Shown here: positions 1-64,000 of the stretch, piece after piece | Numbering within the stretch: position 1 is the stretch's first letter | Layout of the letters: the number at the start of each line of letters is the position of its first letter | Source of the DNA: Isoetes taiwanensis | Taxonomy: Eukaryota > Streptophyta > Lycopodiopsida > Isoetales > Isoetaceae | DNA: 64,000 bases | Assembly (NCBI GenBank): GCA_021234155.1 | Contig: JAJEKV010000047.1 | Coordinates: forward strand, 8,720,033-8,784,032 | Direction of reading: 5' to 3' | Notes under the pieces: model-generated | Database searches by the model: none | Seen by the model: the letters and a program-made list of their open reading frames with translations, nothing else | What the model was told of the DNA's origin: nothing | Program-made: the position numbers and the translations under genes

Positions 1-223
1 AGATAACTTATGATGATTTTAGATATGATTATTATATTTGGATCCATTCCATGTCATAAGTTATTTGTTGATATAGTCTATGAGGTATGGAATAAAGCCT
101 TGGAAAGGTTGAAGCCTATTCGATAATGATTTCCATTTTAATTTGCCATATAATTCCTTGATCGAGGTCGATCAATCCTGAGAAAAGGAGAAATTAATAT
201 GGTGGTGCTCGAGGGAGCAGCTA

Positions 224-312
224 AGAGAAAGAGAAAGAGAAAGAGAAAGAGAAAGAGAAAGAGAAAGAGAAAGAGAAAGAGAAAGAGAAAGAGAAAGAGA
301 AAGAGAAAGAGA
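224..312. repeat. (GAAAGA)n hexanucleotide microsatellite
   Basis: About 15 uninterrupted copies of an AAGAGA-type hexamer. The complementary strand reads as a poly Ser-Phe frame, which is only a by-product of the repeat. Confidence 0.97.
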
Positions 313-995
313 GGCTATTTTCTATGTCAAACCATAGAACCAAATATCTATGTTTAAATATCCAATGGTTGAAGTTTATTATTACAAGAAATTTATCCCG
401 ACTACCAAGGCTGCCACAAACATTTCTCTTATCCATTTCCCTTATGCTTTGGATGTGAATCTAAAGGCATACTCATTTATGCTTTGGATGTGAATATGAA
501 GGCATACTTTTTTATTAGGCATGAGCTCTTGATGTGCGGTCATTGTATTGTAATTCGGTGAACAATGTCATTTAGATAACTGCGATATCTTATGCATTTG
601 CTAAAGCTCTTTGGGCCATTTCCCACTCGCCATTAAGTTAATTTAATTGGTTGGTTATCTCTCAACTTAATCCAAAAAAGATTATGCTTTTCCATTAACG
701 TCATTAAGTTAAGACTAATTTAACGAATTACGAAAATATACATTCCCATTAGACTTGTTAGGGATCACCTGGGTTAAATTCATAAAATCAACTTAACCTA
801 ACATTTATAATGAGTTGGTGCTTTGCACTAGTAGTTAAGAGGCTTTATTAGGTTGGAGATAACTATATCCATTTCTCACTTTAGTTAAAAGATGCCACTA
901 GGTTAAAGATATCTAAAGTATTTCTTAGTTGTTGAAACCAACAGTCCATGAAGAAATACATGGTTTATTTTTATCTCTGTCCTTTCTATATATTC

Positions 996-1000
<5 letters not shown>
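313..1000. other. AT-rich intergenic stretch
   Basis: No gene is visible. Positions 442-508 hold a tandem duplication of a unit of about 32 bp beginning TTATGCTTTGGATGTGAAT. The rest is AT-rich sequence with scattered TTAAGTTAA motifs and no recognisable feature. Confidence 0.6.

Positions 1001-1002
<2 letters not shown>

Positions 1003-1038
<36 letters not shown>
1003..1038. repeat. (TC)n microsatellite
   Basis: Perfect TC dinucleotide run directly before the tRNA-headed SINE. A second TC run lies directly after the SINE, so the element sits inside or was flanked by a CT-rich target. Confidence 0.95.
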
Positions 1039-1039
<1 letters not shown>

Positions 1040-1040
<1 letters not shown>

Positions 1041-1245
1041 GGTCGTGTTGGCCTAGTGGTTAGTCCACTCGTCTAGCACATTGAGGTCTCGTGTTCGAAC
1101 CTCACTAGGATCTTGGCATCTTAGAACCTTTGGCCCCTGGTATCCTTGTAGGGGGCGATGCTCCTTGAAGGGGGATTGCAAGAACATGCCATGTGCCGTC
1201 GGATGTCCTAAGGGATCTTTGGCTAGTGCTCTGACGTAAAAATAC

Positions 1246-1250
<5 letters not shown>
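1040..1250 (+). mobile_element. tRNA-derived SINE, copy 1
   Basis: The head has RNA polymerase III promoter boxes: an A box TGGCCTAGTGGTTAG near 1048-1062 and a B box GTGTTCGAACCTC near 1090-1102, spaced as in a tRNA. The head is too divergent to fold as a functional tRNA and is followed by a 150-bp non-tRNA body. The 3' end reads GACGTAAAAATACATCA and runs into a TC microsatellite. This resembles the LINE 3' ends in the window (GACGTTAAAATA plus CTTC repeats) and the tail of SINE copy 2 near 59.6 kb. That suggests the LINE machinery mobilised it. Confidence 0.75.

Positions 1251-1309
<59 letters not shown>
1251..1309. repeat. (TC)n microsatellite, possible SINE tail
   Basis: Nearly 30 TC units immediately 3' of SINE copy 1. 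It may be the expanded tail of the SINE or part of the original CT target. Confidence 0.9.
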
Positions 1310-1311
<2 letters not shown>

Positions 1312-1313
1312 GG

Positions 1314-1600
1314 GGGTAGATTATGTCATTGCTAGTTCAGAGTTTGCAAAGGAGGTGAAGCATTTCTCCGTAGGGGACTTACGTACTGAATCAGATCATG
1401 TACCTTTGTTTGTGGAGGTTTATATGAATGGAAAAGCTCTGCATACCATACCTCAACAGTACCAACGCTTGCGCATGCACAAAGATAAAAGTCAGTTATT
1501 TCAAAAGGTATGTGAAGAACGCATTAATAACATTTACTGGCCCACAGATGCGGAGGGAATAAGTGATTTACTTTCTTCAGCTAGTAGAATGTGCTGAACA
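1314..1600 (+). mobile_element. LINE endonuclease C-terminal fragment
   Basis: The frame reads VDYVIASSEF and, about 25 residues on, ESDHVPLFV. These are the last two signature blocks of the apurinic-type (EEP) endonuclease of LINEs: the VDYV strand and the S-D-H catalytic histidine. The frame then continues into a poorly conserved linker and stops at 1597. Nothing upstream of VDYV is present, because the sequence passes abruptly into the TC repeat, and no reverse transcriptase follows. It is a dead fragment. Similar VDYV blocks occur in the - strand LINE pieces near 44.1 kb and 63.35 kb. Confidence 0.7.
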
Positions 1601-1898
1601 TTGCTTTTTGTCCAAAAGAAGATAGGTAAGGCTACCATGTCATTCATAGTTTTATACAGAATGCAAGGTAAACAAGGTGTTGCGCACGTGGGGTTGCCCT
1701 CTGGTGGGCCGAAAGTGTGTTTTCATGTTTCATTTTATTGTGTTGGATCTTATTTGTTTTGTGTGGAGTCGTGTAAATGATATGAACGCAGGTTGTCATT
1801 TTCTTAGCTCAAGAAGGTCCTCATTGTCTATTTGGACTCGACACTTTTGTTTGTAATATGAACCCTATGGTCATTACATCATGTAATTGCGTTGAATC

Positions 1899-2016
1899 GG
1901 GCATTTCGCCAGTAAAGGCACCGGTAATGCCGCCACACTCGGCGGCACACTCGTGGCTCCAGACTTGGCGGTGCACGGGCCTGTTTCCCTGGAGCCTTTA
2001 CTGGGCGAAATGTCCC
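1899..2016. mobile_element. Small foldback element with nested hairpin
   Basis: About 25 bp at 1899-1924 (GGGCATTTCGCCAGTAAAGG and on) recur as an inverted copy at 1991-2016. The spacer holds a second hairpin, GCCGCC against GGCGGC at 1929-1946. The 118-bp unit would fold into one long stem with an inner stem, as foldback MITEs and some small-RNA precursors do. No target-site duplication could be defined. Confidence 0.6.
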
Positions 2017-2154
2017 TCCTCAGGGCAATTACCATGTGGCTGTAGTCATATAGTCATATGGTGTTACTCCAAAAATATATGTTTTCATTGTACTATAAAT
2101 CAGAATTGTCTCCATTTCGTGCTCTTCCATGTTGGCCATGAATTTGATATATGA

Positions 2155-3630
2155 ATCTGGTTTCATATTAGTATTCTCGGAAGTTCTGCTTGCAAAGCAT
2201 CAGCATTAAAGCTGTATGCACAATGTTTGACAGTCATTGTGTACAAAGTCCAATTAGCCTTCCAGAGAGGCTGAACCTTCCAGCGAGGCTGAATAGCATG
2301 AATATGAGTACATGTATAAACTATATTAGTGGTGTCCATCAATGCAGCAATAAGTTAGACAAATAGGGTTTTTAACGTCTATGGAGACTAAATTGGTCCA
2401 AATTGGCCATAGGCCATGCGTATAAAATATGAGTGGATCCAGAGTCCACAACATGTAGTAAAGGCATTACAAGTGCAACAAAAGATTGTAAAAAAGCTAT
2501 GTATAGAATATATGATTTCATTTTTTCGGTTCAGGCTAAGAAAATTCTTCCTTCGTTGTTGTTTGTTCCTTGTTTCTAACGTGTCTCCCATATTAGATTA
2601 TATGCAAGTACGTATATTCTTTCTACACTTGATCTTCGAAATGGTTGGTAGGATCGACCTACTCTGAATCTATTTCTTAGGTCCCATTTATACAAGACTT
2701 TGCCATGTTTATTGATGTGAAATAATAATCGCTTATTTAATCACCTTGGCAAAATCATGGCCTAAGAAAAACACCCTTATATTCTAAAATCCTCTGGAAA
2801 AATTCTCTATATTCGAGAATCTTCTACCAAAATCATGGCTTCCAAGTGCTAAGGACGAAACCTCTACATTCTAGAATCTAAATTCATGGCTTCCTAATGC
2901 TAAGGGATTTGCAAATTAGAGATCCGACAGCGGCAAAAAAGTTACCACAGTGCCATTGCCAGAAGCAAGGACCACGTGTCAACACATGATTGGAAATTTA
3001 AAGAAACCGTTGATTACTTTCGTTAATTGATGGGGGTTGAAAATTCCAACCCGAAAAATGTCTCGAGAGCGCCGCTGGGCTCGACGCCACTGCAGTGTGA
3101 ATTATCTCTTAATGTCATGCTCATTGTACCGTCCCATGTCTTATGATGTGGCATGCCCCTTTGTCTGATGTGGGCATTAACGTCTTATGACGGGGTCTTG
3201 CTTGCCTGATGTGTGTGGGCCTGATGACGGGCTCATTGTACGGTCCCATGGCCCAGCCATGGACGTTTAAACTTAGTTATAGATCCCATTTTTTTACCTT
3301 ATCTTAGCCTACAGATCCGTAAGAAATCAAATAATTCTATTTCACAAAGTTCTCCCGCACATTTACCTCCAGCAGATAACTAGAGGCACGAGATAAATGT
3401 TCTAGAATTTGCTGATATAAAAATCTCCAGATTTCACATTACCATTAGAAGAAGCCTTCTCCCAGTTTTATCCATCAGCCAAGCAGCTACATTTATCATG
3501 ATCATCTGATTTACAAAAAACAGCATAAAATACTTAAAGAGACACGCTTACGAGTGGAAACTAGTACTACCTACGAATATACTATTTAAACAAGAAAAAG
3601 AAGGAAAAAGACCTAGCCTGAAGCAATTCT
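2155..3630. other. Intergenic stretch with small local duplications
   Basis: I see no gene. An 18-bp unit (CTTCCAG-GAGGCTGAA) is duplicated at about 2266-2295. Stretches around 2770-2900 repeat a motif of TTCTAGAATC type with ATCATGGCTTCC. Around 3120-3250 a GCTCATTGTAC-GTCCCATG motif occurs twice. Confidence 0.5.
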
Positions 3631-3650
3631 AGTATGCACGAGGCCGTATT

Positions 3651-5190
3651 TGCTGAACTTAAGCCTATATATGAGAAGAACCGAATGAGATGGTTGAGAA
3701 TGACACTTTCAACATTATGCAGATCGATCCGACGGATCGCGATTCTCGAGCCAGACGAGCATGCAAGAGTTGCATGCGTTGCCTGCATGCATTGCATGCA
3801 TTTCGGGCCTCTCATCCGGTTAGGGGATCGCTATTTCTTCCTGCATTAAGCCTTGACTTCTCATCGGCGCTTTCTCTTCGCCCAGCAGTGTTTCAGGTTA
3901 TGTTCTATGCTCTCATGCAGAGGAGGGGCTTCCTCTTGCATGGGTTGACCTTTCGTGGCATTTCCTATCATTCTTGTTTCTCTTCGACCTGACCTTTCCC
4001 GGGCGATCCCTTTCCGGCGTTTCTTATCGTTCTCGGTTCTCTTCTACCTTGGCTGCGTTGACCTTTCTGGCATCCCTTCTGGCGTTTCCTATCTTTCTCG
4101 TATCTCTTCCTATCCTTCGTCTAAGCTTCTACCTCGGCATTCCTCCACTATGGGGCAATTCTTGAGCCTTCATCTCGGATCGGCGGGAAGTTCTCTTCTT
4201 TTCGAGGCGTTGTTGTGTCATGCGAGTCGCATTTCGAGAATGCTGGTCGATCAGGCCGGATCGCGATTCTCGAGCGAACGGAGCATGCAAGAGTTACATC
4301 GTTACTTTTGCATGCATTGCATGCATTTCGGGCCTCTCATCCGGTTAGGGGATCGCTATTTCTTCTGCATTAAGCCTTGACTTCTCATCGGCGCTTTCTC
4401 TTCAGCCGGTGTTGTTTCGAGGTTATGTTCTATGCTCTCCTCCCTCCCTCCCTTAAGTATTTTGTTTTATATATATTTGTTCGCGTGGCGCGCACTTTAA
4501 TCGACCCTCGCTTTTCGAGGTTTTGTTCTTCTCTATTGTGTTTTGTGGTCTTATCTTGCAGTGCAGGCGTTTAACGACGTTGGTTTCTTTTTGGAGCGTG
4601 GGTTTTTGGGAAGTTTAGCAGTACGGCGTTGTCTAAGCCCAGCGCCTAGGGCTTATCGCTAGGGTTTTTCCTCGAAAACCCGAAAGGGCGGGGTTTTTTA
4701 ATCCCGGCGATAAGCCCTAGGCAGGTACACTAGCCAAACATCTATGATATATTTTTGTATTTTGGGGTCCAGGTGTTATGACTGGATATTCCCTGTATTT
4801 TTTGTTTTTTGGGTAGCTTGCGATATGCAGCTACCCACTCTCTACCATTGTAATTACACTGCTGGGATGAATAGAAAAGCCCCATCCATCGGGCGTTGTT
4901 GTGTCATGCGAGTCGCAGCTCGAGAATGTACGTTCTAACATAGGTTGCTTACCAAGGGTCCGAAAGATTTTATTCTTCTCCTCATGGCCCTTATGTCTCG
5001 TGCCCAAACCAAAACAGTGAAGGGCTGAACTTAAGCCTATATATGAGAAGAACCGAATGAGATGGTTGAGAATGACACTTTCAACATTATGTACGTTCTA
5101 ACATAGGTTGCTTACCAAGGGTCCGAAAGATTTTATTCTTCTCCTCATGGCCCTTATGTCTCGTGCCCAAACCAAAACAATGAAGGCTTA
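3651..5190 (+). repeat. Region of interleaved direct duplications
   Basis: Three duplications are nested here. First, a block of about 160 bp around 3730-3905 (GGATCGCGATTCTCGAGC, a GCATGCAT-rich part, then CGGGCCTCTCATCCGGTTAG) recurs at about 4257-4440. Second, 3651-3719 (GAACTTAAGCCTATATATGAG and on) recurs at about 5026-5092. Third, the following block of about 95 bp beginning GTACGTTCTAACATAGG occurs at 4929 and again at 5092. Frames in the second unit look coding-like (EKNRMRWL) but I do not recognise a family. Origin by local tandem duplication or template switching is inferred. Confidence 0.75.
4644..4722 (+). repeat. LINE 3' UTR motif inside a perfect 16-bp inverted repeat
   Basis: GCCTAGGGCTTATCGC at 4644-4659 is inverted exactly at 4707-4722. 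The spacer carries CCTCGAAAACCCGAAAGGG followed by a T-run and ATCCCGG. The same block lies in the 3' UTR of LINEs near 12.5 kb and 62.4 kb (- strand) and near 47.7 kb (+ strand). Confidence 0.7.
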
Positions 5191-5940
5191 TAAGTGCTCT
5201 TCCATTGTGGCAGAGGTCAGGGATCATATTTTGATCCCATGTCTCTGAGGATCACATTGATGACGGAATGCATTAACATGCAAACACCTGTGAATGATTT
5301 GCCACTAAAGCACAGATATTTTGGGATGGACCATTTTATTCCAAACCCAATGCTATATATAAGACCAACTGTCACTAGCAGGGCACTCGATGCTTGGAGA
5401 AGACGATACAAAGACTTGACAAAGTTCTTGCCTCTATGAACAGACTCATTGCATGTCCAGAGGGGACACCAACATTCACAAAAAGTGGCAAATTCTCTGT
5501 TATCTTCCACCTAGACAGAAGGTATCTAATTTGAAAGCCATTGCATGACATAAGATGGCCGTCGTTATAGCAAACATGGATTGAGACAATGTTTGCTTGA
5601 GTCTACCATCATTTGTAAGAGGATGGACTGATGCAGGGGGGGGGGATGCTGATAGGTTTGGCGTTAGTGGTGTCCATGCTAAGGCATATCTAGCACATCA
5701 TGAATGGAAGGAGATGGCTGAAATAATTCCCCTACCACAGCCGATGCATCCAACAAACCTCGCAAAAAGGCGAGGTATTCAAGAATGATTGCAGTGGGTG
5801 AAATAGTACTCATGGTAAAAGGGGTTTAACTGCCATCTTGCCAAGTGGGTTGCAATGAGTAGGCAACTGCTTGAGAAGATGTAGATAAGGAGAGTCATCC
5901 TCCTAATTCAAAAGTCTCCAAATGAATTTTGAAATGAAGA
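5191..5940 (+). other. Coding-like but unassigned stretch
   Basis: A reading frame of about 80 codons at 5194-5439 (TTG start; contains ALDAWRRRYKDLTKFLPL) and a 63-codon frame at 5597-5788 lie in series. Neither matches a family I know and both break at stops. They could be decayed exons of a captured or mobile gene. A run of nine G at 5637-5645 is the only other feature. Confidence 0.3.
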
Positions 5941-5942
5941 TT

Positions 5943-6290
5943 TTAATTTGAAGTAAGAAGTTTGTCATACCCGGACAACCTGCCCACTTTAAAAGGACAC
6001 ATTTGGACCAGGACACCTTGACCACTGCACCTACTTGTGTACCCCCTCCAAAGGAAGTTTCTAACAATGGCTATGAGTTCTTGCACCTTGGTCCATGGAG
6101 CTAGCAAGCAAGATGCCATATACACTGATGTACTGCTAATGGCCATAATAATGCGATCTGCATGTGACAACTTTGCAGTATTCCACCAAAACAGGTAATT
6201 CACCAACCCTTCTATGGAAAAGCAAGTATAGATGGCGTTGTCAGAGTGTCCAAAGTCCAAAGAGGACTGTACTTCTGCCAATTAACAAGC
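5943..6290 (-). mobile_element. L1-like LINE fragment, region between RT and zinc-binding domain
   Basis: The 112-codon - strand frame contains LSHADRIIMAISSTSVYMAS and, 30 residues on, VRNFLWRG. This is the pattern of plant L1-type LINEs just after the reverse transcriptase (LSxAGRxxLI...FLWxG). The fragment lacks both the RT core and the terminal zinc-binding domain. It is a truncated, non-functional remnant. Confidence 0.7.
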
Positions 6291-7195
6291 ACATTAGATG
6301 CCAGTAAAAATGCATTTATAAGAGATTTAACTAAACTTTTTTCAAATGCCTTTACTTTTCTTTAACTACCTACCTACCTAGCTATCTATCTATCTTTAAC
6401 TTTTATATTGGTAAGAAGTTTATCGAATATTTCATTGTAATTTATATAGCGAAGCCAAAATCACATGACAAATAACAACTTGCATTGTGATGAGATTTGG
6501 GTGGCACTATGCAGACATTGATTCCTATTTATCTAGGAGTTCAATTTTAGCAAGATCACTTTGAAAATTTAAGGGTTATACTTTCCTTCTAAAAAAACAT
6601 TCTCCATAACTTAAGGCCTTATAATGAAAAGAAGAAATAGAACTTGGAATATGTGGTTTTTTTTGGGGGTTGCGGTCGGGGCACCAGTACCATCGAGGAC
6701 ACAAAAAGGTTACCTTCGATGAAGGTCATTCCTAGCTCCCTTTCTTGTTGAATATTTGAAGGTGAAAGCATAAAAAAAGCGTTTAATCTCAACGACGCCA
6801 TGACTGAAAACTTTGTTATAATTATCTTCAATAATCTGCTAACATATTGAATGAAGTTTTGGGGTTTTGTGCTTCTATTATAGCTCAAAATTACATGACT
6901 GATGGCTTTTTGAATCTTATGTATACATAAAGAGCTTATTTGACAGGTAGGTCCCATGGGTAGCCAAGAAATTGCTTTTTGATTTTCAACATGCGCAAAA
7001 AAGTGCATACACCGCTTAAGTAAATTCAATGGGAGCATAGGTTGTGTGATTTATGTGATATGGTGGAAACGGAAGACGAGATACATGTCTAGAACAGATG
7101 CTCATCTAGAGAATGGGATGATAGCTGGGTGCAAGTGGCAATGAGGACATGGTTAAAACAACACACCAGGCCAAAGGCGCAGTGCATGCTAGAGG
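6291..7195. other. Intergenic stretch
   Basis: No recognised gene. A short tetranucleotide tract (CTAC then CTAT units) lies at about 6367-6397 and could be a decayed LINE or SINE tail. A - strand frame of 139 codons (7038-6619) has no recognisable motif and I do not call it. Confidence 0.4.
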
Positions 7196-7199
7196 TGTT

Positions 7200-9450
7200 T
7201 AATCCAGACCAGCAAATTGTTAGCATTCACGAGGAATAAGATCATAACTTTGGGTGTAGGAATGGCGTGGTTATTGGTCATCGATGTCAATATGGTGGAG
7301 AATAATTAAGACAGATGTGGCTGGAGCTCAGAGATGGTGCAAGGCTTTGAGCGAGAACAATGGTTACATCTGTTAGATAGCCTTCATTTGTCTGAGTCAC
7401 TTGAAGATTGTACTTTTACCTGGTACAATCAATGGATGGGTTCAGGACGGGCCTATGCAAGACATGATAGATGTTATATGAATATTTGGTAATGGATCTG
7501 GCGCCCCAACTCACAGGGCAAAACATCATGTCCACCTCAGCCTTGGATCATTCCCCACAATTTATTTCAGTGGGATTCGTCTCAGTCAAACCACAAGAAT
7601 AGTGTTCAAATTAAATACCAGGTTCGTGAATGATGCCGAGTTCTCATGGCGTTGCCAACAGATTTGGTTTTGGGTGATTCGTAATGTTTCTAGAATGGCA
7701 TGCATGGTTAAGGCTTTGACTGCAATTAAAGCTTTTGCAAAGTCCTGGGGAAGATAGCAGGCTCAACTAGATCGGTCATTGTTGAAGGCTTTCTACTCTC
7801 AGTCTTCAGCCAACTGATGGAGTACGAGAGAATGAGATATTGCGCCTCAATGCAGCGGGCGAAGTAAAAAGAGCATCTCAAGCAAGGGAGAAGGCGGGGA
7901 TCACTTGACTAAGAGAAGATGACACTAATTCAAGGATGTTCTTTGCAGCGGCCCAGCAAAAGAAATACGTGACACTGATGTCATCATTGAAGTTGCCTGA
8001 TGGCCAGATTCTCCATCATCCCGATGATATTAAAAATTTTACACTTGGGCATTTCTGTCAGTTTTCGAGGAAAAAATGTATTAGTACAATGATATGATGG
8101 AGGAAATTGTGCTCAGCAAGTTTTTATGTAGGGTGTCAGAGGATAAGATGCAAGAGCTATAGCAACCGCTTATTAAATAGGAGCTCCACGAGAAGTATCT
8201 CGCAATGGCTCCACATAAATGTCCTGGTCTAGATGGAATTCCTGTAGAATTCTTCCAGAAATACAGGGAATGGCTAGGAAATTCAATGTTGCAGATATAT
8301 GAAGATATGGCATGGGTAGAGGCTCTGGATTTTAGACTTAATACTGGTCGCATCTCACTCATTCCTAAAGTGAAAGATCATAGTTCCATATCCGATTGGT
8401 GTCCAATTACTCTACTAGTCTTTGTACATAAGATAATTGCAAAGACTATATCTCTAAGACTTCATCTGCTTTAATAGATTCTATAAATACCATGCAGTCT
8501 GGATTTATATTAGGAAGACACATCCTTAATAGTGTTGCGGCTCCCTTCGAAGGTATTCATTGGGCACGTAGGACTGTCTAGGAGGTAGTTTATCTCAAGT
8601 TAGACTTTGCTAAAGCTTATGATAGCGTCTGATAGGTCTTTTTGAAGAAAATGATGGTGGCATTTGGCTGCGGGACACTTTTATCTTTGTGGTAATGAAA
8701 CTCTTTATTTCTGCTCGAAAGACTGTACTTTGTTGTGGAGAGTCCTCCCGACCTTTAGAGTTGGCCGTGGAATTTGCCATGTTGCTCGTTGGCTCCTTAT
8801 CTCTTCACCATCATCGCAGAAGCACTTTCTCAATTTCTTATCACTGCAGTGGAGGATGGTGTCATAGAAGGTTTGCGGATGGAAGATGGGTCTCAACAAA
8901 TTAGAAATCAATATGCCGATGATACTTTTCTTTTCTTACAAGCAGATGAGGAGAATTTGATAAATGTGAAAGAGCTTTGGATACGTTTTCCATTGCTTCA
9001 AGATGCCTTATGAACTGGGCAAAGTGCTCGAGCTAGTTTCAACCTTATTGACTCACTTCCCTTGGCATATGTGCCCATAGGGTGAACGTTCCAAATTGTT
9101 AGGCATCCCTTTTGGCATCAACATATCTGCCACCATAGGAACACCTGCTGAATTCTTCGAACAAGGTTGGTTACCATACAAATTTGGCAGCAACTAGAGT
9201 GAAATCTCTTGAGAAGAAAGGCATGGGATGCATGTTCTTTGTTGATATACAAGTAGCTCACATAATTTTGCATCAATACAAATGGTTTGAAAGCTCTAGT
9301 TGACCGTGCATCCCTTTGAGAAAGAAAGATAAAATGGGAATTTCAAGGGCTATAAATGGTCTTTAGAGGCAAATCCAATGAAGATCATAGGCATGGAATG
9401 CAATAGTTGGCTACATATAGAATGTAAGAGTATTTAGTATTTTAGCATGC
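7200..9450 (+). mobile_element. Decayed L1-like LINE (endonuclease and reverse transcriptase)
   Basis: Blocks of a plant L1-type polyprotein follow in order with many frameshifts and stops. WLLVIDVNMVEN near 7265-7300 is a decayed form of the GDFNMVE endonuclease block. EQWLHLLDSLHLS and FTWYN follow near 7350-7440. The RT fingers KCPGLDGIPVEFFQKY and ISLIPK lie at 8217-8400. RT motif A, LKLDFAKAYDSV, is near 8598-8632. Motif B, LAPYLFTIIAEAL, is near 8785-8825. Motif C, YADDTFLFLQA, is near 8911-8945. KLLGIPFG is near 9096-9120. The YADD catalytic pair survives, but the polyprotein is broken in at least six places, so the copy is dead. No zinc-binding domain or poly-A tail was found at the 3' side. 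Confidence 0.85.
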
Positions 9451-10019
9451 ACACCACACCATGGATACCATTCCACCATTTCACATGACAAATACATGCT
9501 CGTTAATTATGGTTTACGTCTACAAATCCGTATATCTCAAATTAGGGTTTATAGAAGCATCGAGAACACCGCGAGAGGATGCTATAGGCGATCTCAGAAG
9601 CTCGGAAAGGTCTGTCACAGCTTTCTGACATCTTGGAAGCAATATTTTTTCTCGTTTATTTGCATTTTGTATCTTTAGCAACAGTTTGCTCCGTTTTATG
9701 AACCTCTTCTTGTCGCCATCTTTTCTTCAATGAACAAGAACCATTGCATACTGTTAGAAGCAGGGTAACAACAGCTTCGTTATGCATTGTAGATAGACGA
9801 TGAAAATCGATTTTTTGTGATTTGTATCAAGTACAACAGCCATTTGGGTTAGGCAGAAGAGATAGTTGGATGAGAAAGAATCAAACTTAATAAACAAGCT
9901 GAAATTGCTGGTCAATCCAGGGGGTACTTCTGTATCTAAATTAATGTTTTGATGTTTTCACAGATCTGTAGACAGTTTTGTGTTAATTTTCTGTTGCACC
10001 GAGTTTTCTTCGAATCCTA
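9451..10019 (+). promoter_or_regulatory. 5' flank and leader of the prefoldin 5 gene
   Basis: This stretch separates the LINE remnant from the PFD5 start codon. It has no coding motif and ends GTTTTCTTCGAATCCTA before ATG. Promoter elements cannot be assigned with confidence. Confidence 0.4.
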
Positions 10020-10859
10020 ATGGCGACATCTCTGGTTGAGGAAGTAGGCAAGTTAAGTCTAGATCAGATCAAGCAAGTGAAGGAGCAGGTCGACGGGGAA
10101 CTATCAATTTTGCAGGATAGCCTTGCCAACATCAGAACTGCGGCCACACGATTCGAAATGGCTGCAAAAGCTCTGAATAATCTCTCTCAGCACGCAGCAG
10201 GTGAGTGTATTAGAATATTGCTCCATTAAGCATTTGTGCACATTGATTTTTGTGTTTTTTTGTTACACAAGCACAGGATCATTAGATGTATTTTTAATGA
10301 TCTGCGCATTCCTATAATGAAGGACATGGTTCTCATGTTGTATGTGGTCCTGTTTTTGAAGGAAAGAAGCTATTGATTCCTTTGACAGCATCCTTATACG
10401 TTCCTGGAAAATTGGAGAATGTGGACAAGGTGCTTGTGGATGTGGGGACTGGATACTATATTGAGGTGCTTACAATGATAACTGTCAACTTAAGTGCAGT
10501 TTCTGCTTTTCATTGTAAAAACTGTTTAACCTTGACGCTCGTTAGTGCCTATTTGATTTTCTAATGTTGTAATTCTCAGATCAAATCACTCTGAATTAGT
10601 GCTTAAAGAATGTCACTAAAACAACTATGCCATTGCAGAAAACTGTCCAAGATGGGAAGGATTATTGTGAACGCAAAATTAATTTTCTCAAGGCAAATCA
10701 TGAGAAGCTGGTTGAGGTTAGATTATATGTAACCTTTTTTTATATTTTATTAAAACTAACATATATTTCTTATAGGTGGCTACAGAGAAAAAGAACGCAT
10801 CTGAGCAAGTTACTCTGGTTTTGCAAGCAAAACTACGTCAATCCATGGCAGCCAAGTAA
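10020..10859 (+). CDS. PFD5: Prefoldin subunit 5 (alpha-class), 4 exons
   Basis: Prefoldin is a cytosolic jellyfish-shaped hexamer of two alpha-type and four beta-type subunits that delivers unfolded actin and tubulin to the CCT chaperonin; subunit 5 is alpha-type. Exons are 10020-10200, 10362-10465, 10639-10716 and 10776-10859, all with GT-AG introns and matching phases. They give 148 residues, close to the usual 150. An N-terminal coiled coil covers residues 1-60 ([20 protein letters not shown]). A hairpin region in exon 2 contains [13 protein letters not shown] and VGTGYYIE, the strongest family signatures. A C-terminal coiled coil spans exons 3-4. The ATG is the first in frame and the Leu/Ile heptads start directly after it. 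LINE remnants lie about 0.6 kb upstream and 1.6 kb downstream. No lesion is seen, so I judge it functional. Confidence 0.93.
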
Positions 10860-12415
10860 CTTCTAAGAGTTTCTTTTCGCAGGCTGCTGCCATCATTAGT
10901 ATCATCAATGAGATGCCACAAACCTTCTTCAAGAACATTTTTCATCTTTGTTTTTCATACCTGGGCCCAACACCTTCCTTGTACACTTCTAAAGTGCTCA
11001 ATAATGAAGCACCAAACCTTGTTGATATCTTTCTAGTCTACACATTGTCCGAATAGATTTATAGTTCTGAAGCATACCAGACATAATATTGGGCTCACAT
11101 TTGAGAAAGTTGGAAGAATGCAGGATTGACTTCTCCTGTGCATTTACCCGCATAGGATCAATTATTTGGATGGATGGCACCATGCTCCTGTTCCTTGTGG
11201 TTTTGGAAGGCATTGTAACTCTGTAGGGCCATGTTCGTCACAATTTAACCTTATAGGAACACCATGGATGATATTTTAGAAACATAAGTTTTTTCCTTGA
11301 TTATAAAGATCTGTTTTGCTTGTTGCATGATGGTGCATTCTGTCTTAGCGTGATATGTTTTGTGTAAAACTATATTTCTCGTTTTCCTACAGTCTTTTAG
11401 ATTTGCAGTGTGCAAGGATCAGATACAAATGTATGGTTTTGTAAGCACTTGAGTAACAAATTCTATGTTGATCAATCATTGGCAACTAAATTGCATGCTA
11501 ACTAATTGATTGGCTAAATTTGTTGAGGTCCTTGGGCATAAATCAGATGGCTTTGTCACATGGAGTCTGACTGAGCTAGATTTCAGCTTCAGACTTTTCC
11601 ACATACAAGAATCCAGATAAGAGGAAGTTATGCCAGGTGGAAGCCAACTAGTCAACCAATGAACATTATGGTGGTCATGTAGCAAGACCCAGGAAGTTCA
11701 CAAAAGTGTGAAGTGCTAGACCTTTGCGTTGGCTATGAAGCCTCTCATCAGCTATCTGATTCAGCTGGCATTGGAGAAGAAGCAAAGGAGGAGGAGGAAA
11801 GTGGCTTCTCTGCACCCATGAAGGCTGGACACTGTCAGTGCAGATTTTAGAAAATGGGAAGAATGCATGGAGGCAGCAAAAGAAGATCAGTATGTGGTTT
11901 CATGTTGGAGGAAAATAGTGATTACTATGGCTTATCTTGCAGGCTGAGGCTGCTGTTTTAAAAGGAAGCTGCTAGTTGGGAATCTGATCCTAAACAGCTA
12001 AAACAGTCTGATCTGTTGCAAAACGCCGACTGAAAAACGGTCTGCTATGCTTCTTGGGCTCCTAAAATATTGTCGTTCAGAGTAAAAAATGACGAGTCAA
12101 ACAAAGAAACGAGGAAACCTATTTGTTCATTTATTGATTTAACGCATTCAAATCATTATTGTCTCTTTTCTTTCTCTTTCCTTGTGAATTTTGAATTGGA
12201 GCAAAGAATTAGTCTCGCAATTTATCTAGATCTGTTGTCAGATCTTAAAATGAAGAACCATCACCCGCAGGAGATTATTGCAATAGTCCATTGGTCTCCT
12301 GCAACAGATTTGCTGCTTGATGATCAGGTTTGTGTTCTTTGAACCTGGAGCTAAAGTGGAGCTAAATCCCTCGACCGCATTTGAAGGGTCGAGTTTGTTT
12401 TCTGATTGTAGGAAA
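10860..12415. other. 3' flank of PFD5 and gene-free stretch
   Basis: The first few hundred bases should contain the PFD5 3' UTR and polyadenylation site, but no signal is distinctive enough to place. The rest shows no domain, tRNA-like boxes or clear repeat. It ends at the CTTT-tailed 3' end of the next LINE. Confidence 0.5.
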
Positions 12416-12416
12416 G

Positions 12417-14338
12417 AAAGAAAGAAAGAAAGAATGATTTTTTTATCGTCCACTGAGACCAATCGGCCTATGGGACCCAGAAGGAGTGCAACAAATTTAT
12501 TACTGTCCGGGTTAAAAAAACCCGCCCCGAAAGGTTTTCGAGGGAAAAACCGTGGCATAAGAATGCTGTCAAACTGTAAAAGTATACATCATCATGAAAT
12601 AAATGTATATATACATGTCAAGTGTGTGCCCGAGGACATAGCTGATCTCGCATGTCCAAAACCTCCTGAAGGGATGATCCCAGCACACGTACGGAAGCCG
12701 TGCTCAATGTCACATGTAGCGGCTGGCCAGGCCTGACCAACTCATCGTAGCGCGTCCGGATTTGATCATATGCTGGGCAACTTTGAAGGGTATGAGATTC
12801 ATCCTCAATGACTCCCATTTGGCAGCATTGACAAAGCTGTCCTGGCGTGGCTCACCAATCCATCTGCCCGTCTCAATTCGAAGATGGTGTGCTCCTGTGT
12901 TGATGGAGGCAATGAGCCTGCGCCTTTTCATGGGCAAGTGGGTACGCAGATAGCTTTGCGGGCCTCGTTCCAATGTAGGATTTATATGGCGCTGGTAGTG
13001 TGCTGTCTTGACCTGTTCAAGGGCACTGGCATCCCAAAGCTTGCTGAGGAAGCAAGCGTCAAGATATTGACTCGAGCTATGACGATCTGCCTCTGTTTGC
13101 ACATATATGCATCTGTCCTCTTGCACATTCCTTCTAGCCAACCATTGAGCTCTCTTTTCCCCCCAGCAGGCCTTGAGGCGCTGCGACCCCATTGCCATGA
13201 TATAAGCTAGGTTAGGGAGACGAGCATCGTCCATATTGACCACCTTCTGAAAATAGACAATGTGGCGATCAAGGGCCGCCGTCTGAAGAGGCAAGAATCC
13301 CGTCTCCTGCAGTAGAATTTGATATGGGACTGTGGACTTCACCCCTAGTGCTCGTACCAAGAAGGCTTTCTGCACCTGCTCCAAGTCATTCCAAGTAGCG
13401 AGGGATACTACTGGGCCCCATATTTCAACCCCATATAAAAGGACAAGCTCCACTAAGACCTTGAACATGTGTGGTTGATGGGCCCAATCATACAACTCCG
13501 CTCTATGACTATTGTTTTGCATTGCATATAGTGCTTTCCAGCACGCCGTCACGCATAGTATGGATGTGTCCCAGTGCATAGTAGAAGGAAACTCGACTCC
13601 CAAATATTTGTATGTGAATGCCACTTCCACATCCTGCCCTCGGTAACTGAAGAAGGGGATCCTCGGCTGACGTGAGGATGATATGAGAACCACCTTATTC
13701 TTGGCCAGGTTGACGCGTATATCAGTCGCTTGACAGTTGCATGTCTGCTGGTGTGTAAGCTAGGAGGCCCACATCATCAGCATATATTAACTGCCTGATG
13801 ATCTGGTGGAGAAGATGAGCTCCGCCGCCCCCATTATCAGCAAGCCAGCTCTTCAATTGATCAATGTAAAGCTCAAACAATGTTGGGGAGAGAGGGCATC
13901 CCTGACGAACCCCGATACTACTATCAAATAGTTGGCTTGTCGGCTGCAACCAACCCGAGCATCTTTCATATAGCCTATACACTGCATTCTGCAAATCCAC
14001 AGGAACCCACAGCTGTCGCAATCTTGCCCATAGTTTTTCCCCGCAGGTCAAGCATATCAACCGCCGCAAAAATCCATGAAGCAACAATATAGATCCTGAC
14101 GGCGGTTCCTGCTGTCTTCAACCAGAGTTCGCAACGTGAGGATGTGGTCAATGGTTGAGTGTCGGAAGTCGAAACATGCAGGTGAGAGCCCGCACCTCGC
14201 GCCTCGCCTTGACCCGTCCAACCGGCTTTCGAGAATCCCAGCAAGCAGTTTTGCAAACATCGATAAGTGGATTGACTTCTTTATTATAGATATATACAAG
14301 AAATATATAGTGGTGGCCTTGAAACTTTCTTTTCTCAA
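12417..14338 (-). mobile_element. 5'-truncated LINE with RT and CTTT-repeat tail
   Basis: Read on the - strand. The RT fingers and decayed motif A (HSTIDHILTLRTL, CCFMDF) lie at 14338-14057. Motif B (GVRQGCPLSPTLFELYIDQL) and motif C (LIYADDVGLLA) lie at 14087-13722. A 327-codon frame at 13693-12710 holds FTYKYLGVEF and the thumb/connection region. A terminal zinc-binding segment (GVIEDESHTLQSCPAYDQI) lies at 12818-12618. Frames change twice, so the copy is inactive. The 3' UTR (about 12617-12440) contains CCTCGAAAACCTTTCGGGGC and ends GTGGACGATAAAA followed by four to five CTTT units. A tetranucleotide tail instead of poly-A differs from plant L1 elements. The endonuclease half is missing at the 5' side, the usual result of incomplete reverse transcription. 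Confidence 0.88.
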
Positions 14339-14512
14339 CTAATTTTTTGGTCGCCGGAATGTTTTTTATGCGTCAGATTTGCCTGTGCCTCTCTCTAATA
14401 TGTAACCTGCTTGCAGATCAGAATTCCTTGGAGCTATAGGGTGGTTGCATGCGGTTTTCAAGTCTGACGTACATGAGAGTTAATTTCATGTCGGCACTAT
14501 TTTGCTGTGGTT

Positions 14513-14760
14513 GTTGTCCACGGTATCTTCCGATCAGTTTTTTTCAGGAGGAAGCACATCAAACACGGGTACGTTTTCGAATTTGGAAGCAGAGAATCTA
14601 GGATGCTTATGTGGCTTGCAAGGCAAGTCCCTTGCTCATGGTATCTCCCGATCAGTCTTTTGTAGCAGGAAGCACATCAAACACATCAGGCATGGGTATG
14701 CTTTCGAGTTTGGAGGCTAGAATCTAGGATGCTTAAGTGGCTTGTAGGACAAGTCCCTTG
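14513..14760. repeat. Two-copy tandem repeat, unit about 120 bp
   Basis: The block 14513-14637 (GGTATCTTCCGATCAG, GGAAGCACATCAAACAC, GAATCTAGGATGCTTA, CAAGTCCCTTGCTC) recurs at 14638-14760 with about 15-20% differences. No coding content is recognised. Confidence 0.85.
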
Positions 14761-15251
14761 CTCTAGCCATGTCTCTGAGCATATAGTTGATGAGGAAGGC
14801 AAACCTACGGAGAGCATTGTTGCTAGAATTCTAAGGTCGGTTCACTAGCCACTGAATTCTGGTGCGCATGCTTTGCCCCACGATAACAGTTTTGTCAAGG
14901 TTGCTTTCTAACAATTAGAATTGGGTGTGAATAGCGTGCACTACAATTTAAGGCTTCTCGCTGAAGCTTGCTAGCATAGTATTGGCTAGGGAAGGAAGAA
15001 AGGAAAGCCGAGGAACTTGCCAACATTGTGGTTGCTCAGCAAAATACCAAAGATGAGTTGAGAAAATAGAAGGATGTATGGCAGCATGGAAAGTGGGGAG
15101 AGGATTCCAGGGGGTCCCGCGATCGGCAGGTGCCGGGAGCGGGTCCTGGAATCGTCGACCCATTTTCTATCTGCCACAAAATGGCAAATGCGAGCTTACC
15201 TGTGCGTGATCTGTTGAGCAGAATCATGCTACCACTTTCCATTCCGGAGGC

Positions 15252-15335
15252 AGAATCTGCAAGCCAGTTGCCATTTTGTAACGAGAAAGCAGAAGCAAGT
15301 TGCCATTTTGTAATGAGAAAGCAGAAGCAAGCTGA
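15252..15335. repeat. Short tandem repeat, unit about 33 bp
   Basis: CAGTTGCCATTTTGTAACGA plus GAAAGCAGAAGCAAG is followed by a near-identical second copy. A related CCACAAAATGGCAAATG lies inverted at about 15174-15190. Confidence 0.75.
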
Positions 15336-15339
15336 GAAA

Positions 15340-17056
15340 TAGAACAGGAGGAGGAAAGTGAGAGAAACGCAGACTTGAAGAGAGGGGGAAGCAAAGAAAG
15401 AGGAGGAAGAAAGGAAGGGCAGAAATAGAAATGAAAAGTCCAATGTGTTGGACGTGTGTCACCATCATTATCAGTGGTCGTGACATTTGGAATGATGTAT
15501 GGTAGGTATAGTGGTTGTGGAAAGAGGATCTGAGCTCGATTACCTTCATCTGCAATATGTCTTTCGCTTTTGTCTTACAAACCCAGCTGCCGTCAATGTT
15601 AGGGTGAAGCAATCACTAGATTAGGTAGTATATAGGCCTCCAGGCGATGTCATCATTTGCAAAGCCCTAAAAGACACATGCTTGCACTTTTTATAGGGCA
15701 TGATACACGATTATTTGAAAGATCTAGAAAATTACACTATAAGTCATGTGCAAAAGGTGATTTCCACTTGCTGGAGTTATCTGACAAACGCATCTCCTCT
15801 ACAAACCAGGTTAGTTTGATAATTATTGATTTTGGACAGTGTTTTGGTAAATGGCCCATAACCTATAAAGTGATATAGTGCATTATGCAATATCAGGTTG
15901 TCCATTGGTACTTAAGGCCCACTATGCCCTATGTACTTCACATTTTAAAATCCTAATAATATGTCAGGTCTTGAACTAGTCCACTGTACTATCTCTAGAA
16001 TTATGTGCTAATGCGGATATGGTATTTGGTCCAGTGCACCTTATACTATTTAAATATAGATGATACAATCCTACTTTTCTTATAAAAAGAGGTGTCCTAC
16101 ATCCCAGGGGGTGGGGTGGGGAGGAGAGAATATTCTCCTTGAATCTTCAAATGATGGAAGCTATGATGGCACTTCTAATTGCATTTTGAATATTGTCTCT
16201 GAAAAGAAGTTAAGTTTTGGAGATTGTTGAGCTATTTCCCATAGATAGAAATATGGGATTGAACATTTTGTGCTAAATTAATTTGACAAGGATTGTATTG
16301 GGGAATGTTGGTAGAATTTGACCTTTGGGGCATGAGATATATATATGTATAACTTAAAGTAGTATGGGGTAAGGTCCATGCTAAGATGCAAACATGTAAT
16401 ATGAGCTATTACAAATGAAGCAAATGAGCTTAGGGCATACAAGATGGGATATGTGCCTTAAATGCCACTATAATAGAATAGAATCATGCATAAAGGCATA
16501 AATGCAAGCTTGTTTCTATCTTTTGATGTACACAATTATTTATGGCACATTAAATAACTTTTGGTTGCAAAGATATCGTACCATATTTGCTTTTTAGCTG
16601 AGTGGTGCAATGGATACTTTTGTTTAGGGGAACTTAAGACCGTATATGTATATTGCTTTAATGTGAATGTGAGATTTCTTTGCCTTAAAAAAACATTGGC
16701 ATAACATGTACTATAAATAACGGCCTCACTATGGATTGTGGGCATGGATTTTAATAATGGTTATAGCCTATGTGCCCTTAGAGAATGGAAAACGTTGGCA
16801 TACTATTCAAATAATATAAATGAGCCACTTGAGTTTCTTTGCATGCATGCACTATGCATGCATGCAATACTTTTGTAGAAAGAAAGGAAAAAATGTTTCT
16901 CATCTATATATGATCTTTTACCCCACGTTTCTTTATGTTTCAAAGGGGGAATGGAGCATTACTATACCATGATAAGGTATACATTAATAATAATGTATTC
17001 TTGTATTTTTGTATTTTGATAAAATACCAAAAATCGGATTTTTAGGAATGGACGTC
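15340..17056. other. Gene-free stretch with a perfect GCATGC palindrome
   Basis: No coding motif. At 16839-16867 TTGCATGCATGCA is followed by CTA and its exact inverse, a 13-bp stem built of overlapping CATGCA units. CATGCA is the RY motif bound by plant B3 factors, but nothing nearby shows this one is used. AT-rich repeats occupy the rest. Confidence 0.5.
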
Positions 17057-17059
17057 TCA

Positions 17060-18360
17060 GGGTGATTTTCCACTATGTGGATGTCTTATTTTTTAGCCAA
17101 TAAAATTTTTGCACATCAGAAAAAAAAATAAGATCGTTTTTCTACTGCCGTAAATGCGACATGTCGCAACCCTGTTCCGTACGAGTTTCTAGTCTTATTT
17201 TATTCCGGGGGAAATCCCCCGGAAGAGAATGCGACTCGACACAATAACCAATAGGAGATCTTCGTGGCCGAAAACTTAGCAAAACTGAAAGCGGGACAAT
17301 TTCTTGCCAAAATCAGAGACATTTTTTCCCTCCATCGAAATTCTCCATTCCGTGAGCGCTTTCATCATCATCATCCGAGCTTCTGGAACAGGTTAGCAAT
17401 ACTTCCAATTTACTTTCAGAGATTGTTTTCGGGATTAGGAGACATCATAATGTGCTTTTTTATAATGTGCTGTTTTGTTTTATGCACGTAAATTCTAAAT
17501 TGAATTCGATATATTGCTTCTATTGTAAGCAATTGCTTCTTACGCAAGAAGTCTAGAGAAATTTTCGCATATATTATAATTGTAGAATTCATTATCATGA
17601 AAATTTTAGTTTTGAGTTTTAATCTTCCTTGTTGCTTGCACTTCTTTCCAGACATGGCTGGATTTGAACCATACAATCAAATATCTCAATCAAGTTACTC
17701 CTCTTTTGTTCCACTATCTCAAGACATGGATGAGAATTCCCTCGACATGCCAACACCTCCTCGTTGTTCACTATCCATATCGATCACATTAGTCAGTCCA
17801 CATTATCCATACGCTGTGCGTTCAACATTTCCTGAAATTTCTGAAATGCCTACTCCTGCCAACATATTCACTTGTCCACCTGTGTTTCATAATGATGCAC
17901 CAAACTCCCAGGGTGTTTCCCATGAACCATGTGATAAAAAAAAGCGAGGCCGTAAACCAAAAGCTGCTAAAACACCAGCAGGAGATATTGTAAAGGGTAG
18001 GGGCACTAACTGGAAGGATCATTGGGTCGATACTGCAAGAAGGGACGCATTAGCTAGAGCTTTGTATGAAGTAAACAAATGCAGTGGAATTGCAAATATG
18101 GAGGATGATTGATATGGATTTGTGCAGTAAACTACATAAAGTGTTGCTACGTTGAATTAAAATGAAAAGGAATTGTCTCATGTTACGTAGTGGAAAATGT
18201 AAACTTTTAAGACATGTCTTATATTATTGAGACATGTCTTATTTTTTATAATGAAAAAATGATAAAAATAAGACACGTCTTAAACATGATGTGGCATCAT
18301 AAAATGGTGTCATATAATTATATGACAGTCCTAAAATGTGACTGTAGTAGAAAATCACCC
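17060..18360 (+). mobile_element. PIF/Harbinger-like element, 1.3 kb
   Basis: Terminal inverted repeats GGGTGATTTTCCACTA (17060-17075) and TAGTAGAAAATCACCC (18345-18360) differ at one position. The flanking trinucleotide TCA is present at 17057-17059 and 18361-18363, a 3-bp target-site duplication as made by PIF/Harbinger-type transposases. A 20-bp palindrome (TGTCATATAATTATATGACA) lies near the right end at 18308-18327. Inside is one reading frame with an AT-hook. No DDE transposase is present, so the element is non-autonomous. Its TIR resembles that of the larger element at 20035-23642. Confidence 0.8.
17654..18112 (+). CDS. AT-hook protein with Myb-like N-terminal block, inside a Harbinger-like element
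   Basis: The 152-codon frame starts at the first ATG after a likely splice acceptor (CTTTCCAG at 17644-17651). A donor-like GTTAGC near 17391 suggests a leader intron. Residues 1-90 are Ser/Pro-rich and low in complexity. Residues about 94-104 read DKKKRGRKPKA, a canonical AT-hook that binds the minor groove of AT-rich DNA. The next block, GRGTNWKDHWVDTARRDALA, looks like the beginning of a Myb/SANT-like domain as in Harbinger ORF1 proteins, but the frame stops before a full domain is made. It may be a truncated DNA-binding partner or a decayed one. Confidence 0.5.
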   Translation: MAGFEPYNQISQSSYSSFVPLSQDMDENSLDMPTPPRCSLSISITLVSPHYPYAVRSTFPEISEMPTPANIFTCPPVFHNDAPNSQGVSHEPCDKKKRGRKPKAAKTPAGDIVKGRGTNWKDHWVDTARRDALARALYEVNKCSGIANMEDD

Positions 18361-19490
18361 TCATTTTCCTATGAAACATTAGGGTCTCTGTGATGGCGGC
18401 CAACATATTTGGGGAGCTGGATTTGGCTTACACAAAAGAGGCTAGGAGGAGACACATTTGCCTTAAATGGCATTTGGGCATTTGCAAGGACGGTGATCAG
18501 CGGCCTTGGAGCTTGTTGCTTGTGCACTCTTTCTGACAAACAGATTGTGGAGCATTCCTGGCAAGCTCTACTTTTTGCTATAGCTTATGGCAAGCTCTGA
18601 ATGGAACAGATTCAGCTGGATATTCTTGCCCTACAACTGTTTTTTTCTTCAAGGATTCTGCTTTGAAATGATTTTGCAAAGTTCTTATGGATATGAGACA
18701 AAGGTACCATTTTTGCTTAAAGATACGCTTTGTGCCATAATGTTGATATAGATTGGGCAGTACATCTGATATAGATGGAATATACAACCAATATAGCAAG
18801 GATTTAATAATATGAATTGATAACAAGCTTGTCGGATATGGCAGATCTGTGGTTCAACTGGAATAATAATTCAATGATCGATGGCAAACTATGGATAGCA
18901 AGCACGACTCTATTCAGGTTCTTGAATACATTCCAGTTTGTTCTAGATAATTCTATTACATGATGGGATAAGATTGATAAAAGAATAGTCAGGCACTATT
19001 TGTGGTACGCTGTTATGATTGATGCACAGATCCATTGTTTTTATAATTACATACTTCCATAGCATGTTTTACGTTGCCATAGTGCTCTTAAACAATCAAG
19101 GGCTTTGAAAATGTAGCAAAGTAACTTTTTTGAGATTCTCTTCCTGAAATATGGCTTGACAACTTGGATGGAATTGCAAATAAGATTTCTTTGAGATAGT
19201 GTATCCGAGGTTGAGCCTATAAACTATTAGTGATATTTGTACAGCTGGAATATTTGCCATAGAAAGTAGTGGCATTTGTTTAATGCTTTAAGATGATTTT
19301 ATAACTATCATTTGGATCTAAACCAGTTTTTGAAGTGGTTTTTAAGGCTTTGAGCTTAAGTCATGAGCATGTCTAAAACAGGACATGTTGGTGTGAAAGT
19401 TGCCTATATGCTTGACTTGGTTTGATTTATTGTTGAAAACCTGATATAGATAAATTCTTTGGTTAATCTAAATTGGAAATATTTATATAC
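18361..19490. other. Gene-free stretch
   Basis: AT-rich sequence between the small Harbinger-like element and the segmental duplication. No domain, repeat or RNA gene was recognised. Confidence 0.5.
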
Positions 19491-21036
19491 AAAGTTTTTT
19501 TTTTTTTAACTATTGACACCATTAGGTGATTATCCAATATGATCTGGTAATAGATACAAATGGAGATATAGGAATATAGAGTTGAGCATTGAAATATTGA
19601 CATCCACATTTGTAACTGACTGGAACATTTGTTGCTTAGAAATTGTAATGTTAACTTGGCCTTCTCTAGAGAGCATGGGGAATATGTTACTTTAAACATG
19701 GATGTTGGCTTATTTATGAAAATATCTAAACCTATGAATTTGAATCTTTTGCATGCTTTAAATGCATGTTTCATCCAAGCCCATAAAGTTTAACCTTTTA
19801 CATGCATCTTTAAATGCATGTTAGGCACTTGGCATTTAGCAAGCCAAGAAAGGCTTGCTTGCAAGAATTATTTACTTTGGTACCTCCATGAAAAGGTCTT
19901 ACATCTGTACCATCATGACACGTACCTTCTAACCATTGGATATGCATGTAAAAGCTAAAAGATATATGGAATGACATGCAACTATGGTAGACTAGTTTGG
20001 ATTCCTTAAAATATTGGAAGAATAAATATATTTAGGGTGAGATTCCACTACCGTGCGTACCCATTAATTTACGTGGCACTAAAGTCACTCGAAATAACCG
20101 AGTTTTTTTACGTCTATCATTCAACGAACGAGGGCACTTTAATATTTTAATGCCACGTCGTTATTGCCACATATTGTTCATAGAAAAACCTGCGACAGAA
20201 ACTTTCAAGCGAGGAAAGGATTCGATCAAACAGAGACGGTAGCGAATCGAAAGGCTTCTTCCTCCCGTGCCTTCAAAATAGGTATGCAAGTTCTATTTTT
20301 TCTGTTTCAGTGGATTCTCTTGTGTTCTATAGTTTAGTAACAGAACAATACGGAATTCTCAGGCCATTAGAAACTGGTGAAATGGAAGTATTTGATAAGG
20401 AAACGATTGAGAACCAGGGAGATTCGCCATAAGCAAGATTCGCCATAGGGCTGTCATCTGCATGCAATTTCTCTTTGGTATTTGTGGACATAATTTAGTT
20501 GCTATTTATCTGCTTCATTAGTCTATTGACAATTGAGAAGTATTGCTCTATTGTTGAAAGCCTTTTCAAATAATGTAATGCACCATTTGTTTTTACAATG
20601 TCCAGATTTCTAATGTTGTATGCAATGGAGCAGGGACAGGGTTTTTTTCTTCTGGAGAGTGCATCTTCTTATTTGATATTGCGTAGTTGCTTTGTTTTGT
20701 ACCATGAAAATCCATTGAATAGTTTGGTCTTATTGAATACTTATTGAATAGTCTCTACATTCGTATGTTCCATCCCAACACTGAACTACAGCTTTTAAAC
20801 TTCATTTACAACTTAGTTTTAAGATGAATCTGCAGGTCAGTCTGTTGGGCAAGATAAATGAAAGGTCACCTGGTCTGTCTGGTGGTAAAAATGTCATCAT
20901 TGTTCACAAGGTTGTTCGTATGGAAGACAAGAAATTATGATGTATTGGCAATGGGGCTATGATCACATGATACGATAAATTTTGAAGCAATATACCCTCG
21001 AGAACTCTCCAATGCCAAGCTTGCGTAGTAAGACTA

Positions 21037-21495
21037 GTGGCACCACCAAAGTCGGACCCTCGGACTAGTTTCAACACAAGTGAAAGAAACAAATTTGGAT
21101 ATTTGGATCCCGACTATCTTGGACATACAAGCCGACAACTAAAAGTGACGATACTCTTTTGGCGCCCCGATGGTAGAAATATTCGAGGAAGGGCCAATAG
21201 AGTTGGGAAGGCCGCGAGGAGTTTAATTACGAAGAAGATGGGTATGTTCTCTTTTGGATATTTCGAATGTGGTCTGTATCATAAGCAACTTATTTAAAAA
21301 CTTTCGCTATATATGGCCGGGCATTTAAGAAATTTGTGGAAGGCAAATTGAATGAAGTCCTGGATCCAAAGCTGGAAAGGACACAGAACATTCTTTCTAC
21401 GTTTGAGAAGTTGGCAGAACATCTAAAAATAAGAGACCAACAATGAAGGAAGCAAGTGAGAAGCTGTCTTATTTTAGAAGGGACTTTCAAAAGTG
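21037..21495 (+). pseudogene. Receptor-like (wall-associated type) kinase fragment
   Basis: The C-lobe of a protein kinase is recognisable in three pieces. FGYLDPDYLG at 21097-21130 is the activation-segment end found in wall-associated and related receptor kinases. GKLNEVLDPKLE with ILSTFEKLAEHL follows at about 21340-21430. KRPTMKEASEKLSYFRR, subdomain XI with its conserved Arg, lies at about 21434-21490 in another frame and ends at a stop. The N-lobe, the HRD catalytic loop and DFG are absent or unreadable. It lies wholly inside the Harbinger-like element, so it is best read as captured host sequence with no kinase activity. Confidence 0.75.
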
Positions 21496-22398
21496 AATTA
21501 TCACGGACACCAACTCAAGAGGATCATCATTGCATAGCCCATTTCAACCCAATGTTGGACCCTTCCAACATCCATATGAGTTACCACAACAAAATTAAGA
21601 ACATAAAAGTGATCCCCAAATGAAAAATATAAGGAGAGTTTTAATGAGATACAATATGTTATGATCCAATACAAATCTGTCATGTTGACATACCAATTAA
21701 CTGTACTAGATTGCAGAGTACGTATCTCCTGTTGTATCTTCTGGCATAAAGATTATAAAAAGCCAGTTTTAAGTATCTTCGGGCTTTCTATTCTCAGCTA
21801 AATCCAGCATTTCGATTCTCAACTAAAGGGACTGATGGTCATTTAAATGATGGTCTGCAACGTTTGCAAATGGATGACTTGGGGCTTCAAACAATAGTGA
21901 TTCTATATCTAGATGCAATGTGTTATTGCATAGTTGCTGTACATTTTTGTCGCCATACCAATTCTGAACGAAAGGATTAAGTAGGAAAATCAATTTCTCT
22001 ACATTCTTATAGTCCATCCCAGCACTGAACTAAATGATATAATAGCGAGAATGCAATCGAATGAATCAATCAATTATACTTCTGCAAAAAATACTAATGA
22101 TGTAAAACAGTGCAAGGTCTTTGCTTATTTATAAGATCCAAACTCTATGGTTTCAAATTCGTATGGTCCATCCCAACACTGAACTAAATGATAAGATTAG
22201 GTCCAAGCATTTGGGTCCAAGCAGAACTCAATGACTTTTTCTTGTTGTTTTAGTAGTATACAAAAGGGATTCATTACAAGCGAGGATTCATTACATACAT
22301 TGATCCCCAAATAATGAGATACAATATGAGATACAATATGTTATGATTCAAGCAAAGATATCTTGACAATTAATGACAAGGGCTTCAAAGTTGGGATG

Positions 22399-22833
22399 TT
22401 ATAGCAACTGATAGACAGTCAGCCTCATATTTAACCTGTCAGCATGATCTTTGTGGTCAGCCTCTATTTGCTTCCTCAGTTGTAGCACAGCGATAAATCC
22501 ATACATTTCAATCAGGTGATTTTGTATGTATATGGCTCCTTCAATCCCATTTGCAATAATAAAAGCATGTAACCATTTTCCCTGCGCCAGAACGTTTTTG
22601 GCTCCATAAAGTCTTAATGCAGAACTACATTGCTTAGCCAACATCACAATTTTTGTGATTGATAGAAACAGCTCAGATGCTTCATCTAGCATGCCACATG
22701 TGCAAAGATTACTGATAATAGAATTATACGTTGTCTGTCTAGGCACAGATTGCAGCTTCAAAAGTTTATGAAAAATGACATAAACTTTATCAAGCGGTGT
22801 TAACTCCATGATCATTACCTTGTGCAGAAACAC
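22399..22833 (-). pseudogene. Pentatricopeptide repeat (PPR) protein fragment
   Basis: The - strand frame contains TTYNSIISNLCTCGMLDEAS, a PPR motif, followed about 25 residues later by LAQGKWLHAFIIANGIEG and YIQNHLIEMYG, the typical GKxLHAxIIxxG...NxLIxMY spacing of PLS-class PPR proteins of plant organelles. Only about two motifs are present, against ten or more in an intact protein. The first methionine at 22833 is not a credible natural start. The piece lies inside the Harbinger-like element on the opposite strand to the kinase fragment, indicating a separate capture. Confidence 0.75.
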
Positions 22834-23998
22834 TTGAGAAAGTTCATAAACTTGTGAAGTAATACCTGTTGGGCAATTCTATTGTCTGCAACATAAAGCC
22901 AAAAGCAAGGAAGTGCAATGCACAAGAGAATAGGATATGCATGACTCCAAAGAATGCAGCTGCATGCAATGAACTATAGTCCCCTATACAAAGTAAAGAA
23001 GTAAAGAAGAATTATGGAGGCATTATGTGGCATTTTCAGCTTTGAACATAACTGTCTTAAGCTTTTGGTCAGAGCCTAAACTATAGGTGCTGGCTACCTG
23101 AACAGGAAGCTTATTAAACTATAGGTGCTGGCTACCTGAACATAGTGCTTCCTCATCCTAATTGAACCAATATGAGCACATAAGAAAATCTTTCAATATG
23201 GTGTGGTCTGTGCTCTAGCTAGATACTGAAATGTACAACACCAAGCATATGAGCTGCTATCTAGAAGACACTGCTGATTTGCTTATGCCATTTTGTGCAA
23301 CAGGCATGTCAATGCACTATGCCATTCCCAAACAATCAGATACCCATGAACATCGACATATGAAACAGGGTTAAATCCGCAAACAGAGTTTCGCGGGGAA
23401 TGCTTCTCCACGTGGCGAAACGTGAGCATTCGGCAAAAATATTTTCTGTTACGGCCAGCCAATATTGGCCGGCCCTTAAAAATGCCAAAGGCACCGCCAC
23501 GTTCGCATAGATATTTTAAGTGCCGGGAATATATTTTAAAAATGCGTGGAAGATATTGTTGCGGACGAATTTATGGCTTGTAAGTTTTTTAGTGGCTATA
23601 ATAATAAAATTTAAATTTAATTGCCGTAGTGGAATCTCACCCTTAGATTATGATTTAATCGTGTGAAATGTAAGAGACTAGGGTTTCGATTTGGCTTCCT
23701 AAAACTTAAAAAGGCTTCACGTCGGTTGTAGGTATGGCGAAGTTCTCTCCAGGTGGCACTTATAGTTTCCGGTGGTTGGTAATGTCTGTTGACATCTCTC
23801 ACGAATTTGCACGAAGGTTAGTAGCTCTACTTTAAGTCTTGATTTTAGGGTCCGCTCCGGAAGATTTCCATATTCCATAAGCATGTAAAAGATATTCAAT
23901 GGATACAGAGCAGTAATTGTAGTACCCTAGGGAGTGATTAGACAAAGGTCAAAGGGATTTTCCCGCATTTGGGCCTTAAGGAGAAAGGGATAGAATGT

Positions 23999-24340
23999 AT
24001 TTCGATTATGATCTGGATGGGTTACCATTTAGTTCGGAAAGGCGAATTGGAAGCGCTCAATAAGGAGCTATTAGATTTGAACTTTCTTGGTGTGATAACT
24101 CCATTACTGAAGTTGTGAGTGAGTGTGAGGGCTGCAACATGAATCTTGGTGGGCAAAAACATGCTCTAAGCAAGTATGGCTCAAAAAAATATCTTTGGTG
24201 GCGACAAGCGATATAAACATAAAGAGCAAATAGAGGCTTCCTCGAAATGAGTATTCCCGATACACAAGCATCTCGAAGATGGTGAATCGATCATGAAGAA
24301 CAAAGGTATAGGGGGGTATTTTATTGCAAAGCTTATTAAC
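23999..24340 (+). pseudogene. Copy A of the unassigned acidic exon
   Basis: Collinear with the open exon at 39076-39390 of copy B, but broken by several small insertions and deletions. For example CCTCGAAATGAG here stands against CCTCTGAAATGAG in copy B, and GAATCGATCATG against GAATCTGATCATG. The changes concentrate at CTG/CAG, so the breaks could be consensus errors rather than real decay. Confidence 0.7.
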
Positions 24341-24862
24341 AATTTGTTGGGTGGATTACATTACATGAATATTGAGCTGGCGATATCTATACATTAGTTT
24401 ATACTCTAGGTTGATGGTTATTTGTTAAATTGAAATAAGTGTAGCACTTCCCCCGCCATTTTTCTTTTGAGTACTAACATAGGGCAAAGGGATACAAAGG
24501 GTGAAGGGCTATAAGCCGTGAAAACCAATGTACCTTTTGGCCCTTCATGTTTTACCATTTATATGCTAATTCATGATTGGCTGATTGATTGCAGTGCGTG
24601 GTTTTCACCTCCTTTATCTACCATTTGCTCGCTTGGATGTGTTCTCTTGGAAAAGGCTGGGGAATGGAAGATATGGATTTGGAATATTTCTTTGCGATGG
24701 TGACTCAAGTTCCGTTTAAAATTATGAAAACATCGATAGCATTATACTTTTGTTGTAGATGCAATAAGGTACGAAATATAGGTTTTATAATCAAGAAATT
24801 TTGAAACAATGGAGCAGATCGGCATTAGGTCAAAAACAATGGAACGGTCGGCATATATTAAT

Positions 24863-26556
24863 CGTGGACGTTCCAAAGACGATTATACGGTCCCGGGGCG
24901 TATCTTTGTCATTGCCCCGCCAGCATTTACCACTCCGACCGACGGTACGCCAACGTAGCGCCAGCGGGTAGCCCCTAGGGGGCAACTTGCAAGGAGTGTG
25001 CATTTATTAATGTGCACATTTAACCATGTGCACATTTATCTAGGTGCACATTTTCCCATGTGGACACTTTTTATGCCAAGTGGGCCATACCCATAGGTGC
25101 AATTAATGTGCACATTTTCCAATGTGCACATTCATTAATGTGCACACATTTCCATGTGAGCACAATTGGGTGCACCCATTTCCATGTGGGCACATTTGGC
25201 CACCTAGCCCTTAAAGGCAAGTGGGCCCATTCCCAATTATCCCACATGCCTAAAGGGGATAATTGGAAACCCTAGCCAACCCCTTGTCTATTTAAGTAGG
25301 AGAACCCTAACTTGCCCATTTTTCGTTTCTAGGGTTTTTAGAGCTCTGTTTTTGATCCGCCCTGGGTCAAAAGCGCCTCCCGAACTGGCCCGAGAGAATT
25401 GCATCATTAGTTTTCCTTGATTCGAGCATCTCACAGGATGGTCGAGCCTCAGTCGGGAGGAGGAACTCAAGGATCGGTATTTAGGCAATTTAATAGTCTA
25501 AACCCCATTTGACCATCGAATCAAGAGGTTTAGCCTCTTAAATTGCCCATAGCAGACCTTCTAGATCTCTAGATAGCGATTCTAACTAAAGAACCTAACT
25601 CTATGATGTAGATTAGATCTAGTTCTTTAGTTCTCTCGTGAAGTATATGGATGATGTATCTCTATGAACTCCTTGTATTGGGAAGGGGGTAGAGACCTAA
25701 AAGCTTTGTAGTTGATGCTCCTAGAGTAGCCTCTCTAGCACATTGTAGATTCGCCTGTGGTACAAGAACCACACCTGGTTGTGGGTGAAGGGGCCGACCG
25801 GCTAAGAAGGAGGTTCATGTCGACTCTTGAACGATCCCTTTGGCGTGTAAGGCCTACCGGGGATCATTGTGACTAGGTCTAATGGCTTACCACCGAGTGC
25901 TTGGGTAAGGCATGGACTCGACACCCGTGAAGTGGTGTACACTTTCCGGTGGGGTTCACGGATCACAGGCGGTGGCCCTCTAGTCACCTTTGAGTCAGCA
26001 TGTAGATCTGGAGGGAGTGATCCCTTCTCGCCCCATCGAACCGGGAAGATGAACCCGGGAGTAGCCCTTTTGGCTATGCATCCGGCTGGCTCTGATCAGT
26101 CCCGACACTTTTTCAGCCTACTCGCAAAGTGTGCACGCAGGAGGGGCGGATGGAGTGGACAACCCTAAGCCATGTTCTTATGCCGACCAAATCCATTGCC
26201 ATGAATTCGGCATGCGCAATGAACTCACGGAGACCCAAGCCGTCGGTCATCCCTTTGAGTCTGAGCCTTGGGTAGGATTCCCATATGTATTGTGCTGATC
26301 TTGTCTATGCAGATGTGATGGACCACCCTTCGAGGTGGATATGTGATGTTATTGTATACTGACATGTATGTTTACGCTTCCGCAGCTAGGTAGGCCCTGA
26401 GGGAGACGGGGTAAATGACCCCTTCACTCTTCCCACTGGAACCCGTTACGGTTGCAGTGTTATGTGGAGGGCCCTGTATCGGCATGGAGCTGGTATGGGG
26501 GATGAACTCATGTTTGTATACGGTGAGTGCACCGTATACGAGTAGGGGACGTCACA
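24863..26556 (+). repeat. 5' LTR of the 11.5-kb retrotransposon
   Basis: 1694 bp, collinear with the 3' LTR. The U3 part (24997-25205) carries about a dozen GTGCAC-type units. A TATA-like CTATTTAAG lies at 25288-25296. The last 41 bp contain a perfect hairpin at 26516-26539: GTATACGGTG, loop AGTG, then CACCGTATAC. Differences from the 3' LTR cluster at CAG/CTG sites. The left-end hairpin of the 3' LTR (34737-34765) is degraded here. Confidence 0.92.
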
Positions 26557-26557
26557 G

Positions 26558-26570
26558 TGGTATCAGAGCA
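26558..26570 (+). promoter_or_regulatory. Primer-binding site (tRNA-iMet type)
   Basis: TGGTATCAGAGCA lies one base after the LTR end. TGGTATCAGAGC is the usual complement of the 3' end of initiator tRNA-Met in plant Copia and Gypsy elements. It shows the transcription direction is +. Confidence 0.92.
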
Positions 26571-26914
26571 ATGTTCTTGGAGACCAAGAGCAAAGCACTG
26601 ACCATGCTCCCAGTAGTACTAACTTGATAGGATTCTCAAACCTGTCGAAGAATGTGGAAAAGTTTTTTCCCATTTTTGTAGTGTATGCTAAGCTAGTAAC
26701 AGTTAGGAGCATTGGAAAATAAGAAGTTAGAAGAATTGGAACATAAGAAGACTAAAAATTAGTGAGCCAAGCCTCGAAAGTGAGCAACGTGTGAGACATT
26801 GATCTTAAAGTGATGAAATTTAAAAAAAAAGTAACTTGGTAATTCGAATTTTAAGCTAGGAATTAGCTAGATTAGCCTTTTTAATCTATTTGAACCTCAT
26901 CTTAAAAGAATTCC

Positions 26915-26995
26915 CACAGTAGCGGGAATTGAACCTCCCACCCACAGGATTGAACCCCCCCAAACCCTCCCGTGCCAACCACTGAGGGCGGGCAT
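26915..26995 (-). mobile_element. tRNA-like SINE head inside the retrotransposon leader
   Basis: On the - strand an A-box-like CCCTCAGTGGTTGGC and a B-box-like GGTTCAATTCCCGC occur in tRNA order, separated by a long G-rich spacer that repeats TTCAATCC. It does not fold as a complete tRNA. It is probably a SINE head or tRNA relic inserted between the primer site and the H3-like frame. Confidence 0.5.
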
Positions 26996-27139
26996 CATTT
27001 GTGTTTGAATTATAATTCTTAATTAGATTTAAGCTTTAATAATGTTAGATAATATTAATGGCTAAGCCTTAGACTTAGAACCAAGACCCTTAAGCTAGAT
27101 AGAGACGGCATCTTGATAGACACCAAGCCTCCGATCGAC

Positions 27140-27388
27140 ATGACGCGCACCAAACAGACCGCTCGACTTCCTCGACAAGGCGAAACAGCCAGAGGCCAAG
27201 GAGGCCGAAGGAAACAAGAAGAGGAGAGAGCAGAACGAGAGCGGGAGGCCAAGGGTCAAGAAGTAGCAGAGCAGAAGCTGGTCCAACATTTTGAAGACTC
27301 AACAGCCTGCACAGTACACGCCAAGGGAGTAACTCTAATGAAGAAAGATATGCACTTAGCCAGTCATATCAAAGGCGAGCCTTATTAA
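27140..27388 (+). CDS. Histone H3-like peptide (H3 tail plus end of H3 fold) encoded by a retrotransposon
   Basis: This 82-codon frame is the first intact frame after the 5' LTR. Residues 2-9 are TRTKQTAR, identical to the H3 tail from Arg2 to Arg8, including Lys4; the position of Lys9 is Leu. Residues 10-40 are a highly charged linker (RRKQEEERAERE) unlike H3. Residues 42-82 align without gaps to the last 41 residues of H3 with 21 identities by my count, including FED, C, HAK, VT, KD, LA and GE. This covers the end of helix 2, loop 2 and helix 3. Helices N and 1 and most of helix 2 are missing, so it cannot form a normal nucleosome core partner. It could mimic the K4 tail or bind H4 weakly, or be a decayed captured gene. 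The frame opens 27 codons before the ATG, but no other ATG is present. The homology is secure; the function is inferred. Confidence 0.8.
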   Translation: MTRTKQTARLPRQGETARGQGGRRKQEEERAEREREAKGQEVAEQKLVQHFEDSTACTVHAKGVTLMKKDMHLASHIKGEPY

Positions 27389-27529
27389 TTTCGTAAATGA
27401 TAAAATTTGTTTAATACAAAGTGTTTTAGAGTAAATTATAAGTGTATAAAGTTACTTAATTAAGTTGAGTTAGTAAGTTTTAGCTTTTGTTTTAGTCAAA
27501 ACAGACATCCTAGGCCAATTTGAGAGGAT

Positions 27530-27811
27530 GTCTCACACGTCGCGCCAGGACAGAAAATGAAAAGTTCATTATCGGCCCGGGCATAGCGTGTGAGACCATA
27601 TTCGGAGACCATGCCCCAAAAGTGCCCAAAACTGCTCCAAATCGACCAAATAAGGGGTCCATTCTGCCTAACTCGACGAGATAAGTAGGATTAGACCCTT
27701 ATATCACCCAAATTGGACAAGTTTAACCCATTTTGAGCCAATGTCTCACACGTCACGCAGGAGACGAGATAATGAAAATCTCATTTTCGGGCTGGGCGCA
27801 ATGTGTGAGAC
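27530..27811 (+). promoter_or_regulatory. Duplicated stem-loops in the retrotransposon leader
   Basis: GTCTCACACG (27530-27539) pairs exactly with CGTGTGAGAC (27587-27596). A second unit 213 bp on has GTCTCACAC (27743-27751) pairing with GTGTGAGAC (27803-27811). The sequences between the arms are related (AATGAAAA, TCATT, TCGGGC). GTGTGAGAC recurs singly at about 26789 and 31719. Position and duplication resemble retroviral-type packaging or dimerisation signals, but this is inference. Confidence 0.55.
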
Positions 27812-27819
27812 CTCCAAAT

Positions 27820-30800
27820 TTTGAACCTCCATAACTTGAGCTACAGAGCTCCAAATCGCCTGAAATTTGTTGCGTTAGGACCGTTAGACAGCCTAGAATC
27901 CATTTATGATCTCAAATTAGGATAGAAATGTCAAACCCCATCTCAAAATGACCAAAATTGCTCAAACCCTTGAATTGTTTTTCCAAACTGTAGTTTGTTT
28001 GTAGATAGAAGCATACCCCATTAGTAGCTCGCAAGTATTGCTCTCGGCTCAAATCTGATGCCTTACTCCTACATAGAAGTTCCCAAGAACACCCCTTTGT
28101 TATAGTCATCTAGACCTCAGCATAGCAACCCAAGTCCAACTCTTCGTACATCACCTCTGCTCATGGCCAAGGCGTAAACCCTGACCTAATTCTGCGTCCT
28201 TCTAATAGAGTTTGACTTATATAGCCGCCACATTGACACTCCCTATTGCCAGGATACTTAGAAAGGAGCTAGAGTCTAGAGCTGCTCAAGTCACTCCATG
28301 TGTAGATATTGGACCCCTCCCTCAAACCAACTTTGCTAAGACCTTAGAGTATGCCTCAAACATCATGGATGTTTTGCAAAACAACCCTCATTTCATGCCA
28401 TACCACACGTCCTAATGTCCATAGACTTGGAGATTATAGATATGTCTCCAGTAATGCAGCTCGAGCCATCTTGCTTGCTTATAGAGCCTAGAATGTTGTA
28501 GGAGAGCCCTCCAGGTAGACCCTTAGACTCTAGGATATACGAGAGTTGCTTTCGAAGTACAGGGCCAGAGCCACAGATGAGCTAGAGGCGCAACTTCTTG
28601 AAGACATCAAGGTCCCAACCGATGTACAAACAGATAAGGAGAGGAGACCGAAAAGGCAGACCCAAGAGAGAGAAGCACAACGACAAACACCTCAATCGAC
28701 AAACGAGTAGAACAGGACACCACCGGCCTATCATCAATCTTCATCAAATGGGAAGAATATTTAGTAACCAACGGCATCAAGAATTTTCTAGATGTCAACC
28801 TCCCGGCTACCACGACGAGGTCACATCAGAAAGAGGATCTCGACGCCTTCACCGACTCGACGCACATGAGTTTCAAATGGAAGAATACAAGGCAGCAAAA
28901 TATAGGTGCAGGAAGACGTTAGACATCGATGCCGCGTTAGCATCACGAGCTAGGGCCGAGGGCATAATCTTTTCGTCGAGGAGAGAAGTCATGGCGACAG
29001 AGGCGTATAGAAACCGGAGGGAAGACCACCACGACCTTGCAGCCCAAAGAAAGCTCAAGCGAACGTCATGCAACGTCAACAAAAGGAGCAACCAAGCTAA
29101 GCAACAACAAAGCACCTAAGGCTAATCGGGGACAAGCTTCCAGCTACCTTGCACCAGCAGGAGAATTTTCATCGGTTCCAAAAAGTAGGAGACCATGAGG
29201 GGGAGGAGACGCATATCAAGGAACATCTCCGACTCGAAGGCCTATATCAGCACTAGGGGCAAGATCAAGGAGGAGAATATTATGCTCAAACAGAATTCGG
29301 ACCCGTGAACACCTAGAAACCAAAGGAAGGACGGCTTTACCACGCCAGCCAAGGAGTGCGAGACTCGAATGGTTAGGGACCCAAAGGACGGAGGAGGCGA
29401 CCCTAGCCGCCAGGTACAAATCACCAAAAGGCGACCCGGAAGGAGCCATGGTAGGGGGCAATGGAGATGACCACACTTCCGGCACATGAGAGCCACCTCG
29501 GAATGAAGCAAAGCCCAAGCAACAGAGTCGCACTTTCGAAATTCAACTCCGCGGGGAATGACAATGCCCGCCACCGACCACGATCTCGTGAGCTTGAAGA
29601 CATTCAAGAATGCCCGTACCGCAACAGCCGGGTGACCCTACTCAAGCTTCGACCAATGGCACGCATAAAATCAGCAATCTTGCAACGACACACCGCATGT
29701 AGGGACGTGAGCGGTTACCGCATTCCTCACGACGGACATACGCATTAATGAGGAGCATCTTTCTCAAGGGATCACATCGACGAACACTCTTCGCAACTGG
29801 TGGCGACGAACTCGGATCAGACATGAAGCTCAACAATAGTAGCAGCATCTCAAGGAATCCCGGAGTCAACCAGAACGAAGAAGATGCAGCAAAACCGAAG
29901 GATCAAATGCGATAGGAGGAGGGGAAACCCTAAAGGAGTATAAACATTTAAGTAGATATTCGTAATTGTTTTGGAAAAGTGGATGAATCAAAATCCCAAT
30001 GTAAATGCATATATGTCTATTGTATATCTCGGGTGCTCACAGATATAGTGGAGAAAGATGAGTTTAAAGTCATGTTTTATGGATTTAGCGCTTAGATCCG
30101 GAAGCTCCTTCACTTCGACTACCAAATGGGGAAGCAAGGAAGCACAACTATAGCCCAAGACCAAAATGGAAGAGCAAGTACGAGGGAGAACAACCAGAGG
30201 CCAAGCAAACCTTCGACTCCAAACACTTCGGGAAATGCCCTCAAGCAGAAGACTGCTCGGACACCCAATGTTAGAATAAGAGACAACACCGGTCATGTCA
30301 AGATCATCAACGCGGCACCAGGACATCGTCAGGGCGCAACACTACCTCTTGTAGCAGTGGCAGCACTTGACGAACTTATGACACGAGTGGCCTCAACAAT
30401 AGAAGGAGGAACGCCCCGACATCAACGAGCCAACTAAGAAGGCAACATCTCGACGACCATAATTCCACCTTGTGGTAATATAGGGTGATGCGCTATGACA
30501 CGTGTATTAGATGGAGATGCACTTACGAAAGGCACTGTGACGAGGAGATATGCCTTCAACAACTAGGTGATGGCTTCGTCAGGTACTCCTACCAGTAGTT
30601 AGAAGAGAAGAAGCCGATCGTATCTCCGACATGGATAGCATTCGACACCTTAACGACAAGGATAGCAACTGAAGCACCTTCGACAAAAAGAGAGAGTTCA
30701 AGATAATAGCCAGGCTATTCAACGACAAGAGTATATCTAAGGCAAGTACTTCTTCAACTCAAGGGTCAAGCTGCGCAGATATAGGGATCCATCACCCCGA

Positions 30801-33800
30801 CAACATAGCCAGCAGGGAGGAGAGCCATGATGCTTTACTTGCCAGAGAGGCCGACATGCATAGAGGGGCAAAGGTCAGGAACTGAAAGCTGCAGAAGTGC
30901 TAGCAACCAACTTCTTCCACGAACTCCCTAGAGGCAACAGGAGGATCAAAACTGACGAGCACAATCAAAGCCACCGGAAGGTACCTCAAGACAAGAAGAC
31001 GGCATAGTACTGTGGAACGTGACAACGTCCAAGCCATGTGATCGAGGAGATCAAACAACGAAGTTTGGAAGCTCGATGGAGAAGCAACTAGGCGAGGCGA
31101 GCCGATGACTTGCACGCGGACTTGCATGCAACTTGGTGAACCCAAGGATGGACGATTCAAAGAACAACTGCAGAAGAGAACAATTCCAGAGGAGTATAGC
31201 CAAAGGAATCGCACACAACCTCAAGAGACGCCTCTAAATAGCTTCAAGTATCATGAAGGGGAGAACAATTACAGCCCGAGAACAGGATCAGGAAGCAGAC
31301 CGAAATGTCGAAGCATCAATGACCAGCACACCTTTATTTAGAATGTGATGCAAAGCGTGTTGTGCCATAGCTGACAAATACCGGAGGGTCCAAGTATATC
31401 AACAAGTTACCCCGGAGTACGAGCCGACGTACAAATAGGAGGATATAGATCGTCAACACCATTGCACCAGGAGGAACACCGATGACATTGCCAAGGAGTA
31501 GGTGCGCAACTCGAAGGGAGGCACAAGGGAGACCTAATAGCTCTAGTAGTAATTGTAATTATGTAAGCTATATGTTTTGCATGTATAGTTCCCTTGTTAT
31601 TCCTTCCGTCCCATAGCGTAACAGATCAAAGGAAGAGATGTCATGCAAGTTGCAGGGGTGAAGCAATCAACATCGTCAACACTCTTCGGGCAACACGATA
31701 ACGACAAGAGGACTCGACGTGTGAGACATCGATGGAGTCGAAGAAACAATATCGGATACAGAGTCGTCCTTTAGCTGCCAAGACAAAGAGTTCAGGATGA
31801 AAGATCTTTTTCAACGGCACCACCTTCAAGCTTTTGAAAAGCGGCATGGAAGATTTCAAGTGATCAACTACACCATCAAGCAACAATGAGAGGCTTCTAA
31901 CGAACAAAGTCAACCTCTACATCAAAGAGGAGCCACCGTCAAGGAGACTGAAGTATCGAGCGACTCGGAAGAACGTCACCTTGCTACTTCAAGCAGGCAA
32001 CAAGTGGATGAGCTTCTAGCAAGCTCAAGGATCTAAGGCCATGGGGCCTAGTAGGTTAAATGTAGGGATGGTAACATCCATATTGGGATTAGAAGGCAAT
32101 TCCGGATATTCTCGTTGAAAGGATTGCCCAATTGGGAAGCAAACGCATAGGAGTAACTAAAATTATACACGATTGTTAACAGACATCCAACATATTGAAA
32201 CCACTTGGTGAGATTGATCACCTCGCTAAGAAGGAATCATTACTAGGATAATTGTTGACCATGTATAAATCTAGTACCTCCAAAGGAATAATCCAACCGA
32301 AAGAAAAGAAGTAAGCTAACAAGTCCGGCCAACTTGTTACGATGGCATCAATTCGATTGGTAGGAATATTCCAAGAGTTTAAATAACTAAGAAAGGGGGA
32401 ATCTCTAGAATATAAAAGAATAATACATGTAAGGTACATCTAAAATAAGAATTATAGTAATCAAATAGTCTTTTGAGACAAAAGGAATTGTCGTCATGAC
32501 AAAACCTTGTGGTTTAGAATTGTTAACTAAGTAGGTAACCCATAACTATATTGAAATAAATGATAACATAATATGTGCATCCATCTTAGATGGGTATATA
32601 TGTCAGCTAAGGCTAGTAAATTAATATGCTAAGTAAGGAGCGTATAACCTCTTAAGGGGAGAGAATAGATATGACGTTGTGTACAATGTCATTGAAGGGG
32701 TGCAGGACCATTTTCTTTTCGAAGAAAGTGGGAGGGCTCAATCTTAGGATTGAACGTACTTGCATCGAATTGACCGAACCGTAGAATAGAGTTCACTCCG
32801 GCAATGGCCGAAGCGAGTAGAGCGTAAGATAGATAGATAGATAGCTCAGGAGGCCTTCAACGGCGAGACGGACGTAGTAGCTAACTACACCAACGAAGTG
32901 GAGCAAAACCATGGGAGCAATGCAACGACCAAGTCATCTCCAAACTACTCGACGCCGGCTCAATGGGTGGATGTGGTCTAGCTTTAGGTAAGGCATGCGC
33001 ATGTATTATAAGCTTTAATATGTCTATTGATAAGTTAAATATAGATCCTAATAACTGCATAGAAATTGTTGTACGTATATGTATCATAGGGAAATAAGTT
33101 AAATAACAACGATAATGTCAGGTAGCATGTTAATTAATCCTTCGCAAGGATGCAATTCCTTCCAAGGATAGCTAAATGACCTCGGGGTCCTTATAAATAT
33201 AAATAGAAAATAGAATTCGGATATACTTAAGTGCATCTTAGGGATATACTTCCAAGGGTAATGCAGGACCCAAGGAAGAGAATAAAAAGCACATCTAATT
33301 CTTGTGTATGATAATTAAAACATTGTCTATGTAACAATAGGTCTAAATCAGGGTTATTGTTTAAATAATCGCGATCTAAAAGTCGTTAAATATTGTAAAG
33401 CTTAGAGTAAATATAATTGTACTATCGGAAGTAATGTATCCGATACTATGATAATGTTAATTCATAAATATTACCTTAGGGTAATTATGTTAATCACATG
33501 CATTAAAGGAGCCAAACAAAAATCAACTCGGGCATGTCGATTTGTGTTTAGATTAGTTTCATGTGTAGTTAAGATTAATCCACGATGCAACCTATGCCGG
33601 TATGGGTTGCATCGCGCGTATTTATCGAGGATGGGACCACTACGGTGATCTCTAGGGCGTGGTGTAATGTCAATGTAGGCATGACCGCGTTTCGCTTGGA
33701 CGAAAGTGGAAGGTAGATTAGAAAGTCTACTGTCCCCACGGAAGTAGGCGACCCTCGAGAGAAAGGAGGTCATTGAGAGATGCATTGATAGGAAAGGCAC

Positions 33801-34080
33801 CTTTAGCCCCATATATGCTTTGATAGGAGGAATCTATCCTTCACGCCCCATATATACGTGAAGGATATCCTCCACTTGGGCAACTAGAGGTGTAGGCATG
33901 AGCGCATATAGGCATATAGGCTGTCTCATGCCATAATGGAAGATTCACCCCTCTTCCTCTGTAGGAGATTAGCCATGCATCCATGTAGATAGGTGGGGTG
34001 GTCACCATATAACCAAAATTTTATTAAAAATTAAAATGGTAATAACGTGAGGGTCCAACAGCAGGCCAATAGAGCACTCC
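27820..34080 (+). other. Retrotransposon interior without recognisable gag-pol
   Basis: Purine-rich on the + strand with many CGAC and GAAG words. Several frames of 70-170 codons exist (for example 28598-29119, 29461-29748, 30126-30437). None shows protease, RT, RNase H, integrase, zinc-knuckle or chromodomain motifs, and on the - strand none does either. A (GATA)n run lies at 32829-32842. Small-indel damage, real or from sequencing, could hide an old polyprotein. Confidence 0.6.
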
Positions 34081-34084
34081 GGAG

Positions 34085-34640
34085 GGCAAGGAGGTCGAGC
34101 TACGAAGACTTGCAACACAAATTTTGTTGTAATGTGTTGCAAGGGATGAAGAGTACCTTAGAAGTGTAAATTTTGTATGAAATTGATAAACTTTGATAAA
34201 CTTAAATGTTGTATTAAGTAACGTTAATAATTACCTTGCGTGGATTAAGTTATGAAGTGATAAGTTAATTGGATAATGAAATAGTACAGTAATGTCTTAA
34301 ACATTACCTTAGAGTAATTCTAATAATTAACATAGTAAGTATGTAATTATAGATATTGTAAAATTAATGCAGGATTTTAAGGTGCGAAGACTTGCAACAC
34401 AAATTTTATTGGAATGTGTTGCAAGGAATGAAGAGTACCCTAAATAATAATTGTATATGAAAGTGTTAAATTGTGATAAACTAAATGTTGTAATAACGGA
34501 GACTAATAAGTACCTTGTTTTAATAGAAGTTACGAATTGACAAGTTATTTGATAATGTAATGGTGTAATAATGATTTAAAAATATTACCTTAAGGTAATC
34601 TTAATAAATGTGTAAGTATTATAATAGTATATCGGATGCA
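34085..34640 (+). repeat. Two-copy tandem repeat before the polypurine tract
   Basis: Unit of about 290 bp: CGAAGACTTGCAACACAAAT at about 34097 recurs at about 34386, and each copy ends in an ATTACCTTA-GGTAAT block. The second copy has the perfect palindrome ATTACCTTAAGGTAAT near 34586. A third, partial ATTACCTTAGGGTAATT lies at about 33470. Confidence 0.75.
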
Positions 34641-34710
34641 TCAGGTTGATTGCAGGTTAGGAAGATTCCAAGGTGGGGAGACCCACGATGCTGCGGACAG
34701 CATCATTTCA

Positions 34711-34722
34711 AGGTGGGGAGAA
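34711..34722 (+). promoter_or_regulatory. Polypurine tract
   Basis: AGGTGGGGAGAA abuts the 3' LTR start TGTGACG. It is the expected plus-strand primer for reverse transcription. A related AAGGTGGGGAGACC lies at 34669-34682. Confidence 0.85.
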
Positions 34723-36410
34723 TGTGACGTTCCAGCACAGTATACGGTCCCAGGACGTATACTGTACTGCCTCGTCACGCGTACACGCCACTCCGACTGA
34801 CGTGTACGCCAACGTGTAGCCAGGCGGGTAGCCCCTAGGGGGCAACTTGCAAGGAGTGTGCATTTATTAATGTGCACATTTAACCATGTGCACATTTATC
34901 TAGGTGCACATTTTCCCATGTGGACACTTTATGCCAAGTGGGCCATACCCATAGGTGCAATTAATGTGCACATTTTCCAATGTGCACATTCATTAATGTG
35001 CACACATTTCCATGTGAGCACAATTGGGTGCACCCATTTCCATGTGGGCACATTTGGCCACCTAGCCCTTAAAAGCAAGTGGGCCCATTCCCAATTATCC
35101 CACATGCCTAAAGGGGATAATTGGAAACCCTAGCCAACCCCTTGTCTATTTAAGTAGGAGAACCCTAACTTGCCCATTTTCGTTTCTAGGGTTTTAGAGC
35201 TCTGTTTTGACTGCCCCAAGGGTCAAAACTGCCTCCCAGACTCTGTCTGAGAGAATTGCATCATTAGTTTTCCTTGATTCGAGCATCTCAGCAGGATGGT
35301 CGAGCTCAGGTCAGGAGGAGGAACTCAAGGATCAGGTATTTAGGCAATTTAATAGTCTAAACCCCATTTCAGCCATCGAATCGGTAGGTTTAGCCTCTTA
35401 AATTGCCCATAGCAGCCTTCTAGATCTCTAGATAGCAGATTCTAACTAAAGAACCTAACTCTATGATGTAGATTAGATCTAGTTCTTTAGTTCTCTGTGA
35501 AGTATATGGATGATGTATCTCTATGAACTCCTTGTATTGGGAAGGGGGTAGAGACCTAAAGCTTTGTAGTTGATGCTCCTAGAGTAGCCTCTCTAGCACA
35601 CTTGTAGATTCGCCTGTGTACAAGAACCACACACGGTTGTGGGTGAAGGGGCAGGACCGGCTAAGAAGGAGGTTCATGTCCCGACTCTTGAGCCATCCCC
35701 TGGGGTGTGTAAGGCCTACCGGGGATCATTGTGACTAGGTCTAATGGCTTACCGAGTCGAAAGGGTAAGGCATGGACTCGACACCGTGAAGTGGTGTACA
35801 CTTTCCAATGGGTTCGGTCGGGACACGGGCGGTGGCCCTCTAGTCACCTTGAGTCAAAGATGTAGATCTCTGGAGGGAGTGATCCCTTCCGCCCCATCGG
35901 GCGGGAAGATGAACCCGTGAGTAGCCCTTTTGGCTATGCATCCCGGGACTCTGATCCAGGTCCCGACACTTTTCAGCCTACTCGCAAAGTGTGCGGGGAG
36001 GGGCGGATGGAGTGGACAACCCTAAGCCATGTTCTTATGCCAGCCAAATCCATTGCCATGAATTCTGTCTGCAATGAACTCTGGAGACCCAAGCCGTCAG
36101 TCATCCCTTTGAGTCTGAGCCTTGGGTAGGATTCCCATATGTATTGTGCTGATCTTGTCTATGCAGATGTGATGGACCACCCTTCGAGGTGGATATGTGA
36201 TGTTATTGTATACTGACATGTATGTTTACGCTTCCGCAGCTAGGTAGGCCCTGAGGGAGACGGGGTAAATGACCCCTTCACTCTTCCCACTGGAACCCGT
36301 TACGGTTGCAGTGTTATGTGGAGGGCCATGTATCGGCATGGAGCTGGTATGGGGGATGAACTCCTGTTTGTATACGGTGAGTGCACCGTATACGAGTAGG
36401 GGACGTCACA
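34723..36410 (+). repeat. 3' LTR of the 11.5-kb retrotransposon
   Basis: 1688 bp, starting TGTGACGTTCC and ending GGGACGTCACA. It keeps a left-end hairpin at 34737-34765 (ACAGTATAC pairing with GTATACTGT) and a right-end hairpin at 36370-36393. The GTGCAC array is at about 34854-35060 and a TATA-like CTATTTAAG at 35146-35154. Frames inside have no coding meaning. Confidence 0.93.
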
Positions 36411-37635
36411 TTAACTGAGTCTAAAGGTACGGTCTTCTTTACAAATACAGATTGCAAGGTGCTAGTAGAACTCAAATTAAATTTTGGGGAAGCACATTAT
36501 GCTAAGACATGATATTTTGAATGTAGCTGAAACTTGGCTTCAACATTTCCTGTAATATGCAATATTTATGCATTCTCGCTCATATTCTAAAAATCGTAAA
36601 CAAGGGAAAGTTTATATCTATATCATTATTTTGGAAAGTTACGGGGTGTATTGCGTATTAGATTAATGTTTGCATGGGATAAACTGCAGAGTTTGAAATA
36701 AATAAAGATTTGATCAAATATGGAAAAAGGTGAGTAGAAGTGAACCTAAAGGTCCAGTTACATACTCAAAGACACAAATGATAGAATAGTTGTGAAAACT
36801 AAAAATTATGGAAGGTGATCGTAAAATAATTGTTTTTCCTAGTTTTCCGGCTTGAATAGAAATTACACAAATGGACATGGAAGGGGCAGTCATAAAAATC
36901 TTTAGTAAGAAGCATTAAGAACAGTTTGCACTATATGCAGAGGTAAGCACTACCATGATTTTATACATTAAGCGATGATAATAGATTAATGGTTATGCAT
37001 CTAAGAGATTTCTATGCTATATTTAAATGTTGGATTGGTTGATACATGTAGCTTGTCAAGTTCTATAGCAGTTTGCAAATGATGGAACATGATTCTTTAG
37101 AATGCAAGTACCATTTTTGTCATTACATGACTTATAGTGGATTGATAATACAACTAAGGGATTGACCGAAGTTGATGTATATGCTAGCTAGTTGGACTAG
37201 GCTAGTTCTACTGGGTTTTTTTAGATACTTCAATACATTGGTATAACCAGTGTTACTTGTGACTTGAGAATCATGTTCCTTACATTTACGTCTGCATTAT
37301 GGACTGCAATTTACTAGTTGATACCTTTGATTGCATGCTGATGCTATAATACTAACAATGTTTACTCTCGTACATTATAGGAGAATACTATAGTCAAGAA
37401 GATTGAGATGATGAAGTCGTTCTACCAGTATGGAACAATAAGTCTTGATAGCAGTTCACTCTTTTATTAATGGTAAGTCTAGATATTTTGAACTATCTTA
37501 TATTTATGCATCTGTTGATGTATTCATAGTTTGCATTATGCAAGTTTAAACGTTTTATAGATTTTCCTAAACCTACTGTCCAAATGTTCTTCTAAAGTGG
37601 CCAAAACCACTATGCACTTGCACATAAGACTATCC

Positions 37636-37800
37636 CACTCGGCTACGCTTTAAGTGTCTTAAACCATTTAAGGCTCTAAAACATATTCATACTAATTGTT
37701 GTAGACGTTGCAGTTGCACAAAAATTATGCCACTCGGCTACACATTATATGTCTTGAGCCATTTAAGGCTCTAAAATATATTCATAGTGATTGTTTTGAC
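37636..37800. repeat. Two-copy tandem repeat, unit about 95 bp
   Basis: CACTCGGCTACGCTTTAAG, CCATTTAAGGCTCTAAAA and TATTCATA recur from about 37731 with minor changes. Confidence 0.8.
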
Positions 37801-37836
37801 CATATCATCAGACCAGAAATGATATTTTTGTCACAG

Positions 37837-38031
37837 ATCTTTCCACTTCTATATGTCAATCCCAATCCTTCTTATGTGACTTCCAATATTATTGAGATGA
37901 TAAAGGATTTGTCAACAATGGTTTCAACCACTTTCGATAGTAAAGGAGAATATTTGGATGCATCAAGGCATACAAGCACCAAACTTTTAGACTGCAGTTT
38001 GCTACAAGAAGTTACAAGCTATTGCCAAAAG
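37837..38031 (+). CDS. Coding-like exon, family not recognised
   Basis: A 195-bp open segment is bounded by a good acceptor (TTTTTGTCACAG) and donor (CCAAAAG then GTACGT). It is in phase 0 at both ends and gives 65 codons (YVNPNPSYVTSNIIEMIKDL, then LLDCSLLQEVTSYCQK). I do not know the family. It lies in the unique stretch between duplication copies A and B and could belong to the same gene as the exons at 39076 and 41330. No start codon or stop is implied. Confidence 0.45.
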
Positions 38032-38206
38032 GTACGTCTTCTAATCGATGACACAAATAGGGTGTTGATGCATAGAAGTATATCGGGCTTGCTTGTTATA
38101 TTAGGTAGGGCATGACCTCTATTGTATAATTAGGGGTCTGCCCTCCCTAATATTGCAGCAACATAAAAAGAGGTCAAAACTACCTAACGGTTGGAGGTAG
38201 GATTTT

Positions 38207-40770
38207 TTTTTTTTTAACTATTGACACCATTAGGTGATTATCCAATATGATCTGGTAATAGATACAAATGGAGATATAGGAATATAGAGTTGAGCATTGA
38301 AATATTGACATCCACATTTGTAACTGACTGGAACATTTGTTGCTTAGAAATTGTAATGTTAACTTGGCCTTCTCTAGAGAGCATGGGGAATATGTTACTT
38401 TAAACATGGATGTTGGCTTATTTATGAAAATATCTAAACCTATGAATTTGAATCTTTTGCATGCATCTTTAAATGCATGTTTCATCCAAGCCCATAAAGT
38501 TTAACCTTTTACATGCATCTTTAAATGCATGTTAGGCCAAGAAAGGCTTGCTTGCAAGAATTATTTACGTTGGTACCTCCATGAAAAGGTCTTACATCTG
38601 TACCATCATGACACGTACCTTCTAACCATTGGACATGCATGTAAAAGCTAAAAGGTATATGGAATGACATGCAACCATGGTAGACTAGTTTGGATTCCTT
38701 AAAATATTGGAAGAATAAATATATTTAGATTATGATTTAATCGTGTGAAATGTAAGAGACTAGGGTTTCGATTTGGCTTCCTAAAACTAGCAAAAGGCTT
38801 CACGGGCTGCGCCGTATGGCAGAGTTCTCTCCAGGGCAGTACAGTTTCTGGTGGTTGGTAATGTACAGTGACATCTCTCACGAATTTGCCTGAAGGTTAG
38901 TAGCTCTACTTTAAGTCTTCTGATTTTAGGGTCTGCTCCAGAAGATTTCCATATTCCATAAGCATGTAAAAGATATTCAATGGATACAGAGCAGTAATTG
39001 TAGTACCCTAGGGAGTGATTAGACAAAGGTCAAGGGGATTTTCCCGCATTTGGGCCTTAAGGAGAAAGGGATAGAATGTATTTCGATTATGATACAGATG
39101 GGTTACCATTTAGTTCAGAAGACGAATTGGAAGCGCTCAATAAGGAGCTATTAGATGCTGAACTTTCTTGGTGTGATAACTCCATTACTGCTGAAGTTGT
39201 GAGTGAGTGTGAGGGCTGCAACATGAATCTTGGTGGGCAAAAACATGCTCTAAGCAAGTATGGCTCAAAAAAATATGCTGGTGGCGACAAGCAGTATAAA
39301 CATAAAGAGCAAATAGAGGCTTCCTCTGAAATGAGTATTCCTGATACACAAGCATCTGAAGATGGTGAATCTGATCATGAAGAACAACAGGTAGCACAGG
39401 GGGTATTTTATTGCAAAGCTTATTAACAATTTGTTGGGTGGATTACATTACATGAATATTCAGAGCTTGCTGATATCTATACATTAGTTTATACTCTAGG
39501 TTGATGGTTATTTGTTAAATTGAAATAAGTGTAGCACTTCCCTGCCATTTTTCTTTTGAGTACTAACATAGGGCAAAGGGATACAAAGGGTGAAGGGCTA
39601 TAAGCCGTGAAAACCCAATGTACCTTTTGGCCCTTCATGTTTTACCATTTATATGCTAATTCATGACTGATTGGCTGATTGGCTGCAGGTACGTGGTTTT
39701 CACCTCCCTTTATCTACCATTTGCTCGCTTGGATGTGTTCTCTTGGAAAAAGGCTCGGGAATGGAAGATATGGACTGGAATATTTGCTGCAGTAGCTGAC
39801 TCAAGTTCTGTTTAAAACTATGAAAACATCAGATAGCATTATACTTTTGTTGTAGATGCAATAAGGTACGAAATATAGGTTTTTATAATCAAGAAGGCTG
39901 AAACAATGGAACAGATCTGGCATTAGGCTGAAACAATGGAACAGATCTGGCATATGTTAACTGAGTCTAAAGGTACGGTCTTCTTTACAAATACAGATTG
40001 CAAGGTGCTAGTAGAACTCAAATTAAATTTTGGGGAAGCACATTATGCTAAGACATGATATTCTGAATGTAGCTGAAACTTGGCTTCAATATTTCCTGTA
40101 ATATGCAATATTTATGCATTCTGCTCATATTCTAAAAAATCTGTAAACAGGAAAGTTTATATCTATATCATTATTTTGGAAAGTTACAGGGTGTATTGCG
40201 TATTAGATTAATGTTTGCATGGGGTAAACTGCAGTTTGAAATAAATAAAGATTTGATCAAATATGGAAAAGGCTGAGTAGAAGTGAACCTAAAGGTCCAG
40301 GTTACATACTCAAAGACACAAATGATAGAATAGTTGTGAAAACTAAAAATTATGGAAGGTGACTGTAAAATAATTGTTTTTCCTAGTTTTCCGGCTTGAA
40401 TAGAAATTACACAGCAGACATGGAAGGGGCAGTCATAAAAATCTTTAGTAAGAAGCATTAAGAACAGTTTGCACTATATGCAGAGGTAAGCACTACCATG
40501 ATTTTATACATTAAGCGATGATAATAGATTAATGGTTATGCATCTAAGAGATTTCTATGCTATATTTAAATGTTGGATTGGTTGATACATGTAGCTTGTC
40601 AAGTTCTATAGCATTTTGCAAATGATGGAACATGATTCTTTAGAATGCAAGTACCATTTTTGTCATTACATGACTTATAGTGGATTGATAATACAACTAA
40701 GGGATTGACCGAAGTTGATGTATGTGCTAGCTAGTTGGACTAGGCTAGTTCTACTGGGTTTTTCTTTTTT
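38207..40770 (+). repeat. Segmental duplication, copy B (unoccupied)
   Basis: Collinear with copy A without the Harbinger-like and LTR insertions. The two empty sites are near 38722-38732 (ATATTTAGATTATG) and at 39952-39965 (CATATGTTAACTGA). A 30-bp tandem (GGCTGAAACAATGGAACAG, GATCTGGCAT) is duplicated at about 39896-39953. It ends in a long mixed T/C tract (40757-40792). Confidence 0.9.
39076..39390 (+). CDS. Acidic coding-like first exon, family not recognised
   Basis: ATG at 39076 opens 105 codons to a donor-like CAG|GTAGCA at 39390/39391. The product is acidic (SSEDELEALNKELLDAE, then SEDGESDHEEQQ) and includes a CEGCNMN block. A stop precedes the ATG in frame, so it would be a natural first exon. 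Copy A of the duplication holds a damaged version at 23999-24340. An intact frame in copy B against a broken one in A argues that the sequence was once coding. I cannot assign a function. Confidence 0.45.
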
Positions 40771-41329
40771 TCTTTTTTTCTTTTTTTTTTTTGAACTAGT
40801 TGTTTCTTACGTAAATGATGGCATTCCAATTGGGAGTAAATTGCTAGCTCCTTTAAGTTTGTCTATTTTGTGTAGCAGATTAAATACCTAAGACCTATGA
40901 CATTAATGGTTCTAAGGGTTGTTTATGATGATAAAGTTATAGGGATGCTTTATCTGGAACTTCCAAAGTACCAATCGATGGAGTACCAATGTTATGATGA
41001 ATGGAGATCTACTGTGAGTTATACTGGCAACCGGTGGTAAATAAGCATAGGCGTATAGTTTGTAATCTATACACTCTTGGTGCTTAGAAATAAGGCTTTG
41101 ACAAATTTTAATGGAATGCGGCATATTGATAACGAGCATGATATTTGCACATGACATTTTTTAAGATAGACAGACCATGGATAAAGAAAAAATTACCTTA
41201 GGGCTTATCGAACAGGAGTGAACGATGGTTTGCATAGGGCGGGACTGGCCGAACTGCTTCCTTGTGAACTGTCGGTAATAGGTACTCCTTCTCCCTTTAT
41301 AAATATGGAAGAACAGCTTAAAGCTTTAA

Positions 41330-41731
41330 GTGCAGTTGCATGTTTGGCTGCCGGAATTGCTGTTTCGGGCAGTAGATAGGTTTGGAAAAATGACCCGTAA
41401 AAAGGGAGATCTGAACATGGCAACAAGGAAGAGGATCGAGGAAGAAAAAGCCAGCTCTACAAAAATCAAGAGCAAGTTCTTCCAATATCACAAGACTGTG
41501 ATTGCTCCTGAGGCTAAAAAGGATTTGGTAAGAGGTCCTGGCTCAGTGGTTAAATCTGTGCAAGAATTTGTGCAATGCACAGATCAGGAAAGTGTGGCAC
41601 AAGAAATAGTTCAGAATTCTGTTTCTTTAGAGGAGCAGGATGATGGAGAGAAGAGCATCAAGAATTTTCCTCCCAACAAAAAAGCAAAGGCATCCCCTCA
41701 AGACAAGGGGAAACAACTGCAAGTTCATCAG
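41330..41731 (+). CDS. Basic coding-like exon, family not recognised
   Basis: An open frame ending at a donor-like CATCAG|GTTTGA at 41731/41732 encodes RKKGDLNMATRKRIEEEKAS, then KIKSKFFQYHKT and a nuclear-signal-like PPNKKAKA. KSKFFQ recalls a PCNA-interacting tail, but this is weak. The frame just upstream (from 41213) is open in another phase (MEEQLKALSAVACLAAGIA), so either an intron or a frameshift lies near 41380. The direction and spacing fit the exons at 37837 and 39076, but continuity is not shown. Confidence 0.4.
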
Positions 41732-42822
41732 GTTTGATTGCATATTACGCATTGCCTTTTGCTATTTAATGTCTTGTACTGATCTTATTACCCTTTGCCC
41801 TTAATAAGCATTGAGGATAATAGTCTGGTTAAAGGTTCATTAGATCTGAATGACTAGATCTAAGAACTACATCTCTAGCTGTTTAAAATATGAGGGCTTT
41901 AATTTCTTTTATGATGAGTATTGTGAGTCTAGCAATAACTAAATGGAAACAATTGTGCTGGTATATTTTCCACGTTTTTTAAGTGCTAATGCTGAATAAG
42001 ACTTATCTTCACATATTGTTATGACAGATCTGGAAAAATAATTGAAACTAACCTTAGAATTAAGTGGTATACTATGCCATTGTAACGGTAGGCTGGCTGA
42101 GATAAGATCTATAAGGGGTTCACTAAAGGCCAGCATCCATGTTATTTATGTGATTGAATGTACCTAATGCTGTAAATTAAGGGACAGCAGTATTTGGTTT
42201 GTCTACTTTGCTTATTTAAACAAGCAAGGTGAAGGGCGAAGAGCCCAAGAAATCTAATGCTTACCTGCTAGTGCTTAGGTCTTTACCCTGACTAAGGCTA
42301 ATGTTCCTATGGTTTGCTGCAGGTAACAAGATTTCTTGCTCCTTGTTATGTTTTTCCAACAAATATTGAAAAGCATTATTCAAAAGCTGAATGGATTCAG
42401 ATTCGATTGGGATGTATATATAGCATAATAACAGGGGGTTTTCTTTGTGTTTTTGTACGTTTTTTACTAAGGTTTTCCTATGATTTCGTGATGTATTCAA
42501 ATGGATGTACTAATGCGTACATCTAGAGTGCACCATTTCTGAGCCATTGATTTTAGCCCAGAAACTTTTACAGGAGTTGTTCTTTACTCTTTAGCATTTA
42601 TATTGAAACATTTTTTCTTTTTGTTGTCAATTTTGCAAATTATACATTGGTTCCTTTGTATTTCAGTTCTAAGTATTTTATTAATTCAAAAGATTCTTCT
42701 GAGTTCTTGGCTTTTGTTCATATTTTAAGTCCTAGATTAAAATTACACCTGTTTTAGTCTAGGGCTGCAAATTGACCTGAAATGTTCTTTGTATAAAGTT
42801 TGGTTGTCCAAATTTTAAAGGT
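41732..42822. other. Gene-free stretch
   Basis: AT-rich sequence, possibly intron of the preceding coding-like unit. It ends in a 17-T run that is the complement of a LINE poly-A tail. Confidence 0.45.
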
Positions 42823-43719
42823 TTTTTTTTTTTTTTTGAATGCAAGCTTTTTTTATTTTTAAATAAGAATGTAGGTACAATGCCCCGTAAGATGGGAAGA
42901 AGTATGGGCGGCGTGTTGCGTCCACCCTAAGGTGATGGGAAATAAGGGAGCTCAAGATCCATCCCCTAGAGGGGGGTCTGACTCGTCTGACTCATCTGCA
43001 TTTTTACTGGCCCAATGGCACTTGAAGTATTCAATTTGACCTTGGAGCTGCCCCAAACGGTCAAACTCTTTGTCATAATGTGGCCCAAGCTTCCTTCTGT
43101 GTGAAAGCCCCATAAGAGCTACCTCGTAGGTAAAGGTTTTTTTTAGCGCTTCCAAGGAAAAGCTTTTGTTTCCAAGAGCTATATTGCATCGGTGACACCA
43201 GACCACCCAAAGAGCAACTGTTATGAGGGAATCCACCACCTTAGAACAGTTCAGATGAATGATCTGTGGCCAAGCTAGACTATCCTGCGATATCCCTATA
43301 ATTGGGGACACCCAATCCCAAAATCCTTGAATTCGACTGCAGAAGAAAAGGTGGTTCATATCCTCGGCCTGCAAGCAACCAAGTGGGCATTGGTTAATTA
43401 CTGGGAGCTACCTGCGGGTGAGCCTATCCATAGTGCTTAGAGCATCCTGGATTGCAAGCCATCTGTGGAGTTGGAGCTTCTTCGAGGCCCAAGATGTCCA
43501 GCACCTCCTAAGCCAAATTATGAGCGATTGCTCAGGAACACCGAGCCTAGCAGCTGCTTTGAGCTCGTCTCTTTGCAGGCACAATCCATAAAGGGTCCAT
43601 ACAAAGTTAAGATCCAATTGGGGAAGTTTAGAATGATAAAACTCTGATGCTATACTATAAAATTGAGGATGATTATCGAGTTTGCCAGCTAGATTTGGGA
43701 CTAAGAAATTAGTTCTCAT
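42823..43719 (-). mobile_element. 3' end of an L1-like LINE with zinc-binding domain and poly-A tail
   Basis: The - strand frames 43719-43408 and 43374-42952 carry LQLHRWLAIQDALSTMDRLT and then HLFFCSRIQGFWDWVSPII. This is the reverse-transcriptase zinc-binding (zf-RVT) domain at the C-terminus of plant L1-type LINEs. VALWVVWCHRCNIALG follows. The T-run at 42823-42839 is the poly-A tail. The 5' end is truncated before the RT. It is close in sequence to the + strand copy at 54060-55250. Confidence 0.85.
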
Positions 43720-43770
43720 CTAATGGTAATGCTTGAGACCAAAAAGGAAGTTGTAGAAATTAGTTCTCAT

Positions 43771-45180
43771 CTAGACTCTTCTTTTCTGTTCCCTACACTC
43801 CTCATCATACCATACTGAGGCCCTGAAAGCCTGGCTCTTCCTGGGTCTTTTCCGTTTTCCGAAAATATCCCTTGCCACCTTCACCATTATGTCGTTTAGC
43901 ATGTTCCCATTCTCGTCTACTCTATGCTCCTCCCATGCCCATTTCTCCATTTCTAATCTGACATTTTGTGTGAAGGTTTCTGCATGCCTATTCTGGAAGT
44001 ATATTTTCATGTTTGTGTTCTTTTCCTTGCCTGGTATCTCCGTTTGTACTTGTCCATCCTGTTTGAGCGTCAACTGGATGGGTCTGTAGCTCTCCCTCTT
44101 TCCAGTCGGCCATTCCGCTAGCACAAAGCGTAAAATGTCTGATGTTGCTTGGTCATTTAATAGCACATAATCGACTATGCTTTTCCCATGTGTATTCTGG
44201 CTCGTGAATTCGCCTGATCCACACCATTTCTGTACCCTGTTGGCTATAATGACCCTGTCATTATGCATATCTCTACCAGTAACTCCCCTTTGGCATTGAT
44301 TTCTGTCGTGTCTTCTGTACTTCTTCTCCAATCCTGTGATCTCGCAATATGTACCCATTGTCCGTTTACCTCTTGCATGCTCGTGATCTGTGCCTGCTCC
44401 TGACCTGTTCTGGCATTCAGGTCTCCCATCAGTATCATAGGTCCCTTGTCTTTCCATTTCGTCATACTCTCCCCCAGGTTTAATAGTTCCAGTTTGTCAC
44501 TGTTTGGCGTGTAGTATGCTAGAATCAGGGTTAACTCTTTTTTATTTTGCAATTGTATGCTTAGCATCATGTATCTTTTATTGATATCTGAATATAAAAT
44601 ACATGCATTATTGGCTATACTCTCTTTCACATAGCAAGCTAGGCCTGCCTTCCTATCTTAAAATCTTTATCTTTCCAACATGTGAATAGCCGATACTCTT
44701 CTTCCTCTGGTAGTCAATTGATATTGTGTTCCCATGTCTCTACCAGGCATATTATATATAGTTATGAGCTTCCTCGAGCCTTTCCCCATCATCCCATGTA
44801 CCCTGTGTAATTCTAGTACCATATGGTCAACGCCTTTTCCCCCTGGGCTGTTCCTTCGGGTTCTCTGCATGTTCTGGTCTGCTGGTTATCCTTCTGGATC
44901 GTCCCCTAGTTTTTGTGATCGATGTTGGGCCCATATGCCCGTTTTGGTGCACATGCTCCTCGCCGATGCCGACCCCATTTCCGCCTCCCCCTCCTGCACA
45001 GGGCTGTATCACTACGGAAGCTCTCTCCACTGATGCTCCTCCATCTGGTCCTGCATGATCGTCGATTGTCGGGGTTGGTGTCCCCTCCCCCCCTTTTTGA
45101 CCTTATGGCCTCCAGTCTCCCCACGTTCTGCTCTTGTCCCAGGAGTGGCTGGTCCCTGATCCGTTTGTGCAGGTACACTT
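43771..45180 (-). mobile_element. LINE 5' portion with endonuclease domain, different family
   Basis: On the - strand a Gly/Arg-rich leader (45178-44827) is followed by frames with VKESIANNACILYSD, ILMGDLNARTG (the GDxNAR block of EEP endonucleases, near 44420) and HGKSIVDYVLLND (near 44170), then a basic linker up to 43771. RT is absent because the sequence stops at a junction with the neighbouring L1-like fragment. The 18-bp GAAATTAGTTCTCATCTA occurs at about 43705 and again at about 43755, next to the junction, and may mark a rearrangement. Several frameshifts make it inactive. Confidence 0.75.
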
Positions 45181-45639
45181 TCTCATTTTTTTACTCCTGC
45201 GTGTATCCTTGTTTGATTCAATTCCCTGGCTTTGGCCAGTTCTCTGTGTAGCTCTTGTTGCTGGCCCAAGTATTTATGAGTTTCTAAAGATATATATCTC
45301 TGCCTTGAATACATGAAAATAATGGTTTGACCATTTATGAACCACAAAAAGAATGGTTCACAATTAGGCTGAAAGGAACCTTATATACGTGAAAACTTGA
45401 CAGAACAGAAGGAATTTCATAGCAAACAAAAAGTTATCATCATCATAAAAAAGGAAACCAAAGTTTGATTGTGAATGTATCAAACTAGCAGAACTATAGA
45501 CAAACAAGTTCCAACAAACATGTATAAAATGTCGATTTTGGTTTTGTTCTTGTCTTCAAAAATTGAATGTGTCCTGCATGCCAGAAAACAAATATCAGAA
45601 ATACTCAGACTCAGAAATGCTTTTGACATGAGAGAATAT

Positions 45640-46044
45640 GCCAGTGTTGCCACATGCGGACAGTAGAGGATGAGCACCATGCTCTGCAAGAGTGTCCGGC
45701 ATATACGCATATCGAGCAACACATCTTGATCTTAGATGCTCGAGGCACCGGCTTTGCATCAATTCTTCGGCATCGCCAATGGTTGCACGTCTCGATCCTA
45801 CATTTTGCAAGTCTCTCTGGTTAGAGAATCCCTTACGGGACAAAGGGATCGAGAGCCTACTACCGGGTTTTTCCTCCCATGTGGGGGTTTTTTCATCCCA
45901 ATAGTAGGGGGACATTGTATAGTAGCATTTGTCTTTTTGGTGTGGTTTTATCTGCTTTGTGTACTGCATGTACCGTCTCATAGGTCAAGTTTGGCCTCCG
46001 CGGACGTTAAAATATACTTCCTTCCTTCCTTCCTTCCTTCCTTC
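45640..46044 (+). mobile_element. 3' end of a CTTC-tailed LINE
   Basis: The terminal zinc-binding segment TVEDEHHALQECPAYTHIE (about 45659-45715) matches the C-terminus of the - strand LINE at 12.6-12.8 kb. The 3' UTR has GGGTTTTTCCTCCCATGTGGGGG near 45868-45891 in place of the usual CGAAAA block. The element ends GCGGACGTTAAAATATA followed by six CTTC units (46016-46043). Severely 5'-truncated. Confidence 0.82.
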
Positions 46045-47333
46045 TGCTATCTATTAACCTTACTTCTATAACAAGGTCTGCTAAAAAAGAAACAGGATTC
46101 ACGTCATCACATACTACTGGATGCTAGCAGTACAAAAAATTTTGATAATCATATAGCAAGATTGGATATGTAAAATCTTGTTGCAATATAATAAAACCAA
46201 GCTTGCTGCTAGGAAATTGCTTAAATTGCTTACTTGAAGAGTGTTTGGCAGCACTCTTCAACCCTGGTCGGCAAGATTATTGCCTTTATCTTTTCCTTAT
46301 TTTAGCACCAGGATAAGTGCATGCTTCAATAAGGCATAGGTGTATCGACCTAGGTTGTGCTTCTTACAGTAATGAGTTCATTTTCCGCTAGGTTATTTGC
46401 AACATTGATTTGTTTAGGTCATGTTAAATGGGCAAGGCCATTATAGTTTTGAGTCGTTGGTATATTGCTAGCAATACGCGGTTATTAGCTCAAATGCTCT
46501 ATATAAGGTTCCTAATATCCAGATAATAAAGTTAATGCCTATCTTCACCTTAACCTCAACCATAAATCCCTTCCCTTCCGTTTCAACACATCTTTGTATT
46601 TTCCTTATACTGTTACTTGCCTTCAGTTTTTGGGTTGGAAGTGACCCTAAGATAGGTCTTTTTACAATATTCAACATACAATTTTTCTTTTGCGTTTCTT
46701 AACTGGTTCTTTGCTTCTCTCTGCCTCTTTTTCAGCATCCTTGTCTATATCTATACGTAGTAGTTCTAGAAATGGCGTTTGCCTTCGTTTCATCGAATAG
46801 AAGGAAAACAAAGTTCTAGAACTACGGAGTTAGTTAGCAGTTTAGTTATTTTTGTCTTTTCCTTCCCACTCCCTATTTAGTTCTTTCTCGTCCATCTTTT
46901 CCCCATCAGCTTTCGTGCATCTTCCTTTCTCTTCTTGGTGTTGGACCCCACCCCCCCACCCTTGTCTTTCCATTTGTGAACTTTATTTGCGTAACCAACT
47001 TTGTAGGAGGTCTTGTGCCTAGTGGAGGTTTTCATACCTGGTTGAGGCCCTCGTGCTTGGTTGGAGGACTTTGTGTCTGGTAGAGGCCCTCGTGCCTAGA
47101 TGGAGGCCCTCGTGCCTGGTTGGAGGCCCTCATGCCTGGATGAGCCCTAGTGGCTTTTGGTTACTTTTTTGTGTGTGCAGATGAGCAGTAGGGAGCGTAC
47201 TTTTGGCATTTCACACAGAGATATATGGGATTCCGTGCACAAAATGAAGATCGATATATTCAAATACGAGTTCATGTGGTGCAATTTCTTTGTTGTATTG
47301 TATTTGCACCCAACAAGGCTCGTCGGCATGAGG
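46045..47333. other. Gene-free stretch with minisatellite and split repeat
   Basis: A 37-bp sequence (AGCATCCTTGTCTATATCTA, then TACGTAGTAGTTCTAGAA) at about 46735 recurs at about 47832. Its end GTAGTTCTAGAA is also inverted at about 46814-46826. A minisatellite of units GGAGGCCCTCGTGCCTGGTT occupies about 47006-47150, six to seven imperfect copies. No gene is recognised. Confidence 0.6.
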
Positions 47334-47334
47334 G

Positions 47335-47662
47335 TATGGGTGAAAGCATGCTAGGGTGTACCATCTAAAGTTCTTTTTAGGGAGTGCAAAACTACCCAAA
47401 AAAGTACCCAGCACTGGGTACTAGGAACTTGCATAAATGTCTCAATAAACAATAAGTTTGAGAGTTGATTCATTCATTTTAGTCTCTAATAGTATTTTTA
47501 TCATCTACTATTATAGATTGACATGTTATTGACCTTCAATTCAAAAATTTTGGATTGATTTTAATGGGAAGAAAAAACAGAAAGTACCAGTTTTAAAAGT
47601 ACCCAGTGTAGGTACTTTTGAGGGTTCCAAAAGTGGTACACCATAGCATGCTTTCACCCGTA
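47335..47662. mobile_element. MITE, 328 bp, 29-bp terminal inverted repeats
   Basis: Left end GGGTGAAAGCATGCTAGGGT followed by GTACCA is inverted at the right end (TGGTACACCATAGCATGC then TTTCACCC) with one or two differences. Inside are two further hairpins: AGTACCCAG-CA-CTGGGTACT near 47403 and AAAAGTACC...GGTACTTTT near 47596-47620. It is non-coding. The target-site duplication is unclear. Confidence 0.7.
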
Positions 47663-47705
47663 TAGATGTTATTTGTATGGTAGCATACATTAGTGATCTC
47701 ATTAT

Positions 47706-47760
47706 TGTCAGGGTTTTTCCTCGAAAACCCGAAAGGGTAAGGTTTTTTAATCCCGACCAT
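47706..47760 (+). mobile_element. LINE 3' UTR fragment
   Basis: GGGTTTTTCCTCGAAAACCC, then GAAAGGG, T6 and AATCCCGAC: the same block as in the LINE 3' ends at 12.5 and 62.4 kb. No coding part is attached. Confidence 0.65.
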
Positions 47761-48385
47761 AATGCTTTCACTAATTTGCTTTCAAATGTATCAGTTTTGG
47801 TTATAAGGAGATGCCGAGAAGCATTCGCATTAGCATCCTTGTCTATATCTATACGTAGTAGTTCTAGAACATCTGGAAAATAACAGAGAATGGATCAAAG
47901 ATATATGCTGATATGCTTTTGCCACGTAGAGTGACATTACGAAAAACTGTTACAAGCTTTTCTGTGCGGGAATAGAGCATGCAGCGTGTACTTGCAAGAA
48001 CTGTATTAAACTATTGCAAATACTTCCTAGAAATTTCATTTAGTAAGATATATTTTGGTGGTCCATTTGGCTATCAAGATTTTTACCACATAAATGATGT
48101 TAAGTTTTGTTGACTACCTATTGAACAAATTGGAAGGTTTGGAAGGTTGGCCATGAGGCATTTGGCCATTTGATTTAGGTTCCTTATGGTATTTTTATAT
48201 GTTTGATATTTTGAAAATAGGTTTTGAGGTTAGGGGTCAGGATCCTACCTTTTGGATATATTGGTCAAGATTTAGCTATTACATCTCTATCCAACATAAT
48301 TGATACCACTAAATAATTCACCCTAAAACCTTACCCAAACAAGAATGCAAGATGATATTGTATGCACCCCGTCCGTTTGAGCCTC

Positions 48386-48635
48386 TTTCTCAACTTTCAC
48401 TAAAGCTTATTAAGTTCTTGATCAAAAATAGAAAGCCAAATTACTGGTATTATATCGGAAGAGAAAAGTCCTCTTTCTCAACTTTCACTAAAGCTTATTA
48501 AGTTCTTGATCGAAGATAAAAAGCCAATTTACTGGTATTATATCATGGTATTATATCAGAAGAATCATCTTTCTCAAATTTCACTAAAGCTTATTAAGTT
48601 CTTGATCAAAGATAGAAAGCCAATTTACCCAAAGA
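48386..48635. repeat. Three-copy tandem repeat, unit about 85-97 bp
   Basis: TTTCACTAAAGCTTATTAAG, TTCTTGATC and AGAAAGCCAA blocks start at about 48398, 48483 and 48580. The second and third copies are separated by an extra duplication of GGTATTATATC. Confidence 0.85.
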
Positions 48636-48827
48636 GAAGAATTTGCACCTGCTTTCAAATATAGCATATGTATGTAATAAATAATAAATAAAGTTTATTA
48701 ACGTCCAACTAAAAGCCCGTAGGCTATGGGACAAACATGCCATAACATGTCACAAAAGTTGTCAGGAATTATACTTCTTTATCTCTTGTGTCCTGCAAAA
48801 GTTCCCGAAGGAAACAACCCAAATGAG

Positions 48828-49026
48828 GTAGTTTTCCCAATATGGGAAAACTCAAACTACCTCTATGAGTTTGTGTAATTACTAAAATGCCCTTATGCGG
48901 TTTAAAATTACCAAAATGCCCCTACACACCTACTATACACAAGGGCATTTTGGTAATTTTGAAACTCATAAGGGCATTTTGGTAATTACACAAACTCATA
49001 GGGGTATTTTGGTAGTTTTCCCAATA
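48828..49026. mobile_element. Long foldback element, arms of about 85 bp
   Basis: The arm 48841-48922 (CTATGAGTTTGTGTAATTAC, AAAATGCCCTTATG, AAAATTACCAAAATGCCCC) is repeated inverted at 48940-49026 with few differences, leaving a loop of about 17 nt. Transcribed RNA would fold into a nearly perfect long hairpin. It has no coding capacity. Confidence 0.85.
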
Positions 49027-49290
49027 TCTATATCTATATACAAGAAATTTAATGCGTCCTACGGTGCATGTTCGAGTTTTAGCATGTTCCTACGTGCATG
49101 TTTCTTTACATTCTATAACTTTTTAGAACATTCTAAAACTTTCAATATATTCTAGAATTTCTGGAAGTATTTCCCTAGATTTCCTTACATTCCCGTATAT
49201 TCCCCTACATTCTAGAACATTCTAAAACTTATTAGAACAATTTGGAACTTTCAGGAAGAATTTTCTTAGATCCCCCCTAGATTCTCTTAT

Positions 49291-49360
49291 GTTCTAGAAC
49301 TTTCTAGAAGATTCTCGAACTTTCTAGAGCCTTCCAGAACATTCTAGAACATTCCTGAAC
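49291..49360. promoter_or_regulatory. Array of 14 contiguous heat-shock-element pentamers
   Basis: From 49292 TTC and GAA alternate every 5 bp without a break: TTC at 49292, 49302, 49312, 49322, 49332, 49342 and 49352, and GAA at 49297, 49307, 49317, (GAG at 49327), 49337, 49347 and 49357. Thirteen of 14 pentamers match nTTCn/nGAAn exactly. Three alternating units suffice for an HSF trimer, so this could bind several trimers. Weaker partial copies occur at 49120-49260. Whether it is used depends on what it is attached to; no gene starts nearby, but a Helitron-like segment does. Confidence 0.7.
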
Positions 49361-49440
49361 TAGCTAGAATGTTATAGTATATTTTATCTTAATGGGAATA
49401 TTACCCTTAAGTATATTTGAAACATAAATTCTTCATGGAA

Positions 49441-49515
49441 TTAATGCTTGGTCTAGTGGTTAGAATGGGGGCTTGGGGGGTCAATGGCCAGGGTTCGAAT
49501 CCCCCACACAACATA
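49441..49515 (+). mobile_element. tRNA-like SINE head, copy 3
   Basis: A box TTGGTCTAGTGGTTAGAATG and B box GGGTTCGAATCCCCC at tRNA-like spacing, then CACACAACATAAAAATT. The acceptor stem does not pair, so it is not a tRNA gene. Confidence 0.6.
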
Positions 49516-49554
49516 AAAATTTTAAAAGCCTTTTCCTAAGGGATGAGCATTCAA

Positions 49555-49830
49555 CTTGGGCCGTAGGATCCTGGACTCGATCAAGGGTCGAGATCTCACG
49601 CAACATGAGCCATAGGATCTATTACATATAATTCCCAAAGTCATGTACACCGTAGGATGTGTCCCAAAGCAACGTGAGCCGTAGGATCTCGGACCGACGA
49701 TCTGGATCAAATCAACCTGAACCGTAGGATCGCGTCTATACGAATTATATATAAACTCCCAAGCCATCTGGGCCGTAGGATACGTCCCAAAGCCACGTGA
49801 GCCGTCGGATCTCGAACGGACGGTCGGATA
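49555..49830. repeat. GCCGTAGGAT repeat cluster
   Basis: GCCGTAGGATC or close variants occur seven to eight times at 25-60 bp intervals, embedded in related longer units (GTCCCAAAGC-ACGTGAGCCGT appears twice). Confidence 0.75.
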
Positions 49831-52800
49831 AGCGCGACAAACATAAGAACATATATAGAGTAGATATAGTAATAAAAGCAAAATGTAGTGTGTGCAGAGC
49901 ATCTCGGCCGTTGAATTTTTTATTTTAATTTCATCCCTTTGATTTAGCTTTTTTTTTTTCAACTCGCCTTTCCTATTTCTGTCTGACGCAGCTTCGTTTG
50001 CCATGGTCTTCTCTGCCATGGTTTTCATGCCAAGGTTCTACTCCGACATTAGATGTAAAAACGATCAGAAAAGGGCTGCATTAGGGAAATTGGCTTTTTG
50101 TTCTTGCCTATCTCTTGAATGCCGGTCATGCCGGAATGGCATATTGCCGGAATGACATGGAATTCTGCAAACATCCGGTAAGAAAACTTGCTAAAATCTT
50201 TTAGAGCTGACAAATACTGCTTAGACTCTGCTTTGATTTTAGGATCTTCCGCGTGTCATGTGGGACGAAGTTTCCCGATTTCTTCAGGTACCTAACAACC
50301 ACTGCAATACAAACTGTGAATTCTACTGGTGCTATGTCACTGGACAATGTTGTCGGTAGTCTGGCCTTGAAATACATGCCTTGAATGTTTGGGGAATACA
50401 TGCCTTGAAAACTCGAATTTGGAGAGATGACCATAACCCGAATCTGGAGAGATGACCGTGCCATTGGGGAAAACTCGAATGTGGATAGGAAGGCCTTCTT
50501 TTCTTGTAAGTTTTTCCTCCTGTTGCTTTTGATGGTCAGGTTTCTTTCCTTTATAGTAGATGTCTCTTCTTGCAAACTGAAGCTTTTAACTTTGATGGTC
50601 AGGTTGCTTTCTCATATTGTCTCCTCTTGCAAACTGAAGCTTTTAACTGTGGCAATGGATTTTGGCAGCGATTATGCCGCCATGCGACTCTTGCGGTGAT
50701 ATGCATCGTCAGCACACCTGTAAGTTTAACTTCTCACTTTTTAATATCAAATAGTCTTTTGTATTCTAAACTATGTGCATATTTTGTACTTCAAAGACAC
50801 TTGTAGCTAGCTATTACTCCCTTCTTTTTTTATCATTCCATTGATTGCTTAGCTTTCCCAACATTCTAAATGTAAGAAGCTGTGCTGTGGGCTAAAGAAT
50901 TGCTCTAGAAATATCAATCAATAGTGAAGTTAATTTCTTGAAAGCTTAGGAGAAGGATTTTTTTGTCTAACTATGCCTTGTAGACTAAGATGCATTTACA
51001 AGATTGGTGATAATACTTGATTACGCTGAATGCAAGTGCACAAAACTATGTCTTTGTCTATTCTCTATGCATATCAAACCTACGTATGAAGTAGATTGGC
51101 CTTTTCTGCAGGTGTATGTTATCAGAGGGTCATAGCAGCACATAGTTACACAGTAGAAAGGTAGACTAGACAGAGCACATATTTACACAATAAAATGATG
51201 GAGTAGACAAAGAGCGAACTTTAATCTCATAGAATGCAATGCTTTGGATTTATGTTCATTTCTTGCACTTTAAAGGAGTTTTTGACATTTTCAATAGATG
51301 CAGCTTGATGGCATTTTAGACAAAGGTTACATGAATATACTGTTTTATTTTGCTGGATTGGCAACTCTTGCTCCAGACAAGTGGATTTATGCCTTTGGAA
51401 GATTCTGTTGGTGAATCGAAGTGTGGAGGTCTTGGTTCTAACATCATTGTTCCACAACTCTTGGACTCATTAAATGTCAAGCGGCTATAGTCTTCACTGT
51501 TGTTTTGTTAAGGGAAAGGAGAGTTCAAAGGTGACGTCTTCAAGCTTGGACCCAAACAGAGCTTTCAGACCAGAAGCCTTATTTTCTTAGAGGAGCTCTA
51601 GAAACATTCCTATTGTTCAGATTGCTGCACGATATTATTACTTGCTGGCTCTTGCCAAAAGAATGGAATGTAAATATTTTCTACTTGCATGTGTTGATTC
51701 TTCTTCAGTTGCTGTTTCTTTAATTTTGGACTTCAAATTCTAAAATACATCTTTGAAACATCTGCAGAAGGGCAGTTTACTCTACTGGTTGTGGCCTTGG
51801 AGGAAAACTTATCCATGGCTGCCAATCAGATAGAACAAGAAGTGTTCTTTAATGTACATGCCTGCATGATAGCCAGGATATTTAGATATCCCATATCTCA
51901 TCTAACCTAAGGAGATTAGTCCTGGGCATCAAATTGAGGCTTGCCGAGAGACAAGCACGGCGCATTTTTGAATCTGAAGAAAACCTTTTCTTCTGGAACC
52001 AATCACGTTGCAGCAGCTGATGAGCTTTCAGGACCAGAAATGACTAGGAGCTTTATCAATCTAAGACCTAACCAACTTAGAAAGAGCATTATCAAACAGA
52101 AAATCAGCTACATCAGGGCAACTAAAGTAGACTGTGGACCTCTTTATCTTTATGCCAGTTTCCTGGGCAGAATTAGTATAAAAAGATCCAAGCCGGAACA
52201 GCACAACATGATGCCTTGTCTGGTTTCTACATTGATGAACTAGAAAACTTCATTAATACACTTGACGGAGATGGCTTTTGCTATACAATTATGCATATAT
52301 CCTCTTTTCTAGAGTGATGTAAAAACACTTATTGGCTTTGGAAGCATACTGCAAAGGAAAAGAGCTGCAGCTAAATATGCGAATAACTAAAGCGATGATA
52401 TTCGAGCCCTGCCATGCATTAAATGCATTGGGCAGCCAGTGTAAATTGTATCAGCTCACAATATCTTAGAGTGACGTTCTCGAGTTCTATTATTCTCTTA
52501 AGTTAAAGTAGCAGCTCGAACAAGATTTGCTAATTGGGGGCTCTAATCTAGAGACCACGTTTCCAGAGACATTTTATGCTATAAACATTAAAGTTGTCCA
52601 CTTTGGTCAATCCAGTGGCACGCAAATTTGGGCATCTGATCATGTAGAAGATGAATGGAACAAATTGACAGAGATTCCTGCAGGTACTCACAAAGACAAA
52701 TTTCAAAGGATAATAATTTGGAGCACGTGTCTATTGGTTTTTTTCTTCCTGTGTATATTCATTGCATTGAAGTTAATTATACATCTGAAGTGTATTTTTC

Positions 52801-53034
52801 CATACATTCAGTCACACATGTAATCCAATGGAGAATGCATTTGCAATTCTTGGTTGTTTATTTCAGAATGCTGGGATTAATTGGTCCATGTGTAGTTGTT
52901 GCAAGTTTATAACAATGGAGAATTGATCTGCTAAATTTGTCTCAAGATGTTCTTTCATGGCTGAGGATCATTTCCAACCTTTTGCATACTATAGGGAGCA
53001 GAATACCATAGCATGCATCCGATGTCTGCATCTT

Positions 53035-53094
53035 CACAAATTACTGACTTCCTGATTGGCATGTCACAAATTACTGACTTCCTGATTGGCATGC
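53035..53094. repeat. Perfect 30-bp tandem duplication
   Basis: CACAAATTACTGACTTCCTG plus ATTGGCATG occurs twice in tandem, differing only in the last base. Confidence 0.95.
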
Positions 53095-53133
53095 CAGCCT
53101 TCCCTGTTAAAAGATATTTGCTTGTTATGCTAG

Positions 53134-53225
53134 GAATTGAAAATGGCATGAAGATAAAGCTAACGAGGGAAGGGAGTAGTGGTGCTCAAGGAATTCGATC
53201 TGGTGATCTCACAGTAATAGTTGAG
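53134..53225 (+). pseudogene. Orphan DnaJ (HSP40) C-terminal domain exon
   Basis: The acceptor GCTAG and the donor GAG|GTATGG bound an open segment encoding IENGMKIKLTREGSSGAQG followed by IRSGDLTVIVE. The spacing G-x-x-[IL]-[KR]-L...EG..G..G...GDL.V...V is that of the substrate-binding C-terminal domain of class A/B DnaJ co-chaperones. No J domain or zinc-finger CxxCxGxG is recognisable nearby. It is therefore a captured or residual exon, probably carried by the Helitron-like unit that ends 225 bp downstream. Confidence 0.65.
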
Positions 53226-53498
53226 GTATGGTTTTAGTTTGGGTATCTATTATTTATGCAAGATTATGAAATGCTGAAGAGATTGGTTCTTTTTATTCTA
53301 TTTATGTCCTCAAAAACATAAAAATGCAATTTAACGTAAGACATTGTGTCGAGCAAGACCTTTTGGAAGCAATATCACGATTTCTTTTGCAATACTATCC
53401 CACTTTTGTTGCCTTATAAAAAGCCCAGCAACGCTGGGCACTTTTTCTAGTATAGTAATAAAAGCAAAATGTAGTGTGTGCAGAGCATCTCGGCCGTT

Positions 53499-54059
53499 AA
53501 ATTAAACCGACGGTCGAGATGCTTTCAAAATTGTTTTCATTGCGGTTATTGAGGAGTCGTGGTAGATTTGTCGGATGCACCATTCCGGCTGGGTGATTCT
53601 TTGCTCACGGCTTTTCCAGAGCATCAATTTTTCTGCCCTAAAAAACGGTAAGGATTTCCTCAGAATCTTCCGGCAGACACCAATTTACTTACGATGCAGT
53701 TGAGCAATGGTCAACAATCATGGGGTAAGTTTTCATTCGGTTTTAGTAGTCTTGTTTGATTCTCATTGGAGAATCACGAAGCAACTCGCTGCTTATCTAG
53801 CACTAAGGCAGCAAATGCGGCTGTCGTTTTTGCCCCACGAGGAAATTTATGATTGAGCAAGACTTGGAGAACGCCCAGCTATCGTGACTCTTTGTGTGAA
53901 GATCGGTGAGAACATTTCTCAAAATAAAGCATTTCTCCAAACGTTCAGTTTCATGAATCTATATACAAAGATGTCATAAAACAATGTTCAGCACTGTTTT
54001 TTCACCAACTCAACATTCTAATAACCTTAGCACTTGCCAAAATTCCTTTGTGTGTTTAT
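53499..54059. other. Gene-free stretch after the Helitron terminus
   Basis: Continues from the repeated 48-bp block. GACGGTCGAGATGC at about 53510 is partly inverse to GCATCTCGGCCG at about 53484. No gene is seen. Confidence 0.5.
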
Positions 54060-55250
54060 GGTGTATACATGGTAGTTGACAAGAAGGATGGAGGCTTGGG
54101 TTGCAAAGATCCCTTTGTACAAGCTCAGGCTCTGGCAGCTAAACTTGTCTGGAGAGCTCTTCAGAATGAGTCATCTCCGGCCCTGAGGTTCGTGTCCTAC
54201 TGGCTGAAGCAAGGTAAGCTACTAGGCAAGCCCTCTCTCCCTAGGGATGAGCTTGGAGCCTTGTACTATAGCTTTAAGCTGGCTCCTGGGACATCTCCTG
54301 TCATGAGAAGGATTCTGCAAGCATGGATGGAAGTGCAGCATGCTTTTACCCCTATGATCCCTCCAAGGGAAGCGGGGAGGGTTTAGTATCTTTGGAACCG
54401 AACATTTGGGATAGAGATGGACTCCCCTTAGCTCTCTCATCCCTCGTATCTTCATTACATGGAAGAGATTAGGAATCACCACGGTTGCAACACTTATGGG
54501 AGAATGGCGGTGGATTAGTTGGACCAAGTTCAAGAATAGAGTCCACTGATTTGGGGAAGGGACAAGGCAGTTCTTAGAGAGATCCTCTTGAGAGTCAGGA
54601 ATGTGTCAGGGGTCATTGGACCGCAAGAAAATTGGCTACTTGATGGACAAGTGATCTATAATGTGGATAGGATCTATCGATCTCTTTGTAAGGATACGCC
54701 TCTAAAGGCAGAGATAAGGCTTAGTTTGGGTCATGTGATGACAAAAGAAATCCTAGCTAACTCTTGGAAATCTATCTGTTCTAAGAAGATTCAGTTCTTT
54801 AGATGGCTAGCCCTGCAGGGTGGGCTGAGTACAAATGAGAACCTCTATATTAGACATATGACTGGTGATGATAAATGCCCACTTGGATGTCAAGTGCGGG
54901 AGTCGGTTGGACACCTTTTCTTCTGTCCATCGATTGCAGAGTTCTGGCTTTGGGTAAGCCCCATTATTGGTATATTTATGCATCAACTAATATGGCCTGA
55001 TTTGGTAATAGCATTGGATAGAAACTGCATAGAAGCCTCGCTACTTAACATTGCACTCTGGATGATCTGGAAGCACCGCTGTGATATAGCTATTGGGGGT
55101 CATCGATCTACATAACAAGACTGAAAAACTATTTCAATCTGGAAGTTGCATTGATGGCTCTGTCACATCATCGACAGAAAGATGTAAGATATAACAGAGA
55201 GCTAGACAGACTAGGGACACTGGAAGGGTTCTATTAACCATCATTCAAAA
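54060..55250 (+). mobile_element. 3' part of an L1-like LINE
   Basis: KKDGGLGCKDPFVQAQALAA with LVWRAL (54075-54170) is the conserved block after the RT of plant L1-type LINEs. A frame at 54588-55115 then gives IQFFRWLALQGGLSTNENLY and HLFFCPSIAEFWLWVSPIIG, the zf-RVT domain, and a frame-shifted tail. RT and endonuclease are absent (5' truncation). Same subfamily as the - strand copy at 42823-43719. Confidence 0.88.
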
Positions 55251-57600
55251 AAATTGAGAATATGTCTTAATTTTGGTACTTTTTTCCGTCCGCGTTTTTT
55301 TTGTTTTTTATTCCCCGTCCGCCATTTTTTTTGTTTTTTCTCTCCATCCGCCTTTCTTGTTTTCGTTTTCAATTTTCAAATTTCAGATTCGCATGTCCGT
55401 TTTCCCCCCTTTTTTTCGTCTCCTATTCTTTTGCTCCCTCTCCTTCCTTTTTTTTTTCCCTCCTCTAAATTCCCCCGTCCCTTTTCTTTTACTCCCTCTT
55501 AAGCTTTTAGTTGCTCTCGCCTTCCGGTTTTTATTTTTGTGTTTCTTCGTTTCTCAACAAAGAGGTCCACGCCTCTTTTACCATATCGGGTAGGTTTTCC
55601 ACGGGCTTTCCACATCGAGCTTTTCCACGGGGTTTTCCATCGAGCTTTTCCAAATCGAATCAGAATAGCAGGTGGAGCTTGGAGCACGGCGGATGGAACA
55701 CCGGTGGATGAAGCACTTGGAGCACAGCCCAGCACCTTAACAATACAATACTACTGTTATCTCTTACGGATACCGCTAGGTATACTACCAATATCTATCT
55801 CTTCTAGATATTACTCATTGTTATTGCTAGGTAGACTTCGGCGGGATGGTAATAGTCAGTTCTTTGGAGAGAAGCCCTTGTAATTTTGACTTGATTCACG
55901 GTTGCTTGCGCAATAATACAAATTCTGATGTTGAATCAGCCCAAAAATGCTCAAAATCACAATTATTGAAGGGGCTTTGGGATTGGGCATGATCTAAGCT
56001 GTCAAATCCGACCTACTTTGAAGTGTTACATTTGCTAATTTCAAGATCAAAGCGGGGAAATTTGCTCAATTTCGTGATGTTGCAAATATTAAAATTTGCT
56101 CAATTTCGTGATGTTGCGGGGTTTTGTGAAGAGCCCATGGTTGAAATCGCTGGCGCGATTTGAGGTGAGTGCCGGAGACTAAAAAAAAAAAAAAAAAAAA
56201 AAAAAATGAAAACGCGCAGCGGTAGCGATTTGAGGTTAGCCTATTCCTTATTTTGTCATTTTTGGACATTTTAAGGACATTTGAGAGTGATTGTCCTTGT
56301 TAAATCGGCGCCAAAGCGATTTTGTATTTACTTTTTCCATAAAAGTTGTTCTTTTAACTTGTTTTGTAGGATGTTTTGTTATTATTTTTCTCTAAAACTG
56401 GTTTTTTTTAACTATTTTGTAGGACATTTTAAGTATTTTTGGGCGGGATAAAATCGCGATCGGGAGCATTATAAAGACTCTTCACGTTTGTAAAATCGTC
56501 TGCTTTGACCATTTTGTAGGACATAAATTTTATTGTTTGTATAAATATTTGAGTTGAATTTGCATAAATGTAGTATGTTTTATGTCCACAAAATCGCGCC
56601 AAAAGTAGCGATTTTCATTCGAAAATAAGGACTTGCTTGCGGTTAGTTATTCAAATATACTTGTTATTTTACTCTACAAATTTCGCGGTTGCGGATAATT
56701 GTGTTTAAAATATGCAATTTTTTAGGTTTTTATGTTGCCAAAACATAAAATTTTTAGGTTAAATTCCATCGTATTTTACAAGTTTCATCAAATTCAACAC
56801 ATGGTTATATAGCTAAAATGGCCTATAATAAGCCTATTCGGCGCGATTTTGGACCAGACATAATCCCAATTTAATTGAATGATGGTTTATTCCTTCTTTA
56901 GATGTCATTGGCTCAACAGAAATACTATGGATGCAACTGATGCCAATAATGTGGTGGCAAGTGTCTTACCTATACTGAGCTAAGTGTTGTGGGGTTCCAG
57001 ATGTGAAAAAGGAGTGAAGTCACTCTGTAGTACCCACTATATGGTGAAGACAGGTGATCTCCCTTATAGTACCCACATGGTGGGGAAGAGGTGATATTAC
57101 CTTGAGTACACAATATCTGGCTATAGTCTTTCTTCCCTTATATGGGGATATGATGTACTTTTATCTTATACAAGCTCCGCCAGCGCTTTTGTTGTGGTAT
57201 GTGTGTAAGTACGTTGTGTGCAGCGGATAGAATAGTAGGGACGTATGTATAGTATGTTATATGGTAATGATTATCAGCATGCAATGTCTCAGTAGTTTAC
57301 AAAAAGCTAAGGCATCTCAATGGCTGGTAATTTGAATGCTTGTAAATTAGAAAAGAGAAGTCATGTGAATTTTGAGAATGTTAAATTTAAATACAACAGT
57401 TCAACAGAACCAAGACGAGCAATGTTATTCTTAGATACATCCATAGAATGACTTAAATTTTATATCTTCTTTAAAGTTCCTTTTCTCTGGAGTCCCACTG
57501 CCAGCCTTTCAAGGCACATCACGTCACGTAGGCAATGCATCTACCTGTTATGCCACGTGTTAGCTATTTGAAGTAAATGTTGTATAATCTAATTGATGTT
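55251..57600. other. Gene-free stretch with pyrimidine tract and poly-A
   Basis: 55270-55600 is a C/T-rich tract (frames give Phe/Ser/Pro-rich nonsense). A run of 27 A lies at 56180-56206. A 28-bp segment AAATTTGCTCAATTTCGTGATGTTGC is duplicated around 56056-56118. No gene is recognised. Confidence 0.55.
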
Positions 57601-57729
57601 GTATTTATCCCTTTATTCCTCAAGCCATTGTTTAACTACGATTAAAAACATAGCTATTAGGCTTGTTGACCGCGGAGCTCGGAGTAGAAAAAGTGGTGAA
57701 CTAAAGATCGAGGGGAAAAGAAAGGTACA

Positions 57730-57835
57730 GTAAAACAAATCAAAATCCAAAACATGGAATGTAAGCAAATCAAATCCAAAACATGGAAAGGCAATCAAAT
57801 CCAAAACATGGAATGTAAACAAAAGTAAAGTAAAA
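57730..57835. repeat. Minisatellite, unit about 24-32 bp
   Basis: Three to four copies of CAAATCCAAAACATGGAATG with variable spacers. Confidence 0.85.
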
Positions 57836-57839
57836 TGAA

Positions 57840-59510
57840 TACTCATTCTCATTGCCTATTTGCCTGTCAAATTCTACGTCACAGGGCGTCATTTGTTTTG
57901 CATCCCCTACAAATCAAATAGCGCTGTCTTTTCGGCTTAGTAAATCCAGGCTTCAGGCTGCTGTGTTAATGGGCAGACTCATTATGCTTGATGCTACGGG
58001 GTTTTCAGCTATAGTCTGCCAGATCCTCCAGCAGACGGAATCACTTTTGGAGATTAATACCAAGGGTTTAATCCGAAGAACAGAGCACACAACATATCAT
58101 TTGTAGTTCCTCCTCGGATATGAATGAAAATTGCAGATGTGGCAACAAAATTGATGCAAACCGGAGGCATTTGTGGGCAATACAAATGAGAAAACTGAAA
58201 TTAGCTAGGTCACCACAACCTGTGCTTTAGATTGCAGGGAAATCTTAATCCCCAAAACGAAAAATTGCCATTAACTTAATTCTCCCATTTTGATATCGGC
58301 AAGATTTTGGGGACTACTCTGAAGCATTTTTCTGCCAGATAATCTATTTTCTGTGCTCAGATTCACAGTTGGATGCATATGATTGGGAGCTAGATTGGTG
58401 ATTTATATACCCAGATTTGGGTCCGAATTCATCGATTATCGGATTGGGTTTTTAAACCCGAACTTGAACTCTGTTATTGGAAGGTCCCTCAGATGAGCGA
58501 GATTTTTGGATTGTACTTAGTATTACCTGCAAAAACAAAATCCTGCAGCAAAACGGGCCCTAAGCTGCCTTCAAGCAGATGCTCGAACCTCTACGATTGA
58601 TTCATGGAGTAGATGAGTAATCAAACTGCCCAGAAGATACAAATTGGACCAGATTGGAGCAGGAAACTGAGTAATCAAGGGCTACTTGAGATCTTTATAT
58701 CTGTGGCGATTTTAGAGTTTGAGAGATCCCTATTTCCGGCATGAAGGAATCCCTGCGGAATCAATGCATTAGAAGGCCTCTCTTGCCACATAGATAGAGC
58801 TGGGTTAATCCTTATAGCTCTGAGTTCTTTTCGAATCTAAATCTAGCTATGAAATCTGGATCACAGATTTGGGAGCTTACAGGCCAAATCCGATACACAG
58901 ACGGGCTACCTTAGCATGTTTAATCTCAGGAGTAGTATACGCTATAGCCGGACACAGAGAACAAAATAAACGTGCATGTTATCCACACTGGAGCTTCCCT
59001 GGTGGACGAATCTCAACTATCAATTGCTAGGTCCGATAACCTCAATTTCAAACGATTTCACGATCGATTTCAAAATTTATGTTCAGCATATTCATTGCAC
59101 AAATCAATTCAAAGCAGCTTATCAGAGTAATTGAATTACTGGGGCACTTACCGCCTGCAGCGCTAGGCCTTGTTTTTGCTAGATTGGGCCTTGTTTTCGC
59201 TAGATTGATGGCGACCGAACCAGAATTTACAGAAACCACCGACATAGAACGGAAAAGGGATGCATGGTGGGAGGAGCCAAAAAGTATGGGTTACTGTCAG
59301 AAATCACACTTCGTTGATGGCTGTGCTGTTTTCTCCATCCTTCCTCGGCCCAGGCTGATTTTCATCCGGCGGTGCATCCGCAGAGTGAGCTCGGCCCAAG
59401 CTATGCGTTTGAGGTGGCTCACAGAGCCTGCTATTCAAGGCATGACTTCATCCCGGAAATCAATATCCGGTTTCAAAAGTGGACATTTTGGAATTTTTTT
59501 GTTTATTTTT
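57840..59510. other. Stretch without recognised gene
   Basis: Frames of 84 codons (57852-58106) and 151 codons (59079-59534) exist. The second contains a small internal duplication, GLVFARLGLVFARL. Neither shows a known domain, and codon context gives no support. I leave them uncalled. Confidence 0.4.
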
Positions 59511-59511
59511 G

Positions 59512-59601
59512 GAACCGGAAAGCTGAGCAAGTAATTTTATATGTAGTAAGATATTAGAACCGGAAAGCTGAGCAAGTAATTTTATATGTAGTAAGATATT
59601 A
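59512..59601. repeat. Perfect 45-bp tandem duplication
   Basis: GAACCGGAAAGCTGAGCAAG, then TAATTTTATATGTAGTAAGATATTA in two pieces, occurs twice back to back, ending where the SINE tail begins. Confidence 0.95.
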
Positions 59602-59835
59602 GATAGATAGATAGTATTTTAACGTCACGCCACTAGGCAGCATCCAACTGGACATGTGACCACACACCACACTACCTTACATTGCGTCTGTTAGGATTTG
59701 ACCCCCAACCACCTTACATTGCGTCTGTTAGGATTTGACCCCCAACAGTACCGAGTGCGATTCTGGGCGGTCTCGAACTCGAGACCACATTGCTAAGGAA
59801 CTAGTGTGTTACCACTAGACCAAATGCCCAGACGC
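59602..59835 (-). mobile_element. tRNA-derived SINE, copy 2, with LINE-like tail
   Basis: On the - strand the head gives A box TTGGTCTAGTGGTAACACAC and B box CTCGAGTTCGAGACC. The body includes a 38-bp tandem duplication (CCTTACATTGCGTCTGTTAG and GATTTGACCCCCAAC on the + strand, about 59671-59746). The 3' end is GTGACGTTAAAATACTATC followed by CTAT units. GACGTTAAAATA is also the end of the LINE at 46.0 kb, and SINE copy 1 ends GACGTAAAAATA. Confidence 0.75.
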
Positions 59836-60131
59836 ACTCTTACCTCTAAAAAAAAAAAAAGGGTTGTATGCATTTTGGCATAAAAGCCAGATTGACATGA
59901 CCCCTTTCACTCGGGCAACAATGATGTCTAGGCTCGAATATGTAGTCTCCAAGGCTCATTACCATATGACAACTTCCATGCCAAGGGTGAGTATTATAAG
60001 AGGGCATAAACATGTGCATCTTGAAGCAGTGGCATTTTAGACGTAGTCAGAGCCATTGGTCTTCGTAATATGTTATGCACGTTGGATTGCATGGAAAGGG
60101 GCAACAGTCCAGCTCTTTTGCTCTTCTCCGT
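59836..60131. other. 3' flank of the pectin acetylesterase gene
   Basis: Gene-free. Likely holds the 3' UTR of the - strand gene. A 13-A run lies at 59848-59860. Confidence 0.5.
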
Positions 60132-62169
60132 TCAAACACCCAATCTCCAAGGCTTGCCGAAATAGTCTATTTGCCACAAAATGAGTGTATTCAGAATATC
60201 AATTTTTCCCTGTTCTTTAAAGTGGATTTGTAGTACCTTGTTGTGCACTCTTGTGTTGTTCCATTCACCTCCTTCGCAATGATGGAAGCACGAATTAATA
60301 AACATTCCCCAATCATGTTTCTCAAGCACAAACTTCAACTCTTTCAGCATGTTGTTTCTGAATCCTGGATGATGCACGTTTTAGTTAAACTTAAGAACAG
60401 ACAACTAGATAGAGAACGTGTTCACATACCTTGTATAATTGCACGCTGCGTAGAGTTGCATGCAGTGTAATTTTGCACGCATCCTTTGATCTCCGGAAGA
60501 GGATATAGTAGGACATTTCGAATCTATAAAACATTTTAGAAACTCAAATGATATGAAATTTCAATACACATCTGGCACGTACCTGCCACGTATCATATGC
60601 AGCATTAAGAAGAAATACAGGAGCTTTTACGTGAGGCAAAACATATTGAGGGAAAAATTGCTGCAGAAAGCTCAGATGGTTATTGTAGCTATTCTTCCAG
60701 GTTATAATGTAGTATTCTTAGGCTTTAAATAGTTAGTCTTGCTTTACATTTTTTTCACGTTTCCCTTATAAGCTTCTTTTACTGAGATTTTGTTTCCCTG
60801 TAGTCCCATTGAAACATTCTACAAATCATGCCGCAAGAATTAGATGATGGTCATTCAAAAGTCCCTGCCTTAAGCTTCTATGTCATACATGTTCTTTCAC
60901 AATATTATCCATGATGGAACGAATACTTCTGTTTCTATGGACGCTTTCCCTGCACAATGAATAGAGCATTAAACATTATTATAGGAACTCTTGAGTTATC
61001 CTTACAAATCAAGGAAAAAACCACCATCCATAAAGCATTTCACTGCAGTTTCCTTGGGAAGGAGATCTTTGAATTCGTCACAAAGTAGAGATACTGCAAC
61101 CCCTCCAGCTGAACATCCTGACAAGACTGCCTGCAAAACATCATGATAGGAAGTTTGCCAGCCAACATAACTACGATTTTAAAACTACCTTCTCATCACT
61201 TTTCATCCCTTTTTCTAAAAGATCTTTTATTAGAAATCGCCAGATTTTGTGACCTCTGTAGTATAAAAGTTGAGTCTGCAACAACACATTTACCATTAAA
61301 TTTATAACAACCCGAGGACAAGCTTTATGAAATCTTGGAGAGAACCTTATTCCCAGTATGAATCGATACTGGCTGGTCTATATCACCACTAAATGATGCG
61401 CCATCGCAAGTTCTTACATACACATGATTCCAATCCCAAAAATCTGCACAGACATCCGCAGTCGAATGAAGCAACCCATCCAAACACATAAAATTTACTA
61501 TCTGTATCATCCCTTAAACATTGCAGTTATAGAAGTAAAATATAAACCGCAGATTCATAATGGGATTAACCATTTATGTTGGCCCGAGTGCAATTGCATT
61601 CTTTTTGATATTTCAGAAAATCTTACCTGGATTTTCTATGCATGAATTGCTGAAGAAATTTGTGAAAGATATTTGCTCGGACATAAACTTGGATGACCCA
61701 AGGTCGGTCTTGCTCCTCTCGGCACATGACCTATCTGTATTCCCATAGCACCAAGCTCCTCCCTGTGTCCAAATATACATAAACTAGCTTAATTGTTGCT
61801 GTGGTATCTACTAAGATAATTAAGAAGCTGAACAAACCTCCAAGAAAACGTTCCAGTTACTGGAGTTTCCTCTTCTGAAGTGATATGCCGGAGGGCTACC
61901 ATCCAAACACACTACTCAAAATGCAAAGCATCATAAATATGAGATTAGGGTTTAGAGTTCTAACTCCAACAAAATGAACTATGCTGAAGTACAGGAAGAA
62001 AAAGGATTGAGGACATACCTGCTCCTTCCTGGACTGCATTTTCGAGAATTGTAAGATTGACTAATTGTGAAGTTGAGTTGGAAACGATGATGGGGCAAAT
62101 TGGTACCGCAGAGGAAATGGCAATGGCATAAGATAAAAGTAAAGCTGCAGCGCAACTCTTTGTGGCCAT
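60132..62169 (-). CDS. Pectin acetylesterase (Notum-like carbohydrate esterase), 11 exons
   Basis: Removes acetyl groups from homogalacturonan in the wall. Exons: 62169-62019, 61911-61838, 61762-61627, 61443-61346, 61275-61189, 61130-61006, 60949-60889, 60818-60783, 60660-60583, 60523-60430 and 60364-60132. All introns are GT-AG and phases match, giving 390 aa (family about 390-430). Residues 1-22 form a hydrophobic signal peptide. [10 protein letters not shown] and EGGAWC follow. Then [17 protein letters not shown] with nucleophile Ser189, [10 protein letters not shown] with Asp279, and NSCFHHC with His342 complete the triad. Exon 8 is very short (12 codons), and the Cys usually found before FFPQ is absent. 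The last 16 codons before [16 protein letters not shown] look inserted relative to the family, so the C-terminus is uncertain. A LINE ends about 140 bp upstream of the ATG on the same strand. Confidence 0.9.
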
Positions 62170-62311
62170 AATCGTATGAATTGTCTTTACAGAAGCTTCT
62201 TATCCCAGGTGTCGAAAGAAAATTCTGCATGGTCCTGTTTTTGCCATCCCGAAGACCTCCATGAGTGGGAAATATCCTCCAAGCAAATTTCCTCCAAGTG
62301 TAAATTTTTTA

Positions 62312-64000
62312 TGAGAGGAAGGAAGGAAGGAAGGAAGGTATTTTTATCGTCCACAGAGACCAATCGGTCTATGGGACCCAATACAAAAGCGCAGCAAGCG
62401 GATTACTACCCGGATTAAAAAACCCCCGCCCCGAAGGGTTTTCGAGGGAAAAATCGTGGCAGCAATCACCCTGCTGACAAACTGTTAAAAACACACAAAT
62501 ATATAGCCCGCCTTGTGAATGGGGACAACCCTGCTTGTGGTCCATTGTCGAGGTAAACCTTCCTGCAATGCTCTGTTGAACAGGGTAGTGAGGATCGCAC
62601 CACGGCACCGCCCATTTGAGTAACTCACCAAGATACCGCCGGAGGTCACCGCCTTCCCATTAGCCGGGCCGCTGTGTGCCCTCCACAACATCCTCCTCCG
62701 CGTGAACCAATGGGGGCCATCCCCTGGGGGGTATGGGCGCACGCTGGCCCCTCGGTGGGTCATAGAGCCGCCGTAGTACCGCCCCACCGCCCGTGTGATG
62801 TCCCCCGTAGGCTGGCTGGCCTTCAAGCACTCCAAGGCTCAAAAAGGTTCGAGGATGAGTGTCCAGCAGGGCCAACATCTCCCCCGGTGCCGGGTAAGGT
62901 ACTTTGTCTCCTTTAGATGGGCGCTGCATCGCGGTGGTGGCTCCCAAGCTGGGGGTACCGATCCGTATCGTGATGGAGCCGGGCGCTGCATTCTTTACAC
63001 CGCGATCAAACCACCGGTTACGGAAAGGTTGTTGTCCCCGAAGGGCTACGGGGGTTCTCCCAAAACACCCGGGCCGATCTCGTAATAGCTCAGCCAACCG
63101 GGTCTGCCTTTGCTCTAGTGTGGGGGTCCGCAGAATTGCTTGGCGGGGCCTCCATGAGCATCTCGGCGTAGTCCTCTCGCTCATAATCCGGGCCGAACCG
63201 AGGGATGGCGAGGGGCTGGCATAGTGGGGTTCCGGCGGCTTGACAAGCCATGTCCAAATAAAGTGGGAGGTGATGCGAGTCGACCTCCTCATCCCGACCG
63301 GTGCCACCCGAAACGGCCCGATGAGATGCATATCTTTTAACTATGAGCACATAGTCCACCACACTAGACCCTCCCGGATTGTCACATGGCAGTGCACTTG
63401 TGAGAAGCGGCCACCTTTGGACAGGCCATTGCAAATTATCAAGTCAAAAATACCGCGATAGCAGGAGCAATCGTCGCAAAAGCGAAAGTGACCGGTTGTC
63501 ATCCGATCCTCGCGGGCCGGGTTGCCTCTACGGGCGAAGCCGCAGGACATCGTCGTGAGGGGTCAAGTCTCATGGGCTGCTTCTACTCTCGGTCCGGTGC
63601 ATTGAAATCCCCAAGAAGGACGACCCTACCCAACCTTAGGCCGTTGTATGTCATCATATAGATCGACATAAGGGTTCATCCTATCCGCACGGAGTGGTCG
63701 CGATAGAAGGTGCTCTCTCGCGAGGAAAAATAACAGCGCCGAAAAAGAGGGGTGCCATCGGCACTATGCACACGAACCCACAAGTACCGGGTTGTGTCAT
63801 GTCTTCTCTCGAGGGTAACCGAATGTGCCAAGGTTGTCCAAGAGTAGCGAGCCACCCCACCATGACCCCTCCGTCCCTCAGCCGCATGTATTGAAGACCG
63901 AGAAATGTTGGTAACCCGCCAGATCGTAGCCTGTGTCCCGCATGCTCCCATGTCTCCATGAGAAAGATGAGATCCATATCACCGCCACTTGAGTTGAGAT
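62312..64000 (-). mobile_element. Internally deleted LINE: endonuclease joined to 3' UTR
   Basis: On the - strand the endonuclease begins FLMETW near 63960. VLLGDFNAP follows near 63600-63630, SSVVDYVL near 63370 and EEVDSHHLPLYLDM near 63270, giving all main EEP blocks with some frameshifts. A linker leads to RVVPIHKAG (62560-62515), the start of the RT. The sequence then passes directly into the family 3' UTR (AACAGTTTG, CCTCGAAAACCCTTCGGGGC), ends GTGGACGATAAAAATA, and has CTTC-type units at 62309-62338. RT motifs A-C and the zinc-binding end are missing. It may continue past the window edge. Confidence 0.82.

What the first reader, a model, noticed from the sequence alone, without database searches (positions are those of the whole stretch)
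27140..27388. A retrotransposon encodes a split histone H3: H3 tail plus last third of the fold, middle replaced by a charged linker
Seen: an uninterrupted 82-codon frame just inside an LTR element. It starts with TRTKQTAR and ends with a 41-residue gap-free match to the H3 C-terminus (21 identities by my hand alignment). Lys4 and its context are kept and Lys9 is lost. Known: the H3 N-terminus is read by K4 methyltransferases and demethylases and by PHD-type readers. Inference: an element-coded H3-tail mimic could titrate or recruit chromatin factors at new insertions or on element RNA or DNA, which would be a new anti-silencing or targeting strategy. The frame is intact while everything resembling gag-pol is gone. 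The cautious alternative is chance capture of an H3 pseudogene.
Basis: partly seen in the sequence, partly recalled or inferred. Interest (0 to 1): 0.92.

Follow-up and report, generated by a model that had tools for sequence, protein, structure and literature searches.

The report
Retrotransposons carrying a histone H3 gene
Jumping genes in a plant genome, most likely a quillwort, carry pieces of the gene for histone H3, the protein that packages DNA, and a fully equipped relative of the element in the window carries a nearly complete H3 joined to an unknown protein and kept by natural selection.

Summary
Window 27140-27388 is an open 82-codon frame with the H3 tail (MTRTKQTAR) and an H3 C-terminus (phmmer E 3e-9), inside an 11.5-kb LTR element without recognisable gag-pol ("A"). 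A is repetitive: 150 copies scored; 22 of the 30 best have no stop. The tail-mimic reading is weak: tail and linker show no clear codon constraint. The C-terminal half does (pN/pS 0.29), but copies were chosen by protein similarity, and two groups of copies share stops. The larger result lies outside the window. The same genome (almost surely Isoetes taiwanensis) holds an autonomous-type Ty3/gypsy chromovirus family ("B") with A's PBS, PPT and LTR ends. B's first ORF (~410 aa) is an unknown domain fused to a complete H3 core. All 20 copies fetched after a search by the unknown domain alone carry the H3 part; dN/dS is 0.19 in the 14 not picked by frame length and 0.11 in all 19 usable, while synonymous resemblance to host H3 is down to chance. 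I propose that B's protein works through H4 or H3-H4 chaperones as a chromatin adaptor; that step is inferred. A is a gag-pol-less relative with a shrunken H3 remnant.

The parts
27140..27388 (+). 82-codon H3-derived frame of family A: H3 tail (res 1-9), charged linker (10-38), H3 alpha2 C-half + L2 + alpha3 (39-82)
   Evidence: 150 scored copies in the genome. Helix names are recalled
24862..26556 (+). 5' LTR of the element (ends CGTCACA; its first bases differ from the TGTGACG of the 3' LTR)
26558..26569 (+). primer binding site TGGTATCAGAGC (tRNA-iMet type, recalled), also found in B copies L061 and L063
26124..26275 (+). LTR stretch 77% identical to the LTR of 3 of 4 fetched B copies (the 3' LTR counterpart, 35984-36129, 79-81%)
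26570..34709 (+). internal region: leader, H3 frame, A-rich remainder without recognised gag-pol
34710..34722 (+). polypurine tract AAGGTGGGGAGAA; B copy L066 has AAGGAGGGGAGAA with a similar upstream context
34723..36410 (+). 3' LTR, followed by TTAAC target duplication
19495..37220 (+). 5' LTR of an outer LTR element, broken by this insertion (24862-36410) and by another (20036-23642); its unbroken partner LTR is 38203-40763

Best explanation
Shown: elements of one Ty3/gypsy lineage in this plant carry histone H3 in the first ORF behind the PBS. Family B (LTR - ORF1 with H3 - ORF2 - ORF3 - gag - protease-RT-RNaseH-integrase-chromodomain - LTR, ~13.5 kb) keeps a complete H3 core behind a ~290-aa unknown part, under purifying selection and long separated from the host's H3 genes. 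The window element (family A) is a gag-pol-less relative with the same ends, plausibly moved by B-type proteins, that keeps an 82-aa H3 remnant. Inferred: B's ORF1 protein pairs with host H4, or binds H3-H4 chaperones, through its H3 core, and its N-terminal part thereby ties element products (gag particle, cDNA or integrase complex) to host chromatin. A's remnant keeps only the alpha2-end/alpha3 half, the part that in H3 faces the second H3 and the chaperone ASF1 (recalled); at most it is a weak competitor, and more likely a passenger in decline.
For: B ORF1: Pfam Histone E 2.5e-41 over residues 290-405. B gag, protease, RT, RNaseH, integrase, chromodomain by Pfam in L064/L065. LTR pair, PBS and PPT in L063/L066, ends shared with A. 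Selection: 8 whole copies found by H3 likeness: dN/dS 0.094 (residues 1-200), 0.239 (middle), 0.035 (H3). Control, copies found by the N-domain alone: 20 of 20 carry H3; dN/dS 0.114 over 19 usable, 0.072 for pairs with dS over 0.6; in the 14 not picked by frame length 0.186, and 0.107 for their 3 far pairs. 75 of 150 N-domain hits have an open frame of 400 aa or more (counted). Host and B match at the third position of shared residues in 37.5%, against 39.1% expected if codons of each residue were paired at random, yet 36 of 43 residues are alike: an old capture held by selection. In 15 B copies found by H3 likeness, changes from host H3 in all 15 are S86T, S87F, V89I, G102A/V, E105G/D, T107A, I124L, Q125A, A135P; no arginine before R134 changed.
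Against: That A moves by B's proteins rests on shared ends only. A's H3 does not branch inside B's H3, so one common capture is not shown. One of three B copies searched shows a CCHC zinc knuckle behind gag (L064; not found in L062, L063), so H3 need not replace nucleocapsid. Many N-domain-found copies carry indels in the H3 part (12 of 20 have at least one), by assembly error or decay. The copy with the LTR pair (L063/L066) has a broken pol; pol domains were read in L064/L065, whose 5' LTR was not recognised. In L061 likeness to the others ends behind ORF2.
Confidence: 0.6

Rival explanations
1. A's H3 frame is a functional H3-tail mimic that titrates or recruits K4 readers and writers.
For: RTKQTAR kept in 25 of 30 best copies; 22 of 30 without a stop.
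Against: Tail and linker pN/pS 0.77 with limits that include 1; H3 Ala1 kept in 5 of 30 only; 14 of 46 copies with stops, some shared within groups.
Confidence: 0.08
2. A's frame is a passenger: a captured H3 fragment hitch-hiking in a non-autonomous element, with apparent constraint caused by choosing the best-matching copies.
For: Neutral simulation with such choosing gives 0.20-0.65 (12 settings). Stops shared by groups of copies. Three divergent copies (L067-L069) also match A's body and show no long gag-pol frame.
Against: Observed pS 0.12 and pN 0.041 from the window copy (ratio 0.34); only one simulated setting reached that pS and gave 0.65. The ratio is low mainly in the H3 half (0.29), and other reading frames give 0.75 and 1.04 in the 28 top copies.
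Confidence: 0.6
3. B's ORF1 serves packaging (nucleic-acid binding in the particle) rather than chromatin contact; the H3 core is used for its basic DNA-binding surface.
For: Basic stretch before the core; the CCHC knuckle was found in only 1 of 3 copies.
Against: L064 has a CCHC knuckle; the whole H3 core is nearly unchanged, more than DNA binding alone should need.
Confidence: 0.2
4. The H3 core of B is a recent capture still resembling host H3, not a selected part of the element.
For: 71-86% identity to canonical H3.
Against: Synonymous positions at the chance level against host; H3 dS up to 1.25 between B copies with dN about 0.03; present in 20 of 20 N-domain copies.
Confidence: 0.02

Closest known systems
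hAT DNA transposons with captured histone H3 in fungi (Pyrenophora tritici-repentis, Pseudocercospora fijiensis; PMC6710886, passages seen)
   Same: A mobile element multiplied an H3 coding sequence; truncated copies of 71-100 aa are common in P. fijiensis.
   Different: DNA transposons in fungi; described as recent in one, inactivated by RIP in the other. Here: Ty3/gypsy retrotransposons of a plant, fusion to an unknown domain, purifying selection over long divergence.
Plant LTR retrotransposons with extra ORFs (eORFs; PMC6317226, passages seen)
   Same: An extra ORF of more than 250 codons upstream of gag in a Ty3/gypsy element.
   Different: The passages call eORF proteins highly heterogeneous, 21.4% with similarity to known domains; the named examples are plant mobile domain, Transposase_28 and Athila ORF-1. 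The one 'histone' in the main text concerns chromodomain binding. Supplements were not available to me.
Chromoviruses (Ty3/gypsy with integrase chromodomain)
   Same: B has RT-RNaseH-INT-chromodomain in that order.
   Different: Three extra ORFs before gag, the first with an H3 core. Clade (Galadriel, Tcn1 ...) not tested.
Viral histones, e.g. Medusavirus (PMC11500106, start of abstract)
   Same: A parasite genome encodes core-histone proteins.
   Different: Giant DNA viruses; here a single H3 core as part of a fusion protein in a retroelement.
LARDs (large non-autonomous LTR elements; definition recalled)
   Same: A: long LTRs, PBS, PPT, no recognised gag-pol, 11.5 kb.
   Different: A keeps a small H3-derived frame.

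Membership tests
Ty3/gypsy chromovirus (family B) | gag, protease, RT, RNaseH, integrase in that order | tested here: met
   (pieces of L064/L065, searched apart; integrase core 32.7 bits, cut-off 32.6)
Ty3/gypsy chromovirus (family B) | chromodomain at the integrase C-terminus | tested here: met
   PF00385 E 2e-8
Ty3/gypsy chromovirus (family B) | paired LTRs, PBS, PPT | tested here: met
   L063/L066: LTRs 92% identical, PBS, PPT; not found as a pair in L064/L065
Histone H3 core (family B ORF1) | complete histone fold with H3 sequence | tested here: met
   99 residues against host H3 without gaps in 15 copies, Pfam E 2.5e-41, (by sequence only)
Histone H3 core (family B ORF1) | N-terminal tail with K4 and K9 | tested here: not met
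   TKQTAR in 0 of 15 B loci
Histone H3 (family A frame) | complete histone fold | tested here: not met
   only tail and residues from about 87 on match
Histone H3 (family A frame) | RTKQTAR tail | tested here: met
   25 of 30 best copies; residue 2 variable
LARD (family A) | LTRs, PBS and PPT with a long internal region lacking gag-pol | tested here: met
hAT H3 transduplication | DNA transposon with TIRs and 8-bp target duplication | tested here: not met
   A and B have LTRs, PBS, PPT; A has an about 5-bp duplication
Nucleosome-forming H3 | assembly with H4 into nucleosomes | not testable with these tools

The most novel reading that the evidence does not exclude
A plant retrotransposon lineage has its own histone: B's ORF1 protein replaces H3 in H3-H4 units or nucleosomes at the element's target or on its fresh DNA, displaying the fused domain in place of the modifiable tail, so that the element's chromatin cannot receive the usual marks on K4/K9 or is tagged for its own integrase. 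It would be a retroelement-coded histone variant.
Probability: 0.3. Interest if true: 0.95.

Novelty: new variant of a known kind. Interest (0 to 1): 0.84.

Why it matters
Capture of H3 by mobile DNA was known from fungal DNA transposons, where copies were recent or dead (PMC6710886, passages). Here a retroelement lineage has kept H3 as a part long enough for synonymous sites to drift to the chance level while the protein stayed put. That is good evidence that an element gains from an H3 of its own, and it makes a concrete question testable: does a retrotransposon protein enter host nucleosomes, or seize H3-H4 chaperones, to reach or shape chromatin? I found no description of such an element in nine searches of an open-licence paper library (a tenth was for the genome paper). 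I read listings, not all hits; subscription papers and preprints were not searched.

Tried and rejected
Tried and rejected: (1) 'Unique pseudogene': excluded by 150 scored copies. (2) 'A's H3 is a degraded copy of B's H3': the tree has A (100/100) and B (96/99) as separate groups, A not inside B; third positions do not decide (A-host 0.44, A-B 0.48). (3) 'LTR divergence dates the element': 61 mismatches in 1655 aligned bases plus 49 gap runs, in patches; the assembly that G000 matches is long-read, so I do not date it. (4) 'ORF1 N-domain and ORF2 are duplicates': hhalign probability 0.1%. (5) N-domain identity: no Pfam hit in member 1 of 7, only hits of E 0.05 or worse in others; best PDB hits E 0.46 and 0.48; none of 2411 candidates at E 1e-3 in the 5.8-billion protein set. 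The whole-protein search listed 120 of 5821 hits, covering mostly 25-28% of the query, that is the H3 part; of five that I opened all are gene models with two or more histone stretches, and one (P0055) has a long non-histone stretch between two H3 copies in which Pfam finds nothing else. (6) Rfam and tRNA scans of the window: nothing. (7) A sample of A by flanking DNA: not completed, so A's constraint stays suggestive. (8) H4 in elements: not answered.

Dropped or chosen rows: 28 of 30 A copies (two not of full length), 46 of 48 (L088, L089 frame-shifted left out), 19 of 20 (L108, a 46-base gap), 8 of 15 B loci (those with ORF1 open throughout), 7 of those 8, 8 of 48 A copies, then 21 distinct of 38 rows; 20 of the 120 A matches without a locus, picked by me over the range of scores for full or nearly full length; 14 of the 16 copies among the first 30 that were not's list (two passed over), plus six lower ones that all have open frames of 421 aa or more; the six alone (five usable) give dN/dS 0.015 and so pull the total down.

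Full report
What is in the window. The frame 27140-27388 is there, unbroken, 82 codons. In the best PDB match its residues 33-80 lie on the H3 C-terminus without a gap (whole-sequence E 3.4e-9; the 60 shown of 175 sequences go to 1e-7), and its first nine residues are the H3 tail with Ala1 changed to Thr. The middle of H3 (roughly residues 23-86) has no counterpart. The frame lies in an LTR element of about 11.5 kb, inserted in the LTR of another LTR element. No gag-pol was found in the 10 open frames scanned or with B's proteins. I call this family A.

Where it comes from. The window lies in G000, 1,658,258,908 bases in 1110 contigs. The published Isoetes taiwanensis assembly is 1658.30 Mb in 204 scaffolds and 909 contigs, built with Nanopore reads (PMC8566536, passages). 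I take the organism to be that lycophyte; this is an inference from size. The read type fits the patchy differences between A's LTRs and the many one-base indels in B copies.

Family A in the genome. A protein search gave 150 scored matches out of 8486 first-look candidates, so copy number is a lower bound. Of the 30 best, 22 have no stop in the matched part. On 46 copies (48 less two frame-shifted), pN/pS is 0.39 for the frame (codon bootstrap 0.26-0.58); tail 0.77 (0.15-2.33), linker 0.77 (0.41-1.44), H3 half 0.29 (0.18-0.45). On the 28 top copies the other two reading frames give 0.75 and 1.04; on 20 lower-ranked copies alone the frame gives 0.51 and its H3 half 0.41 (the two frame-shifted rows included). 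Against selection: all copies were picked by protein similarity, and neutral star-like simulations with such picking give 0.20-0.65 in 12 settings; only one setting reached the observed pS of 0.12, with a ratio of 0.65 against 0.34 observed. 14 of 46 copies hold stops. Codon 23 is TGA in six of 27 copies compared with the window copy; four of them (L016, L019, L022, L027) also share K38R and so look like one group. The others may be repeated changes, because the codon is CGA and a methylated CpG mutates easily (recalled). A stop at codon 72 is shared by L084-L087, and by eye by the two shifted rows. These groups multiplied, or descend from a copy that did, without a full frame, so the product is not needed in cis. 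The tail-mimic idea is not excluded, but nothing favours it.

The larger finding. A search of the same genome with a canonical H3 gave 15 host H3 genes (96-98% identity) and 135 further scored matches (71-86%), 150 scored of 9022 candidates; 51 of the 135 have open frames of 400 aa or more and six have a stop inside the match (frames counted, stops by eye). In the eight loci read in full this is an ORF of 408-421 aa: an unknown domain, a charged stretch, a basic stretch and then a full H3 core to the stop. Pfam reports only Histone above its cut-off (E 2.5e-41). Four copies were fetched at 9.9 kb and two of them at their downstream side. Read in pieces, they show LTR, PBS, ORF1 with H3, ORF2, ORF3, gag, protease, RT-RNaseH, integrase with chromodomain, PPT, LTR. 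No single copy shows all of it: the domains were read in L064/L065, the LTR pair in L063/L066, whose pol is broken but 78-83% alike in DNA, and L061 leaves the common pattern behind ORF2. I call this family B, a chromovirus.

A and B belong together. They share the LTR start (TGTGACGTTCC, from A's 3' LTR), the LTR end with PBS (CGTCACA-G-TGGTATCAGAGC), the PPT with its upstream context, and a 150-bp LTR stretch at 77-81% in three of four B copies. Inside, only the H3 end is alike (41 residues, 54%). A is thus a non-autonomous relative, plausibly moved by B-type proteins. Whether A's and B's H3 go back to one capture is open: the tree keeps them apart, and A keeps the tail that B lacks (TKQTAR in 0 of 15 B loci).

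Selection on B's H3. Eight whole ORF1 copies: dN/dS 0.094 in residues 1-200, 0.239 in the middle, 0.035 in H3, with H3 dS up to 1.25. Because these were found by H3 likeness, I took a control. The N-domain alone finds 150 scored copies of 3592 candidates, 80-100% identical, and for 20 of them, none in the H3-based list, the H3 part was fetched. All 20 hold H3, eight of them without any indel. For 19 usable copies dN/dS is 0.114; 0.31 for close pairs, 0.14 for middle ones, 0.072 for pairs with dS over 0.6. Six of the 20 had been picked from rows with long open frames; without them the 14 others give 0.186, and 0.107 for their three far pairs. The higher ratio of close pairs is what decay after insertion and read errors should give. 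Host and B agree at third positions of shared residues in 37.5%, and 39.1% is expected by chance pairing of the same codons: synonymous memory of the host gene is gone, while 36 of 43 residues agree.

What B's H3 may do. Of 99 core residues, nine differ from host H3 in all 15 copies compared (S86T, S87F, V89I, G102A/V, E105G/D, T107A, I124L, Q125A, A135P), and Y54F in 14. From recall, 87 and 89-90 are positions by which chaperones tell H3 variants apart, the alpha2 end and alpha3 face the second H3 and ASF1, and the DNA-facing arginines are among the unchanged residues. So I think that the protein still meets H4 and H3-H4 chaperones, and that the N-domain is brought to chromatin that way. This is inference. 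A CCHC knuckle behind gag was found in L064 but not in L062 or L063, so H3 is probably not a stand-in nucleocapsid.

Known or new. Fungal hAT transposons with H3 are the nearest published case (PMC6710886, passages; PMC3538342 seen only in a listing). Plant LTR elements with extra ORFs are known, but the passages that I saw name no histone ORF (PMC6317226). The two Isoetes genome papers do not contain the word histone in the main text held. My paper searches are limited to open-licence PMC. I file it as a new variant of a known kind, gene capture by mobile elements, with an unusual outcome.

Noticed in passing
window 27140-27388 and copies L001-L087: In family A, synonymous differences are three to five times rarer in tail and linker (pS 0.08 and 0.05) than in the H3 half (0.235). 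Recombination between subfamilies or a nucleotide-level signal near the leader could explain it; not resolved.
   Followed up: partly
window 19495-40763: Nested LTR elements: an outer element with 2.5-kb LTRs (3' copy 38203-40763) is interrupted by the A element and by a 3.6-kb insert at 20036-23642 of unknown kind.
   Followed up: partly
window 24862-26556 vs 34723-36410: LTR differences come in dense patches, many with one-base gaps, between identical blocks of about 100 bases or more; likely unpolished long-read error. One-base indels in patches also appear in B copies such as L091-L094, L096, L101.
   Followed up: partly
L062 3158-4561 (-), L063 2447-2944 (-): Family B has two further ORFs (about 460 and 150-170 aa) between ORF1 and gag without a supported Pfam match.
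   Followed up: partly
window 54588-55115: zf-RVT domain (E 3.6e-12): remnant of a LINE-type element (type recalled).
   Followed up: no
L031-L045: 15 host H3 genes in uninterrupted frames; 14 have A31/Y41/L90 with S87 or T87, and one (L045) has T31/H87, which resembles plant H3.3 (recalled).
   Followed up: no
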